DNA of 64,000 nt, taken from positions 1 to 64,000 of the forward strand of contig MPMM01000010.1 of assembly GCA_002238505.1 (NCBI GenBank). Direction: 5' to 3'. The translations under genes and the position numbers were made by a program. How positions within the stretch are numbered: the first letter of the stretch is position 1; each line of letters starts with the position of its first letter. The DNA is from SAR202 cluster bacterium bin22 (GTDB lineage: Bacteria; Chloroflexota; Dehalococcoidia; Lucifugimonadales; UBA3495). Under the pieces are notes generated by a model. That model had not been told where the DNA came from. It did not search any database and saw only the letters and a list, made by a program, of their open reading frames with translations. Shown one piece after another: positions 1 to 64,000 of this stretch.

Positions 1-118
1 AAAGCTCCTGGATGGCAAGGGGGTGATTGACCGGTCAACTGCAACCTGATAAAAGTACATAACTCCGGTGATCAGCGTGGCTGGATGTCTGTGAATATCA
101 CTGGCCTAATGTTCCTGA
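1..118. other. window edge, no assignable gene
   Basis: A plus-strand reading frame stays open from base 2 to a TGA at 47-49 and could be the last 15 codons of a gene that starts outside the window, but nothing in it is recognisable. The rest up to the small gene at 119 holds no start or motif that I can support. Confidence 0.3.
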
Positions 119-301
119 TTATTGACAGTATCTCTCGTTCAAGGCCTCGGCCCTGCTCCGACCAGCCCGCTGCTGGTCCGTCATACCCGGGCCCGTCAAC
201 CAGTCCAAAACTGCGTCCAGGTCGCGGGTAACCCTGCTGAACGGCCTGTCGTGAGGGTGGTCGCGCTCGATGTTGTGATCAGAATGAAAGTGGATATGCA
301 T
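119..301 (-). CDS. small His-rich protein, family of three (copy 1)
   Basis: Sixty residues, function unknown. It starts MHIHFH and has a central D-x-x-L-x-W-L-T-G-P-x-M-T-D-Q block shared with two other short genes just upstream on the same strand (785-964 and 555-746). The ATG is set by a strong AGGAGG ribosome site 5 bases upstream and by its own promoter at 336-364. The His-x-His-x-His start could bind metal, but that is only inference. It has no signal peptide and no membrane segment. It lies beyond the terminator of the other two copies, so it is a separate transcription unit. The repeated layout and good ribosome sites argue that it is expressed despite its size. Confidence 0.6.
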   Translation of the reverse strand: MHIHFHSDHNIERDHPHDRPFSRVTRDLDAVLDWLTGPGMTDQQRAGRSRAEALNERYCQ

Positions 302-335
302 ATAGACCTCCTGTGTCGCCGTTCTTACAATTGCA

Positions 336-364
336 ATCTTATATTATGATACGAGGCGTGTCAA
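336..364 (-). promoter_or_regulatory. sigma70-type promoter of small gene copy 1
   Basis: On the minus strand TTGACA (359-364) and TAAGAT (336-341) are separated by 17 bases, about 35 bases before the ATG at 301. Confidence 0.55.
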
Positions 365-490
365 GAGTTATTATGCTAATGGGAACAATGTGATTATTTT
401 CACCAAACTCAAGTGTGAAAAGATTCACTATATCAAGCCTTGGACAGCAGACCCCTGGCCCTGCGGCCAAATGAGTTGCTTCAGCATAGA

Positions 491-531
491 AAAACAAAGC
501 AGGCTTCCCGGCCCGGAGCCGGGAAGCCTGC
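491..531 (-). terminator. intrinsic terminator after small gene copy 3
   Basis: A perfect 14-bp GC-rich stem (499-512 with 518-531, 5-base loop) is followed on the minus strand by a T-rich run (491-498). It ends the two-gene unit 964-555. Confidence 0.8.
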
Positions 532-554
532 AAGGGTTTCAGCTGGGAGACTGT

Positions 555-746
555 CTAGCCGGCTATTCTGGTGGACTCCAGTTCCAGCTCCACCAGGTGG
601 CTCTTGGACAGTTCCTCCTTGATGCGGTCCTGCTCGCTCATCGCGGGACCCGAGACCCAGGCGTACGCCACCAGGATCTGCTGGGCAATCCGCTCAAGGA
701 TGGTGTTTGATTCCAGGGTAGTTTTGTTTGTTTCTTGTTCTAGCAA
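555..746 (-). CDS. small protein, family of three (copy 3)
   Basis: Sixty-three residues, function unknown. It shares the W-V-S-G-P-A-M-S-E-Q-D-R block with its neighbours but lacks their MHIHFH start; its N-terminus is polar (LEQETNKTT). Translation probably starts at a TTG, because AGGAG lies 10 bases upstream and no ATG fits. It follows copy 2 by 38 bases on the same strand and ends before a strong terminator, so copies 2 and 3 form an operon. No homologue is recognisable by eye; the conserved block suggests one short helix-turn-helix-like or dimerising fold, which is not established. Confidence 0.55.
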   Translation of the reverse strand: MLEQETNKTTLESNTILERIAQQILVAYAWVSGPAMSEQDRIKEELSKSHLVELELESTRIAG

Positions 747-784
747 CGTTTATGTGCTCCTGTTCTTAATTTGTTGATTGCTGT

Positions 785-964
785 TTAGAGAATGCCGTAT
801 CCGTACTTGTCGCCCTGGACCTCGGCCTTTACTCGGTCAAATCGCTCCTGCTCGGACATGGCAGGGCCGGACAACCAGTTAACGGCCGCGCCCACATGAC
901 GGTTCACCCGGTCAAGAAGACCGTCCTGTTCGTTGTCATGGCTGACATGAAAGTGTATGTGCAT
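785..964 (-). CDS. small His-rich protein, family of three (copy 2)
   Basis: Fifty-nine residues, function unknown. The protein begins MHIHFHVSHD and contains N-W-L-S-G-P-A-M-S-E-Q-E-R, aligning along its length with the 119-301 protein and over the second half with the 555-746 protein. The start is fixed by AAGGAGG 9 bases upstream of the ATG. A promoter at 1022-1051 drives it, and a pseudo-palindromic motif at 993-1010 lies between promoter and ribosome site; the same motif precedes the sulfite reductase promoter at 10.58 kb. It is first gene of a two-gene operon. Confidence that it is real comes from paralogy, the ribosome site and the promoter. Confidence 0.65.
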   Translation of the reverse strand: MHIHFHVSHDNEQDGLLDRVNRHVGAAVNWLSGPAMSEQERFDRVKAEVQGDKYGYGIL

Positions 965-992
965 CGACGTTTACCTCCTTGAAATATCAGTA

Positions 993-1010
993 ATACTAAA
1001 TTGGGTTTAA
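993..1010 (-). promoter_or_regulatory. candidate operator shared with the sulfite reductase promoter
   Basis: The minus-strand text TTAAACCCAATTTAGTAT recurs at 10582-10600 with one difference. The longer stretch is a pseudo-palindrome (ATACTAAA, 5-base spacer, TTTAATAT). Here it lies downstream of the -10 box, where a repressor would act. Confidence 0.4.
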
Positions 1011-1021
1011 TATTTGTAATA

Positions 1022-1051
1022 ATGATATACCGGGCCCTAGTATCCTGTCAA
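1022..1051 (-). promoter_or_regulatory. sigma70-type promoter of small gene operon
   Basis: TTGACA (1046-1051) and TATCAT (1022-1027) on the minus strand, 18 bases apart, about 60 bases before the ATG at 964. Confidence 0.5.
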
Positions 1052-1180
1052 GGGATATTGTAAGCAATTTGTTATCTTTTAATGAAATATTTATTTCAAT
1101 GGCCAGCCGGACAATTGCAAGCCTTTCCCCGGATACAACGGCATAGCCGCATGGGGAAGGACAGTCCTGGAGGCAGGCCA

Positions 1181-1223
1181 AAAGAAGAAACGCAGGAGGG
1201 GTTAATTCACCGGCTCCTGCGTT
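1181..1223 (-). terminator. intrinsic terminator of the LLM oxidoreductase gene
   Basis: A 10-bp stem (1189-1198 with 1214-1223) is followed on the minus strand by a T/C-rich run, directly after the gene that ends at 1276. Confidence 0.65.
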
Positions 1224-1275
1224 GAGTTACCGAGAGGTATCTTGGGGGTATCATGCCAAGAGGGAAATGGAAAGA

Positions 1276-2178
1276 CTACCAGTCGCCAATGCCCGACAGG
1301 GCTTCACGGAACCGTACTATCGAGTCGATGTGCTGCTCAACTCCGCTGAGACCGCCGCGCCGCGCTTCCACGGTAATGCTGACGGCGCCCAGGTCCTGCC
1401 ATCCCCTGGCCTCATCCACCCAGTCCTCGGGTTGCTTGCCGTCAATGCGGATTCGGCCCTCTATACCCACGGCAGATTCGTCCCGACCGGAAGCCCGGAC
1501 GTACTCCCTGAGCTTGCCTATAGCCTCACGGCCCGGTTGTTCCGGCTCAAAGTTGGGGAACCAGCCATCGGATACAGTGGCTATCCGTTTAAGCACAGGT
1601 TCGGGGGGCAGCGGACTGGCGCTGCTGCCGGCCCCCAGCCATACGGGTATGGGCCGCTGCACCGGCAGGGGATTAATGCCGGCGTTATCCACCCTGTGCC
1701 AGCGTCCTCGAAAGTCCACCACTTCTTTGGTCCAAAGCTCCCGCATCAGGGCAATCTGTTCCTCGCTGCGGCGTCCCCGGTCGCGGAAGTTCCGGTTCAG
1801 GGCCTCGTACTCAACGTGGTTCCAGCCAACGCCGATACCCAGCCTCAGCCGCCCGTTGCTCAGCACGTCCACGGCCGCCGCCTGCTTGGCGACCAGGGCC
1901 GTGGCCCGCTGGGGCAGGATCAAAATGCCGGTAGTCAGGCCAATGCGCTGGGTAATGGCGGCCAGGTACCCCATGGTGGTGAAGGATTCGTGGATGATGC
2001 TGCGGTTGGTATAGTAGCCATCGGCAACGTGGGCATGGTGGTCGGAACTGGCGCCGAGAACATGGTCCGCAATGAACAGGTGCGAGTAACCCAGTTCCTC
2101 CGCGGCCTGGGCATACTCCCTGATTGCCCCGGGGTCAGACCCGATTTCCGTTTGCGGGAAGATAGCGCCGATCTGCAT
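1276..2178 (-). CDS. LLM class F420-dependent oxidoreductase
   Basis: A 300-residue luciferase-like TIM-barrel oxidoreductase of the type that usually uses coenzyme F420 rather than FMN. The N-terminus MQIGAIFPQTEIG is strand 1 of the barrel. The family landmark DVLSNGRLRLGIGVGWNHVE (about residues 104-123) forms the flavin phosphate region, followed by R-x-R-R-S-E-E-Q around 132-140. Full length for the family. ATG chosen because GCAGGAG lies just upstream. It is cytosolic; the substrate cannot be read from sequence. Such enzymes are strikingly expanded in SAR202 genomes, where they are thought to attack recalcitrant organic matter. A terminator follows at 1181-1223, so it seems monocistronic. 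Confidence 0.88.
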   Translation of the reverse strand: MQIGAIFPQTEIGSDPGAIREYAQAAEELGYSHLFIADHVLGASSDHHAHVADGYYTNRSIIHESFTTMGYLAAITQRIGLTTGILILPQRATALVAKQAAAVDVLSNGRLRLGIGVGWNHVEYEALNRNFRDRGRRSEEQIALMRELWTKEVVDFRGRWHRVDNAGINPLPVQRPIPVWLGAGSSASPLPPEPVLKRIATVSDGWFPNFEPEQPGREAIGKLREYVRASGRDESAVGIEGRIRIDGKQPEDWVDEARGWQDLGAVSITVEARRGGLSGVEQHIDSIVRFREALSGIGDW

Positions 2179-2517
2179 GTTGCTCCTGCGGTTGCATCGA
2201 GTTGCTGCGTATTTTTCCAGAAGCGAGCTTGTTAGAATGGCGGACGCCCACGCGGCGCCTTTACTTGCTCACCCGCCCGGACAAGCTCAGCCTCGACTTT
2301 ATGCCGGCAGTAATTATAACTGATCGACTGGCTGGCTTTTTTGGCTGGTACCGAGTCCTTTACAATACTGGCGGGTCCAACCTTGCCACCGCGGTGGGAG
2401 CAACAGCAGGCATGGCCATTTCTCCCTAAGTGCCTCAGAAAGCCATTCTCCTGAGACTGCAACTCTCGCCCTGCCAATCCGTTCCGGTGCAAGCCAAGTC
2501 AAACACCCGGCCGAGCC
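2179..2517. other. intergenic region between two minus-strand genes
   Basis: Contains the leader of the LLM gene. Several short reading frames exist, but none has a ribosome site or a recognisable sequence. I see no repeat family here. Confidence 0.4.
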
Positions 2518-3567
2518 CTACCGCCGCCGGTACTCATCCCCACAGTCCCCAATCAGCGCCAGCAGGTCGCGGCCCCTGCCGGTGACCGCTTCAATTGCCC
2601 CCTCATCATCCCGGTCCAGCGACACATCAAATACCCGCGCGTTGTCCTCCCGGTGGTGGCTCACGCCCAGGCGCGCTCCGGCGATAACACCCGCCACCGC
2701 CGGGCGGTCCAGTATGTACCGGGACGCCACGTTGGCAATGCTGGCGTCATGCTTATCGGCAACCGACTTCAGGCAGGTCAGCAACTCCTGGAAAAGCTCC
2801 CAGCCTCCCCAGGCATTGATCATCTGCTTGTACTTGTTCAGGCTGGCGGTGTCGAGCGCCATGCCGCCTGGTTCCGGCTGCCCCAGGTATCTTTCCGACA
2901 ACAGCCCGCCGCAGAAAGTACCGTAGGTCAGCAGGTGGATGCCGTTGGCCTGGCACCAGGGCGCCATCTGGCTGGCTGGACGCATGTCCACCAAGGAATA
3001 CTGCACCTGGTTGGAGACTATGCGGATGCCGTTTTCCACGATGACCTGGAGGTGTTCGGTATCGAAGTTGGTCAGGGCCAGATGCCTGATCTTGCACGCG
3101 TCCCGCAAATCCGACAGGTGGCCCAGGGCCTCCAGGTAACGTTCGTCCCCATACTCCCACCAGTGAAACTGCATCAGGTCCAGGCAGTCCACATCCATTC
3201 GCCGCAGGGAAATGTCCACGTTGTTCTCCACCACTTCCCGAGTCATGGGACCCGGGCGGGGCACCCACTTGGTGAAGGCCTGGATATCGGCCAGAGCCTC
3301 CGCTCCCCGTTCTTCCGTCAACCGCCGCCGGAACTCGCCGATAAAGTCCTCTGCGGGCCCATAGTGGTCGGCCAGGTCCCACGTGGTAAAACCGGCATCG
3401 TGATACTCCACCATGCTGTTCAGGGCCGCCGTTGGGTCAATCCGCCCGTGGGCGCCGGAAACCTGCCACAGGCCGTTAAGCAACCGGCAGATATTCAGGT
3501 CATCGGCAATAGGAAAAGGGCCACCGGTAATATCCATTTGTTCAGGCCTCTCTGTACCATTGGTCAC
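2518..3567 (-). CDS. aldo/keto reductase family protein
   Basis: A 349-residue cytosolic NADP(H)-dependent aldo/keto reductase, an eight-stranded barrel that reduces aldehydes or ketones or oxidises sugars. The catalytic tetrad can be assigned by position: Asp64 and Tyr69 (W-D-L-A-D-H-Y-G), Lys100 (F-T-K-W) and His135 (Q-F-H-W). Near the C-terminus A-G-V-I-A-G-A-R is the usual cofactor-binding strand. Length is normal for the sugar-type subfamily. Neighbours on both sides are also oxidoreductases, giving a catabolic setting but no fixed substrate. The start is the first ATG after a short spacer; a slightly later ATG (residue 11) is possible. Confidence 0.87.
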   Translation of the reverse strand: MTNGTERPEQMDITGGPFPIADDLNICRLLNGLWQVSGAHGRIDPTAALNSMVEYHDAGFTTWDLADHYGPAEDFIGEFRRRLTEERGAEALADIQAFTKWVPRPGPMTREVVENNVDISLRRMDVDCLDLMQFHWWEYGDERYLEALGHLSDLRDACKIRHLALTNFDTEHLQVIVENGIRIVSNQVQYSLVDMRPASQMAPWCQANGIHLLTYGTFCGGLLSERYLGQPEPGGMALDTASLNKYKQMINAWGGWELFQELLTCLKSVADKHDASIANVASRYILDRPAVAGVIAGARLGVSHHREDNARVFDVSLDRDDEGAIEAVTGRGRDLLALIGDCGDEYRRR

Positions 3568-3703
3568 TCCAGGATGACACCATTATATAACGGCGAAGTT
3601 CCCCCACCGCCCCGGCTTTACCGGGCAATCGCGTCCCAAACTCAATCCATATGAGGCCTACACCCCCCCCAAGCCATAACCCATGTCGCCCTGAGCCTTA
3701 GTT

Positions 3704-4270
3704 CATGTCATCCTGAGCGCAGCCGAAGGATCTAAAATCCATACCACATACCATGCCCAGCCAATCGCAACCAACATCAATACCAAATTTCACCCCTCGC
3801 CCCATGGGAGAGGGGCCGGGGGTGAGGGCCACACCCCACCAAACCATGTCATCCTGAGCGCAGCCGAAGGATCTAAAATCCATACCACATACCACGCCCA
3901 GCCAACCGCAACTAGCATCAATACCAAACATCCCCCCTCTCCCTATGGGAGAGGGGCCGGGGGTGAGGGCCCCCCAAATACATACCATGTCATCCTGAGC
4001 GCAGCCGAAGGATCCAAAATCCATACCACATACCATGCTCAGCCAACCGTAACCAACATCAATACCGAAGTTCTCCCCTCTCCCTATGGGAGAGGGCCGG
4101 GGGGTGAGGGCTCCCCAAATACAAACCCTGTCATCCTGAGCGCAGCCGAAGGATCCAAAATCCATACCACATACCATGCCCAGCCAACCGCAACTAGCAT
4201 CAATACCAAACATCCCCCCTCGCCCTATGGGAGAGGGGCAGGGGGTGAGGGCCCCCCAAATACCTACCAT
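3704..4270. repeat. four tandem 141-bp repeats
   Basis: The same 141-bp unit occurs four times in exact phase: GTCATCCTGAG or its variant begins at 3707, 3848, 3989 and 4130, with a fifth partial start at 4271. Each unit holds a GTCATCCTGAGCGCAGCCGA block and a hairpin CCCCTCTCCC/GGGAGAGGGG. Because 141 is 47 codons, the minus strand stays open for 190 codons across the whole array; I do not regard this as a gene. The flanks 3568-3703 and 4271-4466 hold no other gene. Confidence 0.9.
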
Positions 4271-4479
4271 GTCGCCCTAAGCTTGCCCGCGGCATGGTGT
4301 TTGGATTTTGGTCCTTTCAGAACGACAATCTCCTTAAAGCCCGATTGCCCAACCCGGCTTTAACCCTTCCCCTGCGCACATCTGTGGTAAATTAGGGCAG
4401 AACTACTCGCTGCCTGCCGGGATAATCCCTCGCTTCGGTTGGCGAAGTGTTCGGTTAACGAAGTGGAAGGAGGAAAGTG

Positions 4480-5583
4480 ATGACCAGCGCTCCCGAAAAA
4501 ATTCGCTTGGGTATTATCGGAGCGAACATCCACCTGGGATGGGCGCCCCGTTCCCACCTGCCGGCGGTGGTGGCAAGCCCCGAGTTCGAGCTTACCGCCG
4601 TGTGTACCACCCGCATGGAGAGCGCCGAGGAGTCGGCCCGCGCCTTTGGCGCCAAAATGGCCTTCGACAACTACCAGGACCTGATAGACCACCCGGACAT
4701 TGACGCGGTGGCCGTGGTGCTGCGGGTGCCCTCCCACTACGAACCCACCATGGCGGCCCTCAACGCCGGCAAACACGTCTATACCGAGTGGCCCCTGGGC
4801 CAGACCACGGCACAGGCCCAGGAAATGGCCGACCTCGCCAGGGCCAAGGGCGTCCGAAACCTGGTGGGCCTGCAGGCCCGGGAGGCCCCGGCCATCAAGT
4901 ACCTGAAAGAACTGGTGGAACAGGGCTACGTTGGCGATGTCCTTTCCTGTCATCTCAGCCTGGTCCGGGACGGTTCCCAGTCCCGTCATTCCACCCGTAC
5001 CTGGCAGCGGGACAACGAACTGGGCGCCCACACCCTCACCATCGCCTGCGGCCACAGCATCGATGCCCTGCGCCACGTGGTGGGCGATTTCAGCCACGTG
5101 TCAGGCGTCGTCTCCACCCAGACGAAGGAGTGGTACGAGACTGACACCGACCAGCATCTGCCGGTCACCTCTCCGGACAACATCCTGATCAGCGGGCGGC
5201 TGCAGGAAGGAGGAGTAGCTTCGGTGCACGTAGCCAGCAACCCCTGGGCCGGCAGCGGTCTAAAGATGGAGATTTACGGCACCGAGGGCACACTTTCGGC
5301 CAGTTCCGTGGATTCACCCCAGTTGCGCGACATGGAGTTGGCCGGGGTCCAGGGTCCGGGCGAACTTCAGCCACTGGAAATCCCGGGCCGCTTCGTGAAC
5401 GTCCTGGAAAGTATGCCAAAGGGCGAGGCCTTCAACGTAGGGCAGATGTACTACCAGTTCGGCCAGGCCATTCGCTCAGGACAGGACTGCCAGCCCGACT
5501 TCGCCACCGCCGTCAACCTGCACCATCTGGTTGATGCCATCCGGCAGGCCTCGGACGAGGGGCGTGAGGTTGAAGTAGGCTAA
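4480..5583 (+). CDS. Gfo/Idh/MocA family oxidoreductase
   Basis: A 367-residue NAD(P)-dependent dehydrogenase of the glucose-fructose oxidoreductase/inositol dehydrogenase family. The N-terminal Rossmann fold shows the G-I-I-G-A-N dinucleotide loop (about residues 8-13); the E-K-P-like motif appears as T-E-W-P-L near 104-108; the C-terminal alpha/beta domain follows. It probably oxidises a sugar, inositol or similar polyol; the substrate is not readable. Start: AAGGAGG ends 6 bases before the ATG at 4480; a GTG three bases earlier is too close to it. The NIPSNAP gene follows 129 bases downstream on the same strand and may be co-transcribed. Confidence 0.88.
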   Translation: MTSAPEKIRLGIIGANIHLGWAPRSHLPAVVASPEFELTAVCTTRMESAEESARAFGAKMAFDNYQDLIDHPDIDAVAVVLRVPSHYEPTMAALNAGKHVYTEWPLGQTTAQAQEMADLARAKGVRNLVGLQAREAPAIKYLKELVEQGYVGDVLSCHLSLVRDGSQSRHSTRTWQRDNELGAHTLTIACGHSIDALRHVVGDFSHVSGVVSTQTKEWYETDTDQHLPVTSPDNILISGRLQEGGVASVHVASNPWAGSGLKMEIYGTEGTLSASSVDSPQLRDMELAGVQGPGELQPLEIPGRFVNVLESMPKGEAFNVGQMYYQFGQAIRSGQDCQPDFATAVNLHHLVDAIRQASDEGREVEVG

Positions 5584-5712
5584 GGGCGAATAGTAAAACA
5601 CGCCGGGGTCGCCCGGCCAGTTATCGCGAGCACGGCGGTTAGGAATATCAGCCCAACCCGCAGCAGGCACCTGTCAACAAACAGCAAAGAAGATTAGCAG
5701 GAGGATTCAGAT

Positions 5713-6033
5713 ATGATCTACGACTTTCGCCAGTACACTTTCCAGCCCGGGGCCATCCCCGACTACATGAAGGCCGTTGAAGAACTGTCCATACCCATAC
5801 GGGCCAAGTACGGGATCAAGCTCGCTGGCTGGTACTACAGTGAAATCGGAGAACTGAACCAGGTGGTCCACATCTGGGCCTACCGGGACTACGAGCACTT
5901 CGACGAAGCCAAGGCCCAGGTCGCCAGGGACCCGGACTGGACCGGCAAATACCTGCCGGCGGTGCGCGGCCTCATCGTAAAGCAGAAGACCTGGCTAATG
6001 CTCTCCCCCGGTTTCGCCCCCCAGCCGGCCTAG
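5713..6033 (+). CDS. NIPSNAP family protein
   Basis: A 106-residue ferredoxin-like alpha/beta-barrel protein. The pattern M-I-Y-D-F-R-Q-Y-T-F-x-P-G (residues 1-13), W-Y-Y-S-E-I-G (39-45), V-H-I-W-A-Y-R-D (54-61) and the C-terminal M-L-S-P beta strand are characteristic of NIPSNAP domains, small dimers whose exact role is unknown but which often accompany catabolic oxidoreductases. AGCAGGAGG lies 8 bases before the ATG. The stop codon TAG at 6031-6033 coincides with the TA at the left end of a short repeat element, so the element appears to have inserted within the stop codon without destroying it. Confidence 0.85.
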   Translation: MIYDFRQYTFQPGAIPDYMKAVEELSIPIRAKYGIKLAGWYYSEIGELNQVVHIWAYRDYEHFDEAKAQVARDPDWTGKYLPAVRGLIVKQKTWLMLSPGFAPQPA

Positions 6034-6197
6034 AGGGCGCCGTCAAAAGCCGAGTTTCGTCTTTCCGGCGAAAGCCGGAATCCAGATCCGTCATGTAAAT
6101 GGGTGATATGCTCCGCGATATACCAGGACTCTGGTATATCGCCTGTTTATACCCGATACCTAACCGGCAGCAATGGCTAATTTGACGACACCCCCTG
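6031..6197. mobile_element. MITE-like element, family A copy 1
   Basis: About 163 bp bounded by imperfect inverted repeats (GAGGGCGCCGTCAAAAG at left; TTTGACGACACCCCC at right) and flanked by TA on the left and TG, a decayed TA, on the right. The interior contains the palindrome TTTCCGGCGAAAGCCGGAA and a second one, GATATACCAG/CTGGTATATC. Copies at 36089-36255 and 38141-38307 match along their whole length. No coding capacity. TA duplication suggests mobilisation by an IS630/Tc1-mariner type transposase, which is not in the window. Confidence 0.75.
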
Positions 6198-6397
6198 GAG
6201 ATAATCAGGGGCGGGGCCCCGCAAGGCCCCGGCTCTTTGGTTCGACATTCTTGTAACGAAGCGCGGCAGACGTGGCCATTCACACTTTGCGTTCGCCATG
6301 AGCCCGTCGAATGGGACGCGCCCATAGTTCGACAAGCTGATCCAAACGGATCCGGGGGCTCGCCACCGATAATTGAAGGCCTTGCCTTGGTTTAACC

Positions 6398-6802
6398 CTA
6401 CTCCCCACCTTCCAAAGCCCCGGGTATCTCCGAAACTTCAAACACAATGGCGTCCACCGCCTTGTGCATAATGTCCGGGGCGTCCCCATCGTGCCAAAGG
6501 AGTACCGTGCGCTTGCCCGCGCCAATTCCGTAGCCCAGTTCCAGGTGGGCCGAGCGGCCGCAGGGCAGAACGCATACCACGGCATCGCAGGCTTCCAGGG
6601 CATCCATGTCTTTCCGGAAGATGGACTGTACCTTGGGATGGTCCAGGAAGTCGAAAAGCTGGCCTGAAGTCATTTCCGTCGGGTTCCAGCCTGAGCCTCC
6701 CTGGTACCGAAAGTCATAGACTTCGTGGCCGGCCTGCCGCAGCGCCTCCACCACCTCAGGATACACCTCGTTGCGCCAGGAACTGGCCACGTAAACCTTC
6801 AT
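6398..6802 (-). CDS. nucleoside 2-deoxyribosyltransferase-like protein
   Basis: A 134-residue alpha/beta protein. The start MKVYVASSWRNE, a beta strand followed by a nucleotide-binding turn, the D-A-L-E-A-C-D-A-V-V-C-V-L-P segment (about 66-79) and the S-A-H-L-E-L-G-Y-G-I-G-A-G-K motif (about 84-97) fit the nucleoside 2-deoxyribosyltransferase/DUF4406 superfamily. The Glu in H-L-E-L-G is the usual catalytic position. It might act on nucleosides or nucleotide sugars; the true substrate is unknown. It stands alone between repeat elements, with no same-strand neighbour close by. Confidence 0.75.
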   Translation of the reverse strand: MKVYVASSWRNEVYPEVVEALRQAGHEVYDFRYQGGSGWNPTEMTSGQLFDFLDHPKVQSIFRKDMDALEACDAVVCVLPCGRSAHLELGYGIGAGKRTVLLWHDGDAPDIMHKAVDAIVFEVSEIPGALEGGE

Positions 6803-6881
6803 TAACCTCTTCCCATTGCTAAATTCAGCAGGGATTATAAGGCAATGCCACCAGAATTGTCCCCATTTGCCGCCTGGGGAC

Positions 6882-7060
6882 CCAGGGTCTTTCGCCTATT
6901 GTGGTAGATTCTCTTCCACCGTTCGCCCTGAGCCCGTCGGAGGGCCACCCCGAGCCTGCAGACCGTTCGCCCTGTGCCCGTCGAAGCGCCGCCCGGAATC
7001 GTTCTCCAAGCTCACTACGAACGGACCCAAGGAGTTGCCACCGACAATCAAAAGACCCTG
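6882..7060. mobile_element. MITE-like element, family B copy 1
   Basis: Begins CCAGGGTCTTTCG and ends with the inverted counterpart (AATCAAAAGACCCTG). It carries GGTAGATTCTCTTCCACCG and two TTCGCCCTG(A/T)GCCCGTCG blocks. The copy at 11606-11741 is about 40 bp shorter because this one has an internal partial duplication. The rest of the 6803-7265 gap shows no gene. Confidence 0.65.
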
Positions 7061-7265
7061 CCTGGGGGCCGCGTTCCAATTCGGGTGGTCCTGCGCAGTC
7101 TGGTCGCCAAAGGCAAGGGCAGGGGAGGTTCGCAAACCTCCCCTCAAGTTACCACAACCATCGGCAAGGGAACCCTCTATTGCGGCAGAAAAGGGCATAC
7201 GGGGTCTCGACCGGAAGGAGGAAGGTGTGGAGAGTTGTCTGAAGCCGCTAGGCCGGCGCAGGGGA

Positions 7266-8108
7266 CTATCCGAAGTATTCTGCCAGGGCCAGAACCATAC
7301 TGCCCATGTGAGGGTGCTCCGGTTCCACGTCAACGGGAATTTCAGCTTCCCGAAGCCGCCGGCTGCATACCGGACCCACGGAGGCCACCACCGCGCCCGC
7401 ATCCCGGCCGCTATTGCCTGCCGCCGTCCGGGCGCCCAGCGAGGTCCGCAGCGCATCTTCCTTCCCAGCCTTGGCGGCTATGGTAAGAAGGTTGCCAACC
7501 TGGGGCTGGCTGGTAAAGGCAATGGCGTCTATCCTGCCGCCGGCCAGATCATCAATCAAAGCCAGCACCGGCGCCTCATCTTCGGGCAGACCCCAGGTGT
7601 ACAGGGTGACCTGCCGCACCTCGGCGCCCCGCTCTTCCAGGTGCGCGACCAGGGGCCGATTGGGGCCGCCGTAATGCTGCAGGGCCACAACCTTGCCGGA
7701 GAGGTCCCATTCCTGCAGGCTGTTGATCAGGTCCGCCGTGGTGTAGGGCTCGGGAGGCATCACGTCGATGTGAATCTTGTGCTGGCGCAGTACGCGGGCC
7801 GGCTTGGGGCTGCGGGCAATCACGGTAAGCCGGTCCAGCGCCGCCACAAATTCCTCTTCCCGCCCCATGTTGGCGGCGGTGGAAACGAGGGCCTGCGTGC
7901 CCACGCCGGTAAGCAGGGTTACGGCGTCAATGCGGCCGCCGCAGGTATCCACGACCAGTTGTTGAACCTCGGGGCTGTCCTTGAGGTAAATCTCCTGAAG
8001 CACCGGGGCGGCATAGGGAATACCGCCATGCCGTTCGATAAGCCCGGCCATCTCCGAGGTCATCCGGGCTTCCACAAATGCAACAGTCCTGTCGTTCAAA
8101 GAGGCCAA
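7266..8108 (-). CDS. hemD: uroporphyrinogen-III synthase (HemD family)
   Basis: A 280-residue two-lobed enzyme that cyclises hydroxymethylbilane with inversion of ring D, the branch point to siroheme and haem. Landmarks: R-T-V-A-F-V-E-A-R-M (7-16), R-I-D-A-V-T-L-L-T-G-V-G-T in lobe 1, and R-I-D-A-I-A-F-T-S-Q-P-Q-V in lobe 2, the repeated substrate-cleft motif of the family. The start is a TTG without a clear ribosome site; it is chosen because family proteins begin about here. It lies third in an operon with sulfite reductase and a TM2 protein, so it probably serves siroheme supply. A second HemD domain is fused to CobA at 52.2 kb. Confidence 0.8.
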   Translation of the reverse strand: MASLNDRTVAFVEARMTSEMAGLIERHGGIPYAAPVLQEIYLKDSPEVQQLVVDTCGGRIDAVTLLTGVGTQALVSTAANMGREEEFVAALDRLTVIARSPKPARVLRQHKIHIDVMPPEPYTTADLINSLQEWDLSGKVVALQHYGGPNRPLVAHLEERGAEVRQVTLYTWGLPEDEAPVLALIDDLAGGRIDAIAFTSQPQVGNLLTIAAKAGKEDALRTSLGARTAAGNSGRDAGAVVASVGPVCSRRLREAEIPVDVEPEHPHMGSMVLALAEYFG

Positions 8109-8168
8109 AGTCTATAGTCCGCCATCCGTGCTCAATTGGTGGAACGAGGCAGAACCGGTCTGGTTCTG

Positions 8169-8420
8169 CTAGAAGAAACTCTTTCGGTTAATTACGTAAG
8201 CCTGGTGGAACTCCGCATCAGACTTCGTAAAGTATATGATGGCCTCAATCAGGCATATTATCCAGTTTACCGGAATGCCGATGATGGTAATGGAAAGGAT
8301 AATATGCACTATGCCCGCGCCAATCCTTCCCAGGTAAAACTTGTGGACTCCCAGGCCGCCAAGCAGCAACGCCAATAATCCTGCCGCCACCTTGCTCTTG
8401 CTGTTCTCAACCATACTCAC
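8169..8420 (-). CDS. TM2 domain membrane protein
   Basis: An 83-residue protein with two membrane helices. The signature A-G-L-L-A-L-L-L-G-G-L-G-V-H-K-F-Y-L-G (about 13-31) is the classic TM2 domain, followed by a turn and the second helix H-I-I-L-S-I-T-I-I-G-I-P-V-N-W-I. It sits in the cytoplasmic membrane; the molecular function of TM2 proteins is unknown. It lies 63 bases after the sulfite reductase and 60 bases before the uroporphyrinogen-III synthase on the same strand, so it is part of that transcription unit by position only. Confidence 0.85.
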   Translation of the reverse strand: MSMVENSKSKVAAGLLALLLGGLGVHKFYLGRIGAGIVHIILSITIIGIPVNWIICLIEAIIYFTKSDAEFHQAYVINRKSFF

Positions 8421-8483
8421 CCACTCCTTCTTCTCAAGAGATAGTCAGGGGGAAGGACCAGGTCGCTTCGTGCTCTTACTTAA

Positions 8484-10331
8484 CTATACGGCGCACTCGC
8501 CTTCGCCTCGCTCGAGCACATAGTTGTCGGTACGTTCCCAGTCCACGTACAGGTCTCCGCCGACCTCCTTGCTGGCAGCCGATTCCTGGATGGCGGCGGC
8601 AACTGACGTCAGTTCCTCGATGCCCACGCGGTCCAGGAAGTTGTTGAAGTTCTCGCCGTCCTGCCGGTTGTCCTTGTAGTAGCTGGCAATCTCGCGGACC
8701 ATGCCAGGCACCAGCTTGGCCGGAACCTTAACCTTCGGAATGCGGGTTCCAATCCGCGAGTCCTCGACCTTGTTATCGCCATAATTGCCGCCCAGGAACA
8801 TTTCGTAGGCGGGAATCTGGCTGCCGTCGGGACCCTTGATGGCCGCGCCGTGGAATCCGATGTTGGCGATGTGGTGCAGGCCGCAGCCGTTGGGGCAGCC
8901 GCTCATCTTGATGCGGATCTTCTTGACCCCGTCGTCCTGCATGAGGCCATTCCACGTCCCCAGTTCCTCGCGGATGGCCTTGGCCAGTCCCATGGACGCG
9001 GTGATGCCCAGCTTGCAGCTGTCGGTGCCGGGGCAGGAAACCACGTTGTTGATGGTATGAGCGCCGGGTTCGTTCAGATCAATGGCGCCCAGGGCCTCCC
9101 ACACATCGTGCAGGTATCCGTCGGGCACCCACCGCAGGGCCAGGTTCTGTTCCTGGGTGGCGTTGGAACGTCCACCCGTATAGCGGCGCAGAATATCGGC
9201 CAGGCCCCGGAACTGGGCCGGAGTCAGGTCGCCCCGGACGGGCTTGACGTAAACGATGTTGTACCCTGCCTGCTTCTGGGCCACCACGTTGGTTTCCAGC
9301 CAGTAGTTATACTCGCCGCTGCCGTTGCCGGACCCGTTGCCGGATCCGTTGGTGGACCCGGAGGGCAATGCCGGGGGATTCTCCCGGTAAATGTCCTCGT
9401 CGGCGATATACTCATTGAGGTCTATGGGGCCAATTTCAGCCAGTTCAGCCTCGACCAGGTTGCGGAATTCCTCCAGCCCAATGCGGTCAATCAGCACCTT
9501 CAGGCGGGCCATCATCCGGTTCTTGCGCAGGGACTCGGCCTTGTCGAACACCGTCCAGACAGCCAGGGCCAGCCGCAGGTAGTCCTCCTCGGGCAGGAAC
9601 TCATAAAGGGGCTTGGCCAGCCTGGGCATTATGGAAGTGCCGCCGCCCACATAAACCTTGAAGCCCCGCTTCTCCACGCCGTTCTCCACCCTTACCTGGG
9701 ACACATAGGTCAGGTCCTGAATGGCCGCGGCCACAGTATCGCGGCTGTCAATGCCGGTAAAGGCGGACTTGAACTTGCGGGGGAAGGACTGGGTGATGGG
9801 GTGGCGCACCCCAAAACGTACGTAGCCGGTCAGGTACGGAGTCGGGTCAAAAATTTCCTCGGCGTCCACACCCGCCGTCGGCGAACCGACCACGTTGCGC
9901 ACGGTGTTGCCGCAGGCTTCGCGGCTGGTCAGCCCTACCGTCCCCAGCTTGCGCAGAACGTCGGGACATTCGGGCAGGGGGATGTGGTGGAACTGGATGT
10001 TTTCCCGCGTGGTTATGTGGCCCTTGCCCAGGGGAGCATACTGTTCCGCAATGTCGCCCAGCGCGTCCATGGCGTCTGCGGTGAGAATGCCGCCCGGGAT
10101 CTTGACCCGGATCATCTGGACGTCGGCCTGCCGCTGGCCGTAAACACCCTGCCTCAGGCGGAAGGGTGTGAACTGCAGGTTGTCCTGCTCGCCCGACTGG
10201 AACAGGGCCGATTCCTCCTCAAACCGCTGGACCTCGCTCTCCATGAACGGGATAACGCCCGGCGCGGTCGAGGCCAGGTCAAGGCTCTCGCGGTAGATTT
10301 CCTCCTGGGACTGTCCTGTCTTGATGGTCAC
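8484..10331 (-). CDS. sir: ferredoxin-dependent sulfite (nitrite/sulfite) reductase
   Basis: About 615 residues; reduces sulfite to sulfide by six electrons with siroheme and a [4Fe-4S] cluster. From the GTG start, T-R-E-N-I-Q-F-H-H lies near 108-116 and the cluster cysteines near 432, 438, 478 and 482 (C-x5-C and C-x3-C in C-P-G-T-D-S-C and C-P-N-G-C). The two halves are joined by an odd Gly-Ser-Asn linker (about 323-338). An ATG at 10409 would extend it by 26 residues, but the GTG at 10331 has AGGAGG 5 bases upstream and the ATG lies inside the terminator tail. The family includes nitrite reductases; the cysteine-type leader upstream favours sulfite. Confidence 0.88.
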   Translation of the reverse strand: MTIKTGQSQEEIYRESLDLASTAPGVIPFMESEVQRFEEESALFQSGEQDNLQFTPFRLRQGVYGQRQADVQMIRVKIPGGILTADAMDALGDIAEQYAPLGKGHITTRENIQFHHIPLPECPDVLRKLGTVGLTSREACGNTVRNVVGSPTAGVDAEEIFDPTPYLTGYVRFGVRHPITQSFPRKFKSAFTGIDSRDTVAAAIQDLTYVSQVRVENGVEKRGFKVYVGGGTSIMPRLAKPLYEFLPEEDYLRLALAVWTVFDKAESLRKNRMMARLKVLIDRIGLEEFRNLVEAELAEIGPIDLNEYIADEDIYRENPPALPSGSTNGSGNGSGNGSGEYNYWLETNVVAQKQAGYNIVYVKPVRGDLTPAQFRGLADILRRYTGGRSNATQEQNLALRWVPDGYLHDVWEALGAIDLNEPGAHTINNVVSCPGTDSCKLGITASMGLAKAIREELGTWNGLMQDDGVKKIRIKMSGCPNGCGLHHIANIGFHGAAIKGPDGSQIPAYEMFLGGNYGDNKVEDSRIGTRIPKVKVPAKLVPGMVREIASYYKDNRQDGENFNNFLDRVGIEELTSVAAAIQESAASKEVGGDLYVDWERTDNYVLERGEGECAV

Positions 10332-10407
10332 TGTGGCCTCCTGTTGCTCACCACGTTTATTGCCTGGCTGTCTTTGAATTCGTTGCCTTTGTGCCAAAAA
10401 TGAAGTC

Positions 10408-10446
10408 AAAAAATTAGCCCACCAAACGGCGTAACATTTGGTGGGC
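10408..10446 (-). terminator. intrinsic terminator in the sulfite reductase leader (attenuator)
   Basis: A perfect 10-bp stem (10417-10426 with 10437-10446, 10-base loop) is followed on the minus strand by TAATTTTTT. It lies between the leader peptide and the reductase start, so read-through past it is needed to express the operon. Confidence 0.8.
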
Positions 10447-10484
10447 GCTGGGGTGTCTGTTGGACGTGAAGACTTACCCGCTCC

Positions 10485-10535
10485 CTATGAGGGCGGACAA
10501 GTACAAGTGCAGGTGCGGAGATTGTTGACTAACAT
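10485..10535 (-). CDS. Cys-rich leader peptide of the sulfite reductase operon
   Basis: Sixteen codons reading MLVNNLRTCTCTCPPS then TAG. Three of five consecutive codons are Cys (TGC, TGT, TGT), an extreme density for a protein this short. The ATG lies about 2 bases downstream of the predicted transcription start, so it would be translated as a leaderless mRNA. It is followed by 38 bases and then by an intrinsic terminator ahead of the sulfite reductase. This is the layout of amino-acid attenuation, and cysteine is the end product of sulfite reduction. Inference: ribosome stalling at the Cys codons when Cys-tRNA is scarce prevents termination. It has no role as a protein. Confidence 0.7.
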   Translation of the reverse strand: MLVNNLRTCTCTCPPS

Positions 10536-10543
10536 TGTCGGGA

Positions 10544-10572
10544 ATTGTAATAGCGCCAAAAACCGTTGTCAA
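10544..10572 (-). promoter_or_regulatory. strong sigma70-type promoter of sulfite reductase operon
   Basis: Minus strand TTGACA (10567-10572) and TACAAT (10544-10549) with exactly 17 bases between. Predicted start about 10537, two bases before the leader peptide ATG. Confidence 0.75.
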
Positions 10573-10581
10573 CAGGTCTTG

Positions 10582-10600
10582 ATACTAATTTGGGTTTAAC
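10582..10600 (-). promoter_or_regulatory. candidate activator/operator site
   Basis: Minus-strand GTTAAACCCAAATTAGTAT lies just upstream of the -35 box. It matches 993-1010 with one internal difference, suggesting that one regulator controls both the sulfite reductase operon and the small-protein operon. Confidence 0.4.
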
Positions 10601-10659
10601 ATTTTAGGTTGTGATGATGGAGGCCAACAAATAACAACTGAGGGCCACCCCCAACACCC

Positions 10660-11439
10660 CTACCCCACCACTTGGGAAATGCCAAAGTACACGCCCACCG
10701 GGTCTTTCAGGAAGGCAAAACGAATATTGGCCACATCCGTAAGCGGGACTATCACCTCGGCTCCCATGCTCTCGGCCACTGCCAGGCTGGCGGCGCAGTC
10801 ATCCACGCAAAAGTACACCGACCAGTTGGGGGGCACCTCGCCCCATTCGGGTTTGATCTGCATCATCCCGCCCACCGGGCTGTCGCCGTTGGTGAACTCG
10901 TGGTAATCCGTGCCCTGGTCCCCCGGCTGGGTTATGGCGCGGCTCCAACCGAAAGTGGTGTCGTAGAAACTGGCCGCGGCCTCAGGCTCATAGGTGTAAA
11001 GCTCGTTCCAGCCGAGGGACCCCGGCGCGTAGATTAGCTCCGACCCAATGTGCTCTTTGGGTTGCCACATGCCAAAGACGGCTCCGGTGGGGTCGGCGGC
11101 GAAAGCCATCCGCCCTGCTTCAAATACGTCGCCAGGGCCCATAATCAGGGAGCCTCCGGCGGCGGTAACCTTTTCGACGGCCGCGTCCACATCCGGCACC
11201 GAGATATAGCTGCTCCAGTGGGGCGGAATTCCCTCCATCCCGGGCCCCATCTCGTACAGCCCGCAAACGTTCTTGCCGTCCTTCTGCATCATGGAATAGA
11301 CCATGCCCTCCCCGGCGGGATTGTCGATGGCGGTCCAGCCCAGCAGGCGCGAGTAGAAGCTCTTGGACGCATCAGCGTCAGTGGTGGAAAGGTCAACCCA
11401 GCAGAAATTGCCGGGAGCATGGCTGGTAACTACAGGCAT
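10660..11439 (-). CDS. VOC family protein (two glyoxalase-like domains)
   Basis: 259 residues made of two vicinal-oxygen-chelate modules. Module 1 begins P-G-N-F-C-W-V-D-L-S-T-T-D (about 9-21) with S-F-Y-S-R-L-L-G-W; module 2 begins S-L-G-W-N-E-L-Y-T-Y-E-P-E with S-F-Y-D-T-T-F-G-W. Each ends in the D-P-T/V-G-x-x-F/Y-G strand. This paired architecture is seen in glyoxalase/bleomycin-resistance proteins; the reaction is unknown. Start: the ATG at 11439 follows AAGGAAG; an upstream in-frame start at 11520 would add 27 residues with no ribosome site and no family match. Cytosolic and apparently monocistronic. Confidence 0.85.
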   Translation of the reverse strand: MPVVTSHAPGNFCWVDLSTTDADASKSFYSRLLGWTAIDNPAGEGMVYSMMQKDGKNVCGLYEMGPGMEGIPPHWSSYISVPDVDAAVEKVTAAGGSLIMGPGDVFEAGRMAFAADPTGAVFGMWQPKEHIGSELIYAPGSLGWNELYTYEPEAAASFYDTTFGWSRAITQPGDQGTDYHEFTNGDSPVGGMMQIKPEWGEVPPNWSVYFCVDDCAASLAVAESMGAEVIVPLTDVANIRFAFLKDPVGVYFGISQVVG

Positions 11440-11605
11440 AGTTAAAAACACTTCCTTTTTCAAATGAATCGGCGTTCTAATAAAGCGGCCAGGGCGCCAG
11501 GCATACAGGCCGGGTTGCAATACCCCGGCGTCCGGAATCGGTAGCCCGGCAGCCGAGGGATTATACTACAGGGACCGGCGGCGGAGTCCCAATTCAGGTG
11601 GTTTG

Positions 11606-11741
11606 CCAGGGTCTTTCGATTATTGTGGTAGAGTCTCTTCCACCGTTCGCCCTGAGCCCGTCGAAGGGCCGCCCGGAATGGTTCTCCAGGCTCACCACGA
11701 ACGGACTCGAGGAACTGCCACCAACAATCGAAAGTCCCTGG
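11606..11741. mobile_element. MITE-like element, family B copy 2
   Basis: A 136-bp element with terminal inverted repeats: CCAGGGTCTTTCGATTATTG at left and CAACAATCGAAAGTCCCTGG at right. The centre has CCACCGTTCGCCCTGAGCCC. It is the best preserved copy of the family. The surrounding 11440-11899 holds no gene that I can support. Confidence 0.75.
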
Positions 11742-11899
11742 GTGGTTTGCGTGTGGACCCGCCGTCAAGCCCAAAACAAAAGTGGCTCGCGAACCGCCCC
11801 TGCGGGAAGCATGACCACCCGAAGGGAAATGACGCCTGCCGTTTCACGGGGAGTCCAGGTAAAGGGGCCATACATCCGCCGGATGAATACTCACCATTT

Positions 11900-13033
11900 C
11901 TAATCCGGGCTGCTGAACCGGGGCATTACCTTGTCGCCGAAGTTCTCCAGGTTCTTCAGCATCTGGCCCTGGGTAAGTCCGGCGTGGGCAAACTCCACCA
12001 GCAAGGACTCCAGATTGCAGACCTCCTGCAATTCCTGCACCCTTTCCGCCACGTTATCCGGTGAACCCACCAGCAGGGTTCGCGGCTCCAGGAAATCCCA
12101 GCCCAGTTCCACTGAATCCGCCAGTTCCTCGCCCGGGTTAGTGAACACCTCCCGTCCCCGAAAGGGGTCGTTGAAGATGAAGGCGGACATTACCGCCCTT
12201 TCCGCCTCGGCCCGGGCCTGTTCCATAGACGTCGAAACGTAGGTGGACCGCATCACCGCCTGATCTTCTCCCAACCTGAAGGTACGCCCCTCAACGCCGG
12301 ACCTGACCTCAGCGTACAGTAGCATCCGCTGCCGGATGCGCTGGGGCGGCGGCTGCCAGTAACAGGCCTTTAACCTCATCTCTGCGGCAGTGGAAACCGA
12401 CCTGTCTGTGGACACCGTCATCCACAATGGGGGATGGGGCTTCTGGTATGGCCTGGGCGTTACCCGCAGCCTGGCCACGCGTCCATCCTCGTGCCAGGCC
12501 GGGTCTGGTGGAAACCCGGGATGGGAAAAGACCGTGTCCTCGGCGGGAAAGGTATAGTTGGCCCCCCGGTGGGAGAAGTACTCTTCCGTCCAGATTTTCC
12601 GGACAATCTCCACCGTCTCCTGGAACAGTTCCCGGTTCTCCTGGTCCTTGCGGGGGTCGGCATTGGGGTGAAACTGGGGTCCCTCGTAGGGCCACACGCC
12701 TCGGCCAAAGCCAACCTCCACCCGTCCCCTGGTCATGTTGTCCAGCATTGCCAGATCTTCCGCCAGCCGAATGGGGTGCCACCAGGTAGCTATGTTGGCC
12801 ATTTGGCCGATGCGAATTCTGGAAGTGTGGGCAGCCAGGTCCGCGCCCAGCAGGATGGGATTGGGCAGATCGCCCGAACCGTACAGCCCGAAGTGATGCT
12901 CTCCCAGCCATATGGCCTCAAAGCCAAGTTCTTCGGCAAGGATCGCCTGCTGTCGCAGATTCTCTATGATATCCGCGGCGCCGGTTGCCTCTCCTGCGGA
13001 GGCCGCCACGGTGGTAAAGGCAGCAAACTTCAT
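11900..13033 (-). CDS. LLM class flavin-dependent oxidoreductase
   Basis: A 377-residue bacterial-luciferase-like monooxygenase, TIM barrel, expected to use reduced FMN to oxygenate an organic substrate. Motifs: E-E-L-G-F-E-A-I-W-L-G-E-H-H-F (about 34-48) and D-N-M-T-R-G-R-V-E-V-G-F-G-R-G (about 101-115), the flavin-binding strand. The start at 13033 (MKFAAFTT) has AGAGGTG 6 bases upstream; a start five codons earlier has no ribosome site. Cytosolic; the substrate cannot be read. Another LLM gene lies divergently at 13.75 kb with repeat elements between, so this is a small cluster of this enzyme class. Confidence 0.87.
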   Translation of the reverse strand: MKFAAFTTVAASAGEATGAADIIENLRQQAILAEELGFEAIWLGEHHFGLYGSGDLPNPILLGADLAAHTSRIRIGQMANIATWWHPIRLAEDLAMLDNMTRGRVEVGFGRGVWPYEGPQFHPNADPRKDQENRELFQETVEIVRKIWTEEYFSHRGANYTFPAEDTVFSHPGFPPDPAWHEDGRVARLRVTPRPYQKPHPPLWMTVSTDRSVSTAAEMRLKACYWQPPPQRIRQRMLLYAEVRSGVEGRTFRLGEDQAVMRSTYVSTSMEQARAEAERAVMSAFIFNDPFRGREVFTNPGEELADSVELGWDFLEPRTLLVGSPDNVAERVQELQEVCNLESLLVEFAHAGLTQGQMLKNLENFGDKVMPRFSSPD

Positions 13034-13070
13034 CGGACACCTCTGCAAGGCTGGTTGGTCGGCGCCTTCT

Positions 13071-13220
13071 TGGAGACTATCTCAAAATCCCTTCCCCCTT
13101 GACGGGGGAAGGCTAGAGCCTGTCCTGAGCCTGCCGAAGGAATGGGGGTGAAAAGCAATCTCTCTCGCTGTCGCATTTTGCCCAATGCTCTGCTTTGAAT
13201 AATTTTGAGATAGTTTCTTA
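13071..13220. mobile_element. MITE-like element, family C copy 1
   Basis: A 150-bp element with terminal inverted repeats around GACTATCTCAAAAT and ATTTTGAGATAGTTTCTTA. The inside carries CCCTTCCCCCTTGACGGGGG and CCTGAGCCTGCCGAAGGAAT. Copy 2 at 13376-13525 is nearly identical, copy 3 at 48585-48700 is internally different. Confidence 0.75.
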
Positions 13221-13244
13221 TTCACTGGTAGTTCAACAGCACTG

Positions 13245-13557
13245 TAATGAGGGGTTGGTGTTTAACCACCGTCTTTCCGGCGAAAGCCGGAATCCAGAGC
13301 CCCGCTTGTACCACGCAGTTGACCCTTCGCAACCTGTCTGGTTTCCGACCCTTAGCCGGAATGACGAAAAAGATATTGAGACAGTCTCAAAATCCCTTCC
13401 CCCTTGACGGGGGAAGGTTAGAGCCCGTCCTGAGCCTGCCGAAGGAATGGGGGTGAAAAACGAGCTCTTTTGCTGTCGCATTTTGCCCAATGCTCTGCCT
13501 TGAATAATTTTGAGATAGTTTCTTAGCAGTCATCATTTCAAACCTGTTAGCCTGCTA
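13245..13557. mobile_element. element D copy interrupted by family C copy 2
   Basis: The segments 13245-13375 and 13526-13557 together match the element at 57721-57882 (core TTTCCGGCGAAAGCCGGAAT, right end CAAACCTGTTAGCCTGCTA). The family C element 13376-13525 lies between them, so C inserted into an older D copy. No gene is present in 13034-13749. Confidence 0.6.
13376..13525. mobile_element. MITE-like element, family C copy 2
   Basis: Same size and ends as 13071-13220 (about 150 bp, GAGACAGTCTCAAAAT to ATTTTGAGATAGTTTCTTA). Confidence 0.75.
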
Positions 13558-13749
13558 AGGGACAGACACGCGAATGCATAACCCTCTACTTCCAGCATAG
13601 CACGCCGCCGCCGGAAGGGTCGAAATCAGGCCCCCCCGAAGTGCAGCCATCTCCTGCAATTGCCGCCTTCCGGTATTCCCGCAGCGCCCCCCAAATCCGC
13701 TATAATGCCCCGCAAGCGAACCCCAATCTGCATTCCCGGAGGGGCCTGA

Positions 13750-14940
13750 ATGATTACCAAATTTGGCAGCCTGTTTGCCGGGCACGTGGACTTTGAAGAT
13801 ATCGGGCTGGACGCCACCGCGTTGAATGACCGCTGGCTGCCGGACGAGCATCTGGCCACCGTTTTCGACAAGGCGGAGGCCATTGCCGGCGTGATGGACC
13901 GGCTGGACTACGAGACTTTCTGGATGGCCGAGCACCATTTCCAGCGAGAAGGGTACGAGTGCATCCCTAATCTGATGCTGTTTGCCGTCCATCTGGCCCA
14001 CCTGACCAAGAAGCTCAAGATCGGATGCGGCTTCAACATCGCTCCCATGTGGAACCCCCTGCGGATGGCGGAAGACTACGCCACCGCCGACATTCTGACC
14101 GACGGCCGCGTGGTGTTCGGCGTGGGCCGGGGATACCACACCCGCGAAGTCGAAACCTTTGACGCCCCGATAATTGACCAGGACGCCAACCGCGAGCTGT
14201 TTGAGGAGCAGGTGGAGGTGATGTTCAAGGCCTTCAACGAGCGCTCCTTCTCCCACCACGGCAAGCACTACAACATCCCGCCCGACGTACCCTACCGTGG
14301 CTACGACCTTAAGGAAATTACCCTGGTTCCTCGCCCCAAATACCTGCCGGTAGAGTGCTACCAGCCGGTGGTGGGCGGCAGCCAGCGCGCCATGGACTTC
14401 ATGGTCAAGCACGGCATCAAGGGCATGATCGGCGGCGGGGCGGCGGCCGGCGGCGCTACCCTGGATGTGGTGCGCAGATGGCAGGAAACCCTGGCCAGGG
14501 CCGGCAAGGAGACCGAACTGGGCGGAGACCTCATTATCGGGTTCTCCATTCACCTCGCCGATACCGAGGAAAAGGGCATGAACGAGGCCAGGCTGTTCTT
14601 CGAAGAGAACATGAAGATGTTCGCGCCCCTGGGCTTCTTCCACGGCCTGTCTGACGACCAGCTAATTGCCCTCGGCGACCCCTCCCGGGCGCGTTCCGCC
14701 GGACTGCCGACAATCGAGGACGGCGTCCGTGCCGGCTCCTGGCTATGCGGCCCTCCGGAACTGGTGGCGGAAAAACTCAACAAAATCCAGGAAATGTACC
14801 CCGGCCTGACCCAGATTAACGTGGGTTCGGTGGTGGGCACCCCGCAAAAAGTCATCCTGGAACAACTGGAATGGTTCGGCAAAGAGGTCATGCCCCAGTT
14901 CAAGGCCCAGGCCAACGTGGCCGTCCCGGCCGACAACTAG
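13750..14940 (+). CDS. LLM class flavin-dependent oxidoreductase
   Basis: A 396-residue luciferase-like monooxygenase. Landmarks are Y-E-T-F-W-M-A-E-H-H-F (about 56-66), G-C-G-F-N-I-A-P-M-W-N-P-L-R (about 94-107) and D-I-L-T-D-G-R-V-V-F-G-V-G-R-G-Y (about 115-130). It belongs to a different branch from the 11.9-kb paralogue, with longer loops. GGAGGGG lies 6 bases before the ATG, and a TATAAT box stands at 13701-13706 about 45 bases before the start. Cytosolic FMN enzyme; substrate unknown. The stop at 14938-14940 abuts a repeat array. Confidence 0.88.
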   Translation: MITKFGSLFAGHVDFEDIGLDATALNDRWLPDEHLATVFDKAEAIAGVMDRLDYETFWMAEHHFQREGYECIPNLMLFAVHLAHLTKKLKIGCGFNIAPMWNPLRMAEDYATADILTDGRVVFGVGRGYHTREVETFDAPIIDQDANRELFEEQVEVMFKAFNERSFSHHGKHYNIPPDVPYRGYDLKEITLVPRPKYLPVECYQPVVGGSQRAMDFMVKHGIKGMIGGGAAAGGATLDVVRRWQETLARAGKETELGGDLIIGFSIHLADTEEKGMNEARLFFEENMKMFAPLGFFHGLSDDQLIALGDPSRARSAGLPTIEDGVRAGSWLCGPPELVAEKLNKIQEMYPGLTQINVGSVVGTPQKVILEQLEWFGKEVMPQFKAQANVAVPADN

Positions 14941-14954
14941 CACCCGACCAAACA

Positions 14955-15153
14955 ATCCCTTCCCCCTCGACGGGGGAAAGACCAGCATGGGTCCGACGCG
15001 CCCCAACAAAATAATCCCTTCCCCCTTGAAGGGGGAAGGTTAGGATGGGGGTGACGCCCTCCAACCAAAACTCCCTTCCCCCCTACGGGGAAACGCCAGG
15101 ATGGGGCCGACGTGCCCCAACCAAATAATCCCTTCCCCCTCGACGGGGGAACG
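14955..15153. repeat. array of ~58-bp degenerate repeats (left part)
   Basis: Four units of the form AATCCCTTCCCCCTCGACGG, a GG(A/T)-rich spacer, GGATGGGGCCGACG and a CCCCAACC tail. The array continues at 26761; the transposon 15154-26760 interrupts one unit precisely. Confidence 0.8.
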
Positions 15154-15232
15154 CGGGTTTGCTCCAAAAAGCCATTTTGCTCCAATAATCAGAAGCTTGC
15201 TCCAATAAGGCCGATGTGATTATGCATCGTCC

Positions 15233-15326
15233 ACTTTTTTGTCGAAACTCACTTGACCCGCCTACTTACCATAGATAGTAGGGGCATCAGTCTCCTGTTC
15301 GACTGAACGCCCCTCTATCTCTACGA
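15233..15326 (+). repeat. 94-bp direct repeat R1 (promoter-bearing)
   Basis: Nearly identical to 17750-17843. It contains TTGACC (15253-15258), 17 bases, TAGTAG (15276-15281), a weak promoter pattern. Downstream sequence diverges after CTCTATCTCTACGA, so the leader RNA seen after R2 is missing here. The rest of 15174-15375 has only TTGCTCC subterminal repeats. Confidence 0.7.
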
Positions 15327-15375
15327 GGCAAGTGCAAAACTCCACGGCACATAGTTGATTGACGCTTCTGCTGCC

Positions 15376-15624
15376 TTAAGAAACAAGACGCCCATCAATA
15401 ACGACTTGTCCGCTACACGACTGTAGTACGACTTGCCCACTGTGTCTGGTCACTACGACCTGTCCACTGCAATCTTCAACTACCGTCTGCCCACTGCCTT
15501 GCTTCACAATTATCTGACCGCTAGCTCTCTCGAAAGTCACTTTACCACTACCGGAGCTAACAACCCAGTTACCCTCTGCGTCTATTTCAAGAGTTCTATC
15601 CGAGTCAGGGAAAGTGTATTTCAT
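15376..15624 (-). CDS. short SGQ-repeat protein, unknown function
   Basis: 82 residues. The second half is made of five repeats of about nine residues beginning S-G-Q followed by alternating hydrophobic residues (S-G-Q-I-I-V, S-G-Q-T-V-V, S-G-Q-V-V-V, S-G-Q-V-V-L, S-G-Q-V-V-I), which predicts a small beta-solenoid or stacked hairpins. The first half includes D-R-T-L-E-I-D-A-E-G-N-W. No signal peptide. AGGAGGG lies 5 bases before the ATG. It is the leftmost gene of the transposon, convergent with the promoter repeat R1. I do not recognise the family. Confidence 0.6.
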   Translation of the reverse strand: MKYTFPDSDRTLEIDAEGNWVVSSGSGKVTFERASGQIIVKQGSGQTVVEDCSGQVVVTRHSGQVVLQSCSGQVVIDGRLVS

Positions 15625-15964
15625 ATCGCCCTCCTAGGTTTTGCAGAATACAGACAGGTCAAAATTTACCCTTAATCTAATCATACCAAGTTTAACCAAG
15701 AGGGCGGGTATGCAAAGGGCCGGCTTTGCTGAAAAAGTCGTTACCGATGCATAAGTCGCCAAACTGATGAAAAAGTCCCGTTTGAACCGCCACGTCAACT
15801 TTGGCGGGGAGGTTGATTTTGCCCAGTTCTCTCCATAGGTTTGGTTAAGCTACTTCAGGTGAAGCCACTGACCCTAACTACCCTGTGGTTCTATTGTCGC
15901 CAGTGCATTTATTTATCAATTGTTCATTGGTTGTTATGCCGTCCACGGTATTGGAAATGGTTCT
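15625..15964. other. intergenic region inside the transposon
   Basis: No convincing gene. A segment near 15730-15790 has two copies of a GAAAAAGTC block. It probably holds the promoter of the SGQ-repeat gene and the end of the HNH gene transcript. Confidence 0.4.
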
Positions 15965-17032
15965 TCAGCGTGAAATCAAAGACAGTTGGGGCATCACATC
16001 ACCGATTGGTACATAAGAATCTCCCCCAAACTCACACCAGCATCCCTCGCTTCGATTATGGGTATGCTTCCGTTTTCGCACCTGTTGGACACCCCCGGCC
16101 CAATCAGCAATCAAGGGCCGTAAGCTTGCGTGTCCGTTTTCTACGTTGTCTATGATTCGTTGTAGGCCGTCACTGTCCATTGCATACCAGCGTCCAAAAA
16201 AGGTGTAGTTCAGGTCAGCCCAAAAATCTGTTTTGCCCAAGTAATTTGCGCACCGCCACAATTTCTTGCAAGTTCGGCACTCAAACACCGCCGATTCTCC
16301 GGGTAAATCTGCCTTACTGACCAAGACAGCGACCTTCCCGCAGAAAACACAGGATGCCGAATCGCTATCAGCCCAAAGGGTGCTTTCCACTACTGGCAAA
16401 AGGATGTCCACTATAAGCTGGAATCCTTCCCGTTTATGAAGGGCTCTCTGTATCCGGTTCAACTTAACCCTAAAGTCGCTGTCACTTAACGCATTCTTGC
16501 TAGTGTTGCACAGGGAACAAGTCAGATGGATATTGCCCTCAATTGTTTCTCCACCTTGGACTAATGGAACGATGTGGTCACGGTGATACTTTCTCCCTTC
16601 ACTGAACGGACTACCCTTGCCCTTTAGCTCTGCTTGGCAGTACGCACACCGCCATTCTTGGCGTTCACCGATGGCGAGGATGTTTATTTTGCTTAATTGG
16701 TATCTTTCCCTTTGTTTAGCCGCATTTTCGACGTTGATGTTCAAGCGCATCGGATGCCACTTGGGGAAAGCCTTGCGCCGTTGGAAGGTAACCCCCGCCC
16801 AAATACGGAAGACAGAGAGCGGGTATATGCCGAGTTCTTCAGCTAATTCCTCAACTCTCTGTGGGGAAGGTGGCCCCATTGGAAGTTGCTCTCTAATCTC
16901 TGCTACATCGTCATCTGACAGTCTGTTCCTTTCCCTTCGGCTAAACGTGTGATGCCATTCTGCCTGCAATAACTCCCAATGGGTTGATGCTTCGTATTTT
17001 GAATGTTCATCAGGGCTACCCACACCAGTCAT
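15965..17032 (-). CDS. HNH endonuclease with C-terminal zinc ribbon
   Basis: 355 residues. The nuclease core is W-R-C-A-Y-C ... Y-H-R-D-H-I-V-P-L-V-Q-G-G ... N-I-H-L-T-C-S-L-C-N-T-S-K-N, a complete C-x2-C HNH metal-finger fold with His-Asp-His-Ile at the active site. Upstream is a helix-turn-helix-like segment (V-E-E-L-A-E-E-L-G-I-Y-P-L-S-V), downstream a second zinc ribbon (C-V-F-C ... C-R-T-C-K-K-L-W-R-C). The start at 17032 follows AAGGGG by 8 bases; a longer frame to 17155 would run into a TTGCTCC end repeat and lacks a ribosome site. It probably cuts DNA, either in homing/transposition or in defence. The stop is TGA, followed by 23 further open codons. Confidence 0.82.
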   Translation of the reverse strand: MTGVGSPDEHSKYEASTHWELLQAEWHHTFSRRERNRLSDDDVAEIREQLPMGPPSPQRVEELAEELGIYPLSVFRIWAGVTFQRRKAFPKWHPMRLNINVENAAKQRERYQLSKINILAIGERQEWRCAYCQAELKGKGSPFSEGRKYHRDHIVPLVQGGETIEGNIHLTCSLCNTSKNALSDSDFRVKLNRIQRALHKREGFQLIVDILLPVVESTLWADSDSASCVFCGKVAVLVSKADLPGESAVFECRTCKKLWRCANYLGKTDFWADLNYTFFGRWYAMDSDGLQRIIDNVENGHASLRPLIADWAGGVQQVRKRKHTHNRSEGCWCEFGGDSYVPIGDVMPQLSLISR

Positions 17033-17194
17033 TTTCTTACCCCTTGTATCCGTCAAATCATTTGTCTCAAACCGCACACCAAAGGGCATACGGCGATTTG
17101 CTCCAATAATTGCTAGTTTGGCCGATGCACGGAACAACCGTAGCTGGGTGTCCACGCTAGTCGGTCGGTCGAGAGAAGTGGAAGATTCACACGC

Positions 17195-17476
17195 CTAAAT
17201 GCCCAAGAATGGTTTTTGCTCCGGTGTAGGTTCAGGACGAAGGGACGACTGGTACTGCTGTAGTCCCCCAATATTACCCTCGCTTCGAGTCCATTTGAGA
17301 CTACAGTTATCACACTGAAGGCGTGTCAACTTGCGCCAATTACCTCTCAAGGGAACGTCTTTATTTTCGTCCAAAATGCATAGTTCCTGAAGACCCCTAA
17401 CGTGCGTCTGTTGGGAAATATCTCTCTCATATTGCTTCAGACGGGATATGCAATCTGAACAAGGTTCCCAAGTCAT
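17195..17476 (-). CDS. small zinc-ribbon-like protein
   Basis: 93 residues starting M-T-W-E-P-C-S-D-C. Two C-x2-C pairs (C-S-D-C near the N-terminus and C-D-N-C near residue 69) suggest one structural zinc site. The ATG at 17476 follows AAGGAAGGTGGAG; a longer frame to 17605 would cross a 14-bp palindrome and has no ribosome site. The family is not recognised. It lies upstream of the HNH gene on the same strand and could be its partner in a two-gene unit, but the 162-base gap holds an end-type repeat, so this is uncertain. Confidence 0.5.
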   Translation of the reverse strand: MTWEPCSDCISRLKQYERDISQQTHVRGLQELCILDENKDVPLRGNWRKLTRLQCDNCSLKWTRSEGNIGGLQQYQSSLRPEPTPEQKPFLGI

Positions 17477-17507
17477 AGCTCCACCTTCCTTGTATCCATA
17501 CTCATGG

Positions 17508-17541
17508 TAAAAGCTGCGGTGTGTGACCACCGCAGCTTTTA
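17508..17541. terminator. 14-bp palindrome, bidirectional terminator-like
   Basis: Perfect stem 17508-17521 with 17528-17541 (TAAAAGCTGCGGTG and its complement), A/T-rich at both feet. It lies 31 bases upstream of the small zinc-ribbon gene, so on the minus strand it could act as an attenuator or end an upstream transcript. Confidence 0.5.
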
Positions 17542-17716
17542 CTATGCCGGTAGCTAAGAGAAATGGCAAGGAAAAGTGAAGGGGCCAGACATTCACTCGT
17601 CCCAAACTCGATGCACCAAAATAGACTTGTGGCCGCTACACTGTCATTCTCAACCCTGCTATTTCCCCCTACCAAGAGTGATTGATGCCCAGCGTGTACT
17701 TCGCCCCAACACGAGC

Positions 17717-17757
17717 AAAGTTGCGGGGCAGAATTTACACTGCCCCGCAACTTTTTT
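17717..17757 (+). terminator. intrinsic terminator before promoter repeat R2
   Basis: A 14-bp stem (17717-17730 with 17741-17754) runs into TTTTTT. It insulates the following promoter; no plus-strand gene between 17542 and 17716 can be supported. Confidence 0.7.
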
Positions 17758-17843
17758 GTCGAAACTCATTTGACCCGCCCACTTACCATAGATATTAGGG
17801 GCATCAGTCTCCCGTTTGACTGAACGCTCCTCTATCTCTACGA
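17750..17843 (+). repeat. 94-bp direct repeat R2 with promoter
   Basis: Second copy of 15233-15326. TTGACC (17770-17775), 17 bases, TATTAG (17793-17798) forms the likely promoter for the lipoprotein gene at 18012. Its -10 is nearer consensus than that of R1. Confidence 0.65.
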
Positions 17844-18004
17844 TGGCACTTGCGACGGTTGCCCTTTCAACGCCTTGGTAAGTAGGAACCCTTCGGTGAA
17901 GCTTTTGCTGTTTAGGACGGCACGTTTTTTCGTGCCCTCTTTGCGGTTCATCGTTGGGTTTGTGCAACCGTCGCAAGTGCCAATCCTTAACTCCGCAAAG
18001 GGGG
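17844..18004 (+). ncRNA. structured 5' leader, candidate cis-regulatory RNA
   Basis: A perfect 19-bp long-range stem pairs 17844-17862 with 17964-17982 and closes a ~100-base domain. Inside is a GGCACG/CGTGCC hairpin with a T6 loop (17919-17936). Immediately beside it 17935-17946 can pair over 12 positions (one G-U) with 17993-18004, which contains the GGGGG ribosome site of the gene at 18012. The two states are topologically in conflict, as in switches that hide a ribosome site. No known riboswitch class is recognised. Positions are read from sequence; the switching is inference. Confidence 0.55.
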
Positions 18005-18011
18005 TTCCCTT

Positions 18012-18671
18012 ATGGCTCGTTATATCCCCAGCATTTGGCTCTTGTCTCTGGCCCTGCTTCTCTCCGCCTGTAGCACAGCTCCGCCCCCAGCACCTACCCC
18101 CGACATTCCCGCCACCGTGACCGCCCAAGTCCAAGAGCAATTGGCTACCAAGCCAACGTCCACCCCAGTCCCTACTACCACACCCAATCCTACCTTGGAA
18201 CCCAAACCTGCCTACAAGCGCATCCCCAAGGGCTACCCTTACACGATAAACGTACCCGCCGATTGGCAATCAAAAGTGAACAACGCCGATAACTGGGCCG
18301 AATACGTCTTTGGCGACCCGGATAGCTACTCAGCCACAATCAGGGTGACTGTTGGACGCTCCGGTGGCCCTTTACCCTTTGACTCAGAAACTCTCGCAGA
18401 TATTACGCTGGAAGAGTTGGAAGGTAATTCAGTAGAGGACAGTTTCCAGCTTAAGGAACGGCGCACTTTGGCCGATGGTGGAGTATGGCTATCTGTTAGC
18501 TTTCGGAAAATGCATCTTTGTCAGCGTGAGGCGGTGGCTCTGGTGCTGGTGTTGCCAAGATATGCTTTCATGGTTGAAGGGGCTACGTGTGAGGACGAAT
18601 GGGACGAGTACGAAATCCTGATGGTGGAAGCGGTAGAAAGTTTTGCTTTTGAGCCCGGTTCTTGGCGTTGA
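18012..18671 (+). CDS. lipoprotein with Pro/Thr stalk
   Basis: 219 residues. A type II signal peptide ends in the lipobox L-L-S-A-C (Cys about 20), then a Pro/Thr-rich linker containing P-D-I-P-A-T-V-T-A-Q-V, then a globular domain (Y-T-I-N-V-P-A-D-W ... V-E-S-F-A-F-E-P) resembling small PsbP/DUF-type stress domains only in outline. Anchored to the outer face of the membrane. The ribosome site GGGGG ends 7 bases before the ATG and can be masked by the leader RNA. The stalk motif also occurs in the chromosomal lipoproteins at 36-40 kb. TGA stop; a large terminator follows at 18813. The function is unknown. Confidence 0.75.
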   Translation: MARYIPSIWLLSLALLLSACSTAPPPAPTPDIPATVTAQVQEQLATKPTSTPVPTTTPNPTLEPKPAYKRIPKGYPYTINVPADWQSKVNNADNWAEYVFGDPDSYSATIRVTVGRSGGPLPFDSETLADITLEELEGNSVEDSFQLKERRTLADGGVWLSVSFRKMHLCQREAVALVLVLPRYAFMVEGATCEDEWDEYEILMVEAVESFAFEPGSWR

Positions 18672-18812
18672 CGAGCGAAGCCCTGACACCGGATGCCCCC
18701 TAAAGACGTCCCGCCAAATCCGGCGGGGCGGTTCATATATTGACCTTCATAGGAATAGTAGGTATCATCAACTTCATAACCTAATCTGCCGCCTCGTGCG
18801 GTTTTGTTGGAG

Positions 18813-18872
18813 CAAATGAATGTGGAGCAACCCCCAGTGATTGGGGGGCCACTATCATTTGCTTATTTTTTT
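18813..18872 (+). terminator. long hairpin terminator after lipoprotein gene
   Basis: Nested stems CAAATGA/TCATTTG, GTGG/CCAC and CCCCCA/TGGGGG are followed by CTTATTTTTTT. The left arm overlaps two inverted copies of the transposon end motif TTGCTCC. It lies in the otherwise empty 18672-18953 gap. Confidence 0.7.
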
Positions 18873-18953
18873 GTCAAACAACTAAGGGTTTCTTGGGTTC
18901 GGCTCACATTAGGCAGAAATCCCAACTTCGAGTAGTGGTAAAGGGTGAGTGAG

Positions 18954-21257
18954 ATGAAAAACAGGTCAAGAGCTTGGCTGTCAATGCTGATATTCCTGTT
19001 GGCGGTGGTGTTTGCCCTTGGCGCACTGGCGATAGCGGGTGACCAAAAGACGAAACAAGGGCCGCAGGGCGCATTTACCGAAGCCGTTTATTCGTGTGCC
19101 AAGCAGGAAACCAACTCATCGGGCCAAACGGTGTTTGTTGCGCCGGACAGAATACCGGACGGGCTATTCACCTATGACGTAAGCACGAAAGACTTTATTG
19201 GCGGGGCGATTAGCCTTCCGAGAGTTGATTCCATTCCCGCCGGTAGTGATTTGCCGGACGGCGGACGGCCCGGTTGGTATTTCCGGTCTGCGCCGTTGTG
19301 TAACCGTGATGCCAGTGCAGGGACTACGGATTCTCTCTGGCTTTCGACCTTCACCGTTGACCCACTGCAAACCCCTGAATCAATGCCCGTGTCATTCAGC
19401 CCGCCGTTTCGGGCTGGGGCTAGAGGGCCGCAAGGCCCACAGGGACTTTACCCAATCTATGCTTATGCCCAGCAAACTGCGGGGCAAACAGTTTCAAGAG
19501 GGCAACTGCCCACTGAATGGGCGATAGACCTTACCACGGGGGAGATAAGTGGCTTAAACGGACACTGGGCACCGAATCCCTTCCAAGTCAATGCCAATGC
19601 GGTTCTTTGGACTACGTTCACCATCGTCAATCCGGCGCAATGGCCGGGATTGGCAAATATTGACGAAACGAATACCTGTACGGATAGCACATCGGCAACA
19701 ACGTGCGAGACTACCCAAACCCGCTATTGGAGTACGCCGATTCAATGGTCTGGCACACCGGGGGCGGCGGGCGCACCGGGTAGTAGTGGCATTCAGGGAG
19801 TCACTGCGGGTACAGGCTTGTCCGGCGGTGGTTCATCCGGCGTAGTCACCCTAGACATAGAGACTCCCTACACGCCGGACGAACAAAACAAGCTTGCTGG
19901 TATCGAGGATGAAGCCACACGGGTTGAAGCCAACCCAATCGTGGGAACAAGCCAAGTTTCTTCCACGAACCTCAATCTGCTTGAAGTAAGCGGGCAGTAT
20001 TACAACCTCCCTGCTGGAGAACAGGGTAAACAGGGGCGGTACCGGATTGAGATATACGGTGAAGCTCCGGCAAACTCACCGCTGACCGCCCCAATTGGCG
20101 GGCAGGTGAACGTCCAGACGGCCCAAGTTACCGCCCCTCCCGATACGGCTGTCCAAATCCTTGGTTCAGCGTGGTCTGTAGAGCTTTTCCCCCTTGCCGA
20201 CCCGGTGAACAACGTCCTGTGGATTAGCACGTATTGGGTGAATCCACAATTCCAAAGCGGCGTACTCACGCCAAACTGGAGTACGCCTGTCGTTTCCGGG
20301 GAGCTTGGCCCACAGGGATTGCAGGGTGAAGTTGGATTATCGGTTCAGCCGATGTTCCTTGAGACTGCTACTCAACCCACCAAGCCGGACATAGCCTACG
20401 CTTCAAACCATACCTTCACATCCACGCCGACCGGCTGGAACGTCAACCCGCCGCCCACTCCCTCAGACCCAATTTGGCTAATTCTGGTTAGGCATCAAGT
20501 TGGCGTCTTTACGGCCTCGATTGACCCGAACCTGATAACAACTCCAATCAAGGTGTCCGGTACGGATGGGCAGGAAGGGGATTCAGGATGGAGTCCGCAA
20601 TTTGCCATAGTAGCGGACGGTGACCGGCGGGTACTGCAAATTACCGGCTGGACGGGCGGTACTGGAACTGCCCCGGCTTCCGGCCTGTACGTGGGCGCTA
20701 CTGCCCTTGTTTCAAGTCTGGCGGACGGCGTTGACATACGAGGGCCATCCGGGGCGGGAAACGAGCGGGAGATTCTGCTTGACGAACTGGACGATGCTAC
20801 GGGCCGCAACCTGCGGGTTACCCAAACGAACTTCGCCCAATTCGATTCTTCTCATCAAGGGTATTTCTCCTTCCGCCCCATCACGGAAGCCGATTTGGGA
20901 AAAGACCTGCTTTGGTATGGCAAATTCGATGTGATAGGCGGGACCAATGACGGGACCCTGCTGGAAGACCGAATTTGGCACGTCAGGATTCCGGTTGAAG
21001 TCTATCTCCAGATGGGCATCGTTACGCCCGCAAGCGTTGACCCCATCGACAATGTGTTTATGAAGTCAACATCTCGCATCGGCATTGACTTCATCAGTCG
21101 CAATGAGCAAAGCACGATATATGTAGCCCGAATCTCACAAGAAACGGTTGATGGGGAAACTTTCGACCGCATCGCTGTGAGCATCGCAAAGAGGGTAAAC
21201 GTAACTGGCAACGTTTATAGGGTCACAGCCTTTAAGACTGCCATAGTTTTGCGGTAA
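18954..21257 (+). CDS. large secreted repeat protein with collagen-like segments
   Basis: 767 residues. One N-terminal membrane helix (L-S-M-L-I-F-L-L-A-V-V-F-A-L-G) anchors or exports it. Short collagen-type triplets G-P-Q-G-P-Q-G, G-A-P-G and G-L-Q-G-E-V-G separate beta-rich modules that share the pattern L-W-(x)-S/T-T-(x3)-V-N/D-P followed by a Trp-Ser-T/P strand; at least four such modules can be seen. The layout resembles phage tail fibres and bacterial surface adhesins. The ATG at 18954 is preceded by AAAGGG; a GTG three codons earlier is less well placed. The gene is the largest cargo of the transposon and follows a lipoprotein, so a cell-surface role is likely. Confidence 0.72.
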   Translation: MKNRSRAWLSMLIFLLAVVFALGALAIAGDQKTKQGPQGAFTEAVYSCAKQETNSSGQTVFVAPDRIPDGLFTYDVSTKDFIGGAISLPRVDSIPAGSDLPDGGRPGWYFRSAPLCNRDASAGTTDSLWLSTFTVDPLQTPESMPVSFSPPFRAGARGPQGPQGLYPIYAYAQQTAGQTVSRGQLPTEWAIDLTTGEISGLNGHWAPNPFQVNANAVLWTTFTIVNPAQWPGLANIDETNTCTDSTSATTCETTQTRYWSTPIQWSGTPGAAGAPGSSGIQGVTAGTGLSGGGSSGVVTLDIETPYTPDEQNKLAGIEDEATRVEANPIVGTSQVSSTNLNLLEVSGQYYNLPAGEQGKQGRYRIEIYGEAPANSPLTAPIGGQVNVQTAQVTAPPDTAVQILGSAWSVELFPLADPVNNVLWISTYWVNPQFQSGVLTPNWSTPVVSGELGPQGLQGEVGLSVQPMFLETATQPTKPDIAYASNHTFTSTPTGWNVNPPPTPSDPIWLILVRHQVGVFTASIDPNLITTPIKVSGTDGQEGDSGWSPQFAIVADGDRRVLQITGWTGGTGTAPASGLYVGATALVSSLADGVDIRGPSGAGNEREILLDELDDATGRNLRVTQTNFAQFDSSHQGYFSFRPITEADLGKDLLWYGKFDVIGGTNDGTLLEDRIWHVRIPVEVYLQMGIVTPASVDPIDNVFMKSTSRIGIDFISRNEQSTIYVARISQETVDGETFDRIAVSIAKRVNVTGNVYRVTAFKTAIVLR

Positions 21258-21332
21258 ACCCCGTTCCACCCGCTAATGGTTTCTGCGTCAGGTGAGGCCA
21301 GACGCAAATCTGCTGACTGCAAGGGAGTGTCT

Positions 21333-21821
21333 ATGCGACCCGCTTTAATGGCCCTTATATTTCTGGTTCTGGCATTCTCAATGGCTTGCATAGCTCCGGC
21401 AACACCCACCCCTTCGCCGCCACCAACTACTAGCCCGCCACTGAAACCTTTGAAGGTAGTAATGCCTACACCGGAGCCGCCCGCCACCGACGCAGAAAAA
21501 CTCGCATTGGGTACCTTGGCCGAAAAAACTGCGAAGGGGCTGTATGAAATCCGAGAGGAATGCGTTAGCCAGGAAATAACGGGGAAGCTCTCCCTGAATG
21601 TTGCAGAACTATTCATCAAAGGGGAGGCCATCTACGAGACCATCGCAATGGAAATAGAAGCATTCGATGTGGCCCACGGAAGCGATTTAAGTGATATAAC
21701 GACACCGCAAAAGTTTAACGACCTGCTTACACTCACTCTCGCAATGGAATACGCCGCTTTAAGGCTTGAGGCAATTTGCGGTCAACCAGTAGGGGACGAG
21801 CAAGAGCAAGATGGAGAATAA
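21333..21821 (+). CDS. small lipoprotein
   Basis: 162 residues. The signal peptide M-R-P-A-L-M-A-L-I-F-L-V-L-A ends in the lipobox F-S-M-A-C; a Pro/Thr linker (about 22-52) leads to a helical domain rich in Ala, Glu and Leu with two further Cys (E-E-C-V and A-I-C-G). AAGGGAGTG precedes the ATG at 21333; a start 19 codons earlier would place the signal peptide internally. It lies 75 bases after the large secreted protein and ends at a strong terminator, so the three surface proteins (18012, 18954, 21333) form one functional block. No recognised family. Confidence 0.7.
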   Translation: MRPALMALIFLVLAFSMACIAPATPTPSPPPTTSPPLKPLKVVMPTPEPPATDAEKLALGTLAEKTAKGLYEIREECVSQEITGKLSLNVAELFIKGEAIYETIAMEIEAFDVAHGSDLSDITTPQKFNDLLTLTLAMEYAALRLEAICGQPVGDEQEQDGE

Positions 21822-21825
21822 ACAA

Positions 21826-21855
21826 CAAGGCCGGGGCATTTAAGCCCCGGCCTTG
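21826..21855. terminator. bidirectional intrinsic terminator
   Basis: A perfect 12-bp stem (21826-21837 with 21844-21855) lies between the converging genes that end at 21821 and 21876. Confidence 0.75.
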
Positions 21856-21875
21856 TGCTGGTGTGCCACTTTTGC

Positions 21876-22079
21876 TTACTCCACTCTTTCCTCTAAATGG
21901 GCAGAATAGTCCATTGCTTCCATCAAGTCTGCTACACGAGTAACTACTTTACCATTGTGCCGTATTTCCCAATGCGGCGGAACCATATTCATAGGAACAG
22001 CAACCAAAGTGAAATTCCCTCTGGTGTACGCTGGCTTGCCTTCTAATTCTTGCTGTGTCCACTTACTCTCAGTTGTCAC
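21876..22079 (-). CDS. small protein of unknown function
   Basis: 67 residues, soluble and acidic at the C-terminus. W-T-Q-Q-E-L-E-G-K-P-A-Y near the start and P-P-H-W-E-I-R-H-N-G-K-V-V-T-R-V in the middle suggest a small alpha/beta fold with a beta hairpin. Translation would start at GTG, with AGGAG 9 bases upstream. It lies opposite to the surface-protein operon and upstream of the tRNAs, inside the transposon. The family is not recognised; real coding is supported by the ribosome site and by the terminator shared with its neighbour. Confidence 0.5.
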   Translation of the reverse strand: MTTESKWTQQELEGKPAYTRGNFTLVAVPMNMVPPHWEIRHNGKVVTRVADLMEAMDYSAHLEERVE

Positions 22080-22274
22080 TTACAACGACTCCTTTCATTG
22101 TTTTTTCACGGTGACGCAACAGGGACTGCATTGACTCCTGGCTATTGCCGTCAGATTGTTGTAAAATTTATGCAATAAAAAGAACGGCGGGGCTAACCAT
22201 CGCAAAAGCAACCCCCGCCGTCTATACCTACCACCGCCAAACCAACAAAGGAGGTCTTGCAGCAGTTTTATCGT

Positions 22275-22347
22275 GGCCCCTTAGCTCAATGGATAGAGCA
22301 TCCCATTTGCGACGGGCAGGTTGTCGGTTCGAGTCCGACAGGGGCCA
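22275..22347 (+). tRNA. tRNA-like gene, anticodon most likely TGC, body Arg-like
   Basis: A 73-base cloverleaf: acceptor GGCCCCT/AGGGGCC, D-arm GCTC-AATGGATA-GAGC, T-arm GTCGG-TTCGAGT-CCGAC, discriminator A, no encoded CCA. The anticodon arm is poor: only CCC/GGG pairs, flanked by T-C and A-C mismatches, with loop TTTGCGA. Read symmetrically the anticodon is TGC (Ala), yet the G3-U70 alanine signal is absent and the body with A20 resembles bacterial arginine tRNAs. It may be decayed, or a chimera with odd charging. Confidence 0.65.
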
Positions 22348-22388
22348 CTCAATTTTAGGGGTTTGCACCCCCGCCAAATATGGTTTAC

Positions 22389-22481
22389 GGGTCAGTGGCA
22401 GAGAGGCCGATTGCGCCTGACTTCAAATCAGGTAGGGTGATAGCTCCACCCTCGCAGGTTCGAATCCTGTCTGACCCGCCA
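22389..22481 (+). tRNA. tRNA-Ser-type with anticodon TCA (opal suppressor)
   Basis: 93 bases with encoded CCA. Acceptor GGGTCAG/CTGACCC (7 bp), D-arm GCAG-AGAGGCCGA-TTGC, anticodon arm CCTGA-CTTCAAA-TCAGG, a long variable arm with a 6-bp stem AGGGTG/CACCCT, T-arm GCAGG-TTCGAAT-CCTGT, discriminator G. All arms are intact. The long variable arm and G73 are serine-tRNA features, and SerRS does not need the anticodon. The loop differs from the usual Ser(TGA) loop CTTGAAA by one base, giving TCA, which reads UGA. Selenocysteine tRNA was considered but needs an 8-bp acceptor stem and a 6-bp D stem. It should insert Ser at UGA codons. Confidence 0.82.
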
Positions 22482-22551
22482 GACCGCCTATTGACGGCCT
22501 ATCTCTATTATATAGACCTGCCAAGCAGATACAAGCAAGGGATGAAATACA

Positions 22552-23088
22552 ATGAATGAAAACAGCCGTGAAGGACAATATATTCCAACTGACCGGGCTT
22601 TCAATACCTTGAGCCAAAGAGCCGCTGATTTGGAAAGAGAAGCAAGAGCATTGCAAAAAGAAGCAGAGGCTTTGTGGATGAAGCGTGAAGGTGTACTGGA
22701 GTCCCTGCGCTGTCTTGAGGGTGAATCGGTGGACTTCGAAAATGCGGCCAACCAGCAAGCAGACGTTTCGACCCAATCCCCGCTGTTGCCAGAATCATTG
22801 AGTAATCTCACCGTTGAATTTGAAGGTGCCAAAACCTACAAAGAAAAGGTGTTAAGAGTGGCCGTTGCCGCTGGGAACGATGCGGTGCTAAACACAAGCG
22901 AAGTTGCGAGATTCTTGGAGGGTTGTGGGCAAACCACGTCATCGCTGGACAGCACTCGCACTTCAGTCCACAGGGCATTTGACGACCAACCGGAATTGTT
23001 TGAAAAGGTGGAAGAAGACAAGGGTAACTGGCGATTGATTCAACAAAGTGAGGATGTGCGGTATGACGAAGAATCAGACAATTACTAG
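22552..23088 (+). CDS. coiled-coil/winged-helix protein
   Basis: 178 residues. Residues about 18-60 form a coiled coil (L-S-Q-R-A-A-D-L-E-R-E-A-R-A-L-Q-K-E-A). Residues about 95-165 look like a winged helix (V-L-R-V-A-V-A-A-G ... L-N-T-S-E-V-A-R-F-L ... S-V-H-R-A-F-D-D ... G-N-W-R-L-I), the W-x-L ending being typical of such wings. Probably DNA binding and dimeric. AAGGGA lies about 10 bases before the ATG. It starts 71 bases after the suppressor tRNA and overlaps the next gene, so it heads the transposase operon and may regulate transposition or bind the ends. Confidence 0.6.
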   Translation: MNENSREGQYIPTDRAFNTLSQRAADLEREARALQKEAEALWMKREGVLESLRCLEGESVDFENAANQQADVSTQSPLLPESLSNLTVEFEGAKTYKEKVLRVAVAAGNDAVLNTSEVARFLEGCGQTTSSLDSTRTSVHRAFDDQPELFEKVEEDKGNWRLIQQSEDVRYDEESDNY

Positions 23089-23488
23089 AATAGACAAGGC
23101 GATGAAGAAATCCCAGACCCAGCGAGACGCCATTGATAATCAGTTGTTTGACCTGGCTGTGGCCCGCAACTACGCCCGCAAGTTTGCCAGAGACGAAGAA
23201 CGGGCGAGGACGGCAAACAACTTTGGCCCAACCAAGCGGGCCGTAGCCGATGCGATGTTTGAAGTCTTGCGGAAGGAACGTCCGCTACACCGGAAGGTGA
23301 TTCTGGAACGCATTCAGGCCAAGGGCGTCCCCATTGACTCCAAGAAGCCAGTGGACTACATCGCCCAACTGCTGACTCAGGACGCCAGTTTTGCACGGGA
23401 AGCAGGGATGCGAGGGTACTGGACGTTTTCCAACAGGGGCTTGGAAATGTGTCAAAACTCCTTGACAAGAAGAAGACAATTGACTTGA
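23063..23488 (+). CDS. HARE-HTH-like DNA-binding protein
   Basis: 141 residues. A basic helical N-terminus is followed by a C-terminal winged helix (about 65-130): A-V-A-D-A-M-F-E-V-L-R-K-E-R-P-L-H-R-K-V-I-L-E, then D-Y-I-A-Q-L-L-T-Q-D-A-S-F ... G-Y-W-T-F, matching the HARE-HTH pattern. The ATG at 23063 has GTGAGG 9 bases upstream and lies inside the end of the previous gene, implying coupled translation. The stop is TGA (23486-23488). Beyond it the same frame stays open through 24 codons into the transposase, so UGA read-through by the suppressor tRNA at 22389 would give a DNA-binding-domain/transposase fusion. Confidence 0.6.
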   Translation: MTKNQTITRIDKAMKKSQTQRDAIDNQLFDLAVARNYARKFARDEERARTANNFGPTKRAVADAMFEVLRKERPLHRKVILERIQAKGVPIDSKKPVDYIAQLLTQDASFAREAGMRGYWTFSNRGLEMCQNSLTRRRQLT

Positions 23489-23500
23489 GTACAACAAAAA

Positions 23501-23535
23501 GAAGCCGCCGAAGGCTGGAACCCTTCGACAGCTTC
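23501..23535 (+). promoter_or_regulatory. stem-loop 12 bases after an in-frame UGA
   Basis: GAAGC/GCTTC and CGAAGG/CCTTCG stems separated by a 3x3 internal loop, apical loop CTGGAAC. It stands between the UGA of the HTH gene and the transposase ATG. It may promote read-through, as stem-loops after leaky stops do, or shape access to the transposase ribosome site AGGGAGG at 23542-23548. Confidence 0.45.
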
Positions 23536-23560
23536 TACCAAAAGGGAGGATGATTCCCCT

Positions 23561-24985
23561 ATGGCTACTGATAATCTTAACAGCACAAGTCAAGCCTATA
23601 CCGACAAAAAACCCCGCAAGTCCCCGGCCAAGAGAATCAGATTGGCAACCGCACTCGGCCCCAGCGACCCTGACGATGGCGACATTGGACGCCAGCAAAG
23701 GGGCCTCGCTATAGCGGCACTTTCCACTGTCAAGAAAACCAAGGTAGGCTACAAAGTGCTTTCGCAGTCGGGCAACGGCACTTACGCTGTTCGCTTGGAC
23801 GGTGAATACGGCCCAGCTTGCGAATGCCCGGACTTCGATACTCGCAACGCCAAATGCAAGCACATTTACGCCGTAGAGCTTTACCAGATGCGGGAAGAAG
23901 ACCCTGCCACAAGTCCGGAATGGACTGATATGGCGCAGGAAGCGGAACCCGTCAAAAAGCCCACGTACTCGCAGGACTGGCCGGCCTACAATGCCGCCCA
24001 AAAGAATGAAAAAAGGGACTTCGGCAGGCTTCTCAGGGACTTATGCGATGTCATCGAACAACCAGCCCAAGGCCGGGGCCGTCCACGAATGCCAATGTCC
24101 GATATGGTGTTTGCCGTCACCACCAAAGTTTATTTGCTAATGTCAGCACGGCGGATAATGCCCGATATTGAAGACGCCACTGAAAAAGGGCAGATGGACA
24201 GGGCACCTTCCAGCACAAGTATTTGGCGGTATTTGGAGAAGCCAGAGTTGACCCCGATTCTAAAGTCGCTGGTCGAGCAAAGCGCACTTCCCCTGAAGGA
24301 CTTGGAAGACGACTTTGCGGCAGATTCAAGTGGGTTTGGAACCAGCGTGTATGACCGCCATTTTGAGGACAAATGGGGAGGCAATGCGGGCGAGGAAGGC
24401 AGACAGTACAATCCTCCGCACAAGCGGTCAAAGTACCTGATGGCTCACGTTGCCTGTGGGGTGCGCACCAACATAATCACCGCCGCTGTGGTCAGGACAG
24501 ACCGAAGGCACGACTCAGTGTTTTTTCCTGAATTGGTGGAGACCACTGCACGGAATTTCACAATTCGGGAGTTCTCGGCAGACAAGGCATATTCAACCAA
24601 GGATAACCTTGTTGCGGTGTTGGCGGCGGGCGGTACGCCCCTTATACCGTTCAAGAAAGACGCAAACCCGAACACTGGACACCACAAGAAAGACCCGGTG
24701 CGAGACAACCTTTGGGCCTTGATGTACCATTATTTCCACCTGCGGCGGAAAGCCTTCAATGACCGTTACCACAAGCGGTCTAACGTGGAGTCGTGCTTCC
24801 ACATGATGAAGTCGCAGTTTGGCGGGTTCGTCCGTAGCAAGACCCCTACAGCGCAGGTCAACGAAGTTTATGCCAAAATCCTGTGCCACAACATAGTGGT
24901 ACTGGTGAAGATGATGTACAAGCTCAAAATTGACCCGACTTTCGGCCTCAGCGAGGAACAAGTGGAGTTGCCGATGGCCGCATAG
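23561..24985 (+). CDS. tnp: SWIM zinc-finger DDE transposase
   Basis: 474 residues. A basic N-terminus leads to a SWIM finger (C-E-C-P-D-F-D ... C-K-H-I-Y-A-V-E, about 87-107), then a DDE nuclease of the IS4/IS5 type: first Asp in D-D-F-A-A-D-S-S-G-F-G, second in F-S-A-D-K-A-Y-S-T, and Glu in R-S-N-V-E-S-C-F-H-M-M-K-S-Q-F-G, the Y-R-E-K-like block. All three catalytic residues are present and the frame is intact, so it may be active. GGAGG ends 11 bases before the ATG, so independent initiation is possible. It is in frame with the preceding gene across one UGA. Three hairpins follow the stop. Confidence 0.88.
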   Translation: MATDNLNSTSQAYTDKKPRKSPAKRIRLATALGPSDPDDGDIGRQQRGLAIAALSTVKKTKVGYKVLSQSGNGTYAVRLDGEYGPACECPDFDTRNAKCKHIYAVELYQMREEDPATSPEWTDMAQEAEPVKKPTYSQDWPAYNAAQKNEKRDFGRLLRDLCDVIEQPAQGRGRPRMPMSDMVFAVTTKVYLLMSARRIMPDIEDATEKGQMDRAPSSTSIWRYLEKPELTPILKSLVEQSALPLKDLEDDFAADSSGFGTSVYDRHFEDKWGGNAGEEGRQYNPPHKRSKYLMAHVACGVRTNIITAAVVRTDRRHDSVFFPELVETTARNFTIREFSADKAYSTKDNLVAVLAAGGTPLIPFKKDANPNTGHHKKDPVRDNLWALMYHYFHLRRKAFNDRYHKRSNVESCFHMMKSQFGGFVRSKTPTAQVNEVYAKILCHNIVVLVKMMYKLKIDPTFGLSEEQVELPMAA

Positions 24986-25016
24986 CCTCGCCAGACAGTC
25001 AATACCCACGGAACAA

Positions 25017-25050
25017 GAAAGGCCCTGTGAATGGATTCGCCGGGCCTTTC
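25017..25050 (+). terminator. intrinsic terminator after transposase
   Basis: A 9-bp stem GAAAGGCCC/GGGCCTTTC followed by ACTTTG, 31 bases after the transposase stop. Confidence 0.65.
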
Positions 25051-25128
25051 ACTTTGCCTTGGTTTCAATTCAGAGGGAAGGCAAAAACTTCCCCCAGTGA
25101 GATAAACCACATAAGCTAGACAAAGCAA

Positions 25129-25162
25129 AAGGCCCTGCTGTCGGCAACAGCCACAGGGCCTT
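25129..25162 (+). terminator. second intrinsic terminator
   Basis: Stem AAGGCCCTG/CAGGGCCTT with an inner CTGT/ACAG stem, followed by CCTCTT. A third hairpin, AAGAG-CGGCTC/GAGCCG-CTCTT, lies at 25211-25239. Together they isolate the last genes of the transposon; nothing else is seen in 24986-25375. Confidence 0.6.
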
Positions 25163-25375
25163 CCTCTTGTGTCTTGACAGATAAGGGACTGCCCGGAAAC
25201 AATAGCAACGAAGAGACGGCTCTTGGGGAGCCGCCTCTTACACCAAACCGACCACCGGCTAAGGAAGGTTGCTGTTTGGCTATTTGATTTTCCGGGAATC
25301 CCCGGGTGCTTGTCAAGTAACCTTGTGCCCTTCCTGACATGTCGCCAGTGGTTGGTGGACTAAGGAGAGGCAGAT

Positions 25376-25453
25376 ATGGAAGGATTGGTTGTAGCTGTCG
25401 CTGGCTCGGTTATTGCCGTTTTGATAATCGCCAAAACCCTCAGCGGGCGGTAG
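25376..25453 (+). CDS. 25-residue hydrophobic peptide
   Basis: Twenty-five residues: M-E-G, a continuous hydrophobic stretch (L-V-V-A-V-A-G-S-V-I-A-V-L-I-I-A) and a polar tail K-T-L-S-G-R. It is a single membrane helix. AAGGAGAGG ends 5 bases before the ATG, a very strong ribosome site, which is the main reason to accept such a short gene. It precedes the nuclease gene by 57 bases on the same strand. Small membrane peptides of this kind can be type I toxins or membrane-protein partners; no antisense RNA was identified, so the function is open. Confidence 0.5.
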   Translation: MEGLVVAVAGSVIAVLIIAKTLSGR

Positions 25454-25510
25454 TGAAAGAGAAGGGTAGGGCGCATTATACAAACCATAAGGAAGAGAGG
25501 CTAATGACAC

Positions 25511-26434
25511 TTGGATACAAAACGATACGATGTGGGGAAATGGTACGAAAACCAGATAGACTACTTGCTTCGTCGCTCAGGACTCAACTTCTGCCAACAA
25601 CCTAAAATAGACAGGCATACGCCGGATTTCTTGATTTTTCAACCCAACGGGCCAGAAGTTATCATCGAGTGCAAGGCACGATACGACGGACAAGAGGATA
25701 GGACAAAATGTTTGGAATCCCAGCGAAAAGAAGCGGAAACCTTAAGGCGGATAGCTCGACGCAACATTGACCTTTATTCCCGCAGAGACCCTTTGGGAAA
25801 CAATGAGCTTAATTCCTATCTGCTCGATGGCGCCCGAATGGACTTGGAAAGGGCAGACGCTATGAAGAAAGGAGATTTTCATTCGTGTGGGGGAAATATC
25901 GGGGAGTTATTTGGGGGAGTATATGATGCCCTAAAAGAAAAGGCGAGAACATACAAGGGTATTACTGACGGCAAGCCGTATGTTATTGCTCTGTATCACG
26001 ATGCTTGTCAGGCAGACATTTCTACAGCCTTGTCACTCTGCTTTTCACCTCGTATTCCATCCATTTCATGGACGTATGAAGGGGATAATTTGGATAAGGA
26101 AATACATCTTGAGAGTAGATGGGTTGATGCGTGGTCTGTTGAAGAACAGGAAGGGATTTTTTATAAGTACAAGCACGTTTCAGGGCTAATCTATTCTGCA
26201 TGGGAGCGTAAACACTTCTTCCTTCCAAACCCATTTGCCCACATACCTGTTAGTGCTGACCTATTCCCTTTCACGAGCGTTCCTGATGCACCGCTACTAA
26301 ACGGTTCACCTGCATGGGTTCCTCGACAGGCCACCTTGACCGACGACTACTTACGTCCACCAAACACCTACTGGGGACTACTTGATTTGTTGTGTCAAGA
26401 TTTAAGGAACGAAATTAAGCGACGTGATGCGTAA
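25511..26434 (+). CDS. PD-(D/E)XK nuclease-like protein
   Basis: 307 residues. Near the N-terminus W-Y-E-N-Q-I-D-Y-L-L-R-R-S-G-L is followed by H-T-P-D-F-L-I-F-Q and V-I-I-E-C-K-A-R, spaced as the Asp and Glu-x-Lys of the PD-(D/E)XK nuclease fold (about residues 35-60). The remainder includes P-Y-V-I-A-L-Y-H-D-A. The likely start is TTG at 25511; an ATG seven bases earlier opens a different, short frame. It could be a restriction-type or repair nuclease carried as transposon cargo. No methylase accompanies it. It ends 326 bases before the right transposon end. Confidence 0.6.
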   Translation: MDTKRYDVGKWYENQIDYLLRRSGLNFCQQPKIDRHTPDFLIFQPNGPEVIIECKARYDGQEDRTKCLESQRKEAETLRRIARRNIDLYSRRDPLGNNELNSYLLDGARMDLERADAMKKGDFHSCGGNIGELFGGVYDALKEKARTYKGITDGKPYVIALYHDACQADISTALSLCFSPRIPSISWTYEGDNLDKEIHLESRWVDAWSVEEQEGIFYKYKHVSGLIYSAWERKHFFLPNPFAHIPVSADLFPFTSVPDAPLLNGSPAWVPRQATLTDDYLRPPNTYWGLLDLLCQDLRNEIKRRDA

Positions 26435-26515
26435 TTGTAGTCGTGGATGTATGGGAGCAAGGTTAGCGTCGATTGACGAGCGACAATCAAAGCCAACAAA
26501 GTGGAGGAGGGGTAT

Positions 26516-26596
26516 ATGATTAGAGTGAATTTCAATAATGAAAAAGGCCGGAGCGTCAAACCGCTCCGGCCTTCTTGTTGGTTCCCGGAAACCTAG
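26516..26596 (+). CDS. possible 26-residue peptide over the last terminator
   Basis: Starts M-I-R-V-N-F-N-N-E-K after GGAGGAGGGG, a strong ribosome site, and is read through the hairpin at 26544-26573. The hairpin spells part of the peptide (G-R-S-V-K-P-L-R-P). No known family. It could equally be a leader-type or chance frame. Confidence 0.25.
   Translation: MIRVNFNNEKGRSVKPLRPSCWFPET
26544..26573 (+). terminator. intrinsic terminator near right transposon end
   Basis: A perfect 12-bp stem AAGGCCGGAGCG/CGCTCCGGCCTT followed by CTTGTT. Confidence 0.7.
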
Positions 26597-26695
26597 CGGA
26601 CTATATCTCTTGAAAGTTTTTGCCCTCCCTCAAGTCAGAATCATCTTGTCCGGGTCGGGAAAGGCTGATAGGCTAGGAAAGTCCTCCTGTGCGTG

Positions 26696-26730
26696 TCTGC
26701 TCCTAAAATCTACCGTCTGCTCCTAAAATC
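26696..26730 (+). repeat. two subterminal repeats TCTGCTCCTAAAATC
   Basis: Direct copies at 26696-26710 and 26716-26730, 20 bases apart, just inside the right inverted repeat. They resemble the TTGCTCCAATAA repeats inside the left end and are probable transposase-binding sites. Confidence 0.55.
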
Positions 26731-26760
26731 GGTTGAATCGGGCTTTTTGGAGCAAACCCG

Positions 26761-27085
26761 GGGAACGCCAGGATGGGGCCGACGCCCTCCAACCAAAACT
26801 CCCTTCCCCCCTGACGGGGAAACGCCAGGATGGGGCCGACGTACCTCAACCAAATAATCCCTTCCCCCTCGAAGGGGGAGGGTTAGGATGGGGGGGCGGC
26901 CCTCCAACCAAAACTCCCTTCCCCCCCGAGGGGGGGGGGGGTGTGGTGGGGGGGTAACGCCCTCCAACCAAAACTCCCTTCCCCCTCGACGGGGAACGAC
27001 AGGATGGGGCCGACGTACCCCAACAAGATAATCCCTTCCCCCTCGACGGGGGAAGGTTAGGATGGGGGTGACGCCCTGCCAGCAG
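26761..27085. repeat. array of ~58-bp degenerate repeats (right part)
   Basis: Continues the array from 14955-15153 with about five more units (CCCTTCCCCC...GGGG, GGATGGGG, GCCCTCCAACC). Long minus-strand frames across it are compositional and are not called as genes. Confidence 0.8.
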
Positions 27086-27204
27086 TCGCCGCCAGCCCGC
27101 TGAATAAATCTCAAAACGGCTCTCGTACCAAAAGAACATTGCACAGCAACAACCCGAAACCGGCCCTGACCACAACTACCACCGGACTCAACGACACATA
27201 AACT

Positions 27205-27513
27205 ATGCTGGAACATCTGGGAATACGATGGGGTTACATTTTCCTGCGGGGAGCAGTTTACCTATCCGAAGAGGATATGCAGGCACTGATGACCGAAGCG
27301 GTCGAAATGTACCTGCAGGACGAAGACCAGCGCAAGGTTGCCGGTTCCGAGTTTGAGGGCACGGTGCGCACCGACCACAAGTACGAAGTCCTGGGCCACT
27401 TCGGCGGCCAGCGCTTCGACGTGGAATTGGACACTATCTACGGTCGGGACAGCGCGTCCTTCCTGGTCAACGAACAGACCCGCGCCCCCGGCCCTTCCTT
27501 CTCCCTGAACTGA
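27205..27513 (+). CDS. conserved-looking small protein, unknown function
   Basis: 102 residues, soluble and acidic. L-S-E-E-D-M-Q-A-L-M-T-E-A-V-E-M-Y-L-Q-D-E-D-Q forms an amphipathic helix, followed by a beta-rich half (F-E-G-T-V-R-T-D-H-K-Y-E-V-L-G-H-F-G-G-Q-R-F-D-V-E-L-D). No motif is recognised. The ATG lacks a clear ribosome site, but codon use matches the chromosome and no other frame competes. It stands just outside the transposon and the repeat array, without close neighbours. Confidence 0.5.
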   Translation: MLEHLGIRWGYIFLRGAVYLSEEDMQALMTEAVEMYLQDEDQRKVAGSEFEGTVRTDHKYEVLGHFGGQRFDVELDTIYGRDSASFLVNEQTRAPGPSFSLN

Positions 27514-27737
27514 AACGGGGCGGATTGAATGTGCGCCCCAGCCCCTTATAGCCCTTCTCCTCCGGAATCAACCGCCCCGATTGGTTCGGCTAAACTCCAC
27601 GCTATTACCTTGCCAACTGGCGCTTAAAAGGTCATCAAGTCCAGTCATACGAAGAGGGAGCAGGATAGGGAATGAACTTGCTAGCGGGGGATCAGGAACA
27701 CCGAACCATTGCCATTTGACTGTCGAAGGGATGCTGA

Positions 27738-28403
27738 ATGGGCAACGATTCAGGAAACAGATTCCCGGCAATCGGACGTTGGCTAATTGTCGCGCTCGCA
27801 ACGTTCTACCTGGCAGTGGTGTATGGCGGAGCTTCACTGAAGACCCAATACAGCCATCTCAGTCAGTACATTAGCGAGCTCAATGCCGTGGATACAGCCT
27901 GGAGTTGGCAGATCGGTTATTTGGGGTTTGTTCCCTTAGGGCTGTTCGGCTTGGTTCTGTTGCTGATAGTCGAGCCCAGGGCAAGACTGTCCGGAATCAG
28001 TCGGATCGGTTGCTGGCTTCTCATCGCTGAGCCAATCGCCTATGTTGGCTCGGCCCTTGCTCCTTGCGATTTGGGTTGTCCCAGCACCGGTAGCCTGTCC
28101 CAGAATGTCCACAACATATTGAGTGCAATAACACTTGTCGTGACCACAGCCGGGCTGGTCTTGCTGTATTTCAATAGGACTATTCCGTTGAGCAAGAGAG
28201 CGGGCTGGTTGGTTTTGGCCACTACTTTTATCGTGCTTTACTCGCTGGCGCTGGTGCCTGATTTCGCCATATGGAGGGGACTGCTTCAACGCCTGGCCGA
28301 GGCGATGTTATATGGGTCTCTATGCCTGGTTAGTTGGAGGCTGCTGGGCATCAGGGAGAAAGCAACCCCTGTGGCTTTGGACAATCAAGATGGGTCAGCA
28401 TAG
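27738..28403 (+). CDS. DUF998 family membrane protein
   Basis: 221 residues with six predicted membrane helices. The family pattern is clear: Y-S-H-L-S-Q-Y-I-S-E-L-N-A between helices 1 and 2 (about 40-52), and A-P-C-D-L-G-C-P with a following H-N-I-L-S near the middle. Located in the cytoplasmic membrane; the function of DUF998 proteins is unknown, though the Cys pair and the His hint at a structural or metal-related site. A weak ribosome site (GAAGGGA) lies upstream of the ATG. It stands alone on the plus strand, facing the TldD-like gene. Confidence 0.82.
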   Translation: MGNDSGNRFPAIGRWLIVALATFYLAVVYGGASLKTQYSHLSQYISELNAVDTAWSWQIGYLGFVPLGLFGLVLLLIVEPRARLSGISRIGCWLLIAEPIAYVGSALAPCDLGCPSTGSLSQNVHNILSAITLVVTTAGLVLLYFNRTIPLSKRAGWLVLATTFIVLYSLALVPDFAIWRGLLQRLAEAMLYGSLCLVSWRLLGIREKATPVALDNQDGSA

Positions 28404-28551
28404 AGAATGCACCCGGCTTGATTTGGATCAGTCGCCTTTTTGATTTGGGGTGCAGGGCAAGCACGAGTTCACGAAGTAGGAACGTTACCCACAGTTCACG
28501 ACTGTCGTCGGAATGTCGGCTTGGGTTGGAAAGGTTCGCAGTCCCTCCGCC

Positions 28552-30120
28552 TCACTCCGGCCCCGTCAGCCTGGCGATCCCCCGCATGGTCGGGCCGCCG
28601 TTGCTCATCCGCTTGGCCTGCATGGGCTGGCCCTTGCCGCAGTTGGGAATGGGATTTACCCTCAGGTCGCTTCCCACGGCGTCAATGGACTGGAAGTAGT
28701 TGCGGGAATCGGCGGTAATGCCCCCATCGCGGTAAAGCCGGCCTATCTGTCCTCGTTCAATCTCGTACACCTTTACCGCCGTGATGCGAAAGTTCTCCCG
28801 CGACTCGGCAATGGACGGAGTGCGGTGTCCCGCCACGTAATACCCGGAGTCCACTTCAGAGATAATCTCCCGGGGGTCTCGTTCTCCGGCAGCGAACACC
28901 GTGTTGGTCATCCGGATCAGGGGCGCCAGGTGGGCCTCGGTGGCCCGGGCGGAACCGTTGGGCGCGACATTCAAAATGGCCGCCGTCTGCCGGTTATTCA
29001 GAAACTCTTCCAGCACCCCGTCCCGAATTATGTAGGCCCGGCGGGCCGGCGTACCTTCATGGTCGTACTGGAACGAACCGTACCCCTCCATCAGCGGGTC
29101 GGAATAAGCGGTAACCAGCGGCGAGGCAATCTGCTGTCCCAACTGATTGTCGTGCAGGTTCTTCAGGAACCACGAGCGACCGGCGTAGGCCGTTTCGTAC
29201 TTCAACGCCCGGTCCAGCTCCGAAGGGTGCCCCACCACCTCGTGCACCAGCAGGGTGTTGAAATTGGGGTCGGTGACTATTGGGACTTCCCTGTCCGGCG
29301 GTTTCAGGAGCGGCGCCGCAGCCACGTCGGAAGCGTCCCTGCCCAGGTTTCGGCAAAAGGTAGTGAAGTCGGGCAGGTCTATCGGTCCGTTGTGGTAGCC
29401 CCGGGTTAGAACTTCCCAGCCCCGCTGGTGGCCGGTGGAATCGTACAGTTCGTAATTGCCGTTGTCGCTGCCGCAGATGACGAAGATGAACCCCTCCGTC
29501 TGGGCAAAGGACTGGTCAATATTGGCCCCGTCGGAACTGAGATAAAGCTCCCTCAGCAGGAAAGTGCTGGTGGATGCCGCGGTAAAGAGGACGTTTCTGG
29601 CCCGGCTGGTGGCCGACTTGCAGCCATCCACGGCCATGCGCACCGTCTCCTCCAGGGCCACGTTGCGGGGGTCCACCTCGTAAGTTGCCGGTACCGTGGC
29701 TTCGGCCACCGGCACCCGGGCCAGAAAAGTATCGTCAAGGCTGTGGGCCAGGGCGGGGAACCGGCGCCAGGTCTGGGACTTCTTGCGCGCGTTGGAGCGG
29801 GCTCGCTGGTGGGCCTGGCCGATGCCCTCCCACACAATCGACTCAATGCGGTCCAGGTCTGCCGCCCCCAGCACCTGCCCGTAAAAGCCGGCAGCAGACA
29901 TTCGCTCCTGGGCTATGAGCCGCACCCCGAAGCCGATGGTCACATCTTCGGAACTGGCCTTTTCCTCGCCGTTCTCGGCGGCGCCCCACTTTTCTTCCCG
30001 GATCTGGATGCGGAGGTCGCAGTAGCGGAACTTGGGCAGTGATCTGGCACGCTCAGTCACCAGCGACTGCAGCTTGGGCCGGATGGCATCCAGGTCTTCT
30101 ACAGTTATGGTGTGGGGCAT
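28552..30120 (-). CDS. tldD: TldD/PmbA family metalloprotease-like protein
   Basis: About 522 residues. Counting from the ATG at 30120, the zinc motif H-E-V-V-G-H lies at 293-298, followed by P-S-E-L-D and later G-S-F-Q-Y-D-H-E-G-T-P-A, the conserved TldD substrate-cleft block. TldD proteins degrade unfolded peptides and mature some ribosomal peptides, normally with a PmbA partner; no partner is near. An in-frame ATG at 30174 would add 18 residues that do not look like the family, so 30120 is preferred although its ribosome site is weak. Cytosolic. The H-E-x3-H spacing is the normal TldD form. Confidence 0.85.
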   Translation of the reverse strand: MPHTITVEDLDAIRPKLQSLVTERARSLPKFRYCDLRIQIREEKWGAAENGEEKASSEDVTIGFGVRLIAQERMSAAGFYGQVLGAADLDRIESIVWEGIGQAHQRARSNARKKSQTWRRFPALAHSLDDTFLARVPVAEATVPATYEVDPRNVALEETVRMAVDGCKSATSRARNVLFTAASTSTFLLRELYLSSDGANIDQSFAQTEGFIFVICGSDNGNYELYDSTGHQRGWEVLTRGYHNGPIDLPDFTTFCRNLGRDASDVAAAPLLKPPDREVPIVTDPNFNTLLVHEVVGHPSELDRALKYETAYAGRSWFLKNLHDNQLGQQIASPLVTAYSDPLMEGYGSFQYDHEGTPARRAYIIRDGVLEEFLNNRQTAAILNVAPNGSARATEAHLAPLIRMTNTVFAAGERDPREIISEVDSGYYVAGHRTPSIAESRENFRITAVKVYEIERGQIGRLYRDGGITADSRNYFQSIDAVGSDLRVNPIPNCGKGQPMQAKRMSNGGPTMRGIARLTGPE

Positions 30121-30242
30121 GGTCACGCGACCTGATGGATTGTCACTGGAAAAGTAACGTCTCTGAGGCTGCATGCCGCAAACGCAGGTGGGTGCAGGAT
30201 AGGGCCGCGATCCCTCCGACCCGTTCTTCCAGGAGCTTCTGG

Positions 30243-30629
30243 TCAGCTGGCGCTTTCGGGAGTATTTCCCGAAGCGGCGTCATGGGTAAAGTAGTCTTTG
30301 AGCGCCGATAACTGGCCCAACAGGTAGGATTGCCCCTGTTCCAGGCCGCGAATGCGCACATCCTGTTCATCGAAACGCCGGTCCATTTCGTCCCGCAGCG
30401 ACCCATATTGCTGGGCCATTTCGGTCAACAACTACCAGATTTCACGTTCCCTGGCGTCGGTTTCAACCATATCAAACCGGCGATTCATTTCAGATTCCAA
30501 CCGGTTTGTCCGTACAGTGGAACGACCCTCGGCCTGGTTCATTTGAACCCGCATTAGGCTGCTCATAGCAATAATCGTGCTGAGCAGCCCTACTCCCACC
30601 GTCAGTATTGCAACTAACTCAGTGGACAT
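30243..30629 (-). pseudogene. coiled-coil membrane protein gene split by an amber codon
   Basis: Two reading frames join exactly in phase: 30629-30435 gives a membrane helix (V-A-I-L-T-V-G-V-G-L-L-S-T-I-I-A) and a helix with M-N-R-R-F-D-M-V-E, then TAG at 30432-30434; the frame continues as M-A-Q-Q-Y-G-S-L-R-D-E-M-D-R-R-F-D-E-Q-D. Both halves carry the same M-(N/D)-R-R-F-D repeat, so together they form the common small protein with one membrane helix and a long coiled coil, about 128 residues. I read it as nonsense-disrupted; a sequencing error is possible. GGAG precedes the first ATG. Confidence 0.6.
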
Positions 30630-30658
30630 TGCTCCATTCTAGCAGGTGTAATTCGAAC

Positions 30659-31822
30659 TTAACCTTGTTCAGACTGCCACGCCCGGGCCACGGCATGGGA
30701 AACCGCGGGGACGACGTCCGGGTCCAGCGACCACGGAATGATGTTCTCCGGCGTGGGTTCAGCCACCAACCCGGCCAGGGCCTCGGCGGCCGCCAGCTTC
30801 ATCCGGGTGGTAATGCTGGTAGCGCGGGCGTCCAGCGCTCCCCGGAAAACGCCCGGGAATGCCAGGCTGTTGTTAATCTGGTTGGGGAAGTCGCTGCGGC
30901 CCGTCCCAACCACCTTGGCGCCGGCTTCGGAAGCCGCATCAGGCCAGATCTCCGGCGTGGGGTTGGCCGCCGCCAGCACTATGGGGTCGGGGGCCATGGA
31001 TCGCACCACATCCTGGCTGACCGTATCTCCCACCGACAGACCAACAAAAACGTCGGCCAGTCTCATGGCTTCGGCCAGGTCTCCCTCTAAATTGTCGGGA
31101 TTGGTCAGCTCCAGCATCTCCGTCTTGATAGGCGTGAGGTCGGTGCGGTTGCGGTGAATTATTCCCTGGCTGTCCACCAGGATGATGTTCTTCGCGCCGT
31201 AGTCGAGCAGCAACTTGGTAGAGGCGATCCCGCCGGCGCCCGCGCCGGAAAAGACATACTTGGCGTCGCTGATGGACTTGCCCACCACCTGCAGTGCATT
31301 GATGATGGAGGCCAGCACCACTATTGAGGTGCCGTGCTGGTCGTCATGGAAGACGGGAATGCCCAGGTCCTGGAGGCTTTGCTCAATTTCAAAGCAGCGG
31401 GGAGCGGCAATGTCCTCCAGGTTGATGCCGCCCACGCAGGGGGCCAGGTTGCGCACCGTCTGGATTATGGAGGCATTGTCCTGGGTTCCCAGGCAAAGGG
31501 GGAAGGCGTCCACGTCGGCCAGGCCCTTAAACAGGATGGACTTGCCCTCCATAACCGGCAGGGCTGCCTCGGGGCCGATGTTGCCCAGGCCCAGCACCGC
31601 TGACCCGTCCGTAACGATGGCCACCGTGTTGCCCCGATTGGTCAGAGCAAAGCTCTCAGATTTGTCGCTGTCAATGGCCATGCACACGGCCGCCACCCCC
31701 GGGGTGTATGCAATGGAAAGCTCCTCCATTGTTTCCACCTTCATCTTGGAGGCGATGCTCACCTTGCCCCGACTGGCCCGATGACGATTGATTGCTTCCA
31801 CCCCGTAGTCCATCGTACTCAT
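30659..31822 (-). CDS. maeB: NAD(P)-dependent malic enzyme
   Basis: 387 residues; decarboxylates malate to pyruvate with reduction of NAD(P). The N-terminal domain has A-Y-T-P-G-V-A (Tyr near 38) and the catalytic Lys region S-I-L-F-K-G; P-V-F-H-D-D-Q-H-G-T-S-I holds the metal-binding aspartates; the Rossmann fold shows G-A-G-A-G-G-I-A-S. The size equals the short bacterial form without the phosphotransacetylase-like tail. The ATG at 31822 is preceded by AGGTGA; a TTG one codon earlier is possible. Links the TCA cycle to pyruvate. Single gene, no operon partner visible. Confidence 0.9.
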   Translation of the reverse strand: MSTMDYGVEAINRHRASRGKVSIASKMKVETMEELSIAYTPGVAAVCMAIDSDKSESFALTNRGNTVAIVTDGSAVLGLGNIGPEAALPVMEGKSILFKGLADVDAFPLCLGTQDNASIIQTVRNLAPCVGGINLEDIAAPRCFEIEQSLQDLGIPVFHDDQHGTSIVVLASIINALQVVGKSISDAKYVFSGAGAGGIASTKLLLDYGAKNIILVDSQGIIHRNRTDLTPIKTEMLELTNPDNLEGDLAEAMRLADVFVGLSVGDTVSQDVVRSMAPDPIVLAAANPTPEIWPDAASEAGAKVVGTGRSDFPNQINNSLAFPGVFRGALDARATSITTRMKLAAAEALAGLVAEPTPENIIPWSLDPDVVPAVSHAVARAWQSEQG

Positions 31823-31996
31823 CAAATCACCTGATTAATTTATTGGTGACGCCGCCAATTGCCAAGTGGCAACAGGCGCGCCTGTCTCGCATGAAAACGA
31901 ATTCGCCAATTATAAACCCTAAAGCAACGTTGTGGACAATAATGGGCTCCCAACCGGATGATTCCCGTTCCCTGGCTGCCCGTATGAGCAGGAAAC

Positions 31997-32548
31997 TCAG
32001 TCTCCGGCAGCCCGCCGGTAAGTCAACCAGACCATTCCGTTGTCGTAGGACCGGCAGCCGGCCAGGGTTAGTTTCATCTCCGGCGAAGGCGGCGGGAACA
32101 TTGGTATGCCCTCTCCCAGGATTATTGGAAGGATGAAGAACTCAAACCGGTCAATCAGGTCAAGGCGCAGGAACTCCCTCACCAGTTGGCCTCCCCCCAC
32201 CAGCCAGATGTTCCCCTTGTCGGCGGCCTTGAGCTGGCCCACGAAGGCGGCCATGTCCGCTCCATCAACGAAACGTACATTCTCGTCCCGTTCACCGGCC
32301 CTGGTGCGAGAAAAGACAAAGCCGTCGGTTCCCGGGTAGGGATAGTCCACACCAAAGGACAGCACCTGTTCGTAGGTGACTCGCCCCATCAGCACCGTGC
32401 CCACACCGGCGATGAACTCGCCGTAGCCGTAGTCCTTGTCCGGGCCATCCCCCGGTTCAGGAATGTCGTCCAGCCAGTCCACGGCCCCATCGACGCGGGC
32501 GATATACCCGTCCAGGCTGGCGGCGATATACAGGATAACTTCAGGCAC
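31997..32548 (-). CDS. dihydrofolate reductase family protein (RibD-like)
   Basis: 183 residues with the reductase fold shared by DHFR and the RibD C-terminal domain. M-P-E-V-I-L-Y-I-A-A-S-L-D-G-Y-I-A (1-17), G-T-V-L-M-G-R-V-T-Y-E near 50-60, I-W-L-V-G-G-G-Q-L-V (about 114-123) and the final strand L-T-Y-R-R. It should bind NADPH; the substrate could be a pterin, a flavin precursor or something else. It ends 174 bases before the malic enzyme start on the same strand; the membrane-protein gene before it ends 27 bases upstream, so those two may be co-transcribed. Confidence 0.85.
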   Translation of the reverse strand: MPEVILYIAASLDGYIARVDGAVDWLDDIPEPGDGPDKDYGYGEFIAGVGTVLMGRVTYEQVLSFGVDYPYPGTDGFVFSRTRAGERDENVRFVDGADMAAFVGQLKAADKGNIWLVGGGQLVREFLRLDLIDRFEFFILPIILGEGIPMFPPPSPEMKLTLAGCRSYDNGMVWLTYRRAAGD

Positions 32549-32575
32549 TGGTGGTTCCCCCTGTTTAACCCAGGA

Positions 32576-33220
32576 TCAGCCCTGGCGGGCCGAGCGGTAT
32601 TGCAGCCCCGTCCGGATGTTCCACCACACTATGAAAGGAGTTATGACCACCGTGGGCAGTATCCAGGCAATCCAGGGCGGGTTAGTCTCCACGTTGACCA
32701 CCAGCACGGCGGTCACGGTGGCGATGGTGCCAGCCAGCATGTTGGTCAGGTGGCGGGAAATGCGCCGGCCGCCGGTGGCCCGACGCAGGCGGTGGTAGAG
32801 GCCATCAGCTACGCCCAGGGCGACGGCAATGCCGGCAAACAGGGACATGGTGACCCACTGGGAATCTCCGGAGCTGAACAGCACCCCCGCGTAAACTCCC
32901 ATGCCGAGGCCGGTGGTCAGCATTATAGCGGTGGAAGCCCAGTCAACGGCGTGGGGAATGCCCCGCCGGTTACGGGCAAATCGCCAGCCAGCAAATACCA
33001 GGTAGAAGCTGAAGAAAGCGATTAGCAGAAGAAATATGCTTGCCCCCAGGAGAGCCAGGGGTATTGCAGTCAGGAACACCAGGGTCATGCCTATGGCGTA
33101 AACCCTTCCCGACCGGACGTGCCACTTTTGCCCCTTGGAAGTAAAAACGGCGATCACAGCAGTGACCAGGGCTACGGATCCCGCGCCTATGTGGAGAGTC
33201 AGGAGGACGGCGCTCAGCAT
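32576..33220 (-). CDS. DUF2306-like membrane protein
   Basis: 214 residues and six or seven membrane helices. L-L-T-L-H-I-G-A-G-S-V-A-L-V-T-A (about 5-20), K-G-Q-K-W-H-V-R-S-G-R-V-Y-A (about 30-43) and a late H-R-L-R-R are the usual His-bearing landmarks of the DUF2306 group, whose function is unknown; the conserved histidines resemble haem ligands, which is inference only. AAGGAG lies 6 bases before the ATG at 33220, so the longer frame to 33244 is rejected. It immediately precedes the DHFR-like gene on the same strand. Confidence 0.78.
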   Translation of the reverse strand: MLSAVLLTLHIGAGSVALVTAVIAVFTSKGQKWHVRSGRVYAIGMTLVFLTAIPLALLGASIFLLLIAFFSFYLVFAGWRFARNRRGIPHAVDWASTAIMLTTGLGMGVYAGVLFSSGDSQWVTMSLFAGIAVALGVADGLYHRLRRATGGRRISRHLTNMLAGTIATVTAVLVVNVETNPPWIAWILPTVVITPFIVWWNIRTGLQYRSARQG

Positions 33221-33302
33221 GGATCGCTCCTTGATCGAGTACACCCGTCAGCGATAAGCACGGTTGAAATCGGGCGAAGGGAGGAAATACAGAGGCGAGG
33301 TT

Positions 33303-34175
33303 CTAACGCCGGTCCGAGTCCGGACGCGTACCCTGTCGCTGGCGCCGCACCACCACCGTATCGCAGATCAGGTCGTGAACGCTCCGCCGGTCTTCCCTGA
33401 ACAGGACAAACAAGAAAATGAACCCCAGGGTCAGGTTGGCGGAGAGCGCTGTAAGAAAGTGGCGGGCCAGGGCGCGAACAAACCCAACCCGCGATCCGTC
33501 GGTCCTCACGACGTAAAGGCCAAAGGCGCGTTTGCCCACGGTTGTGGCCAGGTAGGTTATCAGGCCGGTGTGGTAGGCCATATTGATGAACAGCACCAGT
33601 ACCTGCAGTCGGTCATACCCCTCAGGAGGGTCCAGTATCTGGTCAAAGTTCTCGGGTACGGGCTGCCCCAGCATCATCCAGACAAAAACCAGCGGAAACA
33701 CCACCACCAGGAAATCAATCAGGAAGGCCAGCGCCCTGAATATAAACCCGCCCGGGCTGCCCAGCTCAAGAGCGGCCGGCCATTCACGGTCAGGCCGCTC
33801 AACATGTCCCGTCAGAATGGGAAATCCACAGGCGAAGCAGAACGCCGCATCGGGGTCATTCGGCCGGTGACACCGTGGACAGATAACTATGCTGGGCGTC
33901 GGGGCAGCCGGGGTTTCCGGCGTCTCGGGAGCAGTAGGCGGCGCCTCGGTGGTTGCCGCAGGCTGGGGTGCAGGCTGGGGTGATGGAAGCGTATCCGGCG
34001 CGGCCGGAGGGACAGAAGCCACCTCCGCCAGGTTCTGCCCGCAGTTGCCGCAGAATCTGTTGCCCGGCGCGAATGGGTGCATGCAATTAGGACACTGAAA
34101 CTGAAGCCGCGTCCCGCACGACTGGCAGGACACGACTCCGTCAGCTACTTCCGCACCGCAATTATGGCAATTCAT
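33303..34175 (-). CDS. zinc-ribbon and RDD-domain membrane protein
   Basis: 290 residues. Three C-x2-C zinc-ribbon units (C-H-N-C ... C-Q-S-C; C-P-N-C ... C-G-N-C; C-P-R-C ... C-F-A-C) flank a Pro/Ala/Thr-rich linker (about 55-95). From about residue 140 an RDD domain follows with four membrane helices (F-I-F-R-A-L-A-F-L-I-D ... G-K-R-A-F-G-L-Y-V-V ... R-S-V-H-D-L-I-C-D-T-V-V-V), the classic R-D-D layout. Membrane-embedded with a cytosolic zinc module; function unknown. ATG at 34175 versus TTG two codons earlier is undecided; no good ribosome site is visible. Confidence 0.85.
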   Translation of the reverse strand: MNCHNCGAEVADGVVSCQSCGTRLQFQCPNCMHPFAPGNRFCGNCGQNLAEVASVPPAAPDTLPSPQPAPQPAATTEAPPTAPETPETPAAPTPSIVICPRCHRPNDPDAAFCFACGFPILTGHVERPDREWPAALELGSPGGFIFRALAFLIDFLVVVFPLVFVWMMLGQPVPENFDQILDPPEGYDRLQVLVLFINMAYHTGLITYLATTVGKRAFGLYVVRTDGSRVGFVRALARHFLTALSANLTLGFIFLFVLFREDRRSVHDLICDTVVVRRQRQGTRPDSDRR

Positions 34176-34226
34176 AGGCAAAAGTCGGTGATCTGGACGC
34201 CCCAGGGTACAAACGGCCCCATACTG

Positions 34227-35960
34227 CTACCGCGTGACCGCGCCCTCGGCAGCCGAGGATACCAGCTTGGCGTACTTGGCCAGTACCCCGGTGGTGTACT
34301 TGGGTGGGATGGGTTGCCAGGCCGCCTGCCGGTCGGACATCTCTTCCTCCGTCAGCCGGACATTCAGCTGCCGGTTGGGAATGTCCAGGGTTACTATGTC
34401 GCCCTCGCGCAGCAGGCCAATGGGGCCCCCAACTGCCGCTTCCGGCGCCACGTGGCCCACCATCGGGCCGTGGGACGCGCCCGAGAATCGACCGTCGGTA
34501 ACCAGGGCCACCGAGTCGCCCAGTCCCTGCCCGATCAGCGCGCCGGTTACGGCCAGCATTTCCCGCATTCCGGGGCCGCCCTTGGGTCCCTCGTACCGGA
34601 TAATTACGATGTCGCCCTCGTTGATTTCGCCCCGCTGGATGGCCTGGAAGGCCGGCTCTTCCTGCTCAAACACCCGGGCCGGACCTTCGTAAACCTTTTC
34701 CTGGTGACCCGCAACCTTGATGACCGCTCCGTCGGGGGCCAGGTTGCCCCTCAAGATGGCCAGGCCGCCGGTAGGGCCGCGCGGGCTCTCCGGCCGGTAA
34801 ATGACCGGCTGGTCGTCAGTGGTGGGCATATCGGCCACGTTTTCGGCCAGGGTCCTGCCGGTGACCGTCATTGCGTCCCCATGGAGCAGGCCCGCCTCCA
34901 GCATTCGCTTGGCCACCAGGGAAACCCCGCCGTAGCGATGCAGGTCGGCCATAACGTACCTGCCGCCGGGACGCATGTCTGAGATGTAGGGAGTGCTTCG
35001 GCTGATGCGGTCAAAGTCGTCCAGGCTCAGGTCAACACCCGCTTCGTTGGCAATGGCCATCAGGTGCAGCACGGCATTGGTGGACCCGCCCATGGCCAGC
35101 ACCACCGTAATGGCGTTCTCAAAGGCCTTGCGCGTCATTATGTCCCGGGGGCGCACATCCTCTTCCAGCAGGCGCAGCAGCACGCTGCCCGCCTTGCGAG
35201 CCTCGTCCACCTTGCGGGGGTCAATGGCGGGAATTGACGCGTCCCCCGGCAGGGACATGCCCATGATCTCAATGGCGGTGGACATGGTGTTGGCAGTAAA
35301 GAGACCGGCGCAGGAACCCTCCCCCGGGCAGGCAACGCACTCCAGGGCGGTCAGTTCCTCGCGGGTGATGCTGCCCTTCGCGTAGGCGCCCACCGCCTCG
35401 AACACGTCCTGGATGTTCACGTCGTTGCCCTGGTACTGGCCCGGCATAATCGTGCCGCCGTAGATGAATATGGACGGCACGTTGAGTCGGGCAATGGCCA
35501 TCATGCACCCGGGCATGTTCTTGTCGCAGCCAGCGATGGTAACCAGGCCGTCCATGCGCTCCCCGAAGGTGACCACCTCGATGGAGTCGGCGATGACTTC
35601 GCGGCTGACGAGGGAGGCTTTCATCCCCTCGGTGCCCATGGAAATGCCGTCGCTGACGGTTATGGTTCCGAACTCGAAGGGAGTGCCCTCGGCCTGCCGG
35701 ATCCCCTCCTTGGCGGCCTGCGCGAAGCGGGACAGGTGGACGTTACAGGGAGTAACGTCGCTGGCCAGGTTGGCAATGGCCACAAAGGGTTTGTCCAGGT
35801 CCTCCTGGGTCAACCCCATGGCCAGCAGCATAGCCCGGGCGGGAGCGCGCTCTGGGCCCTGGGTTACGTCGTTGCTCCGGTGCTTCATGCGCGCCACAGT
35901 GGCGGCGTCGCGCGTTGTTGTCTGGGTGGCGCCGGTATCGGTATCGGTAACAGTAGTCAC
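34227..35960 (-). CDS. ilvD: dihydroxy-acid dehydratase
   Basis: 577 residues; converts 2,3-dihydroxy-isovalerate and its homologue to the 2-keto acids of valine and isoleucine synthesis. Fe-S cluster cysteines are seen in [16 protein letters not shown] and [13 protein letters not shown]; the C-terminal [11 protein letters not shown] and [10 protein letters not shown] are the family blocks. The first ~25 residues (Thr/Asp-rich) are extra. GTG start with GGAGGAGG upstream and a promoter at 36005-36034. Cytosolic; no other ilv gene is adjacent. Confidence 0.93.
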
Positions 35961-36004
35961 GGGGGACCTCCTCCCTCTAGGTTCACCCTCAGGTAAGCAA
36001 CGCC

Positions 36005-36034
36005 ATTATAGTCCGCTGGCTGTTGCAGGGACAA
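36005..36034 (-). promoter_or_regulatory. promoter of ilvD
   Basis: Minus-strand TTGTCC (36029-36034) and TATAAT (36005-36010), 18 bases apart, about 45 bases before the GTG start. Confidence 0.55.
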
Positions 36035-36088
36035 GGTGACATCAACCAGGGCAATCGCGCTTCAGAGATTTCGTCGTCACGCAAGAAT

Positions 36089-36255
36089 TAGGTGGCATCT
36101 TCAAAAGCTGAGTTTCGTCTTTCCGGCGAAAGCCGGAATCCAGATCCGTCATGTCAATGGGAGATATGCTAAGCGATATACCAGGACTCTGGTATATCGC
36201 CTGTTTATTCCCTATACCTGGCCGGCAGTAATGGCTAATTTGACGACACCTCCTA
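36089..36255. mobile_element. MITE-like element, family A copy 2
   Basis: 163-bp interior flanked by TA on both sides (36089-36090 and 36254-36255). Same palindromes as copy 1 (TTTCCGGCGAAAGCCGGAAT; GATATACCAG). The left end is diverged (GGTGGCATCTTCAAAAG), the right end intact (TTTGACGACACCTCC). Confidence 0.75.
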
Positions 36256-36276
36256 AAGTCCAAATCTAAAACGCGA

Positions 36277-36306
36277 TTGCCCTGGAGCCTTCCTTTCGTC
36301 TATATT
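36277..36306 (+). promoter_or_regulatory. promoter of lipoprotein cluster
   Basis: TTGCCC (36277-36282), 18 bases, TATATT (36301-36306), 34 bases before the first lipoprotein ATG. Confidence 0.5.
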
Positions 36307-36340
36307 AGGGCCGGCTTCAAGACCAGCACAAAGGAAATCG

Positions 36341-38143
36341 ATGTCATTACACAGACCCCTCCTGTTCATACTGCTGTTTGCCAGCCTGACTGCCTTCATG
36401 GCAGTGGCCTGCCAAAGCGAAGAAAGTCCGGCAGCCTCCCCTCCATTACCTACACCACAGCTTCCGGCTCCACCGCCCTCCCCAACCCCAGCGGAACAAG
36501 CCCCCAGAACCGCCGAAGCTCCGACCGCCCCAGGAAGTCCAACGGCGCAAAGCCAGGGCATCCAGGCGCCGACGGTTTTCGCGCCGGTACGGGCCAACAC
36601 GCCCACCCCCTGGCCCACGCCCAACCTGGACGCCACCGTGGCTGCCGAGGTCCGGTTAAGGTTGCTGATTGAGGAACAGGTAAGGGCCACGCTGGAGGCT
36701 GAAGCAACCCCCGTGCCCACCGAGCCTCCGCCCAGGACTCTCTTCCTGCAGGTCCAACAGCCTCAGGAGCCCATCCTGGCTGGCCAGGACATCCATCTGG
36801 ATTTCAGCGTTACCAATCAGCTGTCAGTCCCCGTCCATGAGGTCAATATCGAGTTTGTGGTAACCGGGGCAGGGCGCATCTCTTATATTTACTCTGAACG
36901 GGAAGCGTGTCGTGTCGGGGTCTGCAGCTTTCGGATGCTGGAAAGCGGCGAAGTGGCCACCGGGAGTGTCTCTCTGGGTACCGAAATTAGTCTTGAGAAG
37001 GCCCTCAACCTTGACCTCGACGCAACCTGGCATCTTCAAAACTCACAGGCCATGGCCTCCCACGCCAGCGCCAGCGTGGAACTGGTTCACGACGACTCGC
37101 CAGGGATGCTCCTCTGGTCCACCCCGGTAGATGCCTTGCAAATGGAATGTGGCAAGGGAATCGATGCAGACGCTCAGGTGGTATTCGCGACCTTTGGCGA
37201 TAAGCTGGTAGCCCTTTCCAGGACCCAGGGGGAACTGCTCTGGACATCCGATGCCGGCGGCCAGGTCCTGGATCCCGCGGCTTTCGACGGAAATGTGCTG
37301 GTCCAGGTTGCGGGCGAGGCCGGCGGCGAAGGTCCGCGGAGTGTCCTTCGCTCCCTCAACGCTTCGACCGGAACCGTCAACTGGGAACATCAGGCATCAG
37401 GACCGGTTAAGCGACCCCACCTGGTTCACGAAGGCGAAGTCTATTTCGTGGAATACGTGGAACCGCCCGGCGGCTCGGGACACTACAGTCAACTCGTGGC
37501 CCTTGAGGCTGCTACCGGAAGCCTGGTCTGGCAGTACCGGTTTGACGGAGCAGCCACTACAGCGGCGGTACACTCCCAGGGATACCTCTACCTCAGCACC
37601 AGCGAACTTGGGCCAAACTACCTTTACGCCTTCGACCCGGCCGAAGGGCAACTGGTCCGGTACTTCGAATCAGGTATCCAGGCGGCCTCGGTCCCCCTGG
37701 TGTTCGAGGGCAACGCATACCTGGTTTCTTCCGAGGGCATATTGCACTCCTTTGACCTGACCACCGGAAATCAAAGGTGGCGACTTGACCACGCGGACAA
37801 GATGACCGGACCGCCCCTACAGGCCAACCAGTTTGTGTTTGTCACGGCGGCAGTCAAGGAGAACCAGGACGCCCGGTTCCTGTACGGCGTGGTGATGGAG
37901 ACCGGAATGTGGGGCTGGGCCTTCGGCGTTTCCGGGCTTGGTGAAACAGTCTCGGTATCCGGGGACCGCGTTTATGCCATTAGTCCCCAAAAACTGAGGT
38001 CAATGAATGCTGCCGAACTTGAAGAGAGCTGGCAGGCCACCTACGGATATATCTGCGGTCCCGTCAAAGTGCACGACGGGGTACTGTACGGACGTACTCT
38101 CTGGGGCGGCGAACATAGGGTTCTTGCCCTTCGGGCCGACTAA
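36341..38143 (+). CDS. PQQ-type beta-propeller lipoprotein 1
   Basis: 600 residues. Signal peptide with lipobox A-V-A-C (Cys about 24), a Pro/Thr-rich stalk (about 30-85), a short helix A-T-V-A-A-E-V-R-L-R-L-L, a CARDB-like beta domain with one disulfide-type Cys pair (about 125-245), then a propeller of repeats such as L-N-A-S-T-G-T-V-N-W-E and L-E-A-A-T-G-S-L-V-W-Q, each a PQQ/BamB-like blade. Membrane-anchored and outside the cell; it may bind polymers or be part of a surface complex. First of four tandem paralogues. AAAGGAAA precedes the ATG. The stop TAA lies on the TA of a MITE. Confidence 0.82.
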   Translation: MSLHRPLLFILLFASLTAFMAVACQSEESPAASPPLPTPQLPAPPPSPTPAEQAPRTAEAPTAPGSPTAQSQGIQAPTVFAPVRANTPTPWPTPNLDATVAAEVRLRLLIEEQVRATLEAEATPVPTEPPPRTLFLQVQQPQEPILAGQDIHLDFSVTNQLSVPVHEVNIEFVVTGAGRISYIYSEREACRVGVCSFRMLESGEVATGSVSLGTEISLEKALNLDLDATWHLQNSQAMASHASASVELVHDDSPGMLLWSTPVDALQMECGKGIDADAQVVFATFGDKLVALSRTQGELLWTSDAGGQVLDPAAFDGNVLVQVAGEAGGEGPRSVLRSLNASTGTVNWEHQASGPVKRPHLVHEGEVYFVEYVEPPGGSGHYSQLVALEAATGSLVWQYRFDGAATTAAVHSQGYLYLSTSELGPNYLYAFDPAEGQLVRYFESGIQAASVPLVFEGNAYLVSSEGILHSFDLTTGNQRWRLDHADKMTGPPLQANQFVFVTAAVKENQDARFLYGVVMETGMWGWAFGVSGLGETVSVSGDRVYAISPQKLRSMNAAELEESWQATYGYICGPVKVHDGVLYGRTLWGGEHRVLALRAD

Positions 38144-38307
38144 GGGGCGTCGTCAAGAGCCGAGTTTCGTCTTTCCGGCGAAAGCCGGAATCCAGATCCG
38201 TCAAGCAAATGGGTGATATGCTCCGCGATATACCAGGTTTCTGGTATAACGCCTGTTTATACCCGATACCTGACCGGCAGTAATGGCTAATTTGACGACA
38301 CCCCCTA
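38141..38307. mobile_element. MITE-like element, family A copy 3
   Basis: TA (38141-38142), left end AGGGGCGTCGTCAAGAG, palindromic interior, right end TTTGACGACACCCCC, TA (38306-38307). The left TA is the first two bases of the preceding gene's stop codon TAA. It separates lipoprotein 1 from lipoprotein 2. Confidence 0.8.
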
Positions 38308-38405
38308 AGGCCAGTTGAAACACAGCCCAGGTCATGGGGAGGCTTCGGGACCTGAATTGGACGCCAACAAACTTGGGCAAGAGCGGCTAAGGGGGTAACG
38401 CGTTA

Positions 38406-40196
38406 ATGCGTGGAAAACTTTGTGCCGGCCTGGCCATAGCCGGCTGTTTCCTGTTGCTGGCGGCTACCGCCTGTAACAGCAACCAGCAGACCAGCGCCCC
38501 GGGTTCCGTCCCGGTACCTGCGGCAACCGTTGCCGACACCCCTGCCCCTGAGCCTCCTGGAATTGCAATGGACACTGACTCGCCACCTTCCACCGCCAGC
38601 CATCCCACGGCGACTGCTCCGCCGCCAGTCACCCCCGCCAGCCGGCCTACCAGGCCTCCGTTCATCCCTGTGCCAACGCCCGACATTCCCGCCACCGTCG
38701 CCGCCGAGGTCCACATCCGGCGGCAGGTCGCGGAACAGGTAAGTGCCGCCCTGGCAGCGCAATCCACCCCCACGCCGCCTCCGCCTGCGCTGGAAGGCCC
38801 GCTGGTAGAACTCTTCCTGCCGCCTGGCCCATTGACAGCCGGTAACCACCCCACGCTGGAGTTCACGGTCACCAACCGGTTGGCCGACCCCGTACACGAC
38901 CTGAGCATCGAATTCGCCCCCTCCTGGCCCAGCAAGCTGCATGACTTGACCATCCACGGGGGAGACTGCATCGACCTGGTCTGCCAGGTCTCCACGCTGG
39001 CCGGCAATGCGTCGGTTGGCGGCCAGGCAACACTGACGGTGGAACTCAGCCTTGAGACCGAACTCTCACTTGAAGCTACAGCTTCCTGGCACAGTGGCGA
39101 CTCGCAGACAAGGGCATTCTTCACCCAGTTATCCAGGGAAACCCGGCAGGGAGAAGGACCAGGTTCAACCCTGTGGCAGTCCCCCGCGCCATCCCAAATT
39201 GGCACGTGCGAAAAAACAGCAGTGGTGGACTACGAGGCTGTCTATGCCACGGTGGGCGAAATGCTCTACGCATTCTCCAGGACCACCGGCAATGTCCTTT
39301 GGAAATTTGAGGCAGACGATTCCCTCAGTTCACCCGCCGTGTCCGGAAACAGCATCTTCTTTACAACCACGGTGAGGAAAGGCGCCCGCAGCCACGAGAT
39401 GTACCTTTACTCCCTGAATACCGCCACTGGCTCCATAAACTGGCGCAGCCCCCTGGAACCTGGAATTGACCAGAGCCTCCCACTGGTACATGAAAGAGCC
39501 GTTTACGTTACTGTGCGGGGCCCCTTGGTAAACAATGCCACCGAAGTCGGCCACCTCATGTCCTTTGATGCCTTAACCGGAGTCCTGAACTGGAGTCTTC
39601 AGGTCGAAAAGGGAGGAAGTACCCCGCCAATGGTGTCCGACGGGAGAATCTATTTCTCTAATTCGACCAACCTCTTCCTGGTCGACCACGAGTCTGGCCA
39701 GTTGGAACGCAAATATACCGCTTCCGGGTACATTTTCGCCCCGCCCGTCCTGCGTGGCACAAGAGCCTACATTATTAGCGGCGGTGGCTCCATCTATTCC
39801 TGGGATTACGCGGCCAACGAAATTGACTGGGAATACAAGCCGGTCGGCGGCAAAGTCTTAGACGAACCGGTGGTATCCGATCGGTACATTTACTTTCTCA
39901 TTTACGATGACGTCGCCGAACAGCGGCTCACCTTGGAGGCGCTGGATATCGCCACCGGCGCTCCTGTGTGGAAATACCAGCCCGGTTCTTCGCTGTGGAA
40001 TCCCTCGGTTGCCAATGGCCGGGTGTACGTCGCTTCCTGGGACAGTCTGGCCTCCCTTGACGCGGAGACTGGCCAAACTCACTGGGCCGCCTACTATCAA
40101 TACTTCTGCGACTTCGTGACCGAAGCTGACGGCGTCCTGTACGTGCGTTCCACCTACGACAACCAGAAGAGGCTCCTCGCCCTCCGGGGCGATTAA
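38406..40196 (+). CDS. PQQ-type beta-propeller lipoprotein 2
   Basis: 596 residues. Lipobox A-A-T-A-C (Cys about 24), a Pro/Thr stalk with P-D-I-P-A-T-V-A-A-E-V-H-I-R-R-Q, a CARDB-like domain with C-I-D-L-V-C, and a beta-propeller with blades ending in L-N-W/L-W-K-(F/Y) (for example T-T-G-N-V-L-W-K-F-E and A-T-G-A-P-V-W-K-Y-Q). Same architecture as its three neighbours, about one third identical by eye. Extracytoplasmic, lipid-anchored. It is the first gene of the downstream three-gene unit, with AAGGGGG before the ATG; lipoprotein 3 starts 7 bases after its stop. Confidence 0.82.
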   Translation: MRGKLCAGLAIAGCFLLLAATACNSNQQTSAPGSVPVPAATVADTPAPEPPGIAMDTDSPPSTASHPTATAPPPVTPASRPTRPPFIPVPTPDIPATVAAEVHIRRQVAEQVSAALAAQSTPTPPPPALEGPLVELFLPPGPLTAGNHPTLEFTVTNRLADPVHDLSIEFAPSWPSKLHDLTIHGGDCIDLVCQVSTLAGNASVGGQATLTVELSLETELSLEATASWHSGDSQTRAFFTQLSRETRQGEGPGSTLWQSPAPSQIGTCEKTAVVDYEAVYATVGEMLYAFSRTTGNVLWKFEADDSLSSPAVSGNSIFFTTTVRKGARSHEMYLYSLNTATGSINWRSPLEPGIDQSLPLVHERAVYVTVRGPLVNNATEVGHLMSFDALTGVLNWSLQVEKGGSTPPMVSDGRIYFSNSTNLFLVDHESGQLERKYTASGYIFAPPVLRGTRAYIISGGGSIYSWDYAANEIDWEYKPVGGKVLDEPVVSDRYIYFLIYDDVAEQRLTLEALDIATGAPVWKYQPGSSLWNPSVANGRVYVASWDSLASLDAETGQTHWAAYYQYFCDFVTEADGVLYVRSTYDNQKRLLALRGD

Positions 40197-40203
40197 CCAC
40201 GCG

Positions 40204-42297
40204 ATGAACAACCGGACGCCGACAAGTCTGCTCAAAACCCTTCCAACCCTGGCAGCCCTGTCCGCCCTGGCGCTGTTAACCCTGGCCGGCTGCAACGGTA
40301 ACAATCCAGCCGTTGCCACCCCGGCCCTTCCCGAATCCCAGCGTCAGGCCCCGCCAGCCACTCCCACGGCTGATGCCCGCCTGGTCCCACCCTCCAACAC
40401 GCCGGAGTCTCCAGCGTCAGCAGTTCAGGTTCCCACCGCCGTGGTTCAAACCCCCACCCCCGTAGTTCTCACCCTGGCAGCTACGCCCACGGTGAATCCC
40501 GAAATCCAGTTCCGCGAAATCATCGCCGCCAGGGTCAAGGCAACGCTGGATGCCTGGGCAAGCTTTACACCCACACCCACGGCCGTTCCCCCACCGACGC
40601 CCGCTCCTGCCGTGACACCCCTTCCCACACTGATACCCACGCCCACGCCCACACCAGCGCCCACCGCTACTCCCATTCCCACACCGGCTCCCGCTCCCAC
40701 CGTTACACCGGCCCCCGTACCGCTACCCACCCCTGCGCCCGTCCCCCGCCCCCTCCCCACACCGCCTCCCGCCCCCACCGTAACACCGGCCCCCGTCCCG
40801 CTACCCACCCTTGCGCCTGTCCCCAGCCCCATCCCCACTTCCCCCCAGTCGCCGCCCGCCAGGTTAAGCGTAACCCTCGAGCAGGCACAGGAGGGAAAGG
40901 CCGTGTCCGGTGAGGAATTGACCGTCCTGATAACCGTGAAAAACCCGTCTCCTCAACCCGTTCACGCCATAACCCTGGACTTCGAGATGGAGGAACCTGG
41001 ACAGTTCGTATCCGCCTCCCTGGACCGGGGAAACTGCCAGGAACTCTCCTGTGAAATAAGTTCCATTGACGGCCGTGACTCGGTTGCCGGCCAAATCAAA
41101 ATCAAGCAGCCCTTTGCATTTGACGTCGAAGCCAGGTTGGACGGCAGGGCAGCCTGGCGGCAGGGCGACTCCCCTCTCCGTTACACCTACTACCACATTA
41201 GCGTTCAGCTGGACAACAGCCATCTCCCAGGAGGCCTGGTTTGGGCTACCGGCCCCGTCGGAAATTCCTTGTCAAACCGACTCCCCCCATCGGTGGGTCC
41301 GGACGCGATTTATGCCTGGTTCGGCCAGAGATTGCTGTCCATATCCCGGGTAACCGGAGAGAGCCTGTGGCAAAAGGCGATTGCGTCCTACACCTTTGAT
41401 CCGCTGCTATGGGAGGACCGCATCATATTCCGGTCCAGGCCAGCGGACGACGATGGAAGGTTTATGGGGTACATTCATTCATTGGACGCCGCAACGGGCG
41501 AACTGGTCTGGAGCCACCCTTTGGATGGCGTAGTCCTTGGCCCAGCCCTGGTTTACAACGGGGCCTTGTATTTCAACGTCATCGATCGGGGCCAGGGTCG
41601 GGACTCCGACTACGGCTACCTGGTATCCTTGGACATTGCCACCGGAAAGCTGAACTGGGAACAACGCTTCGAGCAAAGACTCTGGTCCCCTCCAGTGGCT
41701 CACGCCGGCAAAATCTACGTTGCTTCCCGACGCTACCACCCGGGCAGTATCTACTCCGTCGAACCCGAGTCAGGCTCAGCAACCCTGCTGCACCAAACGA
41801 CCGTCGGCACAACTGAACCCCTTCTGTTTGCCTTGGGGAAAATCTTTATGTTGACAGAAATGGGAACCATTATTGCCCTCGATTTTTCATCGGGCGAAGA
41901 GGTTTGGAGATACCAGCCCGAGGATCACGTCTGGCAGACACCGGTATATTCGCAGGGAAAGGTCCATATGATAGTCTTCAAGGAATCCGTTGGGGACTAC
42001 GCCGCTGTTCACGTTCTCGATGCAGCGTCGGGCAGGCTCAAATGGAAGTACGAGCCCGGAAGGCAGATATCCTCTTATACGGTCCTGGATGACCTGATAT
42101 TCGTGTCAACCTATACCCACCTTGTTGCCCTGGACTCCGCAACGGGCAGTCAACTATGGCAGAAGGCCTACCAGGGCATATACAGTCCCCTGGCCAGGGC
42201 TGATGGGATTCTTTATGGTCAGGGATTCGCGGAAAAGGGCGGTTTCCAGGCCTTCGCCATCCGGCTTTCCGCTCCCGGCACCGAGGACGGAAGGTAA
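40204..42297 (+). CDS. PQQ-type beta-propeller lipoprotein 3
   Basis: 697 residues, the longest of the four because of a 120-residue stalk of [11 protein letters not shown] repeats (about 110-215). Signal peptide with lipobox T-L-A-G-C (Cys about 30), helix [23 protein letters not shown]-like domain with C-Q-E-L-S-C, and propeller blades [20 protein letters not shown] and [10 protein letters not shown]. Starts 7 bases after lipoprotein 2 without its own ribosome site, implying coupled translation. The stalk repeats nearly duplicate at DNA level, a likely source of length variation. Confidence 0.82.
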
Positions 42298-44351
42298 TGA
42301 ACTGGCGCTTTGGCATCCCGTCCCTCTCGGCCCTGATCATCCTGTTGGCGGTAACCCTGGCCGGCTGCAACTGGAACGATTCGCCCACTGCCACCCCATC
42401 CCTCCCCGAATCCCAGACCCAGCCTGCGCCCACCTCTCTCTCCGGTGCGGACCAGGCGGAGTTGCTCCCCGCCACGCCAACGCGAGAGACGCCCGTGGTT
42501 CCGGTTCCAACCGCCCTGCCCCCAACCCCCACTCCCATAGTTATCTCCCTTGCCACTCCCACGCCGGATAATCCCGAAATCCAGTTCCGCGCAATAATCG
42601 AAGAAAGGGTACAGGCAACGCTGACGGCTCTGGCCAGCCTCACCCCCACACCCACGGTGACGCCCATTCCCACCGCAACTCCTACTCCTGCTCCCACTGC
42701 CGTGCCCACCGTCGCACCAACACCGGCGCCTGCACCCACCGCCACGTCCCTTCCCACACCGACACCTACGCCATCACCCGCGCCCACGGCTATTGCTATA
42801 CCCACCCATACCCCCACTCCTGCTCCTGCTGTAGTCCCAACTCCCACAGGTACTCCCCTGCCCACACCAACTCCCGAAGCCCCTGCAGTACCCGGCCCCT
42901 ACGACCTGGTACTTGTGCTCGAACCTGACCAGGCGGCAACACCCAGGGCCGGCGAGGAATACCGTATCCATTTCACCATTGTCAACCGTTCACAGGAGCC
43001 TGCTTTCCGCATAAGGCTGAATCTTCAAGTCGCGGGCCCCGTCGACCTGGTCAGCGCCCACTCCGACAAGGGAACCTGCGTCGAGGACCTCTGCGAATTC
43101 CGTTCCTTTGACAATTTTGAGTCCGCCAGCGGCCACGTCACCCTGGTGCCCAGCCGTGCTTCCCTTCCCGAGGCCGGGTTAGTAACCGAAGTACAGCTGA
43201 AGGCAGTTTTGTCCTGGGTTTCCTCTGGACAGAGAAGAGTGCATTCTCGATCCGTCATCACCTTGTTGGTGGGAGAAAGCAGCCAGCCCGGCAGCCTGAT
43301 CTGGGGCAGCAAATTAGGGGCCACGGGAGGGTCTTGCTCAGATAGGGTTCTCCTTGATTCGGACGCAGCTTACGTAATCTTTAATCGACTGGTCGCCTCC
43401 CTGGACCGGGAAACCGGCGAGGTCAATTGGCTGGAGAAGCCTGCTGAGGATGAGTCAATAGTCGAAGTCCTGTTGGCGCCGGGGCATGTCCTTGTCCGTT
43501 CAAGGTTCCGGGATTTCCATGGACAGGGACCGACCTACTTCACTTCCAGGCACCGGGAGACCGGTAAACCCGCCTGGCGCCAACCCATAGATGGAACACC
43601 CTACGGCCCGTCCCTGTTCCACAACGGCAATCTCTACTTTGTCGTGCAGCAACCATCCCATGACCCCGATTCCGAATACCACTACCTCACCTCGCTGAAC
43701 GCGGCCACCGGCGCGTTGAACTGGCAGCGCCCCGTTCATCAAGGCCTGCTCTCGCCACCCGCCGCCTTCGAAGGCAGAATCTACGTCGCATCCCGCGCCA
43801 TTGGAATTGATTACCTGTATGCCATCGACCCACAGTCCGGAGCCATAGACCGGCAGCTCGAACTGTATTCGGGCACCTACCAACCCCTGCTGTTCGCCAC
43901 CGGCAACGTCTTCACGTTATCGGGGAACGGAAGCATCGAATCCACGGACCTGTCAACCGGAGAACTGGAGTGGAGCCACCGGCTTGACGGTCGGTTCGGG
44001 CGTCACCTTACATTCCGGGATGGCCAGGTCCACGTGCTGGTTTTCAAGCGGGACGTTAATGACTTTGGCGCCATCCACGCCCTCGATGCCGAGACGGGCG
44101 AAGTCAGCTGGAAGTACGAGCCGGGCGCAACGTTAAGTTCCTATTCGCTGTCAGGAGATGTGATCTACACATCGACCCACCCCAGCGTAATTGCCCTCGA
44201 CTCCCGAACAGGAGACCCCCTGTGGGAAGGCGAGTACAACGGCATTGGCTGCCGTCCCCTGGTCGAATCCGGCGGAGTTCTGTACGGGCTAAGCTTCGCC
44301 GGCGAATATGGATACCAGGCCTTTGCCCTCAGGGCATACTCGCCACCTTAG
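42297..44351 (+). CDS. PQQ-type beta-propeller lipoprotein 4
   Basis: 684 residues. Lipobox T-L-A-G-C (Cys about 24), Pro/Thr stalk (about 60-195), helix N-P-E-I-Q-F-R-A-I-I-E-E-R-V-Q-A-T-L, a CARDB-like domain with C-V-E-D-L-C, and a propeller (L-N-A-A-T-G-A-L-N-W, L-D-A-E-T-G-E-V-S-W, L-D-S-R-T-G-D-P-L-W). Closest to lipoprotein 3, so the pair arose by recent duplication. The ATG overlaps the preceding TAA (TAATG), so translation is coupled. The stop TAG lies on the TA at the left boundary of the repeat block 44349-44846. Confidence 0.82.
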   Translation: MNWRFGIPSLSALIILLAVTLAGCNWNDSPTATPSLPESQTQPAPTSLSGADQAELLPATPTRETPVVPVPTALPPTPTPIVISLATPTPDNPEIQFRAIIEERVQATLTALASLTPTPTVTPIPTATPTPAPTAVPTVAPTPAPAPTATSLPTPTPTPSPAPTAIAIPTHTPTPAPAVVPTPTGTPLPTPTPEAPAVPGPYDLVLVLEPDQAATPRAGEEYRIHFTIVNRSQEPAFRIRLNLQVAGPVDLVSAHSDKGTCVEDLCEFRSFDNFESASGHVTLVPSRASLPEAGLVTEVQLKAVLSWVSSGQRRVHSRSVITLLVGESSQPGSLIWGSKLGATGGSCSDRVLLDSDAAYVIFNRLVASLDRETGEVNWLEKPAEDESIVEVLLAPGHVLVRSRFRDFHGQGPTYFTSRHRETGKPAWRQPIDGTPYGPSLFHNGNLYFVVQQPSHDPDSEYHYLTSLNAATGALNWQRPVHQGLLSPPAAFEGRIYVASRAIGIDYLYAIDPQSGAIDRQLELYSGTYQPLLFATGNVFTLSGNGSIESTDLSTGELEWSHRLDGRFGRHLTFRDGQVHVLVFKRDVNDFGAIHALDAETGEVSWKYEPGATLSSYSLSGDVIYTSTHPSVIALDSRTGDPLWEGEYNGIGCRPLVESGGVLYGLSFAGEYGYQAFALRAYSPP

Positions 44352-44846
44352 GGGGCGTGTCGTCAAAAGTCGATTCTCGTCATTCTGGCGAAAGCCAGAA
44401 TCCAGGACCCTTCATGTACTTTGCCGTTGACCAGTGGCTACCCTTCCAAATTCCGAACCAAAACCGGAATGAAGTTACTTCGTTGCCACTCGTCAATACA
44501 ATGCTGTTGAACTGCTTGAGGCTGTCGTCAAAAGCCGAGTTTCGTCATTCTGGCGAAAGCCAGAATCCAGGACCCTTCCTGTACTCTGCGGTTGGCCAGT
44601 GGCTACCCTTCCAAATTCCGAACCAAGACCGGAATGACGTTACATCCTTGCCACCCGTCAATACAATGCTGTTGAACTGCTGGGGGCATCGTCAAAAGCC
44701 GAGTTTCGTCATTCTGGCGAAAGCCAGAATCCAGGAACCTTCCTATACTCTGCGGCTGGCCAGTGGCTACCCTTCCAAATTCCGAACCAAAACCGGAATG
44801 ACGTTACATCGTTGCCACTCGTCAATACAATGCTGTTGACCCCCTA
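44349..44846. repeat. three tandem ~165-bp repeats between TA boundaries
   Basis: CGTCAAAAG starts at 44361, 44526 and 44690. Each unit has the palindrome TTCTGGCGAAAGCCAGAA and a CCGGAATGACG block. The block starts TAGGGGGCG (44349) and ends CCCCCTA (44846), inverted ends that match family A elements. Both end TAs are parts of stop codons of the converging flanking genes. A plus-strand frame through it is not called. Confidence 0.8.
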
Positions 44847-46085
44847 GGGCTCTGCCTCCAACTCCTCCCCGGCAGCCTCCCCCACTATCTCCGGCTCCAT
44901 CTCCGGCATACTCCCTTCCAGCACGGGGGCCTCGTTCCACTGCTTGACCAGGTAGATAATCACGTCCTTGGTCAGGGCCACCACCGGCGGGCCCAAAATG
45001 ACGCCCCACAGGCCAAAATACTGGCTGCCAATGGTGATTACCAGGATGACAGCAATGGGGTGCATGTTCAGGGTGTCGGCCTGAATGCGCGGCACCAGCA
45101 GCGTATTCTCCAGCAACTGCACAATCAGGTACAGAAGGATTACCCACAGCACCTTGTCCGGTTCGGTGGCCAGCGTCACCAGCACACCCACCGCTCCGCC
45201 AATCCAGGGGCCGATAATGGGCACCAGTTCGGTCAGGCCCGCCACAATCCCCAGCACGACGGCAAAGGGGACGTCCAGAATCAGCAGCCCCACCGCCACT
45301 ATCACGCCCACAATTACGCCCAGCGTAAGCTGTCCGCGAATGTAGCCGCCCAGGGTGCGGTCAGCAATGTCCAGAATGTCCCTCAAGTAGGGACGGACCG
45401 CCGACGGGAAGGGCGCGTGCAGGGACTCGCGGATAGGGCTGGAGTCCTTCATCAGGTAGAAAACCAGCACCGGCGCCGTGGCCAGCCCCAAAATGAAGGC
45501 GAAGGAACCGGTAATAATGCCCAGGGTCTGCTTTACCACGTTCCAGGCAGCGGCCCCGATTATACCGCCGGCGTCGGCCAGCGCTCCCTCTGCCCGGTCC
45601 CGCAAGTCGGCGGGCACCACGTCGGCATATTGGGCAACCCAGCCCTCTATTGTTACGCGTGCGTTGTTCAGAAAGGCCGGGAAGTCTTCAATGAACCGCT
45701 GGCCCTGCTCAACGGTGGGAGGAACCACCGCGATTATCAACGCCGCGAATACCAACAGCCCGAACAGGAATATCAGGCCCACGGAGATGCCCCGTGCCAG
45801 CCCCGGGCGCTTGTGCCTCCAGGGCATGCCCCGTTCCATCAGCTTCGCCACCGGAAGCAGCACGTAGGCTATCACCGCGCTGATTCCCAGGGTAAGCAGA
45901 ACGCTGCCCAGCAGGTACAAGACCGCCACGGCCGCCACCAGAATGGCCGCAGCGCCCAGCAGCAGGAATCGCTTTCGTCTCAGGGATGGTTCCACAGACA
46001 CCTCGGACTCCCCAGCATTGGGGAGGGAAGGGTTGGATACTGGAAACTGCCGGAAAACGCCGGCCTCATTATGTTTGCCTGTCAT
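44844..46085 (-). CDS. AI-2E family transporter
   Basis: 413 residues, about eight membrane helices. The N-terminal pair (F-L-L-L-G-A-A-A-I-L-V-A-A-V-A-V and I-S-A-V-I-A-Y-V-L-L-P-V-A-K) is followed by the long soluble insertion, then the conserved G-Q-L-T-L-G-V-I-V-G, G-L-T-E-L-V-P-I-I-G-P-W-I-G and the Q-L-L-E-N-T-L-L-V-P-R-I block of the PerM/AI-2E exporter family. Members export small molecules or ions; the name does not prove autoinducer transport. Start at 46085 because AAGGTTG precedes it and upstream codons are not membrane-protein-like. The acidic C-terminal tail ends at a TAG that lies on a repeat boundary. Confidence 0.87.
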   Translation of the reverse strand: MTGKHNEAGVFRQFPVSNPSLPNAGESEVSVEPSLRRKRFLLLGAAAILVAAVAVLYLLGSVLLTLGISAVIAYVLLPVAKLMERGMPWRHKRPGLARGISVGLIFLFGLLVFAALIIAVVPPTVEQGQRFIEDFPAFLNNARVTIEGWVAQYADVVPADLRDRAEGALADAGGIIGAAAWNVVKQTLGIITGSFAFILGLATAPVLVFYLMKDSSPIRESLHAPFPSAVRPYLRDILDIADRTLGGYIRGQLTLGVIVGVIVAVGLLILDVPFAVVLGIVAGLTELVPIIGPWIGGAVGVLVTLATEPDKVLWVILLYLIVQLLENTLLVPRIQADTLNMHPIAVILVITIGSQYFGLWGVILGPPVVALTKDVIIYLVKQWNEAPVLEGSMPEMEPEIVGEAAGEELEAEP

Positions 46086-46472
46086 TGTCCGGTCAACCTT
46101 CTTGAGGGATAGATGCAAGGCTATCGCATGAATTCTGACTCGGTCCCATAACCCCTCCTGCCGCCTTTCCCGCGCAGGCGGGAATCCAGACCCCCGTCCT
46201 ATGTTCCCCACAATATCCCGTTGTCCGTTCCCTGAAAGCTTGGCCACTTTGACGCTCCTGCGATTGCCCTGGGGATAGATGCAGACTTGGTTTGTTTCTG
46301 TCTCCTGGTCTGCCCCACGGTCACACCGGCGTGTCTGCTTTCCCCTTGCCCCGGGTCCACCTCAAACGGAATGCCGGCAAGCGATACCGGGGGTTGCGCC
46401 AATGGGGGATTTCTTGTAATCTTGGGACTGCCCGTAGATACGGGAAATCCTGAGAATTGAGGAAGAGCAAGA
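46086..46472. other. intergenic region between divergent genes
   Basis: Contains one TTTCCCGCGCAGGCGGGAAT palindrome near 46167, a fragment of an interspersed repeat also found at 61805, and presumably the promoters of both the AI-2E transporter and sodN. No gene is supported. Confidence 0.45.
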
Positions 46473-46928
46473 ATGTTTAGCCCATTGCAATGGTTGAAAA
46501 TTCAGGAGGCCGAGGCCCACTGTGACATCCCCTGCGGCATCTACGACCCCGTTTCCGCCAAGATAGCAGCCCAGACCGTCCAGAAGATGGTATTGCGGAT
46601 GCAGGCCCTGGAAGCCGGTGACGATCCCGTGGCTTATGCCCATACCATGGCCCGCTACGTCGCCACCAAGGAAGAGCACGCCGAGATCTGCAAGCGCGAA
46701 CTGCGGATTCTCTGGGCCGACTACGCCTGGCCCAACATGCCCGAAGGCTTTGACCTGCACGGCTCCTTCAACGCCGCCCTGAAGCTGGCCGGCCGCTGCC
46801 GCCAGGTTGTGGATATGGCTGCCTGCGAGGAACTGGTAGCCTCCGTGGACAGCATCGCCGCCGCCTTCTGGGCCACCAAGGGCGTCGAGTACAGCGACCC
46901 CCACGCCGCCGCCCGCTACGGAACCTAG
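46473..46928 (+). CDS. sodN: nickel superoxide dismutase
   Basis: 151 residues. A short propeptide (M-F-S-P-L-Q-W-L-K-I-Q-E-A-E-A) precedes H-C-D-I-P-C-G-I-Y-D-P, the nickel hook in which the new N-terminal His, both Cys and the backbone bind Ni after cleavage. The rest is the four-helix bundle with H-T-M-A-R-Y-V and E-E-H-A. It dismutates superoxide. Cleavage before the His is essential and is normally done by a dedicated S26 protease (SodX) encoded nearby; none is seen here. AGGAAGAG precedes the ATG, and a strong terminator follows at 46970. Confidence 0.93.
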   Translation: MFSPLQWLKIQEAEAHCDIPCGIYDPVSAKIAAQTVQKMVLRMQALEAGDDPVAYAHTMARYVATKEEHAEICKRELRILWADYAWPNMPEGFDLHGSFNAALKLAGRCRQVVDMAACEELVASVDSIAAAFWATKGVEYSDPHAAARYGT

Positions 46929-46969
46929 AAGTAACCGGACCCAGAACCTCTACAAAAGGACCTCTACAG

Positions 46970-47000
46970 CGCAGGGGCGGGTTTAAAACCCGCCCCTGCG
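46970..47000. terminator. terminator after sodN
   Basis: A perfect 15-bp stem (46970-46984 with 46986-47000), 41 bases after the sodN stop. The following 47001-47261 holds a fragment of family C (47108-47180) and no gene. Confidence 0.7.
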
Positions 47001-47261
47001 TGCGTTTGCAAATCCTGAGTGCGTTTGCAAATAAGAAGAAGCGGGCCAGTCAGCCCGCCTCTTCCTCAGAAAGCTCCAGGCGCTCCATTGTCCTCTACTG
47101 GAAGTCATCAAAAAATCCCTTCCCCCTTGACGGGGGAAGGCTAGAGCCTGTCCTGAGCCTGCCGAAGGAATGGGGGTGAAGTACCTGGATTTGAAGCCGC
47201 TCTTGGGCCTGTTCTAATAACGGTTCCCATTTCGGTGAGCTTCCCCTGAATTACTGGCTGC

Positions 47262-48548
47262 CTACCGCAACCCCTCCAGCGCCTGCCCCGCAATCGCCAC
47301 CGTCCGGTCAATATCTTCCTCCGTGTGGGCCAGCGACACGAACCCGGCCTCGAACTGGGACGGGGCCAGGTAAACGCCGCCTTCCAGCATGGCGTGGAAG
47401 TACCGGCCGTAAAACTCGGTGCTGGACTGCTCCACCTGGGCTAGAACGTCCACCGGCCCGGGGTTCATAAAACCCGTCATCATCGAACCGACCCTGTTGA
47501 GCGTCGCGGGAATCTCCGCGCTCGCAAAGGCCTGGGTAATGCCGTCCGCAAGACGGGTCGCCAAAGACTCCAGCCTTTCGTACGTATCCGCCTTCTGCAG
47601 TTCCGTCAACGTGGTCAGTCCGGCGGTTACCGCCAGGGGATTTCCCGAGAGAGTTCCGGCCTGGTACATGGGACCCAGGGGCGCCACCATCTCCATGATT
47701 TCCTGCCGTCCGCCGTATGCGCCTACGGGCAATCCCCCGCCAATAATCTTCCCCAGGCACGTAATGTCGGGAGTGACGCCAAACAAAGTCTGCGCCCCGC
47801 CGTACGCTATCCGAAAGCCGGTGATCACTTCATCGAAGATGAGCGCGGCCCCGTTGTCCGACGTAACCTTCCGCAGCGCCTGCAGAAATCCCTCAGCCGG
47901 AGGTACAACGCCCATGTTGCCGGCCACGGGTTCCACAATCACGGCGGCAATGGCGTCGGGCCACGCCTCAAAGAAGGCTTCCACCGAGGCAATGTCGTTG
48001 TAATCGGCCACCAGGGTTTCGGCGGCGTAAGCGTCGGGGACTCCGGCGCTGGTGGGGATGCCGTGGGTCATGGCCCCGGACCCGGCCCGTACCAGCAGCC
48101 CGTCGGCGTGGCCGTGGTAGCAGCCCGAGAACTTGATAACCTTGCTGCGGCCGGTAAACGCCCGCGCCAGCCGAATGGCGCTCATGCACGCCTCGGTGCC
48201 GGAACTGACCAGCCGTACACTGTCCACCGATGGCAGGGCCTCGCAGATGGTCCGGGCCAGTTCCACTTCCATCTCCACGGGCGCGCCGAAGCTGGTTCCC
48301 CCCTCTGCGGCCCGGTGCAGCGCCTCCACCACGGCGGGGTGGGCGTGACCCAGTACCAGCGGGCCCCAGGAGCCCAGGTAGTCAATGTACTCGTTGCCGT
48401 CCACGTCCCAGACGTGGGAGCCCTGCCCTCGGGCAATAAATGGCGGCGTTCCCTCCACGGCCCGGAACGACCGTACCGGACTGTTAACGCCGCCGGGGAT
48501 GTAACGCTGGGCCTGCTCAAATAGCTGTTGGGACCTGGACTGGTTCAT
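47262..48548 (-). CDS. hemL: glutamate-1-semialdehyde 2,1-aminomutase
   Basis: 428 residues; PLP enzyme that makes 5-aminolevulinate from the product of HemA. Landmarks: P-G-G-V-N-S-P-V-R (18-26), S-G-T-E-A-C-M-S-A-I-R-L-A-R (about 122-135), K-F-S-G-C-Y-H-G-H-A-D (about 146-156), I-F-D-E-V-I-T-G-F-R (about 238-247) and the Schiff-base lysine in T-C-L-G-K-I-I-G-G-G-L-P-V-G. Full length, cytosolic. It lies 2.6 kb downstream of hemB on the same strand, separated by two unrelated genes, so it is physically near but not obviously in the haem operon. Confidence 0.94.
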   Translation of the reverse strand: MNQSRSQQLFEQAQRYIPGGVNSPVRSFRAVEGTPPFIARGQGSHVWDVDGNEYIDYLGSWGPLVLGHAHPAVVEALHRAAEGGTSFGAPVEMEVELARTICEALPSVDSVRLVSSGTEACMSAIRLARAFTGRSKVIKFSGCYHGHADGLLVRAGSGAMTHGIPTSAGVPDAYAAETLVADYNDIASVEAFFEAWPDAIAAVIVEPVAGNMGVVPPAEGFLQALRKVTSDNGAALIFDEVITGFRIAYGGAQTLFGVTPDITCLGKIIGGGLPVGAYGGRQEIMEMVAPLGPMYQAGTLSGNPLAVTAGLTTLTELQKADTYERLESLATRLADGITQAFASAEIPATLNRVGSMMTGFMNPGPVDVLAQVEQSSTEFYGRYFHAMLEGGVYLAPSQFEAGFVSLAHTEEDIDRTVAIAGQALEGLR

Positions 48549-48584
48549 TTGGGCCTCGTTGGTGGAATAGTCTTGATGGCTGGC

Positions 48585-48700
48585 TAAGAAACTATCTCAA
48601 AAGTCCCCTCCTCCTTGATGGGGGAGGGTTAGGGTGGGGGTGAACAGGTTGCCCGGAGGACCTGTTGGTGTGCAACGTACCAGCCTTGAGATAATTTCTA
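48585..48700. mobile_element. MITE-like element, family C copy 3
   Basis: 116 bp from TAAGAAACTATCTCAAAAG to CTTGAGATAATTTCTA, TA at both ends. The right-end CTA (48698-48700) is the TAG stop codon of the minus-strand gene beside it. Confidence 0.7.
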
Positions 48701-49567
48701 AGTGTTAACCATATCGGCACCGCCGTCAATACGGTCCTCTATGGAAAACGGCAGAGCTTCCAGCTCCGGACAGCCCAGTATCCCCTCAATGCAGGCCTCG
48801 CTGCCGCCCACATAGGTGTCGTACCCGTCAACTTCAGTGGCGACGCACCAGGCCCGGTCCTCCGGCCACCACAGGTTCGGCGACTGTCCCCACGGTGGGT
48901 ACCGGCTTAGCGAGGGCACAACATCCAGGGAACCGGAATAGAGGAGATAGTCCCGATTTTGCCCCGCCAGTCGGGGTACCCCTGCCACGGGATCGGGAGC
49001 GGGCCGAAGTTTGCCCCAAATGTATTGGACCAGGTCTTCAATGCTCGACAGCAGGCCTGGCTCATGGCCCAGGTACCTGATCGTCCCTCCCGGGAAGTAG
49101 CCATTGCCTTCCCAGTAGCCCAGGTAGCACCTGTCCGGCGTCGCGGTGAAATCGCGTAGCGCCCCGGCCAGCGCTGTGCTCTCGGCAACGGGAAGGCTGC
49201 CCACTTCCGGTAGCTCCCCCCAGTCTAGGCAGTGCGGGAAAGGCGCCTTCGCAACATTCTCAATCTGCATCAGGGGGTGAACGGTAGCGCCGTTCCACCC
49301 CGCTACCGTTGACCAGCCAACGGGTTGGCCTTCGTCATTGTCCAAAGCCTCGTCGTTGTCCAGGTAGAAAGGGTGGAAAATGCGGGCATAAGCGGGAAAA
49401 GAATCGGGAAGAAACGACCTCAGTGTCACTCCTTCCCTTCCCCAGGGTTGCAAACGGTCCTCTATCCACTGTCCGGCGTTCGATTCCCTGGCGGCCACAA
49501 TGCCCTCGGGCAGCCGGAAATCCCTTTGGCGCTGGAGTATCGAGCGATCAAACCCAAACCGGAGCAA
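48698..49567 (-). CDS. protein of unknown function
   Basis: 289 residues, soluble, rich in Trp, Pro and Gly. It looks like the large hypothetical proteins with a W-x(n)-G-x(n)-Y-W-E-G-N-G-Y-F-P-G pattern (middle, about 150-160) and R-Y-P-P-W-G-Q-S-P-N-L-W-W-P-E-D-R-A-W-C-V-A-T-E-V-D (about 225-250), which resemble barnase-inhibitor/SMI1-like proteins only loosely. The stop codon is supplied by the end of a MITE, so the C-terminus may be original or slightly truncated. The start is the first possible; no clear ribosome site is seen. Codon use matches the chromosome. Confidence 0.65.
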   Translation of the reverse strand: MLRFGFDRSILQRQRDFRLPEGIVAARESNAGQWIEDRLQPWGREGVTLRSFLPDSFPAYARIFHPFYLDNDEALDNDEGQPVGWSTVAGWNGATVHPLMQIENVAKAPFPHCLDWGELPEVGSLPVAESTALAGALRDFTATPDRCYLGYWEGNGYFPGGTIRYLGHEPGLLSSIEDLVQYIWGKLRPAPDPVAGVPRLAGQNRDYLLYSGSLDVVPSLSRYPPWGQSPNLWWPEDRAWCVATEVDGYDTYVGGSEACIEGILGCPELEALPFSIEDRIDGGADMVNT

Positions 49568-49889
49568 AGGCTACTCCTCTTTCCCGAGCCAGCGGGATAC
49601 TTTTCTGGTGAGGATGTGCAGCTGGCCAGGTTCAATTAGCCGCCGGAATCTGGTCCGACCCTGGCGGGCCACATCTTGAGAGCGGACTTGCGAATATTTG
49701 GCTCAGCGATACCGGTGGTAGGGTCTCTCGTTTCGGCGGTGAATCCCTTCGATGGTCACCGTCTGAAATGACGGCATTAACTTCGTAAGAGAAACCCACG
49801 GCAAACTCTGCCTGGTCACCGACTCAATAGTGGCCTCCCAAAGGGTTTGATAACCCGCAGACAGGCCTTTCGCCCTCCTCTGCAAACCG
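49568..49889. other. intergenic region
   Basis: No repeat element or gene can be supported. A minus-strand frame at 49703-49948 overlaps the end of the lipoprotein gene in another frame and has no ribosome site. Confidence 0.4.
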
Positions 49890-50588
49890 CTATTTGAAGG
49901 AACTAACAATATGCAGAGTCTCTGCCTTCCCGAGGGTGCTGAAGGCATCGTAGTTTACGCCAAGCTCAGGATCTCTCCAAAACAGGCGTAAAATTCCCGC
50001 CTCCGGGATCTCGTAGACTTGTGCTTCAAACGGTCCAACCATTTCCGGCGCGCTCGGCGTAAGGTCGTCAGGATACAAGCCTTCCTCGCTACCCAGGAAT
50101 TGCTCAACAATCAGTTCGCGCTGGAAAGGCTCTCCGACCTCGGGTATGTAGCGGACGCTCGCCCCTCGGGGTGCGTCACCGGGCATGGGCCCCTTACGCA
50201 TCGTCACCCACGGATCCAGCTCATAGCCTTCGGGGACGTCTTCGGCAAACCGGATCGGAAAACTCAAGAGCTCCTGCGCCCCGCCCATGGTCAGGACTGG
50301 CGGGTCCCTCTGGGCCATTTCCGTGGCCTCAGGTGCCCGATCCCCTGTCACTACTTCTCTTGCCGCGGGTTTTGCCTGGCCGGTGGCGGCCTCAGGAGTG
50401 AAGAGATGCATGGGCACTGGCGTCCCTCCCTCGGGCGGGACTACGGACATCATGGAACCGGCATTCGGAGATAGCGTCGGCTCTCCTGCCGAGGGTGAGG
50501 GGTCGCCCGCGGTACATGCGACCGCAAGCGACATCCACAAGAGCAGCGCGAAGGCGACTCTGACCCCATAATTTATGCTTGTCCCCAT
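49890..50588 (-). CDS. putative lipoprotein
   Basis: 232 residues. Signal peptide V-A-F-A-L-L-L-W-M-S with lipobox L-A-V-A-C (Cys about 25), a Pro/Ser/Thr linker (about 28-100), then a beta-rich domain (L-S-F-P-I-R-F-A-E-D-V-P-E-G-Y-E-L ... F-E-A-Q-V-Y-E-I-P-E-A-G-I-L-R-L-F-W-R-D) that resembles the DUF4367/MucB-like sensor domains attached to anti-sigma factors. No sigma factor is adjacent. AAGGAG precedes the ATG. Extracytoplasmic. Confidence 0.72.
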   Translation of the reverse strand: MGTSINYGVRVAFALLLWMSLAVACTAGDPSPSAGEPTLSPNAGSMMSVVPPEGGTPVPMHLFTPEAATGQAKPAAREVVTGDRAPEATEMAQRDPPVLTMGGAQELLSFPIRFAEDVPEGYELDPWVTMRKGPMPGDAPRGASVRYIPEVGEPFQRELIVEQFLGSEEGLYPDDLTPSAPEMVGPFEAQVYEIPEAGILRLFWRDPELGVNYDAFSTLGKAETLHIVSSFK

Positions 50589-51143
50589 CGCAATATTCTC
50601 CTTCGATTTAAAGAACTACCTCAGGGATGCGGCCACCGTTCGAGCGTCATCCAGCGAGAGGTAGGTAGCCATAGCATATCGGACCCCAAGGTCCGAATTT
50701 TCCCAAACGAGGATGGTTGGGGGGACATCGTTCACGTTCCTGCCGTCCCAGACATCGGTGTTATAACCCCGTACTCAACAGTCGCCTACACGAATGCGCC
50801 GCATATCGCTGTTTCCCCGCAGCCTCAATGAACCGGCAGGATAAGGGTTATGACCCAATGCAGCGATGGCCTTGGCAACTCGCAGGGCGCCGTCCTTGCC
50901 AATACTACGCAATTCCCTCTAGATTCGTCGATTGCGAAATCTGGAATCGAAAAAACTCCTTTCGCATCGCTGCTGGCTGATACAGTTAATTCGACGATGT
51001 GCCCGCCAGAAACTTTTGGCAGGTAATCAGGGCCGATGTATCCCACGGGCCGGTAAACTGCCACGCCTCTCTTCAGCAGTTCGCTGAAGACGTGCATTTC
51101 CGCAATTTCCTGGGCAACACCTTCCGACAGCAGGGCCTTGGGG
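50589..51143. other. intergenic region with a decayed coding trace
   Basis: The minus-strand stretch 50825-51154 reads S-E-G-V-A-Q-E-I-A-E-M-H-V-F-S-E-L-L-K-R-G-V-A-V-Y-R-P-V-G, which resembles the N-terminus of PD-(D/E)XK-type nucleases seen next to repair genes, but catalytic E-x-K is not visible and the frame ends in noncoding-like sequence and overlaps hemB. I treat it as a probable pseudogene remnant. No repeat is seen. Confidence 0.35.
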
Positions 51144-52127
51144 CTACTCCTCACCCCTCAGCCAGCGGGCTGCCTCCTTGGCGTGGTAGCTGATTATAAT
51201 GTCCGCTCCGGCCCGCCGGATGGCTGTCAGCAGTTCCAGGGTTACCAGCTTCTCGTCAATCCAGCCCTGCTTTGCCGCCCCCTTGACCATGGAGAATTCG
51301 CCGCTGACGTTGTAGGCCGCCATGGGGTGGTCGAACCTGTCACGGGCCGACTTGATCACGTCCAGGTAGGCCAGAGCCGGCTTGACCATTACGATATCCG
51401 CGCCCTCTGCAATGTCGCTTTCTATCTCCCGCATCGCCATGCGGCGGTTGGCTGGGTCCATCTGGTAGCTGCGCCGGTCGCCAAACTGGGGCGTGGAATC
51501 GGCGGCAACACGGAAAGGCCCGTAGAATGCGGAGGCATACTTCGCGGCATACCCCATCACCGGAACCGTCTCCTCGCCGTTGGCGTCCAGCGTCTCGCGA
51601 ATGGCTCGCACCTGCCCGTCCATCATTGCCGATGGGGCAACCATATCGGCGCCGGCCTGCACCTGGGCCAGGGCCGTTCGCCCCAGCAGTTCCAGCGTCT
51701 GGTCATTGTCAATGCGCTGCCCGTCAATAACGCCGCAGTGACCGTGGTCGGTATATTCGCACAGGCACACATCACCCACCACCATCAGGCCCGGCGCCGT
51801 CTGCTTGATAACCCGGATGGCCTCCTGGATGATGCCTTCGGGGTCATACGCGCCGCTGCCCACCGGGTCCTTCTCCTCGGGAAGCCCGAACAGCAGGACG
51901 GCGGGAATGCCCAGGTCCACAACCTCGGTTATCTCCTCCTCCAGCATATCCAGGGAAAGCTGGTAGTTGCCGGGCATGGGTTCGATCGGCTGCTTGACGC
52001 CCTGTCCGTGGGAAACAAAGAGGGGATAGATAAAGTTGGAGGCGCTCAGGCGGGTCTCGCGCACCAGGTCGCGCATCGGTTCCAACTCCCGCACCCTGCG
52101 CAGCCTCATATCGGGAAAGCTGGTCAT
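51144..52127 (-). CDS. hemB: delta-aminolevulinic acid dehydratase
   Basis: 327 residues; condenses two 5-aminolevulinates to porphobilinogen. The zinc site is complete: D-V-C-L-C-E-Y-T-D-H-G-H-C-G (about 116-129), so the enzyme is of the Zn-dependent type. Active-site lysines lie in Y-A-A-K-Y-A-S-A-F-Y-G-P-F-R (about 191-204) and V-M-V-K-P-A (about 242-247). GAAGAAGA precedes the ATG. It follows the cobA-hemD fusion on the same strand by 79 bases and is probably the last gene of the operon. Confidence 0.94.
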   Translation of the reverse strand: MTSFPDMRLRRVRELEPMRDLVRETRLSASNFIYPLFVSHGQGVKQPIEPMPGNYQLSLDMLEEEITEVVDLGIPAVLLFGLPEEKDPVGSGAYDPEGIIQEAIRVIKQTAPGLMVVGDVCLCEYTDHGHCGVIDGQRIDNDQTLELLGRTALAQVQAGADMVAPSAMMDGQVRAIRETLDANGEETVPVMGYAAKYASAFYGPFRVAADSTPQFGDRRSYQMDPANRRMAMREIESDIAEGADIVMVKPALAYLDVIKSARDRFDHPMAAYNVSGEFSMVKGAAKQGWIDEKLVTLELLTAIRRAGADIIISYHAKEAARWLRGEE

Positions 52128-52206
52128 CTTCTTCTCCTCAATTCAGTAATGGACACGAACGCCAGCCAACGCAATGCATAGTCTGGCCGGTGTCTGGCGG
52201 AAAGGG

Positions 52207-53760
52207 CTACCCAGCGCCGTAGTGCCCCACCAGCGCCTCCACCAAACCCTCCACTGTATGTTCATCAGCCATCAGGTCCACCCTCAGCCCCAGCTCCCTT
52301 GCGGTGCCTGCCGTAACCGGGCCAATACACGCAATCAGCGACGACTCCAGCGAGGACTTGTCCCCGTCCAGAATTTCCAGCAAATTGCGGACAGTTGATG
52401 AACTCGTGAAGGTTATGGCGTCCACACCCTGCGACAGCAGCGTGCGGGCATTCTGGGCAGCGTCCGGCGGTGTGACAGTACGGTACGCAGTCACCCGCTC
52501 CACCCGGGCTCCCATATCGGCCAGCCCCTTGGCCAGCGCGTCTCGGCCAATGTCCGCCCCCGGCAGCAGCACCGGGACACCCGTCCACTCCCGGCCGGCC
52601 AGTTCTTCCACCACAGCCTCGGAAACGGAGGTCGCCGGTACAAAGTCCGGCCGTATTCCCTTCTGCACCAGGGCGGCGGCGGTCGCCGGACCGATGGCCC
52701 CAATAGTGGAATCGGCAAAGACTCGCGAGTCCTGCCCGTAGGCCTCAATTCGCCCGAATACCGCATCCACGGCGTTGGTGCTGGCGAAGATAATCCAGAA
52801 CTTGCTGATGGTCCCAAAGGGAGTCTCCAGTGGCAACAGCCCGTAGTTAGCCAGCGCCGCGTCCAGCGCCGCATAGTCCTCCGGCGGCGCGATTGCGATG
52901 GAGGGTAATTCCAGGGACTCCGCGCCCTGTTCCTCCAGCAGCGTCCGCAGCCGGGAAGCCTGGGTACGGGAACGGGTTACCAGCACTCGCTTGCCGAACA
53001 GGGGCTTTCGGTCAAACCAGCGAATTTCCTTCCGCAAACCCGCCACCGGCCCGATTACGGCCACCACCGGCGGTGTCAGTCCCGCTTCCTTCGCCCGGGA
53101 AACCACGTCAGAAAGACTGCCATCCACCGTTTTCTGCTTCTGCCAGGTCCCCCACTGCACCAGAGCCACCGGCGTGTCCGGCGCCATGCCCTCCCGCTGC
53201 AGCGTTTCCAGAATGGACTGCAGCGCGGCCCAGCCCATCAAGACCACCAGGGTGCCGCCGGTGCGGGCCAGCACGTCCCAGGGAATGGAAGACTCGGGCT
53301 TGGTGGGGTCTTCGCTGCCGCTGACCACCGTGAAGCAGGTAGCCATGCGACGCTGGGTCACGGGAATTCCGGCATAGGCGGCCGCGGCAATGGCAGACGT
53401 AATGCCGGGCACCACTTCAAAGGAGATTGCGTTCCGGGCCAGTACCTGGGCTTCCTCGCCCCCCCGTCCGAATACGAAGGGGTCGCCGCCCTTCAGGCGT
53501 ACCACCTCCTTCCCTTCGGACGCTTTCTCCACCAGCAGGTCGTTAATCTCGTCCTGGGTCAACGCCTGCCTCCCCCGCTCCTTCCCCACAAAAACAAGCT
53601 CAGCGTCCGGGGCAGCCGACTCCAGCAGGGTCGGGTCCATCAACCGGTCATAAACCACCACATCCGCCCGTTGCAGACAGCGCATGCCCTTGACGGTAAT
53701 CAGGCCCGGGTCGCCAGGCCCCGCCCCTACCAGAAAAACTTTGCCGGACAAATTGGTCAC
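52207..53760 (-). CDS. cobA-hemD: uroporphyrinogen-III C-methyltransferase/synthase fusion (CobA-HemD)
   Basis: 517 residues. N-terminal SAM-dependent methyltransferase (1-250): V-F-L-V-G-A-G-P-G-D-P-G-L (8-20), R-L-K-G-G-D-P-F-V-F-G-R-G-G-E-E (about 87-102), V-V-P-G-I-T-S. C-terminal uroporphyrinogen-III synthase (about 255-510): G-K-R-V-L-V-T-R-S-R and D-A-I-T-F-T-S-S-S-T-V. It thus makes uroporphyrinogen III and methylates it to precorrin-2, steering tetrapyrroles to siroheme. Both halves look intact. The GTG start directly follows the stop of the 97-residue gene, so translation is coupled. Confidence 0.93.
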   Translation of the reverse strand: MTNLSGKVFLVGAGPGDPGLITVKGMRCLQRADVVVYDRLMDPTLLESAAPDAELVFVGKERGRQALTQDEINDLLVEKASEGKEVVRLKGGDPFVFGRGGEEAQVLARNAISFEVVPGITSAIAAAAYAGIPVTQRRMATCFTVVSGSEDPTKPESSIPWDVLARTGGTLVVLMGWAALQSILETLQREGMAPDTPVALVQWGTWQKQKTVDGSLSDVVSRAKEAGLTPPVVAVIGPVAGLRKEIRWFDRKPLFGKRVLVTRSRTQASRLRTLLEEQGAESLELPSIAIAPPEDYAALDAALANYGLLPLETPFGTISKFWIIFASTNAVDAVFGRIEAYGQDSRVFADSTIGAIGPATAAALVQKGIRPDFVPATSVSEAVVEELAGREWTGVPVLLPGADIGRDALAKGLADMGARVERVTAYRTVTPPDAAQNARTLLSQGVDAITFTSSSTVRNLLEILDGDKSSLESSLIACIGPVTAGTARELGLRVDLMADEHTVEGLVEALVGHYGAG

Positions 53761-54054
53761 CTACTTGTACCTTTCCAGCTTGGGGTTGTTGATGAACTCT
53801 TCCGTTAGAGGGTCCAAAGAGTCCTTCACCAAAACCCTCCCGCATTCACAAATCTTGGTGTCAACGCCCTCCGGGAATATTTCCTTGGGATCAGTTTCCC
53901 ACACCATCTCGCCATCTCGCCAAATATAAACCCCTCCCGCATTTTCCAAAGCGCGGCGGCGGGCAACTATGGAGGCACGGCGCATGGCGGCCAATGCTCT
54001 GGCGGATTCGGTTGAAACTGGAGATATTCCCCGTTGTCTCTCCGGATTCTTCAT
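53761..54054 (-). CDS. partner protein of zeta-toxin-like kinase, unknown
   Basis: 97 residues, soluble, basic first half (A-L-A-A-M-R-R-A-S-I-V-A-R-R-R-A-L), acidic second half, one C-x-C (I-C-E-C-G). The ATG overlaps the stop of the zeta-like gene by ATGA, so the two are made together. This would suit an antitoxin, though antitoxins of this class are usually upstream of the toxin. No recognised domain. Its stop abuts the start of cobA-hemD. Confidence 0.55.
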   Translation of the reverse strand: MKNPERQRGISPVSTESARALAAMRRASIVARRRALENAGGVYIWRDGEMVWETDPKEIFPEGVDTKICECGRVLVKDSLDPLTEEFINNPKLERYK

Positions 54055-54581
54055 TGCCCTTCCCCCTCTTCCAGGAGAATTGCATACCCCTCAGCGTTAT
54101 CCCACAACGACCACTTGTCCACCAGGACCTTATAGACTCGGTTGAAATTCCTCAGCCCTCCCTCAAACCGTCGCCAAATCACATCTTCAGGAATGTTATG
54201 CCCCCCTTCCATGACACGATTATATACGCGACTTACGGCCATATCAGGGTCGGGAAGGCTGAGAAAATAAAGCTCCACACGAAAACCGGAACTTTGCCAG
54301 CGAGGGATTGACCGGGAGTATGCCAACCCACTCAAGGTAGTCTCAAAGGCAAAGCTCACGCCTTGGTCCACCAGTTCTTGAATCCTCTGGAGCATCAACC
54401 GGCCAGCCCTGAAAGCCTCTGACTCCGGGTTGCCGGGGTTCAGGCCACGAGCAATTATGTCCGCGTTGACGAAGGGATAACCGGCTTGGTCCCCGGAAAG
54501 TAACTGGTTCGCAAAGGTCGTCTTCCCCGCCCCGTTAGGCCCCGCGATTATGATTATCTTCTTGCCAGCAGGTTGGTTCAA
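54051..54581 (-). CDS. zeta-toxin-like P-loop kinase
   Basis: 176 residues. Walker A I-A-G-P-N-G-A-G-K-T-T-F-A (about 12-24), F-V-N-A-D-I-I-A-R-G-L-N-P (about 37-49), F-A-F-E-T-T-L-S-G (about 77-85, the E-T-T substrate motif) and a lid R-V-x-x-R-V-M-E-G-G-H-N-I-P-E. Zeta/PezT toxins phosphorylate UDP-N-acetylglucosamine and stop wall synthesis; shorter relatives of unknown function, like this one, are common in Chloroflexota. A TTG start 15 bases after hemC, with no ribosome site, is assumed. Its place inside a haem operon is unusual. Confidence 0.75.
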   Translation of the reverse strand: MNQPAGKKIIIIAGPNGAGKTTFANQLLSGDQAGYPFVNADIIARGLNPGNPESEAFRAGRLMLQRIQELVDQGVSFAFETTLSGLAYSRSIPRWQSSGFRVELYFLSLPDPDMAVSRVYNRVMEGGHNIPEDVIWRRFEGGLRNFNRVYKVLVDKWSLWDNAEGYAILLEEGEGQ

Positions 54582-54596
54582 GGCAAACAGAGCAGG

Positions 54597-55574
54597 CTAT
54601 TCGGCAGCATTCTCCAGCAACCTTCCCCCACCCCGTTCCACCATCGCCAAATGCGCGTCGGCGGCCAGCTGGTGCGGAGAGCGCGTCAAACCCCTTACCT
54701 TGGCCTGAAACGATTGGGACCCATCTGGCGCACCGAGGAACACCGTCAGGTTCATCAGGTCCCCGTCCGACTGGGCATACGCCCCCACCGGCACCTGGCA
54801 CCCGCCCCCCAGCCGTTCCAGGAAAGCCCTCTCGGCAGTGGCCGCATATCGAGTCGAGGCATGGTCTATCGTCTTCAGAATCCCCATCATCCGGTCATCG
54901 CCGGCCCGGGTTTCCACCGCCAGGATCCCCTGCCCCGGCGGCGGCACAAAGCTCTGGGGCGACAGGTACTCGGTGATGCGGTCGCCCAGTCCCAGCCGCA
55001 GCAGTCCGGCGGCGGCCAGTACCGCTCCCTCGCACTCCTCGCCTCCGGCCTTGCGCAGGCGGGTCTCCACGCTCCCCCGAATGGGCACTACTTCCAGGTC
55101 AGGGCGTCGGCTCAACAACTGGGCCTGGCGCCGGGGGCTGCTGGTCCCGATGCGCGCCCCCTGGGGCAGTCGCTCCAGCGAGCAGCCGTACACATCGACC
55201 AGCACATCCCGTGGGTCCTCTCGAGGCAACAGCGAGGCCAGTACCAGGCCTTCAGGCAGGAGGGTAGGCATATCCTTGAGGCTGTGCACGGCCATGTCCA
55301 GCTGTCCGGACATTAGCTGCTGCTCAATTTCCTTGACGAACACCCCAAGGCCCATGCCGGCCAGGGGCGCGGTGGCGTTGGCGTCGCCGTGGGTGGTAAC
55401 GGTGACTACCTGGAATTCCAGGTCGGGGTGAAGGGGTCGCAACTGTTCCAGGACGATATCCGTCTGCAGGCGGGCCAATGCGCTGGCCCGGGTTCCCACC
55501 CTGACCACGTTATCTTCGTGATCCCTGGTTGAGGCTTCGATGCTCTCTTCGCTAGCGCCGCCCATGCCGTCCAC
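54597..55574 (-). CDS. hemC: hydroxymethylbilane synthase
   Basis: 325 residues; polymerises four porphobilinogens using a dipyrromethane cofactor. V-R-V-G-T-R-A-S-A-L-A (24-34) is the substrate-binding start, D-M-A-V-H-S-L-K-D-M-P-T (about 86-97) contains the catalytic Asp-loop, and the cofactor Cys is in the R-L-G-G-G-C-Q-V-P-V-G-A loop (about 257-268). About 15 extra residues precede the usual start, and the gene overlaps the end of hemA by 23 bases; a start at a later codon cannot be excluded. AAAGGAAA lies upstream of the chosen ATG. Confidence 0.93.
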   Translation of the reverse strand: MDGMGGASEESIEASTRDHEDNVVRVGTRASALARLQTDIVLEQLRPLHPDLEFQVVTVTTHGDANATAPLAGMGLGVFVKEIEQQLMSGQLDMAVHSLKDMPTLLPEGLVLASLLPREDPRDVLVDVYGCSLERLPQGARIGTSSPRRQAQLLSRRPDLEVVPIRGSVETRLRKAGGEECEGAVLAAAGLLRLGLGDRITEYLSPQSFVPPPGQGILAVETRAGDDRMMGILKTIDHASTRYAATAERAFLERLGGGCQVPVGAYAQSDGDLMNLTVFLGAPDGSQSFQAKVRGLTRSPHQLAADAHLAMVERGGGRLLENAAE

Positions 55575-56895
55575 CGGTCCCGTCCATCTTGAACATTTCC
55601 TTTATGACCCGCTGGCGGGCGGGATCATTGCTTTCTTTCAGGTACATGGTGGGGTGGTGCATCAGCTTCTTGACCAGCGCGCCGGTCATGGCATCCAGGT
55701 GAGCGGCCAGGTCTTCCAGGCCCGCATCCTCGTCGGCATCGGGGTCCGAGCCCAGGTGATGCCGCAGGCGGGCCAAGGTCTTCTCTACCTCGGCGCGCCT
55801 CACTTCCTCGGCATACTCCCGGATTGTGGCTACGGCGGAAATCGTGTCCAGCGACTCCCACCACTCGATAAATCCCTCGGCTTCCTGCCCTACCAGCTCT
55901 TCCGCAAAAGCTATTTCCGGTTCCATCCCCACGCTGCCGGCATCCGAAGTTCGGCTCAGGCCGTCAATGTCATACAGGCTGACCCCTTCCACCAGCGCCA
56001 CCTCAGGATCAATGTCCCGGGGCACGGCTATGTCAATCATGAGCAGCGGCCGGTCGCTCCTCGCCGCCATTATCTCCCGCACCTGCGCCGGCCCCAGCAG
56101 GTAGTCCTCAGAAGACGTGGTGCTGATGACAACATCAGACTGCCCCAGGGCTTGGGCGAGCAGTTCAAATGGAACGGCCGACCCTCCAAGTTCAGCAGCC
56201 AGCGTCTCGGCCCGGCTGTAGGTCCGGTTGGTGACCACCAGGCTGCCCGTTCCGGTCGTTGCCAGGGCCCTGCCGGCAAGCTGGCCAGCGTTGCCAGCCC
56301 CGATAAGCAGCACCTGTTTTTGCGACAGGTCGCCCAGCAGGCGGTGGGCCAGTCGGACTCCCACGTGGCTGACCGAACGGCGCCGGTAATCGCCCACGCC
56401 GGAACCCAGGTGGGACGCGTTGTGTACCCGCCGTCCCGCCCGCAGGGCATAGTGAAACAGGCGGGAAAGGGGGCCCTTAACGTAACTGACCCCGGGTTCG
56501 GGGTTGCTGGCGGCAATGAAAGCCGAACGCACCTGTCCCAGTATTTCCCATTCACCAACCACCATGGAATCCAGCCCGCTTGCCACCCGGAAAAGGTGCC
56601 TTACGCAGTCACCCTCCAGGTGGTGATACAGGTAGGGCGCCAGTTCTTCCCCAGGTACGCCCGAATATGCCGACGCGAACTCCCGGAGTTTCGACACCGA
56701 CTGGGAGTCGTCGAGACTGTCATCGGTTCGGGCATAGATTTCCAGCCTGTTGCAGGTGGACAGGATTACGCCGGGGGCCACCTGGACAGCCAGCGCATCC
56801 AGGGCGGACGGAAGACGGGCGGAATCGACGGTCAGCTTTTCCCGCACCTCCACGGGGGCAGTGCGGTGGTTCACGCCAAGGACAAGGAGGCTCAC
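55552..56895 (-). CDS. hemA: glutamyl-tRNA reductase
   Basis: 447 residues; first committed step of C5 tetrapyrrole synthesis, making glutamate-1-semialdehyde from Glu-tRNA with NADPH. N-terminal L-G-V-N-H-R-T-A-P-V-E-V-R-E (6-19), catalytic Cys in L-S-T-C-N-R-L-E-I-Y-A (about 47-57), Rossmann motif V-L-L-I-G-A-G-N-A-G-Q-L-A-G (about 184-197). The GTG start at 56895 overlaps the TGA of sirC (GTGA) and has GGAGGCG upstream. Partner HemL lies at 47-48.5 kb. Confidence 0.94.
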   Translation of the reverse strand: MSLLVLGVNHRTAPVEVREKLTVDSARLPSALDALAVQVAPGVILSTCNRLEIYARTDDSLDDSQSVSKLREFASAYSGVPGEELAPYLYHHLEGDCVRHLFRVASGLDSMVVGEWEILGQVRSAFIAASNPEPGVSYVKGPLSRLFHYALRAGRRVHNASHLGSGVGDYRRRSVSHVGVRLAHRLLGDLSQKQVLLIGAGNAGQLAGRALATTGTGSLVVTNRTYSRAETLAAELGGSAVPFELLAQALGQSDVVISTTSSEDYLLGPAQVREIMAARSDRPLLMIDIAVPRDIDPEVALVEGVSLYDIDGLSRTSDAGSVGMEPEIAFAEELVGQEAEGFIEWWESLDTISAVATIREYAEEVRRAEVEKTLARLRHHLGSDPDADEDAGLEDLAAHLDAMTGALVKKLMHHPTMYLKESNDPARQRVIKEMFKMDGTGGRHGRR

Positions 56896-57626
56896 CGTAC
56901 CGCCTCCGTTGTCCTGGCCTTGTCTTCGCGGGCAGCCTGGCGGATCTGGCAGCTTCGGGTATTGCACTTGCCCAGGTCCTGGCACATTCCAGGCGTCTCC
57001 GGACTTTGCAGTTGGGACAGCAGAAGTTCCAGCGCCTCTTCACTCCGTCCCTTCTGTACCATTTCCAGCAGGTCCCGGGTGATGCAGCACTGCCAGCGCT
57101 CCGGGTCAATTGCTATGCGCTTCTCCTTAACGACCCGGCGCGCCTGGGCCAGCACATCGGCCAGGTCGGCCCATTCCAGCGCCTCGGCATTGGCCAGGGT
57201 TTCCCGCAGCTTGCGGGCCAGCGCCGGGCTCGCGCCGCCGGTGGAGATGGCCATGGTCACCGGTTCCCGCTTCACTATGGACGGTGCAATAAAGCTGCAC
57301 AGGTCCGGGTCGTCCACCACGTTCAGCAGTACGCCCAGTCTCTCGGCCTCCTCAAAAATCTCCCGATTAACGTGCCAGACGTTGGTGGCCGCCACGCCAA
57401 TGAAGGCCCCTTCCAGGTCGCCCGCCTGGTAAGTCCGCTCCAGCCAGGTAACGTCGCCGCGCTTGGCGGCCTTCCGAATACCCGGCGTGGCATCGGGACT
57501 GATAACGGTAATCTGGCATCCCGCCTGCAGCAGGGCGCCAATCTTTCCCTGGGCAATGGTACCGCCGCCGATAATAACGCAGCGCTTCCCTGCCAGGTTC
57601 AAATAAACGGGGTAGTAATCGGGCAT
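56892..57626 (-). CDS. sirC: precorrin-2 dehydrogenase / sirohydrochlorin ferrochelatase-like protein
   Basis: 244 residues. N-terminal NAD-binding domain M-P-D-Y-Y-P-V-Y-L-N-L-A-G-K-R-C-V-I-I-G-G-G-T-I-A (1-25), catalytic-site block T-G-G-A-S-P-A-L-A-R-K-L-R (about 125-137), as in the CysG N-terminal domain, so it oxidises precorrin-2 to sirohydrochlorin; iron insertion may or may not be included. Beyond residue 210 there is an odd Cys-rich tail (M-C-Q-D-L-G-K-C-N-T-R-S-C) not typical of the family. It heads the sirC-hemA-hemC stretch, 253 bases after ahbAB, from which it is separated by a MITE-like element. Confidence 0.88.
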   Translation of the reverse strand: MPDYYPVYLNLAGKRCVIIGGGTIAQGKIGALLQAGCQITVISPDATPGIRKAAKRGDVTWLERTYQAGDLEGAFIGVAATNVWHVNREIFEEAERLGVLLNVVDDPDLCSFIAPSIVKREPVTMAISTGGASPALARKLRETLANAEALEWADLADVLAQARRVVKEKRIAIDPERWQCCITRDLLEMVQKGRSEEALELLLSQLQSPETPGMCQDLGKCNTRSCQIRQAAREDKARTTEAVR

Positions 57627-57720
57627 CTGGTTCCTCTTTAGTCCTTATGTCTTCTCTCGAACGCGAACGTTCATCGTTTATCGTTCATCGGTGGTTCTCA
57701 GCTGATACTTCAACAGCCCG

Positions 57721-57882
57721 TAACGCTGGCCTGAGGTTCAACCGTCATTCTGGCGAAAGCCAGAATCCAGAGCCCCTCTTGTACCATGCAGTTCACCGCT
57801 CGCAACCCGCCCGGATTCCGCCTCAAGACCGGAATAACAATCCACCATCAACGGCCATCACTTCAAACCTGTTGGCCTGCTA
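57721..57882. mobile_element. MITE-like element D
   Basis: 162 bp from TAACGCTGGCCTGAGGTTCA to ACCTGTTGGCCTGCTA, imperfect inverted ends, TA at both ends (57721-57722 and 57881-57882). Core palindrome TTCTGGCGAAAGCCAGAAT. The right TA is within the stop codon of the ahbAB-like gene. It sits inside the haem operon. Confidence 0.7.
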
Positions 57883-58935
57883 GTCCTGCACCGCTTCTTC
57901 CATCTCCGGCTCGTTCTCCCAGAACTCCTCGTAGTCCTCCACGAAGTAACGCACCCGGGTCTTCTTGTACTCCCGCGTGCTGTAAAGCAGCAGGTTATCC
58001 GTAATCTGGGTAGCCTCGCTGATCTCCCTGGCAATCTCCTCGCACTCGTCCTGCGTGGTCGCGTGAATCATGGAAAAGTGGGAGTATGGCCAGTCCGGGA
58101 AGGTGGGCCGCTCGTAGCAGTGGGTCACCGCCGAATGCTGGGCCATGGTCATTCCCACCTCTTCGGCCCGTTCCGCCGGCACCTGCCACACCACCATCGC
58201 ATTGGCCCGGAAACCGGAACGCCGGTGATGCAGCACCGCGCTGTAGCGGCGCATTATTTTCCGCTCCTGGTATTCATCAGCCAGCGCGAACAGCCGGGCG
58301 TTGTCGATACCCAGGCGTTCCGACATGGCATCAAAGGGACGCGGAATCAGCTCCAGGTCTTCCTGCAGTTCGCGAATGACCGACTTGTCGAATTCCGAAA
58401 CCTGCTGCGCCTGGTTCCAGTCCGGCGCCGGCGTGCGCTCCCCAATGTTGTCGGGGTTGTAGTTGTGGGCCGCGCTGCGCTGCTGGACCATGTCAAAGTT
58501 GACCCCGATCTTGAAAAAGCGAAGCGTGGGCATCACCCGGAAGTTCAGGGCCCCCGTCTCCTCTGCCATCCACTCAACCGTGCTTTGCAGATCGCCGTCG
58601 GGCGGCACTGCCAGGGTGAACCACAGATTGTAGTAAGACCCCTCCCGCGCATAGTTGTGGCTGACCCCCGGGTGCCGGTTGATGAACAGCGCGCCCTCAT
58701 TCAACTGGTCCGGCTCATAGGCAAAGGCCACCAGGGTGGTCTTGTACCCCAGGCGGCGCGTGTCGAATATGGCGCTCACCTGGCGCACCACGTTCTGACG
58801 CTTCAGATCGTCCAGCCGGGTTATTACCTCGTCTTCGCCAATCTCCAGTTCTTCTCCCAGTTCCATGTACGGCCGGTCCACCATGGGAAACTTGCCCTGG
58901 ATCAGGTTCAGAAGTTTGCGATCAATCAAGTCCAT
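57880..58935 (-). CDS. ahbAB: AhbA-AhbB-type siroheme decarboxylase fusion
   Basis: 351 residues made of two Lrp/AsnC-like units. Unit 1 (1-160): winged helix D-L-I-D-R-K-L-L-N-L-I-Q-G-K-F-P and Y-Y-N-L-W-F-T-L near 105-112. Unit 2 (about 180-335): F-D-K-S-V-I-R-E-L-Q-E-D-L, R-R-Y-S-A-V-L-H-H-R, and C-Y-E-R-P-T-F-P-D-W-P-Y-S-H-F-S-M-I-H, the AhbB signature. AhbA and AhbB normally form a heterodimer that removes two carboxyls from siroheme on the way to haem or d1 haem; here they are fused. Its gene follows the regulator by 10 bases and precedes sirC. A transcriptional role is less likely given the signature. Confidence 0.83.
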   Translation of the reverse strand: MDLIDRKLLNLIQGKFPMVDRPYMELGEELEIGEDEVITRLDDLKRQNVVRQVSAIFDTRRLGYKTTLVAFAYEPDQLNEGALFINRHPGVSHNYAREGSYYNLWFTLAVPPDGDLQSTVEWMAEETGALNFRVMPTLRFFKIGVNFDMVQQRSAAHNYNPDNIGERTPAPDWNQAQQVSEFDKSVIRELQEDLELIPRPFDAMSERLGIDNARLFALADEYQERKIMRRYSAVLHHRRSGFRANAMVVWQVPAERAEEVGMTMAQHSAVTHCYERPTFPDWPYSHFSMIHATTQDECEEIAREISEATQITDNLLLYSTREYKKTRVRYFVEDYEEFWENEPEMEEAVQD

Positions 58936-58945
58936 CAGTTATCAG

Positions 58946-59614
58946 TCAGCCTCCAAAATTCTTGCCAGCGGCCTCCGCTGCGGGTGAGTTGTCCGCCAGG
59001 GCCGCCTCCATTCTCTTCTGGTACGACTCCACCACTCCCACCAGCACCTGGTCGGCCAGTTCCAGCGTCGGGCCCCACGAACCGGAACTGGTGGAATCCA
59101 GAACCAGGGTACGGAAGAAATTAAAGGCCTCCACCGTGTCCTTCAACGGGACCCCCCGTTCCGACATCTCCGCTCCGTACTCGTGGCCCAGCATCAGCGC
59201 CTCGGCCAGCACCCCCTGCCTTCGCCCCGAAGCCCGCCGCTGGGGCAGACCCTGGACCAGCAGGGACAGCAGGCGGCGGCCAAACAGGCGCATCCGGTCC
59301 CGACCCTCTTCCTGTACGCTCTGGTACCACGACTGCCGGGCTACCTCTTCCTGGCTCAGGCGGCGGCGAATGCGGCGCAGAGCGGCATCTTCAACCCGTT
59401 CCGGCGTCTCCCCTGCGTGGGAGTTCGCTGGTCGCTCTGTCAGGGCCAGCAGGTCCTCCCGGGCAAAGCGTCTATGGCCTCCCGGCGTGCGATAAACCCG
59501 CAGATGGCCGGCATCAGCCCATTGCCGCAATGTCACCTGGCTGACCTTAAGCAGGTTGCAGGCTTCACTCAGCGACAGCCACTGAGTCCGATCTGTGAGC
59601 TGAAGATTCGCCAT
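58946..59614 (-). CDS. HTH regulator with helical sensor-like domain
   Basis: 222 residues. The N-terminal excisionase/MerR-type helix-turn-helix is W-L-S-L-S-E-A-C-N-L-L-K-V-S-Q-V-T-L-R-Q-W-A-D ... T-P-G-G-H-R-R-F (12-50). A basic linker leads to an all-helical domain (about 85-215) with L-A-E-A-L-M-L-G-H-E-Y-G-A-E-M and E-A-F-N-F-F-R-T-L-V-L-D, resembling the RsbR/histidine-kinase N-terminal helical bundle. It starts the haem operon and probably controls it. The start ATG follows AT-rich direct repeats TATAGATTT at 59616-59635, possible binding sites. The ligand is unknown. Confidence 0.8.
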   Translation of the reverse strand: MANLQLTDRTQWLSLSEACNLLKVSQVTLRQWADAGHLRVYRTPGGHRRFAREDLLALTERPANSHAGETPERVEDAALRRIRRRLSQEEVARQSWYQSVQEEGRDRMRLFGRRLLSLLVQGLPQRRASGRRQGVLAEALMLGHEYGAEMSERGVPLKDTVEAFNFFRTLVLDSTSSGSWGPTLELADQVLVGVVESYQKRMEAALADNSPAAEAAGKNFGG

Positions 59615-59813
59615 AAATCTATAAAAATCTATAAAAGTCTTGAAAAATTCGACAGCATTTTATCGCAGACGAGGGTGGCAAGGCAAGGGGTGGAGACCAA
59701 CTCTATTCTGGCTGGCAGGTTGGCGCAGGCTAAGGATTATATCGAAAAAGACCTCTTTGCTGGACGATTTCCGCAATTTTCTTCAACGTCGGAAACGTCT
59801 CCCGCAAATAAAC

Positions 59814-59840
59814 GGGCCTGGCTGAAATTCAGCCAGGCCC
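59814..59840 (-). terminator. terminator of the Fe-S carrier gene
   Basis: Perfect 11-bp stem (59814-59824 with 59830-59840) followed on the minus strand by GTTTATTTGC. It separates erpA from the haem operon; no gene is seen in 59615-59901. Confidence 0.65.
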
Positions 59841-59901
59841 ATATTTGTAACTGTGCTCAATTGGTGACGCCGGCAATTTGAGCCGCCGCCCCGGTGAGAA
59901 A

Positions 59902-60258
59902 CTACACGCTGAACGACGTGCCGCAGCCGCAGGCCTTCTTGGCGTTCGGGTTTTCAAAGGTAAAACCCTTGCCGTTAAGGCCGTCGGAAAAGTCCAGTTC
60001 GGTGCCCACCAGGTAGATGTAGCTCTTCTTGTCCACCATCACCTTGACGCCGAATTGCTCGACGATCTTGTCGCTCTCCAGTTCCTCGTCGGTAATCTTC
60101 AGGTCATAGGTCAGGCCGGAGCAACCTCCGCCCTTGACCGCCACCCGAAGGCCCACATTGTCCCCGATTCCTTCCTTCTCCGCGAAGTACTTGATCTTCT
60201 CAGCGGCCTTTGCGGTTATCTGTACACCCAGTTCCACGCCATCCATGGTTATTGCCAT
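59902..60258 (-). CDS. erpA: A-type iron-sulfur carrier
   Basis: 118 residues. I-T-x-x-A-A-E-K-I (about 14-22), V-K-G-G-G-C-S-G-L-T-Y (about 41-51) and the C-terminal C-G-C-G-T-S-F (about 110-116) supply the three conserved cysteines that hold a [2Fe-2S] or [4Fe-4S] cluster for delivery to target proteins. Full length; which A-type class (ErpA, IscA or SufA) cannot be settled by eye. AGGAGGG precedes the ATG. It stands directly upstream of the haem operon, whose products and the Fe-S enzymes of this window are plausible customers. Confidence 0.92.
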   Translation of the reverse strand: MAITMDGVELGVQITAKAAEKIKYFAEKEGIGDNVGLRVAVKGGGCSGLTYDLKITDEELESDKIVEQFGVKVMVDKKSYIYLVGTELDFSDGLNGKGFTFENPNAKKACGCGTSFSV

Positions 60259-60353
60259 TTTCAGCCCTCCTGTAGGAAAGCAGTATTGCTCACACTATTA
60301 AACCCATTCTACGTTCATCAAACACCCATAGTCAATGGGGCGTTAGCCACTGG

Positions 60354-60420
60354 CCAGGGTCTTTCGAACATTTTGGTAGAGTCTCTTCCACCGTTCGCCC
60401 TGAGCCCGTCGAAGGGCCTC
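60354..60420. repeat. family B element fragment (left half)
   Basis: CCAGGGTCTTTCGAAC, GGTAGAGTCTCTTCCACCG and the TTCGCCCTGAGCCCGTCG block, without a right end. Confidence 0.6.
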
Positions 60421-60672
60421 AATTTCCTCCTGATTGTCCGGCCGCAAGCCCGAAAGCCGGATTGCGGGACGTGGCACACTTCTACAAGGCTCAAGTCATG
60501 TCGCCCTGAGCGCCAACCATGTCGCCCTGAGCTTGCCGAAGGGCCTAGAAACCTGCCTGAAGTCCGGTTGTGGGTCCCAAAGCAGGTCTGCGGGACGGAG
60601 TTTGCAATCTTCAATCCTTGCGCAACCACAATCCCCCCGAAACCGCGATTGCCCTGACCCCCGTCTTTCCCG

Positions 60673-60778
60673 CCAGGGTCTGTCGATTATTTTGGTAGAG
60701 TTTCTTCCACCGTTTATTTTGGTAGAGTCTCTTCCACCGTTCGCCCTGAGCCCGTCGAAGGGCCGCCCGGAACAGCAA
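60673..60778. repeat. family B element fragment with duplicated segment
   Basis: CCAGGGTCTGTCGATTATTT followed by two copies of ATTTTGGTAGAGT(C/T)TCTTCC and the TTCGCCCTGAGCCCGTCG block. The rest of 60259-60884 carries scattered CATGTCGCCCTGAGC blocks and no gene. Confidence 0.6.
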
Positions 60779-60884
60779 GGGCAGACCTGTGTGTCTGCCC
60801 TTGCCTCACAAATGAAACCACCCGAATAGGAACCGTACGACAGCCGCTGGGCCAGAGCAATCGCCTCTGCCGCCCGGGCCAACC

Positions 60885-61541
60885 TCAACCCTCCCCAAAG
60901 CCCTCCGGCCCCAGCAAAGGCACAAAGCGGCACTTGCCCTGTACCTCAATGGTCAAACCCTCTTCGGTCCGTCGGGCCAGGATGAGGCTCTGTTCATCCC
61001 TCGGCCCCACCGGAGCCACCAGCCGCCCTCCAACTGCCAGCTGCCCCACCAGCGTATCGGGCAACCCCGGGCACGCGGCCGTAACGATTATGGCATCAAA
61101 GGGAGCCTGGTCAGGGCAACCCAGAACCGGGCCGGCGAATTCCGCAACCACGTTGTCGCAGCCCAGTTCTTCCAGCCTGGCTCGGGCGGCCTCCGCCAGT
61201 ACCGGTTCCCGTTCCACCGACACAACCCGTCCGCGCGGGAGCAGCAGCGACAGGATGGCTGCCTGGTACCCGCTGCCGGTGCCCACTTCCAGGACCTTCT
61301 CGTCCCCCCTCAGCTCCAGAAGCTCCGTCATTCGGGCAACCATGTAGGGCTGGGAAATTGTCTGCCCAGAACCAATGGACAGGGGGATGTTCTGGTAGGA
61401 CAGGGACCGAACATCTGGAGGCACGAAACGCTCCCTGGGCACCTGCTCCATCGCTCCCAGCACCGATTTACTGCCTATTTCCCCGTCAAGTTCTACGAAA
61501 AGAGCTTTTCTTTCCGCCTCTAATCTCTGTATTATGTCCAC
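60885..61541 (-). CDS. pcm: protein-L-isoaspartate O-methyltransferase
   Basis: 218 residues; methylates damaged isoaspartyl residues in proteins with SAM, starting their repair. P-R-E-R-F-V-P (about 31-37), S-I-G-S-G-Q-T-I-S-Q-P-Y-M-V-A (about 52-66) and E-V-G-T-G-S-G-Y-Q-A-A-I (about 81-92) are the family landmarks. The GTG start at 61541 has AGGGGG upstream and gives the usual Pcm length; the frame remains open to 61979 only because it runs into repeat DNA. Cytosolic, single gene. Confidence 0.9.
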   Translation of the reverse strand: MDIIQRLEAERKALFVELDGEIGSKSVLGAMEQVPRERFVPPDVRSLSYQNIPLSIGSGQTISQPYMVARMTELLELRGDEKVLEVGTGSGYQAAILSLLLPRGRVVSVEREPVLAEAARARLEELGCDNVVAEFAGPVLGCPDQAPFDAIIVTAACPGLPDTLVGQLAVGGRLVAPVGPRDEQSLILARRTEEGLTIEVQGKCRFVPLLGPEGFGEG

Positions 61542-62227
61542 CGCAACCCCCTGCGGCGCACTATAGCATACAGGCATTCCACGTACAAATGGCAGACCAC
61601 CACCAGCAGCGCAATCGCCTTTTAGACTCAGACTATAAGTGGCAGATAGATTCAGACCATAAGTGGCAAAACACCCCAAGCCATAAGTCATGTCGCCCTG
61701 AGCGCAGCCGAAGGGCCTCAAATCCCTCCTGCCTGTCCGGCCAAAGGCCCGAAACCCGGTTTGGGGAATGGCATAACCCCCACCGTCCCCGACCCCCAAC
61801 CATGTCTTTCCCGCGCAGGCGGGAACCTCGCACCCGTCCGCCCCTAACCTGAATCCGTTCGTGGTGAGCCCGTCGAACCACCCCGCCGCCACCCACAAGC
61901 CAATGTCGCCCTGCGCCTGGCCGAAGCCCCCAAACCACGGTAGGGGCAGACCTGCGTGTCTGCCCTGGATACTGCCCATTCAACCAACCCAATTCCCGAA
62001 AATCCGCCCCCCTCTGTGGACACCTCCCCCCAATGTCGCCCTGAGCGCAGCCGAAGGGCCTCAAATCCTCCCCCCTCAACCCGGTTGCGGATCCGAAAGT
62101 TGGTTTGCGGGATGTTTTTAATCCCGGCGTAACGCCAATTTCCTCAAAACGCGACTCCCCCGTCGCCAGCAGTCGCTTATGGAGTTGGCGCCAACCCCGG
62201 GGACGTCTGGCCGCCCCGGCTTATCCC
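61542..62227. repeat. cluster of short interspersed repeat blocks
   Basis: Contains CATGTCGCCCTGAGCGCAGC copies near 61689 and 62032, a TTTCCCGCGCAGGCGGGAA palindrome near 61807, and GTGAGCCCGTCGAAC near 61865. These blocks also build the repeats at 3.7 kb and 60.5 kb. No gene is supported. Confidence 0.6.
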
Positions 62228-63037
62228 CTACCTTCTCGTAGCCCTCCCCCGCAACGCCGCCAGGGCCAGGAACAGGCTGAACACTCCCACCCCCAGCGTC
62301 GCAATCAGGCCGAATATAATATCGTCCGCCTTCCATCCCTCGGTAATCAGCGACCTCTCGGCCGCCAGGAGGTAGGTCACCGGATTGTAGTCGGCAATGG
62401 TGGAAAGCCACGGCGTCATCTGTTCCTGCGGTATGAACAGGGTCGTCATGAACAGGAAAGGGAAGAACAGCAGGAAGGACAGGTTCACCGCGGCCACATT
62501 CCCCGTTTTGAAGGCAATGGCGTAAGGAAATCCGTTATATGCCAGGCCCCAAAGCCCTGCCAGGAGCATGAACGTCAAAATTCCCAGCACTCCCGTCTCA
62601 AACTGGACACCCACAATAAAACCCATTATCACCACGGGAATCGTCAGGGCTACAATCAGCACAAAGTCTGCCATCAACAGCCCCAGCAGCAGCGCTCCCC
62701 GGTTCACCGGAGTTATCACCAGCCGGTCAAAGTAGCCCGACTGTATATCCGTCACCACCGTAATGGCGCGGGACACGCCGGTCACCGCAAACAGCACCGC
62801 TACCGGCAACTGAAACGCCCGGTAGTCCAGCCCCGGGATATTCTCCGCAAAGTCCTGCAGCGCTCCCACCGTCACCGCGAACATGAACACTGGGATGCAC
62901 AGGGCCGGTATCACTGTTTCCAGGTCCCGCAGCATCGCGCGCACCGCCCGCCGCGCCACGGCAAGAACATCCCTGAAGAACCCCCCCTTGCGGGCGTGTA
63001 CCGTTATCGATGTGGCGCCCGATGCGACGGCCATCAT
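62228..63037 (-). CDS. ABC-2 type transporter permease
   Basis: 269 residues with six membrane helices (V-I-P-A-L-C-I-P-V-F-M-F-A-V-T-V, M-A-D-F-V-L-I-V-A-L-T-I-P-V-V-I, L-A-G-L-W-G-L-A-Y, L-L-F-F-P-F-L-F-M-T-T-L-F, and so on). The block Y-F-D-R-L-V-I-T-P-V-N-R-G-A-L-L-L-G (about 102-119) and P-W-L-S-T-I-A-D-Y-N-P-V-T-Y are typical of daunorubicin-type drug exporters. Forms the channel for the ATPase encoded just upstream, 57 bases away on the same strand. The substrate is unknown. AAGGAGAAAATG fixes the start. Confidence 0.87.
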   Translation of the reverse strand: MMAVASGATSITVHARKGGFFRDVLAVARRAVRAMLRDLETVIPALCIPVFMFAVTVGALQDFAENIPGLDYRAFQLPVAVLFAVTGVSRAITVVTDIQSGYFDRLVITPVNRGALLLGLLMADFVLIVALTIPVVIMGFIVGVQFETGVLGILTFMLLAGLWGLAYNGFPYAIAFKTGNVAAVNLSFLLFFPFLFMTTLFIPQEQMTPWLSTIADYNPVTYLLAAERSLITEGWKADDIIFGLIATLGVGVFSLFLALAALRGRATRR

Positions 63038-63094
63038 TTTCTCCTTTGGTGTATCACGTGGAAAACTATGTCGGCAGGTTAGTCTGTCCGCAGG

Positions 63095-64000
63095 CTAGTC
63101 GTCTTCCTGTCCCGCTTCTTCCCGCTGCAGCCTGGAACCCGTCACCTGCAGGAAGACGTCGTCCAGGGTGGGCGTGCGCAGGGTCAACTCCCTCACGCCC
63201 ACTCCCATTTCATTCAGTTTCAGGGCCACCGCGCTCACCAGGGCCGCCCCATTCCCGGAGCTGACCGTCAGTTCCGATTCGTGCGCATCTACTCCCTCCA
63301 CATTCGGCAATGCCTCCAGCGCGGCCAGCGCCTTGTCCGATACCGGTGCATCCATGTGGATGATTATCAGGTCCGAGCCCCGCGAATGTTTCAGTTCCAG
63401 CGGCGTCCCCTGGACGGCCAGTCGTCCCCGGTCGATTATCCCCACCCGGTGGGCCAGGGCATCGGCCTCTTCCAGGTACTGGGTGGTCAGAAATATTGTC
63501 ACGCCCAGTTCCGTGTTAATCTGTCCCACCTCTACGAAAATCCGGTTCCTGCTTATGGGGTCCAGGCCGGTGGTGGGTTCGTCCAGGAACAGGATTTCCG
63601 GCTGGTGAATCAGGGCCGCCGCCAGGTCCAGCCGACGCTTCATTCCCCCCGAGTAGGTACCAATCATCCGCCCCATTGCATCGCCAATATCAATCAGGTC
63701 GCTCAGGTCGGCCATCCGGGAGGCGATTTCCCGCTCCCTAAGCCCATATAACCGCCCCTGCAGCGTAAGCAGTTCCCGACCCGTCTGATTCTCGTCCAGG
63801 GCCGCTTCCTGCAGTGCGGCGCCGATCCGCAGCCGCACCTGGTCGGGCTGGGCTACCGCGTCAAAGCCGGCCACCGATATGGACCCCGCCGTCGGCGACA
63901 GCAGGGTTATGAGCATCCTGATGACAGTCGTTTTGCCCGCCCCGTTGGGCCCCAGAAACCCGTAAATTTCGCCCCGGTGGACGGACAAGTCTATTCCGTC
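63095..64000 (-). CDS. ABC transporter ATPase (start outside window)
   Basis: About 301 residues visible; the first ~20 codons lie beyond the window end. Walker A G-P-N-G-A-G-K-T-T, signature Y-S-G-G-M-K-R-R-L-D-L, Walker B I-L-F-L-D-E-P-T-T-G-L-D-P and the switch region T-T-Q-Y-L-E-E-A-D are intact. The C-terminal extension (E-L-T-L-R-T-P-T-L-D-D-V-F-L-Q-V-T-G) is that of DrrA-type multidrug exporter ATPases. It powers the permease at 62228-63037. The H-loop carries Gln (T-T-Q) where most have His, as is common in this group. Confidence 0.92.
   Translation of the reverse strand, partial: DGIDLSVHRGEIYGFLGPNGAGKTTVIRMLITLLSPTAGSISVAGFDAVAQPDQVRLRIGAALQEAALDENQTGRELLTLQGRLYGLREREIASRMADLSDLIDIGDAMGRMIGTYSGGMKRRLDLAAALIHQPEILFLDEPTTGLDPISRNRIFVEVGQINTELGVTIFLTTQYLEEADALAHRVGIIDRGRLAVQGTPLELKHSRGSDLIIIHMDAPVSDKALAALEALPNVEGVDAHESELTVSSGNGAALVSAVALKLNEMGVGVRELTLRTPTLDDVFLQVTGSRLQREEAGQEDD

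Follow-up and report, generated by a model that had tools for sequence, protein, structure and literature searches.

A putative cysteine-specific transcription attenuator upstream of sulfite reductase and other sulfur genes in uncultured Dehalococcoidia

The siroheme reductase gene in the window, i.e. the whole 64,000-nt stretch of DNA that was analysed, is preceded by a short leader reading frame with clustered Cys codons and by an intrinsic terminator located between this leader and the first gene. The same layout recurs in related genomes before the reductase and before other sulfur genes, and its RNA segments covary in alternative pairings. On the basis of these sequence features, we consider it very probable that the region is a ribosome-mediated, cysteine-specific transcription attenuator of the classical four-segment type, which would control several operons.

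Promoter, leader and terminator upstream of the reductase

A preliminary description of this DNA had listed a consensus promoter (TTGACA, 17 nt, TACAAT), a 16-codon frame containing Cys codons, a 10-bp terminator stem with a T tail, and a reductase with its own AGGAGG and GTG start. All of these elements are present (Table 1). The terminator stem has 10 Watson-Crick pairs and reaches 12 bp when a U-G pair and the closing G-C pair are counted.

Table 1. Features of the attenuator region and of the genes behind it in the window
Feature	Position	Strand	Basis
Promoter, TTGACA (10572-10567), 17-nt spacer, TACAAT (10549-10544)	10544..10572	-	11/12 consensus matches
Leader reading frame MLVNNLRTCTCTCPPS, ATG at 10535, stop TAG at 10487-10485	10485..10535	-	16 codons
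Leader Cys codons 9, 11 and 13	10511-10509, 10505-10503, 10499-10497	-	Sequence; conserved positions with synonymous TGC/TGT changes
Segment 1 (last Cys-Pro-Pro codons), forms the 5′ arm of hairpin 1:2, which has most of the stop codon in its loop	10490..10502	-	Fold and 1:2 swap test
Segment 2, GGGAGCGGGUAAGUCU, pairs with segment 1 or segment 3	10470..10485	-	Folds and swap tests
Segment 3, AGACACCCCAGCGCCC, antiterminator partner of segment 2, overlaps the terminator 5′ arm	10443..10458	-	Masked nascent RNA fold and 2:3 swap test
Intrinsic terminator hairpin (3:4), 12 bp, loop of 6	10417..10446	-	ΔG -19.9 kcal/mol, hairpin alone
T-rich tail TAATTTTTT	10408..10416	-	Sequence
Reductase Shine-Dalgarno AGGAGG, ~75 nt beyond the terminator stem	10337..10342	-	Sequence
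Siroheme/4Fe-4S reductase, GTG start at 10331	8484..10331	-	Pfam NIR_SIR and NIR_SIR_ferr; PDB search
hemD, uroporphyrinogen-III synthase (siroheme supply)	7266..8108	-	Pfam HEM4

Only one other promoter-like site occurs within 5 kb, and in the relatives TTGACA and the 17-nt spacer are nearly invariant. The leader ATG is located 8 nt downstream of the -10 box. Judging from this promoter geometry, transcription starting about 7 nt past the -10 box would leave a 5′ UTR of 0-2 nt, and the leader is thus predicted to be near-leaderless. A search of the 4.4-Mb genome for TTGACA-N16-18-TANNNT-N6-9-ATG gives 8 sites, of which this one alone is followed by a Cys cluster; given this rarity and the recurrence of the layout across relatives, the combination of promoter and leader is beyond chance. 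The leader RNA also folds more stably than its dinucleotide shuffles (z = -3.7).

Of 59 related genomes, 54 have a match to the reductase, a few of these matches being distant paralogues; the named relatives are metagenome-assembled genomes of Chloroflexota/Dehalococcoidia. Relatives lacking the frame or its Cys codons had been named as grounds for refuting the attenuator, and this check did not refute it: all 32 same-family loci with examinable upstream DNA carry the promoter, the leader and the terminator before the reductase. In these loci the last Cys of the leader is always kept (32/32), while the Cys two codons before it is found in 30 and the one four codons before it in 25. The Cys codons interchange between TGC and TGT, and the codons between them vary (Thr, Ser, Ile, Cys and others).

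Members of about 13 further families of the order have the same leader-terminator layout, and one additional weak case (f11) has no T tract. Six families of the order have no Cys leader directly before the reductase (f3, f6, f17, f22, f24 and f27), and neither do 23 reductase loci from other orders of the class. In three loci from other orders (L142, L145 and L148), repeats like AACTTTAT and AAGTTGATA(A/G)A stand before the reductase in place of the Cys leader; these might be a repressor operator.

Another possibility considered was that the terminator serves the glyoxalase gene upstream. This was rejected, since the glyoxalase is found in few close relatives only, whereas the leader and terminator are conserved.

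In two loci, a second Cys-rich small frame is found between the terminator and the structural gene, namely FCTCRCTCSEQGCCACS before the reductase of L105 and CSCMCTCTCC before the TauE-type gene of L102. These frames are possibly a second layer of control or a small protein.

Alternative RNA pairings and predicted mechanism

Directly after the Cys codons lies segment 2, typically GGGGGCAGG, which has two possible partners, the final Cys-Pro codons (1:2) and CCTGCGCCC in the 5′ arm of the terminator (2:3). The latter is the competing antiterminator that the preliminary description had suggested looking for: it overlaps the 5′ arm of the terminator, is exclusive with the 1:2 hairpin according to both folds and swap tests, and covaries with the terminator. 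In the swap test, the duplex energies of native segment pairs are compared with those of pairs exchanged between loci. Segment 2 was anchored on the last Cys codon, because the stop codon shifts between loci and anchoring on it gave a weaker picture.

Across all 52 loci, native pairs bind better than exchanged ones (z of -6.7 for 2:3 and -6.8 for 1:2). Among the 21 divergent loci, z is -5.3 for 2:3, with none of 10,000 permutations as low, -3.1 for 1:2 and -13.1 for 3:4, compared to -0.3 for both the same-composition reversed control and the unrelated pair 1:3. The 2:3 pairing is kept despite clear sequence change in L031/L033 (GGGAGGUG with CACCCCCC), L036 (GGAGAGG with CCUCUCC) and L104 (GGGACAGG with CCUGUGCCC). 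In the window itself, the pairing is broken by bulges and amounts to -13.7 kcal/mol.

It should be noted that folding tells less than the swap test. When segment 1 of the nascent RNA is masked to mimic a stalled ribosome, 2:3 forms with 6 or more pairs in 47 of 52 loci, but the same is true of 72% of the shuffled and 81% of the swapped RNAs. Pair counts from MFE folds were therefore rejected as proof of an antiterminator; since shuffled controls score 72%, only the energy-based swap tests discriminate, and the count is simply consistent with 2:3 pairing.

The hairpin and its T-rich tail are found in 52 of 53 attenuators and covary with segment 2, which speaks against translation attenuation of the kind attributed to mycobacterial polycysteine leaders. 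There, stalled ribosomes would free the downstream Shine-Dalgarno and the hairpin would be incidental. Leaderless-type Cys frames are indeed the hallmark of the mycobacterial system (described in PMC13236596), and the AGGAGG of the window is able to pair with a UCUCC of the leader. However, the Shine-Dalgarno lies beyond the terminator, and consistent sequestration by the leader was not found, with pairing averaging only 0.20 over 44 loci. Transcription attenuation thus fits better than the mycobacterial mode, which we regard as improbable here.

The frame could also encode a functional Cys-rich peptide, for example a metal- or thiol-binding one, with the terminator as the ordinary end of a tiny gene. 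Cys makes up 197 of the 983 residues (20%) in 53 leaders, and the ending CTCPPT is frequent. Against this, the residues between the Cys vary freely, as do the length of the frame and the position of its stop; the Pro-Pro codons coincide with RNA pairing; and in almost every locus found, a cysteine or sulfur gene follows the frame immediately. In several leaders, for example L013, L019 and L022, the frame has lost its usual stop codon and reads through segment 2, yet the RNA segment is retained, which indicates that the RNA is conserved rather than the end of the peptide. A peptide function is therefore very unlikely. Less likely still is a cysteine-binding riboswitch, a T-box or a protein-bound RNA with the frame as a bystander. 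Such an element would account for the conserved alternative structures, but the helices are short and have no conserved core, whereas the Cys codons are conserved; a search of the leader region against Rfam gave no match at curated thresholds and only insignificant ones at a permissive threshold.

For the preferred reading, transcription attenuation, we infer the start site, ribosome stalling, termination and read-through as follows. Transcription would start at or within about 2 bases of the leader ATG, with the ribosome trailing the polymerase. With ample Cys-tRNA, the ribosome would reach the stop codon and mask segment 2, such that the 3:4 terminator forms and stops the polymerase near 10408. 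Without translation of the leader, segment 2 would be taken up by 1:2 pairing, and again the terminator would form. When Cys-tRNA is short, the ribosome would stall on the Cys codons and mask segment 1, freeing segment 2 for 2:3 pairing, which would block the terminator and allow transcription of sulfite reductase and hemD. The same device on moeB-cysM in the window genome, and on cysH and transporter genes in relatives, would make up a multi-operon cysteine circuit.

Other sulfur genes and the substrate of the reductase

The window genome has a second copy of the device (L210, contig C16 near 451 kb), located before a moeB/ThiF gene that is followed by a PLP-dependent cysteine-synthase-like gene. 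It has the leader MNPIRKERICMCTCPRT, a promoter of the form TTGACA-17-TAGACT, and a hairpin with a T tract. Exact-promoter searches of the window genome found no further Cys leaders; they missed this one because its ATG is further from the -10 box, and it was found by a gene-based search. In total, 16 same-family loci, including that of the window genome, have the device before moeB/ThiF-cysM, and a further family has one moeB attenuator without the usual promoter match. In most of this set, 10-11 nt separate the -10 box from the leader ATG, and other spacings occur too. All 17 moeB attenuators have terminators, and their 2:3 pairing is conserved, with undetectable covariation (z -0.6, n = 17).

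In other families, the device is found before cysH (L103 and L150), before TauE/SafE transporter genes (L102 and L112) and before a DUF4395 gene (L114). One genome (G036) lacks the leader at the reductase but has it before cysH. The device is thus positioned upstream of reductase-hemD, moeB-cysM, cysH and TauE genes, and its control of them is what we infer from this placement. Phylum-wide matches to a CC pattern were mostly out of frame, and the three in-frame candidates that were examined (L191, L196 and L197) were rejected, having no sulfur genes or comparable terminator behind them.

By eye, the frame preceding the moeB leader of L104 resembles an Rrf2-type regulator, and a similar frame lies before moeB in L212, a locus without the leader. 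An Rrf2-type regulator and the attenuator may coexist as two controls on moeB.

The earlier view that the reductase heads an operon agrees with the place of hemD, which lies downstream of it in the same-family loci with downstream sequence examined, with few exceptions. The nearest solved relative of the reductase is M. tuberculosis NirA/SirA (1zj8; E 2e-69 with the family profile). Residue C140, invariant in 8 aligned relatives, aligns with chain position 172 of 1zj8, which we take to be Cys161 of the M. tuberculosis enzyme. Plant nitrite reductases have a different residue at the equivalent position. Judging from C140, the Cys leader and the association with moeB-cysM and cysH, sulfite rather than nitrite is the likely substrate, and the earlier proposal to this effect gains support from the same leader standing before moeB-cysM, cysH and TauE-type genes. 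For siroheme reductases that follow this leader, a role in assimilatory sulfite reduction is very likely, even if they are annotated as nitrite reductases, and the leader could serve as a sequence-based functional label in uncultured organisms.

The window genome has no match to PF01507 (cysH, APS/PAPS reductase) and keeps the sulfite reductase, so sulfite would have to come from another source. Among 20 family genomes searched, PF01507 gives weak matches in a few, and sulfite reductase is again kept. Members of the SAR202 clade of Chloroflexota have been proposed to cleave organosulfur compounds (PMC5395668), and such cleavage is perhaps the source of sulfite here.

Two luciferase-like monooxygenases are encoded near the reductase (11903-13048 on the minus strand and 13750-14937 on the plus strand). 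They belong to a family, PF00296, in which certain enzymes liberate sulfite from sulfonates.

Taken together, the attenuator, read by near-leaderless ribosomes, is probably an order-wide device of uncultured Dehalococcoidia that moves between sulfur operons. Where no APS/PAPS reductase is recognisable, it would couple cysteine demand to sulfite obtained otherwise, perhaps from organosulfur compounds.

Comparison with known systems

The device resembles classical trp- and his-type attenuators in its leader rich in codons for the end product, its 1:2 pause hairpin, 2:3 antiterminator and 3:4 terminator with T tract, and its location before genes making that amino acid. It differs from them in the predicted sensing of cysteine, in the predicted near-leaderless translation of the leader, in its occurrence in Chloroflexota and in being common to several sulfur operons. 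A 2010 survey placed leader-peptide systems outside Proteobacteria and Actinobacteria only at histidine genes in Firmicutes (PMC2965389), and we found no report of leader-peptide attenuation in Chloroflexota in the open-access literature searched. The present findings would extend this form of control to that phylum.

Mycobacterial polycysteine leaderless uORFs resemble the device in being short Cys-cluster frames before cysteine and sulfur operons, in the near-leaderless type predicted for the leader here, and in the multi-operon circuit proposed for it. These uORFs were reportedly treated by Canestrari et al. in Mol Microbiol in 2020. They are described as translation attenuation (PMC13236596; the uORFs also in PMC9094748), in contrast to the intrinsic terminator and antiterminator found here. 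The preliminary description had invoked them as a precedent, but their mechanism is reported as translational and is hence a different one.

In Actinobacteria, attenuators of the trp operon have been predicted for Corynebacterium and Streptomyces (PMC1262725). Also comparable are the actinobacterial Cys leader peptides (acnes; cbs in B. longum), which likewise precede cys genes and have a stretch of Cys codons close to the stop. Those leaders were reported to have no conserved hairpin able to act as a terminator (Seliverstov et al. 2005, PMC1262725), whereas a terminator hairpin is present here in 52 of 53 loci, together with an antiterminator. Thus, the two phyla appear to read Cys codons with different outputs.

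Follow-up and report, generated by a model that had tools for sequence, protein, structure and literature searches.

What kind of transposon carries tRNA genes beside its transposase, and what could it use them for? The question is raised by an insertion in the 64,000-nucleotide stretch of contig MPMM01000010.1 from SAR202 cluster bacterium bin22 that was analysed here and is hereafter called the window. tRNA genes are well-known targets of mobile elements and cargo of phages. A search that covered the open-access literature and little of the subscription literature yielded no description of a transposon family that holds tRNA genes at a set position next to its transposase.

Boundaries of the insertion

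A preliminary description had placed perfect 20-bp ends at 15154-26760, flanked on both sides by a 7-bp duplication, GGGAACG. A sequence search of the window located CGGGTTTGCTCCAAAAAGCC at 15154-15173 on the plus strand and again at 26741-26760 on the minus strand, and gave 0 matches in 100 shuffles with 3 mismatches allowed, which bears out a transposon with perfect ends. Shifting the ends 1 bp inward lengthens the duplication to GGGGAACGC (9 bp; 15146-15154 on the left and 26760-26768 on the right), and the ends then begin with GGGTTTGC, in agreement with the consensus GGCTTTGC of the family described below. The inverted repeats and the duplication are thus real, but their lengths are best read as 19 bp (GGGTTTGCTCCAAAAAGCC at 15155-15173, plus strand, and 26741-26759, minus strand) and 9 bp, respectively. 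Given the 9-bp duplication and the family end consensus, the 20th base pair of the repeat is a coincidence of the duplication, and the element spans 15155-26759 (11,605 bp). Inside the left end the core TTGCTCC of the ends recurs twice in subterminal position, at 15177 and 15197 (within 15175-15203, plus strand), and two right subterminal repeats GTCTGCTCCTAAAATC lie within 26695-26730 (plus strand). The TTGCTCC copies are likely to be transposase binding sites.

As had been proposed, the element landed within a repeat unit of the array around it: the flanks joined without the element form such a unit, whose best ungapped alignment, with the unit at 15016, matches at 43/50 positions. The perfect repeats and the duplication make recent movement plausible. 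No second copy of the element's ends is present in the 4.39-Mb host assembly, where the window copy is the sole one of its kind found, and neither a sequenced empty allele nor a sister insertion of the same element was found.

Transposase and cargo

The transposase (23561-24985, plus strand, 474 aa, TAG stop) is intact, as first described, with an N-terminal SWIM zinc finger (Pfam, 7.9e-5) and a DDE_Tnp_1 domain (1.5e-18). Its best NCBIfam match, transpos_IS5_2 (5.5e-29), scores 101.5 bits, under the curated cut-off of 140; scores are also under the NCBIfam cut-offs for IS1182 (43.1 versus 270 bits), IS4 (27.8 versus 115) and ISNCY (24.5 versus 325). The catalytic domain is common to this transposase and those of IS5/IS4/IS1182-type elements, but the window element differs from them by the additional SWIM finger, by the 9-10 bp duplications of its family and by its multi-kb cargo. 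Annotated plasmids and phages gave only IS5-like matches, about 25% identical and lacking the N terminus. Mutator-like/IS256 transposons bear SWIM fingers and make 8-9 bp duplications. The window element resembles them in its SWIM finger, 9-bp duplication and subterminal repeats; its DDE domain, by contrast, is DDE_Tnp_1, and no Mutator-type or MULE domain appears among Pfam hits up to 0.1. A Tn7-like element was also rejected, since no TnsB or TnsC was present among the ten ORFs scanned and the PD-(D/E)XK-like cargo protein (307 aa; 25511-26434, plus strand) gave only weak TnsA-like hints (Pfam TnsA_N 0.022, NCBIfam TnsA-like 0.029), both far under cut-off.

The remaining cargo comprises, on the minus strand, an 82-aa ORF without confident family (15376-15624) and a 396-aa HNH endonuclease-domain protein (15965-17155; Pfam HNH 1.1e-8) and, on the plus strand, a putative lipoprotein of 219 aa with a signal-like N terminus and no confident family (18012-18671), a 770-aa protein with collagen-like GPQGPQG stretches and no Pfam family (18945-21257) and a second putative lipoprotein, of 181 aa (21276-21821).

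A widespread SWIM-DDE family

The transposase is homologous over its SWIM and DDE domains to relatives in many bacterial and archaeal phyla, which define a family with ends of the type GGCTTTGCCCAAAAAG. The same end type was found in 65 of 120 rows of relatives (64 unique); removal of 8 duplicates leaves 112 distinct relatives. Among the 65 elements with resolved ends, the target duplication measures 9 bp in 59 and 10 bp in 6, and a displaced-flank control of the end and duplication search returned 0. The family ends follow GGCTTTGC...AAAA, with element-specific inner bases; the window element, with GGGTTTGCTCCAAAAAG and the 9-bp GGGGAACGC, has both the inverted ends and the duplication of this family. 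Family-wide, 7-mers of an element's own end core occur 43 times in the subterminal regions against an expectation of 3.4; 200 controls averaged 6.5 and reached 16 at most. It is virtually certain that the window element is a transposon of this family, which is little described though widespread in bacteria and archaea.

This assignment alters part of the initial picture. That the element matched no nameable transposon holds insofar as the transposase is under every NCBIfam IS cut-off, but not insofar as its ends are shared by a large family spread over many phyla. Nor is cargo exceptional: it is usual in the family (median about 4.1 kb), of which the window copy is the largest found. A look for related transposases with different ends, which would have counted against the first reading, turned up none: relatives have the same end pattern, with inner bases specific to each element.

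Two tRNA genes upstream of the transposase

ARAGORN and Rfam both found two tRNA genes upstream of the transposase on the plus strand. The first (22275-22348) is type I-like, called 'Ala' with anticodon TGC by ARAGORN; its anticodon stem is imperfect, it lacks G3:U70 and its closest host tRNA is Arg (56/73). The second (22389-22481) is a type II tRNA with a UCA (opal) anticodon, a canonical tRNA-Ser-like body with 7/5 acceptor/T arms, G73 and an encoded CCA; its closest host tRNA is Ser(UGA) (66/80). It is not tRNA-Sec, as it scores 42.6 bits against a gathering score of 47 (RF01852) and has a 7/5 rather than a 13-bp acceptor/T branch; the 7/5 branch likewise excludes an allo-tRNA (8/4 or 9/3). 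It has the makings of an opal suppressor, being an intact tRNA other than tRNA-Sec with UCA as its anticodon. Since the host has its own selC (C16:857700, 67.5 bits with RF01852) and SelA, the UCA tRNA of the element is surplus. The two genes are absent from the preliminary description.

Of the 112 distinct relatives, 21 (19%) have a tRNA-like gene in the corresponding slot and orientation, with diverse anticodons; none was seen in the other 91. Not counted as carriers were L107/L050 (degenerate, 17.5 bits), L098, L104 and L263. In 79 genome-contig loci, taken from the best 80 of 224 and thus not an even sample, ARAGORN placed 13 tRNAs in a 700-nt same-strand slot and 5 elsewhere; the 13 compare with 0.17 expected (Poisson P 1e-20), so that chance neighbourhood was rejected as their source. 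The window tRNAs lie 1079-1212 nt from the transposase because two accessory ORFs intervene. The tRNA is inside the element ends in 13 of the 13 carriers with ends located. On a transposase tree of 104 rows (rows <300 aa excluded; 21 carriers), tRNA carriage changes state 17 times or more.

Comparison of the UCA tRNAs of the window and of relative L062 revealed 6 double compensatory pair changes, 0 single changes and 0 broken pairs, with identical anticodon loops; the 9/3 tRNAs of L084 and L121 differ by 7 double changes, with 0 broken. These compensatory changes indicate that the stems are under selection, and the slot tRNAs are very probably a real, selected component of the element.

Allo-tRNAs (Mukai et al. 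2017, through the review PMC7609411) are of the 8/4 or 9/3 type. The 12-bp branch, as 9/3, is found in L084, L092 and L121, an Acidobacteria group among the carriers whose tRNAs have CCA and non-serine anticodons, and the L259 anticodon, read as UAU, is that of the most abundant group named in the review. The review mentions a single allo-tRNA pseudogene that overlaps an ORF related to transposons, as well as irregular tRNAs arranged in tandem in RNA from soil; it describes no transposon family, ends or slot, and the window UCA tRNA, being 7/5, differs from the tRNAs treated there. The allo-tRNAs of the Acidobacteria relatives are orphans for which a link to transposons had so far only been hinted at.

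An accessory ORF separated from the transposase by UGA

Two accessory ORFs lie between the tRNAs and the transposase, all on the plus strand. OrfX (22552-23088, 178 aa, TAG stop) is homologous to OrfX of L043 (37% over 79 aa, 2e-13). OrfH (23048-23488) is homologous to OrfH of L042 (8e-18) and has a weak Pfam HARE-HTH match (7e-5), under the curated cut-off. Such comparison with the window clade was possible in just 5 of 120 rows. OrfX is in a different frame from the transposase; OrfH is in frame with it, and only the TGA at 23486-23488 separates the two. Accessory ORFs are in frame in 6 of 8 cases (the window and 5 of 7 others; P 0.02 against 1/3) and are then separated from the transposase by UGA alone, or by UAG in one case; those of L063 and L055, like OrfX of the window, are out of frame. 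L044b has a TAG separator and no tRNA. All three UCA carriers (window, L043 and L062) have an in-frame accessory ORF with TGA as the sole separator.

An in-frame accessory ORF followed by UGA suggests readthrough assisted by the suppressor tRNA. Such a role for the window UCA tRNA is put forward tentatively, as a rather improbable one. The out-of-frame cases, L044b and the start signals that each transposase has of its own count against it; readthrough in L042 would take two suppressions, and no natural OrfH-transposase fusion without a stop was present among the loci inspected. UGA suppression was rejected as a family-wide role: most slot tRNAs have sense anticodons, in elements without an accessory ORF, and no stop is in the right place; in L088 (UUA), no in-frame UAA divides two ORFs. 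L054-L056 are doubtful support, with a conserved RNA-like block between the ORFs and L055 out of frame.

Discussion

Taken as a whole, a SWIM-DDE transposon with selected slot tRNAs, for which UGA reading is the likeliest use in the window clade, is probably the best explanation of the locus. Movement would depend on a single transposase, whose probable binding sites are the TTGCNNN cores at the ends and their subterminal repeats. The family keeps a slot for tRNA genes immediately before the transposase and on its strand, filled in the window by an irregular type I tRNA and a serine-type opal tRNA, the latter selected as a tRNA. The UCA tRNA would be charged, most likely with Ser, and would read a codon that does not match its amino-acid identity, so that the UGA at 23486-23488 is occasionally read and an OrfH-transposase fusion made beside the separately started transposase. 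The broader proposal, that self-encoded, off-identity tRNAs are functional components of a DDE transposon family of bacteria and archaea, that the opal tRNA-Ser of the window clade controls the transposase by reading a programmed UGA and that the family is the natural home of at least some orphan allo-tRNAs, is speculative and, as a package, rather improbable.

IS3-type elements make OrfA, OrfB and, by frameshifting, OrfAB. The logic of IS3/IS1-type OrfA-OrfAB would be the same if an N-terminal helix-turn-helix-like ORF is joined to the transposase in some products, with the proposed difference that the window element would use stop readthrough. Phages carry suppressor tRNAs, and the window element is likewise mobile with its own stop-codon tRNA; here, by contrast, the carrier is a DDE transposon, the tRNA lies next to its transposase, and suppression is proposed from sequence. 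If readthrough is true, a transposon partly rewrites the genetic code for control of its own transposase, a possible case of codon recoding as control. The SWIM-DDE family would give allo-tRNAs and irregular soil tRNAs a genomic home, and their function becomes testable in a defined genetic setting. Family ends and duplication being now defined, insertions and cargo can be mapped.

Among other readings, OrfH and the transposase could be translationally coupled genes and the UCA tRNA a mistranslating selfish passenger, unlinked to the transposase, that inserts Ser at UGA, Cys or Leu codons; this reading is on the unlikely side. Each transposase has an ATG of its own preceded by a plausible ribosome site, the slot tRNAs include Ser-like bodies whose anticodons are UCA, GCA and UAA, and UGA is a common stop, ending 55 of 209 host genes over 400 kb (this figure replaces the window-only share, 4/32, which looked very low). 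Against this reading, the four closest elements with an accessory ORF have linkers of 25-50 codons that are open and in frame, with a joint chance of about 8e-5 under an after-the-fact empirical null that excludes the out-of-frame L063, and linker residues are conserved between the window and L042.

It is doubtful, too, that the slot RNA is non-decoding, a tRNA-like structure that controls the transposase or its zinc-ribbon neighbour as a processing site, an antisense RNA or terminator, or a transposase-bound RNA. Position and strand are fixed beside the transposase, several carriers have an opposite-strand zinc-ribbon ORF between slot and transposase, and the anticodon arm is poor in several; L043 and L255 have 71-nt forms with a poor D arm. 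However, the UCA and 9/3 groups show covariation in their anticodon stems, and their loops are still 7 nt long with U33, which a processing signal does not require; many slot tRNAs also encode CCA.

Phage tRNAs have been proposed to act as substitutes or decoys for tRNAs that host anticodon nucleases attack. That the slot tRNAs are such counter-defence molecules or decoys would fit their diverse anticodons, their anticodon loops and stems, which are the most variable parts while acceptor and T arms are intact, and a trait that comes and goes on the tree as locally useful cargo would. The anticodon, however, often mismatches the tRNA body, Ser-like bodies bearing Cys, Leu or stop anticodons, and decoys appear unlikely.

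Least probable by far, and already largely contradicted, is an accident in which the element landed next to host tRNA genes, or picked them up, and these now decay: L263 lies in a phage tRNA array, L107/L050 retain only degenerate tRNA-like sequence and several anticodon stems are imperfect, but the L263 tRNAs are outside its ends whereas slot tRNAs are inside, slot and strand are constant across phyla (P 1e-20 in the best 80 of 224 loci), and compensatory changes have accumulated without broken pairs.

The ends of the element and its target duplication

The exact inverted repeat claimed for the element's ends in the preliminary description is present (15154-15173 and 26741-26760), has no second occurrence in the window with up to 3 mismatches allowed, and is flanked on both sides by GGGAACG, as had been read. 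The 7-bp target duplication proposed there has to be revised: moving both ends inward by one base, which makes them GGGTTTGC..., yields a 9-bp duplication, GGGGAACGC (15146-15154 and 26760-26768), and this reading is preferred because duplications in the family are 9 bp or 10 bp long. Among 120 oriented transposase loci, 65 have the transposase between GGCTTTG-type repeats with an adjoining exact duplication, of 9 bp in 59 cases and 10 bp in 6 (58 and 6 in the 64 unique loci). A control search of the 120 loci with flanks displaced by 12 bases returned no bracketed transposase with an exact duplication. The majority end in the family is GGCTTTGCCCAAAAAG.

Removal of the element does rebuild a unit of the array, the joined flanks matching other units at 43/50, 42/50 and 41/50 positions, and GC content is ~0.60 outside the element and ~0.50 inside. 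The element inserted into intergenic DNA made of tandem CCCTTCCCCCTCGACGGGGGAA-type units (14940-15150 and 26760-27080). It is a real, intact, cargo-bearing transposon with a 9-bp target duplication, and it belongs to a widespread family. The 7-base core of an element's own end recurs near the ends, 43 times within 2 x 200 nt versus 3.4 expected from the interiors, while cores borrowed from other elements gave a mean of 6.5 copies and a maximum of 16 in 200 draws. I infer that these subterminal repeats are putative transposase binding sites, whose specificity would drift with the enzyme.

Distribution of the transposase

The window transposase combines a SWIM finger with a DDE_Tnp_1 domain. 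The earlier statement that the element matches no transposon that could be named stands insofar as no NCBIfam IS model reached its cut-off with this protein, but the same type of end occurs across a widespread family. One further relative (48%) is encoded in the same genome. Relatives were found in 19 of 99 relatives' genomes (the window's own included), in 15/50 genomes of the host's taxonomic family, in 33/393 of a class sample (a majority strong, many weak) and in 6/400 of a phylum sample (E 1e-40). IMG/VR contributed 16 relatives. A further 224 confirmed stretches came from genome_contigs, where the taxa represented include Chloroflexota, Acidobacteria, Planctomycetes, Verrucomicrobia, Actinobacteria, Rokubacteria, Eremiobacterota and several archaea; annotated plasmids and phages gave only IS5-like matches of ~25% identity. 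One genome of the window's genus contains two family transposases within 4 kb (L044, 1852-6933, minus strand), both 46-48% identical to the window's, one of them lacking accessory ORF and tRNA.

A tRNA slot upstream of the transposase

The striking trait of the family, and a firmly supported one in structural terms, is a tRNA slot just upstream of the transposase. In 13 of 79 genome_contigs loci, drawn from the best of the 224 stretches, ARAGORN detected a tRNA on the transposase strand no more than 700 nt ahead of the gene; the remainder of these loci holds 5 tRNAs in total, giving a slot expectation of 0.17 (P 1e-20). A covariance model and a cloverleaf scanner added L122, L043, L092 and L102, further sets added L148, L255 and L259, and a second model found no additional carriers. 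The slot is occupied in 21 of 112 distinct transposase loci: the window, L043, L062, L074, L080, L082, L084, L088, L092, L102, L105, L120, L121, L122, L123, L132, L134, L139, L148, L255 and L259. The tRNA lies inside the element in 13/13 carriers with resolved ends; L098 and L263 were left out of the count, their nearby tRNAs being outside their elements. L263, which belongs to the family, lies in a large viral contig with parts of a phage tRNA array on either side of it (2834-3946 and 9673-10003), both beyond its ends.

Carriers are scattered on the transposase tree (at least 17 changes for 21 carriers among 104 loci), and every member of an Acidobacteria group (L084, L092, L102, L105, L121) is one. 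Slot anticodons include UCA, GUC, GCA, CGC, UUA, UAA, GAG, AGC, GAC and CGU, plus UAU in L259 by my own reading. The slot tRNAs of L084, L092 and L121 have the 9/3 structure, which a review (PMC7609411) gives as the hallmark of allo-tRNAs; it also notes that one allo-tRNA pseudogene overlaps a transposon-related ORF, and it guesses that such RNAs accompany transposable elements. Among the literature search results, no account of such a transposon family, its ends or the tRNA slot was found. An 8/4 allo-tRNA-like gene in L104 (7632-7704) is not in the slot, lying 389 nt downstream of the transposase. In L105 (5703-5864, minus strand), and likewise in L084, L088, L102, L121 and L123, a short zinc-ribbon protein is encoded on the opposite strand between slot and transposase; the motif occurs upstream on the minus strand in 38/120 loci versus 11 matches over three control regions.

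The tRNA genes of the window element

ARAGORN and Rfam both identify two tRNA genes. The first (22275-22348) has an imperfect anticodon stem and lacks the Ala identity pair. The second (22389-22481) has a UCA anticodon, a long variable arm, 7/5 acceptor/T stems, G73 and an encoded CCA. It was rejected as selC, scoring 42.6 bits against RF01852 (cut-off 47); the host has a separate tRNA-Sec (67.5 bits), as well as SelA. None of the 51 other host tRNAs listed has a UCA anticodon, and the nearest to the element's is Ser(UGA), at 66/80 aligned bases. By established identity rules, SerRS recognises the long variable arm whatever the anticodon, so that charging of the UCA tRNA with serine is likely.

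A UCA tRNA also precedes the transposase in the closest relatives, L062 (= L042) and L043. Comparing the UCA tRNAs of the window and L062 gives 6 double, compensatory changes, located in the acceptor and anticodon stems, with no single change, no broken pair and an identical anticodon loop (CTTCAAA); L084 and L121 differ by 7 double changes in the same stems, again with no broken pair. These four RNAs have been maintained as tRNAs.

Possible readthrough of UGA

OrfH (23048-23488), an accessory ORF with a weak HARE-HTH match below cut-off, ends in a TGA (23486-23488), and no other stop separates it from the transposase (23561-24985), which shares its frame. The corresponding in-frame stops are two TGAs in L062, one TGA in L043 and one TAG in L044b. 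One possibility is that readthrough fuses OrfH to the transposase. The four in-frame open linkers have a joint chance of 8e-5 in an empirical null from 111 other loci, a post hoc value that omits L063, which belongs to the same clade by the tree and has its accessory ORF in a different frame. Of the accessory ORFs examined, 6 of 8 are in frame (P 0.02), namely the window's OrfH and those of L062, L043, L044b, L054 and L056, but not those of L063 or L055. The window's OrfX (22552-23088) is also out of frame, TGA ends 55 of 209 host genes, and a likely ribosome site of its own precedes each transposase. A readthrough fusion is therefore a fair hypothesis rather than a result. The role of slot tRNAs with sense anticodons must be different or more general.

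Members of a divergent subgroup (L054, L055, L056) share a conserved block with promoter-like and RNA-like features (TGGTACAAT...GTCCCCAGTGGC...), which starts ~390 nt and stops ~100 nt ahead of the transposase and has the accessory ORF on its other side; no fitting family was among its Rfam matches up to E 1.

Cargo

Resolved elements measure 2.1-8.4 kb (median 4.1 kb), within a visible size limited by flanks of ~6 kb, and cargo is therefore the rule in the family; the window's copy, at 11.6 kb, is the longest among elements whose ends were resolved. A 94-nt direct repeat of 94% identity (15233-15326 and 17750-17843) flanks its HNH-containing left cargo, as if this 2.5-kb block had entered the element as a cassette. 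Small relatives carry other cargo (L049, 7629-10935; L048; L050), read by eye as a DNA methyltransferase-like protein, a DUF488-like protein and a helix-turn-helix protein.

Follow-up and report, generated by a model that had tools for sequence, protein, structure and literature searches.

The window (the whole 64,000-nucleotide stretch of DNA analysed here) contains a transposon of 11,605 bp (11.6 kb; positions 15155-26759) that encloses two tRNA genes, one of which, at 22389-22481, has a UCA anticodon in a serine-type body. The features of the transposon and its flanks are as follows.

15146-15154, no strand: left copy of the target-site duplication, GGGGAACGC
15155-15210, plus strand: left terminal inverted repeat GGGTTTGCTCCAAAAAGCCA and subterminal TTGCTCCAATAA repeats
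15965-17155, minus strand: cargo ORF with an HNH endonuclease domain (Pfam HNH, 35.5 bits)
18012-21821, plus strand: stretch of cargo ORFs, two of them lipoprotein-like (18012-18671 and 21276-21821) and one of 770 aa without family assignment (18945-21257)
22275-22348, plus strand: irregular tRNA, anticodon TGC, with mismatched anticodon stem ends and CCA not encoded
22389-22481, plus strand: putative opal-suppressor tRNA, Ser-type, UCA anticodon, G73, CCA encoded (ARAGORN, Rfam)
22552-23088, plus strand: ORF A, coil and predicted HTH-like region, stop TAG
23063-23488, plus strand: ORF B, coil and HARE-HTH-like domain (below the Pfam cut-off), stop TGA at 23486-23488
23500-23536, plus strand: hairpin between the UGA and the transposase start (z -3.1 for 23486-23572)
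23544-23549, plus strand: GGGAGG, Shine-Dalgarno-like, before the transposase ATG (from the sequence)
23561-24985, plus strand: transposase with SWIM zinc finger and DDE_Tnp_1 domains (67.7 and 22.5 bits)
25511-26434, plus strand: cargo ORF, weakly TnsA-like endonuclease (below cut-off)
26696-26759, minus strand: right terminal inverted repeat GGGTTTGCTCCAAAAAGCCC and two subterminal TCTGCTCCTAAAATC repeats
26760-26768, no strand: right copy of the target-site duplication, GGGGAACGC

The two inverted ends, GGGTTTGCTCCAAAAAGCCA beginning at 15155 and GGGTTTGCTCCAAAAAGCCC on the opposite strand up to 26759, carry subterminal repeats and are flanked on both sides by the 9-bp target duplication, and since these ends and the duplication surround both tRNA genes, both tRNAs lie inside the transposon. 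In congeners the gene that ends near window position 14940 directly adjoins the one at about 27190, and the window is longer by 12 kb at this point; the empty syntenic site is clearest in G003:C540 and G004:C43. All the hallmarks of a DDE transposon (transposase domain, inverted ends, target duplication and empty site) are present, and from the last three of these the element is evidently mobile. They bear out the first-pass annotation of this DNA, which had the tRNA carried by a transposon. Many relatives of the transposase have a similar end (consensus GGCTTTGCCCAATAAGTC) soon 3' of the transposase stop and again upstream, and an inverted repeat at 25073/26614, the first guess for the right end, was replaced by these family-type ends at 15155 and 26759. 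The element sits in REP-like palindromic arrays (14950-15150 and 26760-27108) that are dispersed in the genome, and the element L116 of the congener G004 (described below) is likewise inserted in a REP-like repeat.

The 22389-22481 tRNA is called by both ARAGORN and Rfam (RF00005, 55.8 bits, E 2.5e-9 for the window), and its cloverleaf is intact, with an acceptor stem of 7 bp, anticodon and T stems of 5 bp each (a 7/5 body), a long variable arm, G73 and an encoded CCA. Its anticodon loop, CTTCAAA (anticodon TCA), differs by one base from that of the host tRNA-Ser(UGA), CTTGAAA, and the two tRNAs are 82% identical over the aligned columns. An intact Ser-type tRNA with these features, one loop base away from a normal Ser(TGA) tRNA, is what had been described at first pass. 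The long variable arm and G73 are serine identity features, and SerRS ignores the tRNA anticodon. By this established SerRS biology the tRNA should be charged with Ser and decode UGA, that is, act as an opal suppressor. Allo-tRNAs also combine Ser-type features with non-Ser anticodons, stop anticodons among them (Mukai et al. 2017, reviewed in PMC7609411); the element tRNA has this combination and, with its 7-bp acceptor helix, lacks the 8/4 or 9/3 acceptor branch of allo-tRNAs. The D loop of the neighbouring irregular tRNA (22275-22348) appears Arg-like by eye.

The TGA that ends ORF B shares its reading frame with the transposase, whose ATG lies at 23561, and the 24 codons from one to the other are all open. 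Because there is no second stop between them, readthrough would give an HTH-transposase fusion: if the TGA is translated, the product has 640 aa and matches SWIM, DDE_Tnp_1 and, below cut-off, a HARE-HTH-like domain. With an ATG and a GGGAGG motif of its own, the transposase does not depend on readthrough for its synthesis, a point that counts against a suppressor role for the tRNA. This in-frame UGA, the full extent of the element and the relatives described next are new over the first-pass annotation.

The same triad of a UCA tRNA or RNA, an HTH ORF and an in-frame UGA ahead of the transposase is found in three diverged elements, namely that of the window, L116 in the congener G004 and L108 in the same genome as the window; the transposases of the latter two are 48-55% identical to that of the window. 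L116 is an 8-kb element (G004 C8:34846-42873, on a contig that matches MAG RHO1_bin_4) bounded by inverted ends and a duplication of 9-10 bp, in which a UCA tRNA (61.3 bits) is followed by a HARE-like HTH ORF, two UGA codons with no other stop, and a transposase with 55% identity to that of the window. L108 (host contig C42) has a UCA RNA, an HTH ORF of another type (which ORF A resembles by eye), one UGA and the transposase. Its RNA, at L108:684-754, is 71 nt long with UCA, G3:U70, A73 and CCA and is without a normal D arm, which again counts against the suppressor reading; at its ends there is a weak match to the tmRNA model (22 bits). Between the window and L116 tRNAs there are six two-sided base-pair changes and no broken pair, and the anticodon loop CTTCAAA is identical, as would be expected if selection had maintained a working UCA tRNA.

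Among the HTH-bearing elements examined a tRNA turned up only in these three, each time with a UCA anticodon. For three in-frame, UGA-only junctions, multiplying the chances gives about 4e-5 (1/3 for the frame, 1/3 for UGA as its share among host ORFs, and the chances of no stop), a rough guide only, which ignores relatedness and has the L116 spacer one base off. The three UCA elements are related and hence not independent, which counts against the suppressor reading, as do several other findings: the spacing of the hairpins 3' of the UGA is not conserved among the three; L122 and L123 have a UGA, and L128 a UAG, in frame with no detectable suppressor tRNA; and L129, also with no detectable suppressor tRNA, has its HTH ORF out of frame with the transposase. 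The in-frame design is thus wider than the UCA tRNA, and it is present in 6/7 HTH-bearing elements (chance about 0.007 at 1/3 each, relatedness ignored). A conserved, hairpin-rich stretch of more than 100 nt between HTH ORF and transposase in elements of G005 and G013 (L136:3590-3770, L138:3215-3440 and the other strand of L137) is a candidate RNA; its reading as a translated linker 3' of the UGA was set aside, since conservation is at the DNA level and the stretch is hairpin-rich by eye. Inspected matches to the tRNA-Sec model in G001, G004, G005 and G013 yielded no further opal suppressor, TCA being found only in selC and the L116 tRNA.

Beyond these elements, the window transposase family was represented by 118 non-redundant loci from bacteria and archaea. 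At 20/118 of them a tRNA lies on the transposase strand no more than 1.5 kb upstream (in one of the 20, L234, it is a tRNA array outside the left end of the element), against 1/118 with one on the other strand and 2/109 with one downstream of the transposase. The family carries tRNAs more often than by chance. The first-pass view that a transposon bearing a suppressor tRNA next to its transposase operon is unusual has to be narrowed, given that irregular tRNAs recur in the family; what stands is that UCA together with an in-frame UGA is a special case. Many of the family tRNAs are irregular, with varied anticodons (body assignments by eye): that of L196 has the Ala pair G3:U70 with a Leu anticodon, that of L175 a Glu-like body with UUA, and those of L167 and L178 combine a long variable arm and a Cys anticodon with an acceptor of 9 bp, which is the 9/3 geometry published for allo-tRNAs (PMC7609411). 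The L175 tRNA (L175:3524-3597, Planctomycetota MAG) is a transposon-borne case of a TTA anticodon, which would read UAA, and is followed by a second tRNA-like stretch. Upstream of the transposase in both L220 and L230 is a tRNA with an anticodon loop of eight bases (GTCT and CGCA), a candidate frameshift suppressor. We note also irregular tRNAs near ORFs resembling IS1595-type and IS1-type transposases (L383:6192-7521 and L380:1713-2660). Searches of viral, plasmid and phage collections gave only more distant transposases, none with the window arrangement.

We consider the tRNA to be best read as an opal suppressor that the element encodes for reading through UGA, with a probability of roughly 0.45. 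Host SerRS, blind to the anticodon, would charge it with Ser, and the charged tRNA would compete with RF2 at the UGA of ORF B, so that a fraction of ribosomes would pass into the transposase frame and make the HTH-transposase fusion; the remaining ribosomes would stop at the UGA, and transposase alone would start from its own ATG. The transposon would thereby set the ratio of transposase to fusion, and would bring the required tRNA along to new hosts. More tentatively, this may be a DDE transposon family that encodes its own nonsense-suppressor tRNAs and uses programmed UGA readthrough to fuse a DNA-binding ORF with the transposase. It would then form a self-contained recoding system inside a larger family of transposons that carry irregular tRNAs and would be a natural home of allo-tRNAs.

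That the UGA is instead read as selenocysteine by host Sec machinery, with the element tRNA a Sec-related variant, is very improbable. The UCA anticodon and the hairpins 3' of the UGA would fit it, as would the SelA gene and the true selC found elsewhere in the host genome (67.5 bits with the Sec model, anticodon TCA), but the element tRNA scores 42.6 bits with the Sec model (RF01852), below the cut-off of 47 and below its 55.8 bits with the ordinary model, its body is 7/5 where bacterial tRNA-Sec is 8/5, the UGA junction has no Rfam RNA near its threshold, and the hairpin spacing differs among the three elements. The first-pass annotation had thought tRNA-Sec unlikely and had proposed a Sec covariance model and a search for host selA and selC as checks; these results support it, and identification as tRNA-Sec was rejected. 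Reassignment of UGA to sense in the host, which it had named as fatal to its reading, was likewise ruled out: RF2 is present (442.9 bits) and TGA ends 40/119 long host ORFs, about one third, so the host does not use UGA as a sense codon. An apparent rarity of UGA as a host stop in a small sample (4/34 ORFs) was gone with the 119 ORFs. The host tRNA-Ser genes have the anticodons TGA, CGA, GCT and GGA.

The main rival to UGA readthrough is a general transposon module of irregular tRNA and HTH protein whose anticodon is free to vary, the tRNA miscoding in the host (addiction or stress) or titrating a synthetase, or a processed RNA regulating the transposase, with the UGA incidental or serving translational coupling only. 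We regard this as possible though rather doubtful. Irregular tRNAs with many anticodons lie upstream of window-type transposases, and the sense anticodons of these sister tRNAs, unrelated to UCA, count against the suppressor reading; several elements tested gave no sign that the transposase is recoded at sense codons by its own element's tRNA, and such recoding was rejected because these codons are used in the normal way at highly conserved Cys, Leu, Ala and Asp columns. The same host family has tandem irregular tRNAs directly ahead of a coil-HTH ORF (L381:31-759 in G004 and L382:5419-6169 in G013), each a pair of a short type and a long-variable-arm type with sense anticodons, and a transposon or toxin-antitoxin link has been proposed for allo-tRNAs (PMC7609411). 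A freely varying anticodon fits poorly with the UGA-only in-frame junction in 3/3 UCA elements and with a UCA that was kept while the stems changed. The same stems, intact and with six compensatory changes relative to L116, and the strand and position bias of tRNAs across the family make it unlikely that the tRNA is passive cargo, captured and decaying without a role beside a UGA in frame by chance, in spite of the mismatched stem ends of the neighbouring tRNA, the variation of cargo from element to element and the relatedness of the elements, which lessens the weight of recurrence. UGA readthrough appears the economical reading, and sequence alone cannot decide between it and a miscoding or regulatory tRNA-HTH module.

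The window transposase shares its DDE_Tnp_1 catalytic domain, inverted ends and target duplication with the IS5/IS1182-like transposases of NCBIfam (best match IS5, 101.5 bits, below the cut-off of 140), and differs in its N-terminal SWIM finger. Transposases of the IS1/IS3 type make an OrfAB fusion by programmed frameshifting. Recoding would similarly fuse an HTH ORF to a DDE ORF in the window element, with the difference that the obstacle to be passed would be a UGA codon and that the element itself would encode the tRNA acting in trans. If this is correct, it would be to our knowledge the first transposon to control its own transposase through a suppressor tRNA that it supplies; literature searches, with subscription journals mostly outside their coverage, found no paper on a transposon-encoded suppressor. 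In recoded phages a stop codon serves as a sense codon across the phage genes. Such phages and their suppressor tRNAs (PMC9523058, PMC12386605) resemble the window element in that a mobile element brings a tRNA reading a host stop codon, whereas the window element has its UGA at a single junction before the transposase, and normal stops, UGA among them, close its other ORFs. Allo-tRNAs, for which a link with transposons has been suggested, with role and link left speculative (PMC7609411), are alike in having G73 and a long variable arm with a non-Ser anticodon, and L167 and L178 of the transposase family have their 9/3 geometry; the window tRNA is unlike them in its canonical 7/5 acceptor branch and in its UCA anticodon beside an in-frame UGA in the operon of its own element. 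If the proposal holds, such transposons would provide allo-tRNAs and other irregular tRNAs of bacteria with a genetic home that can be tested.
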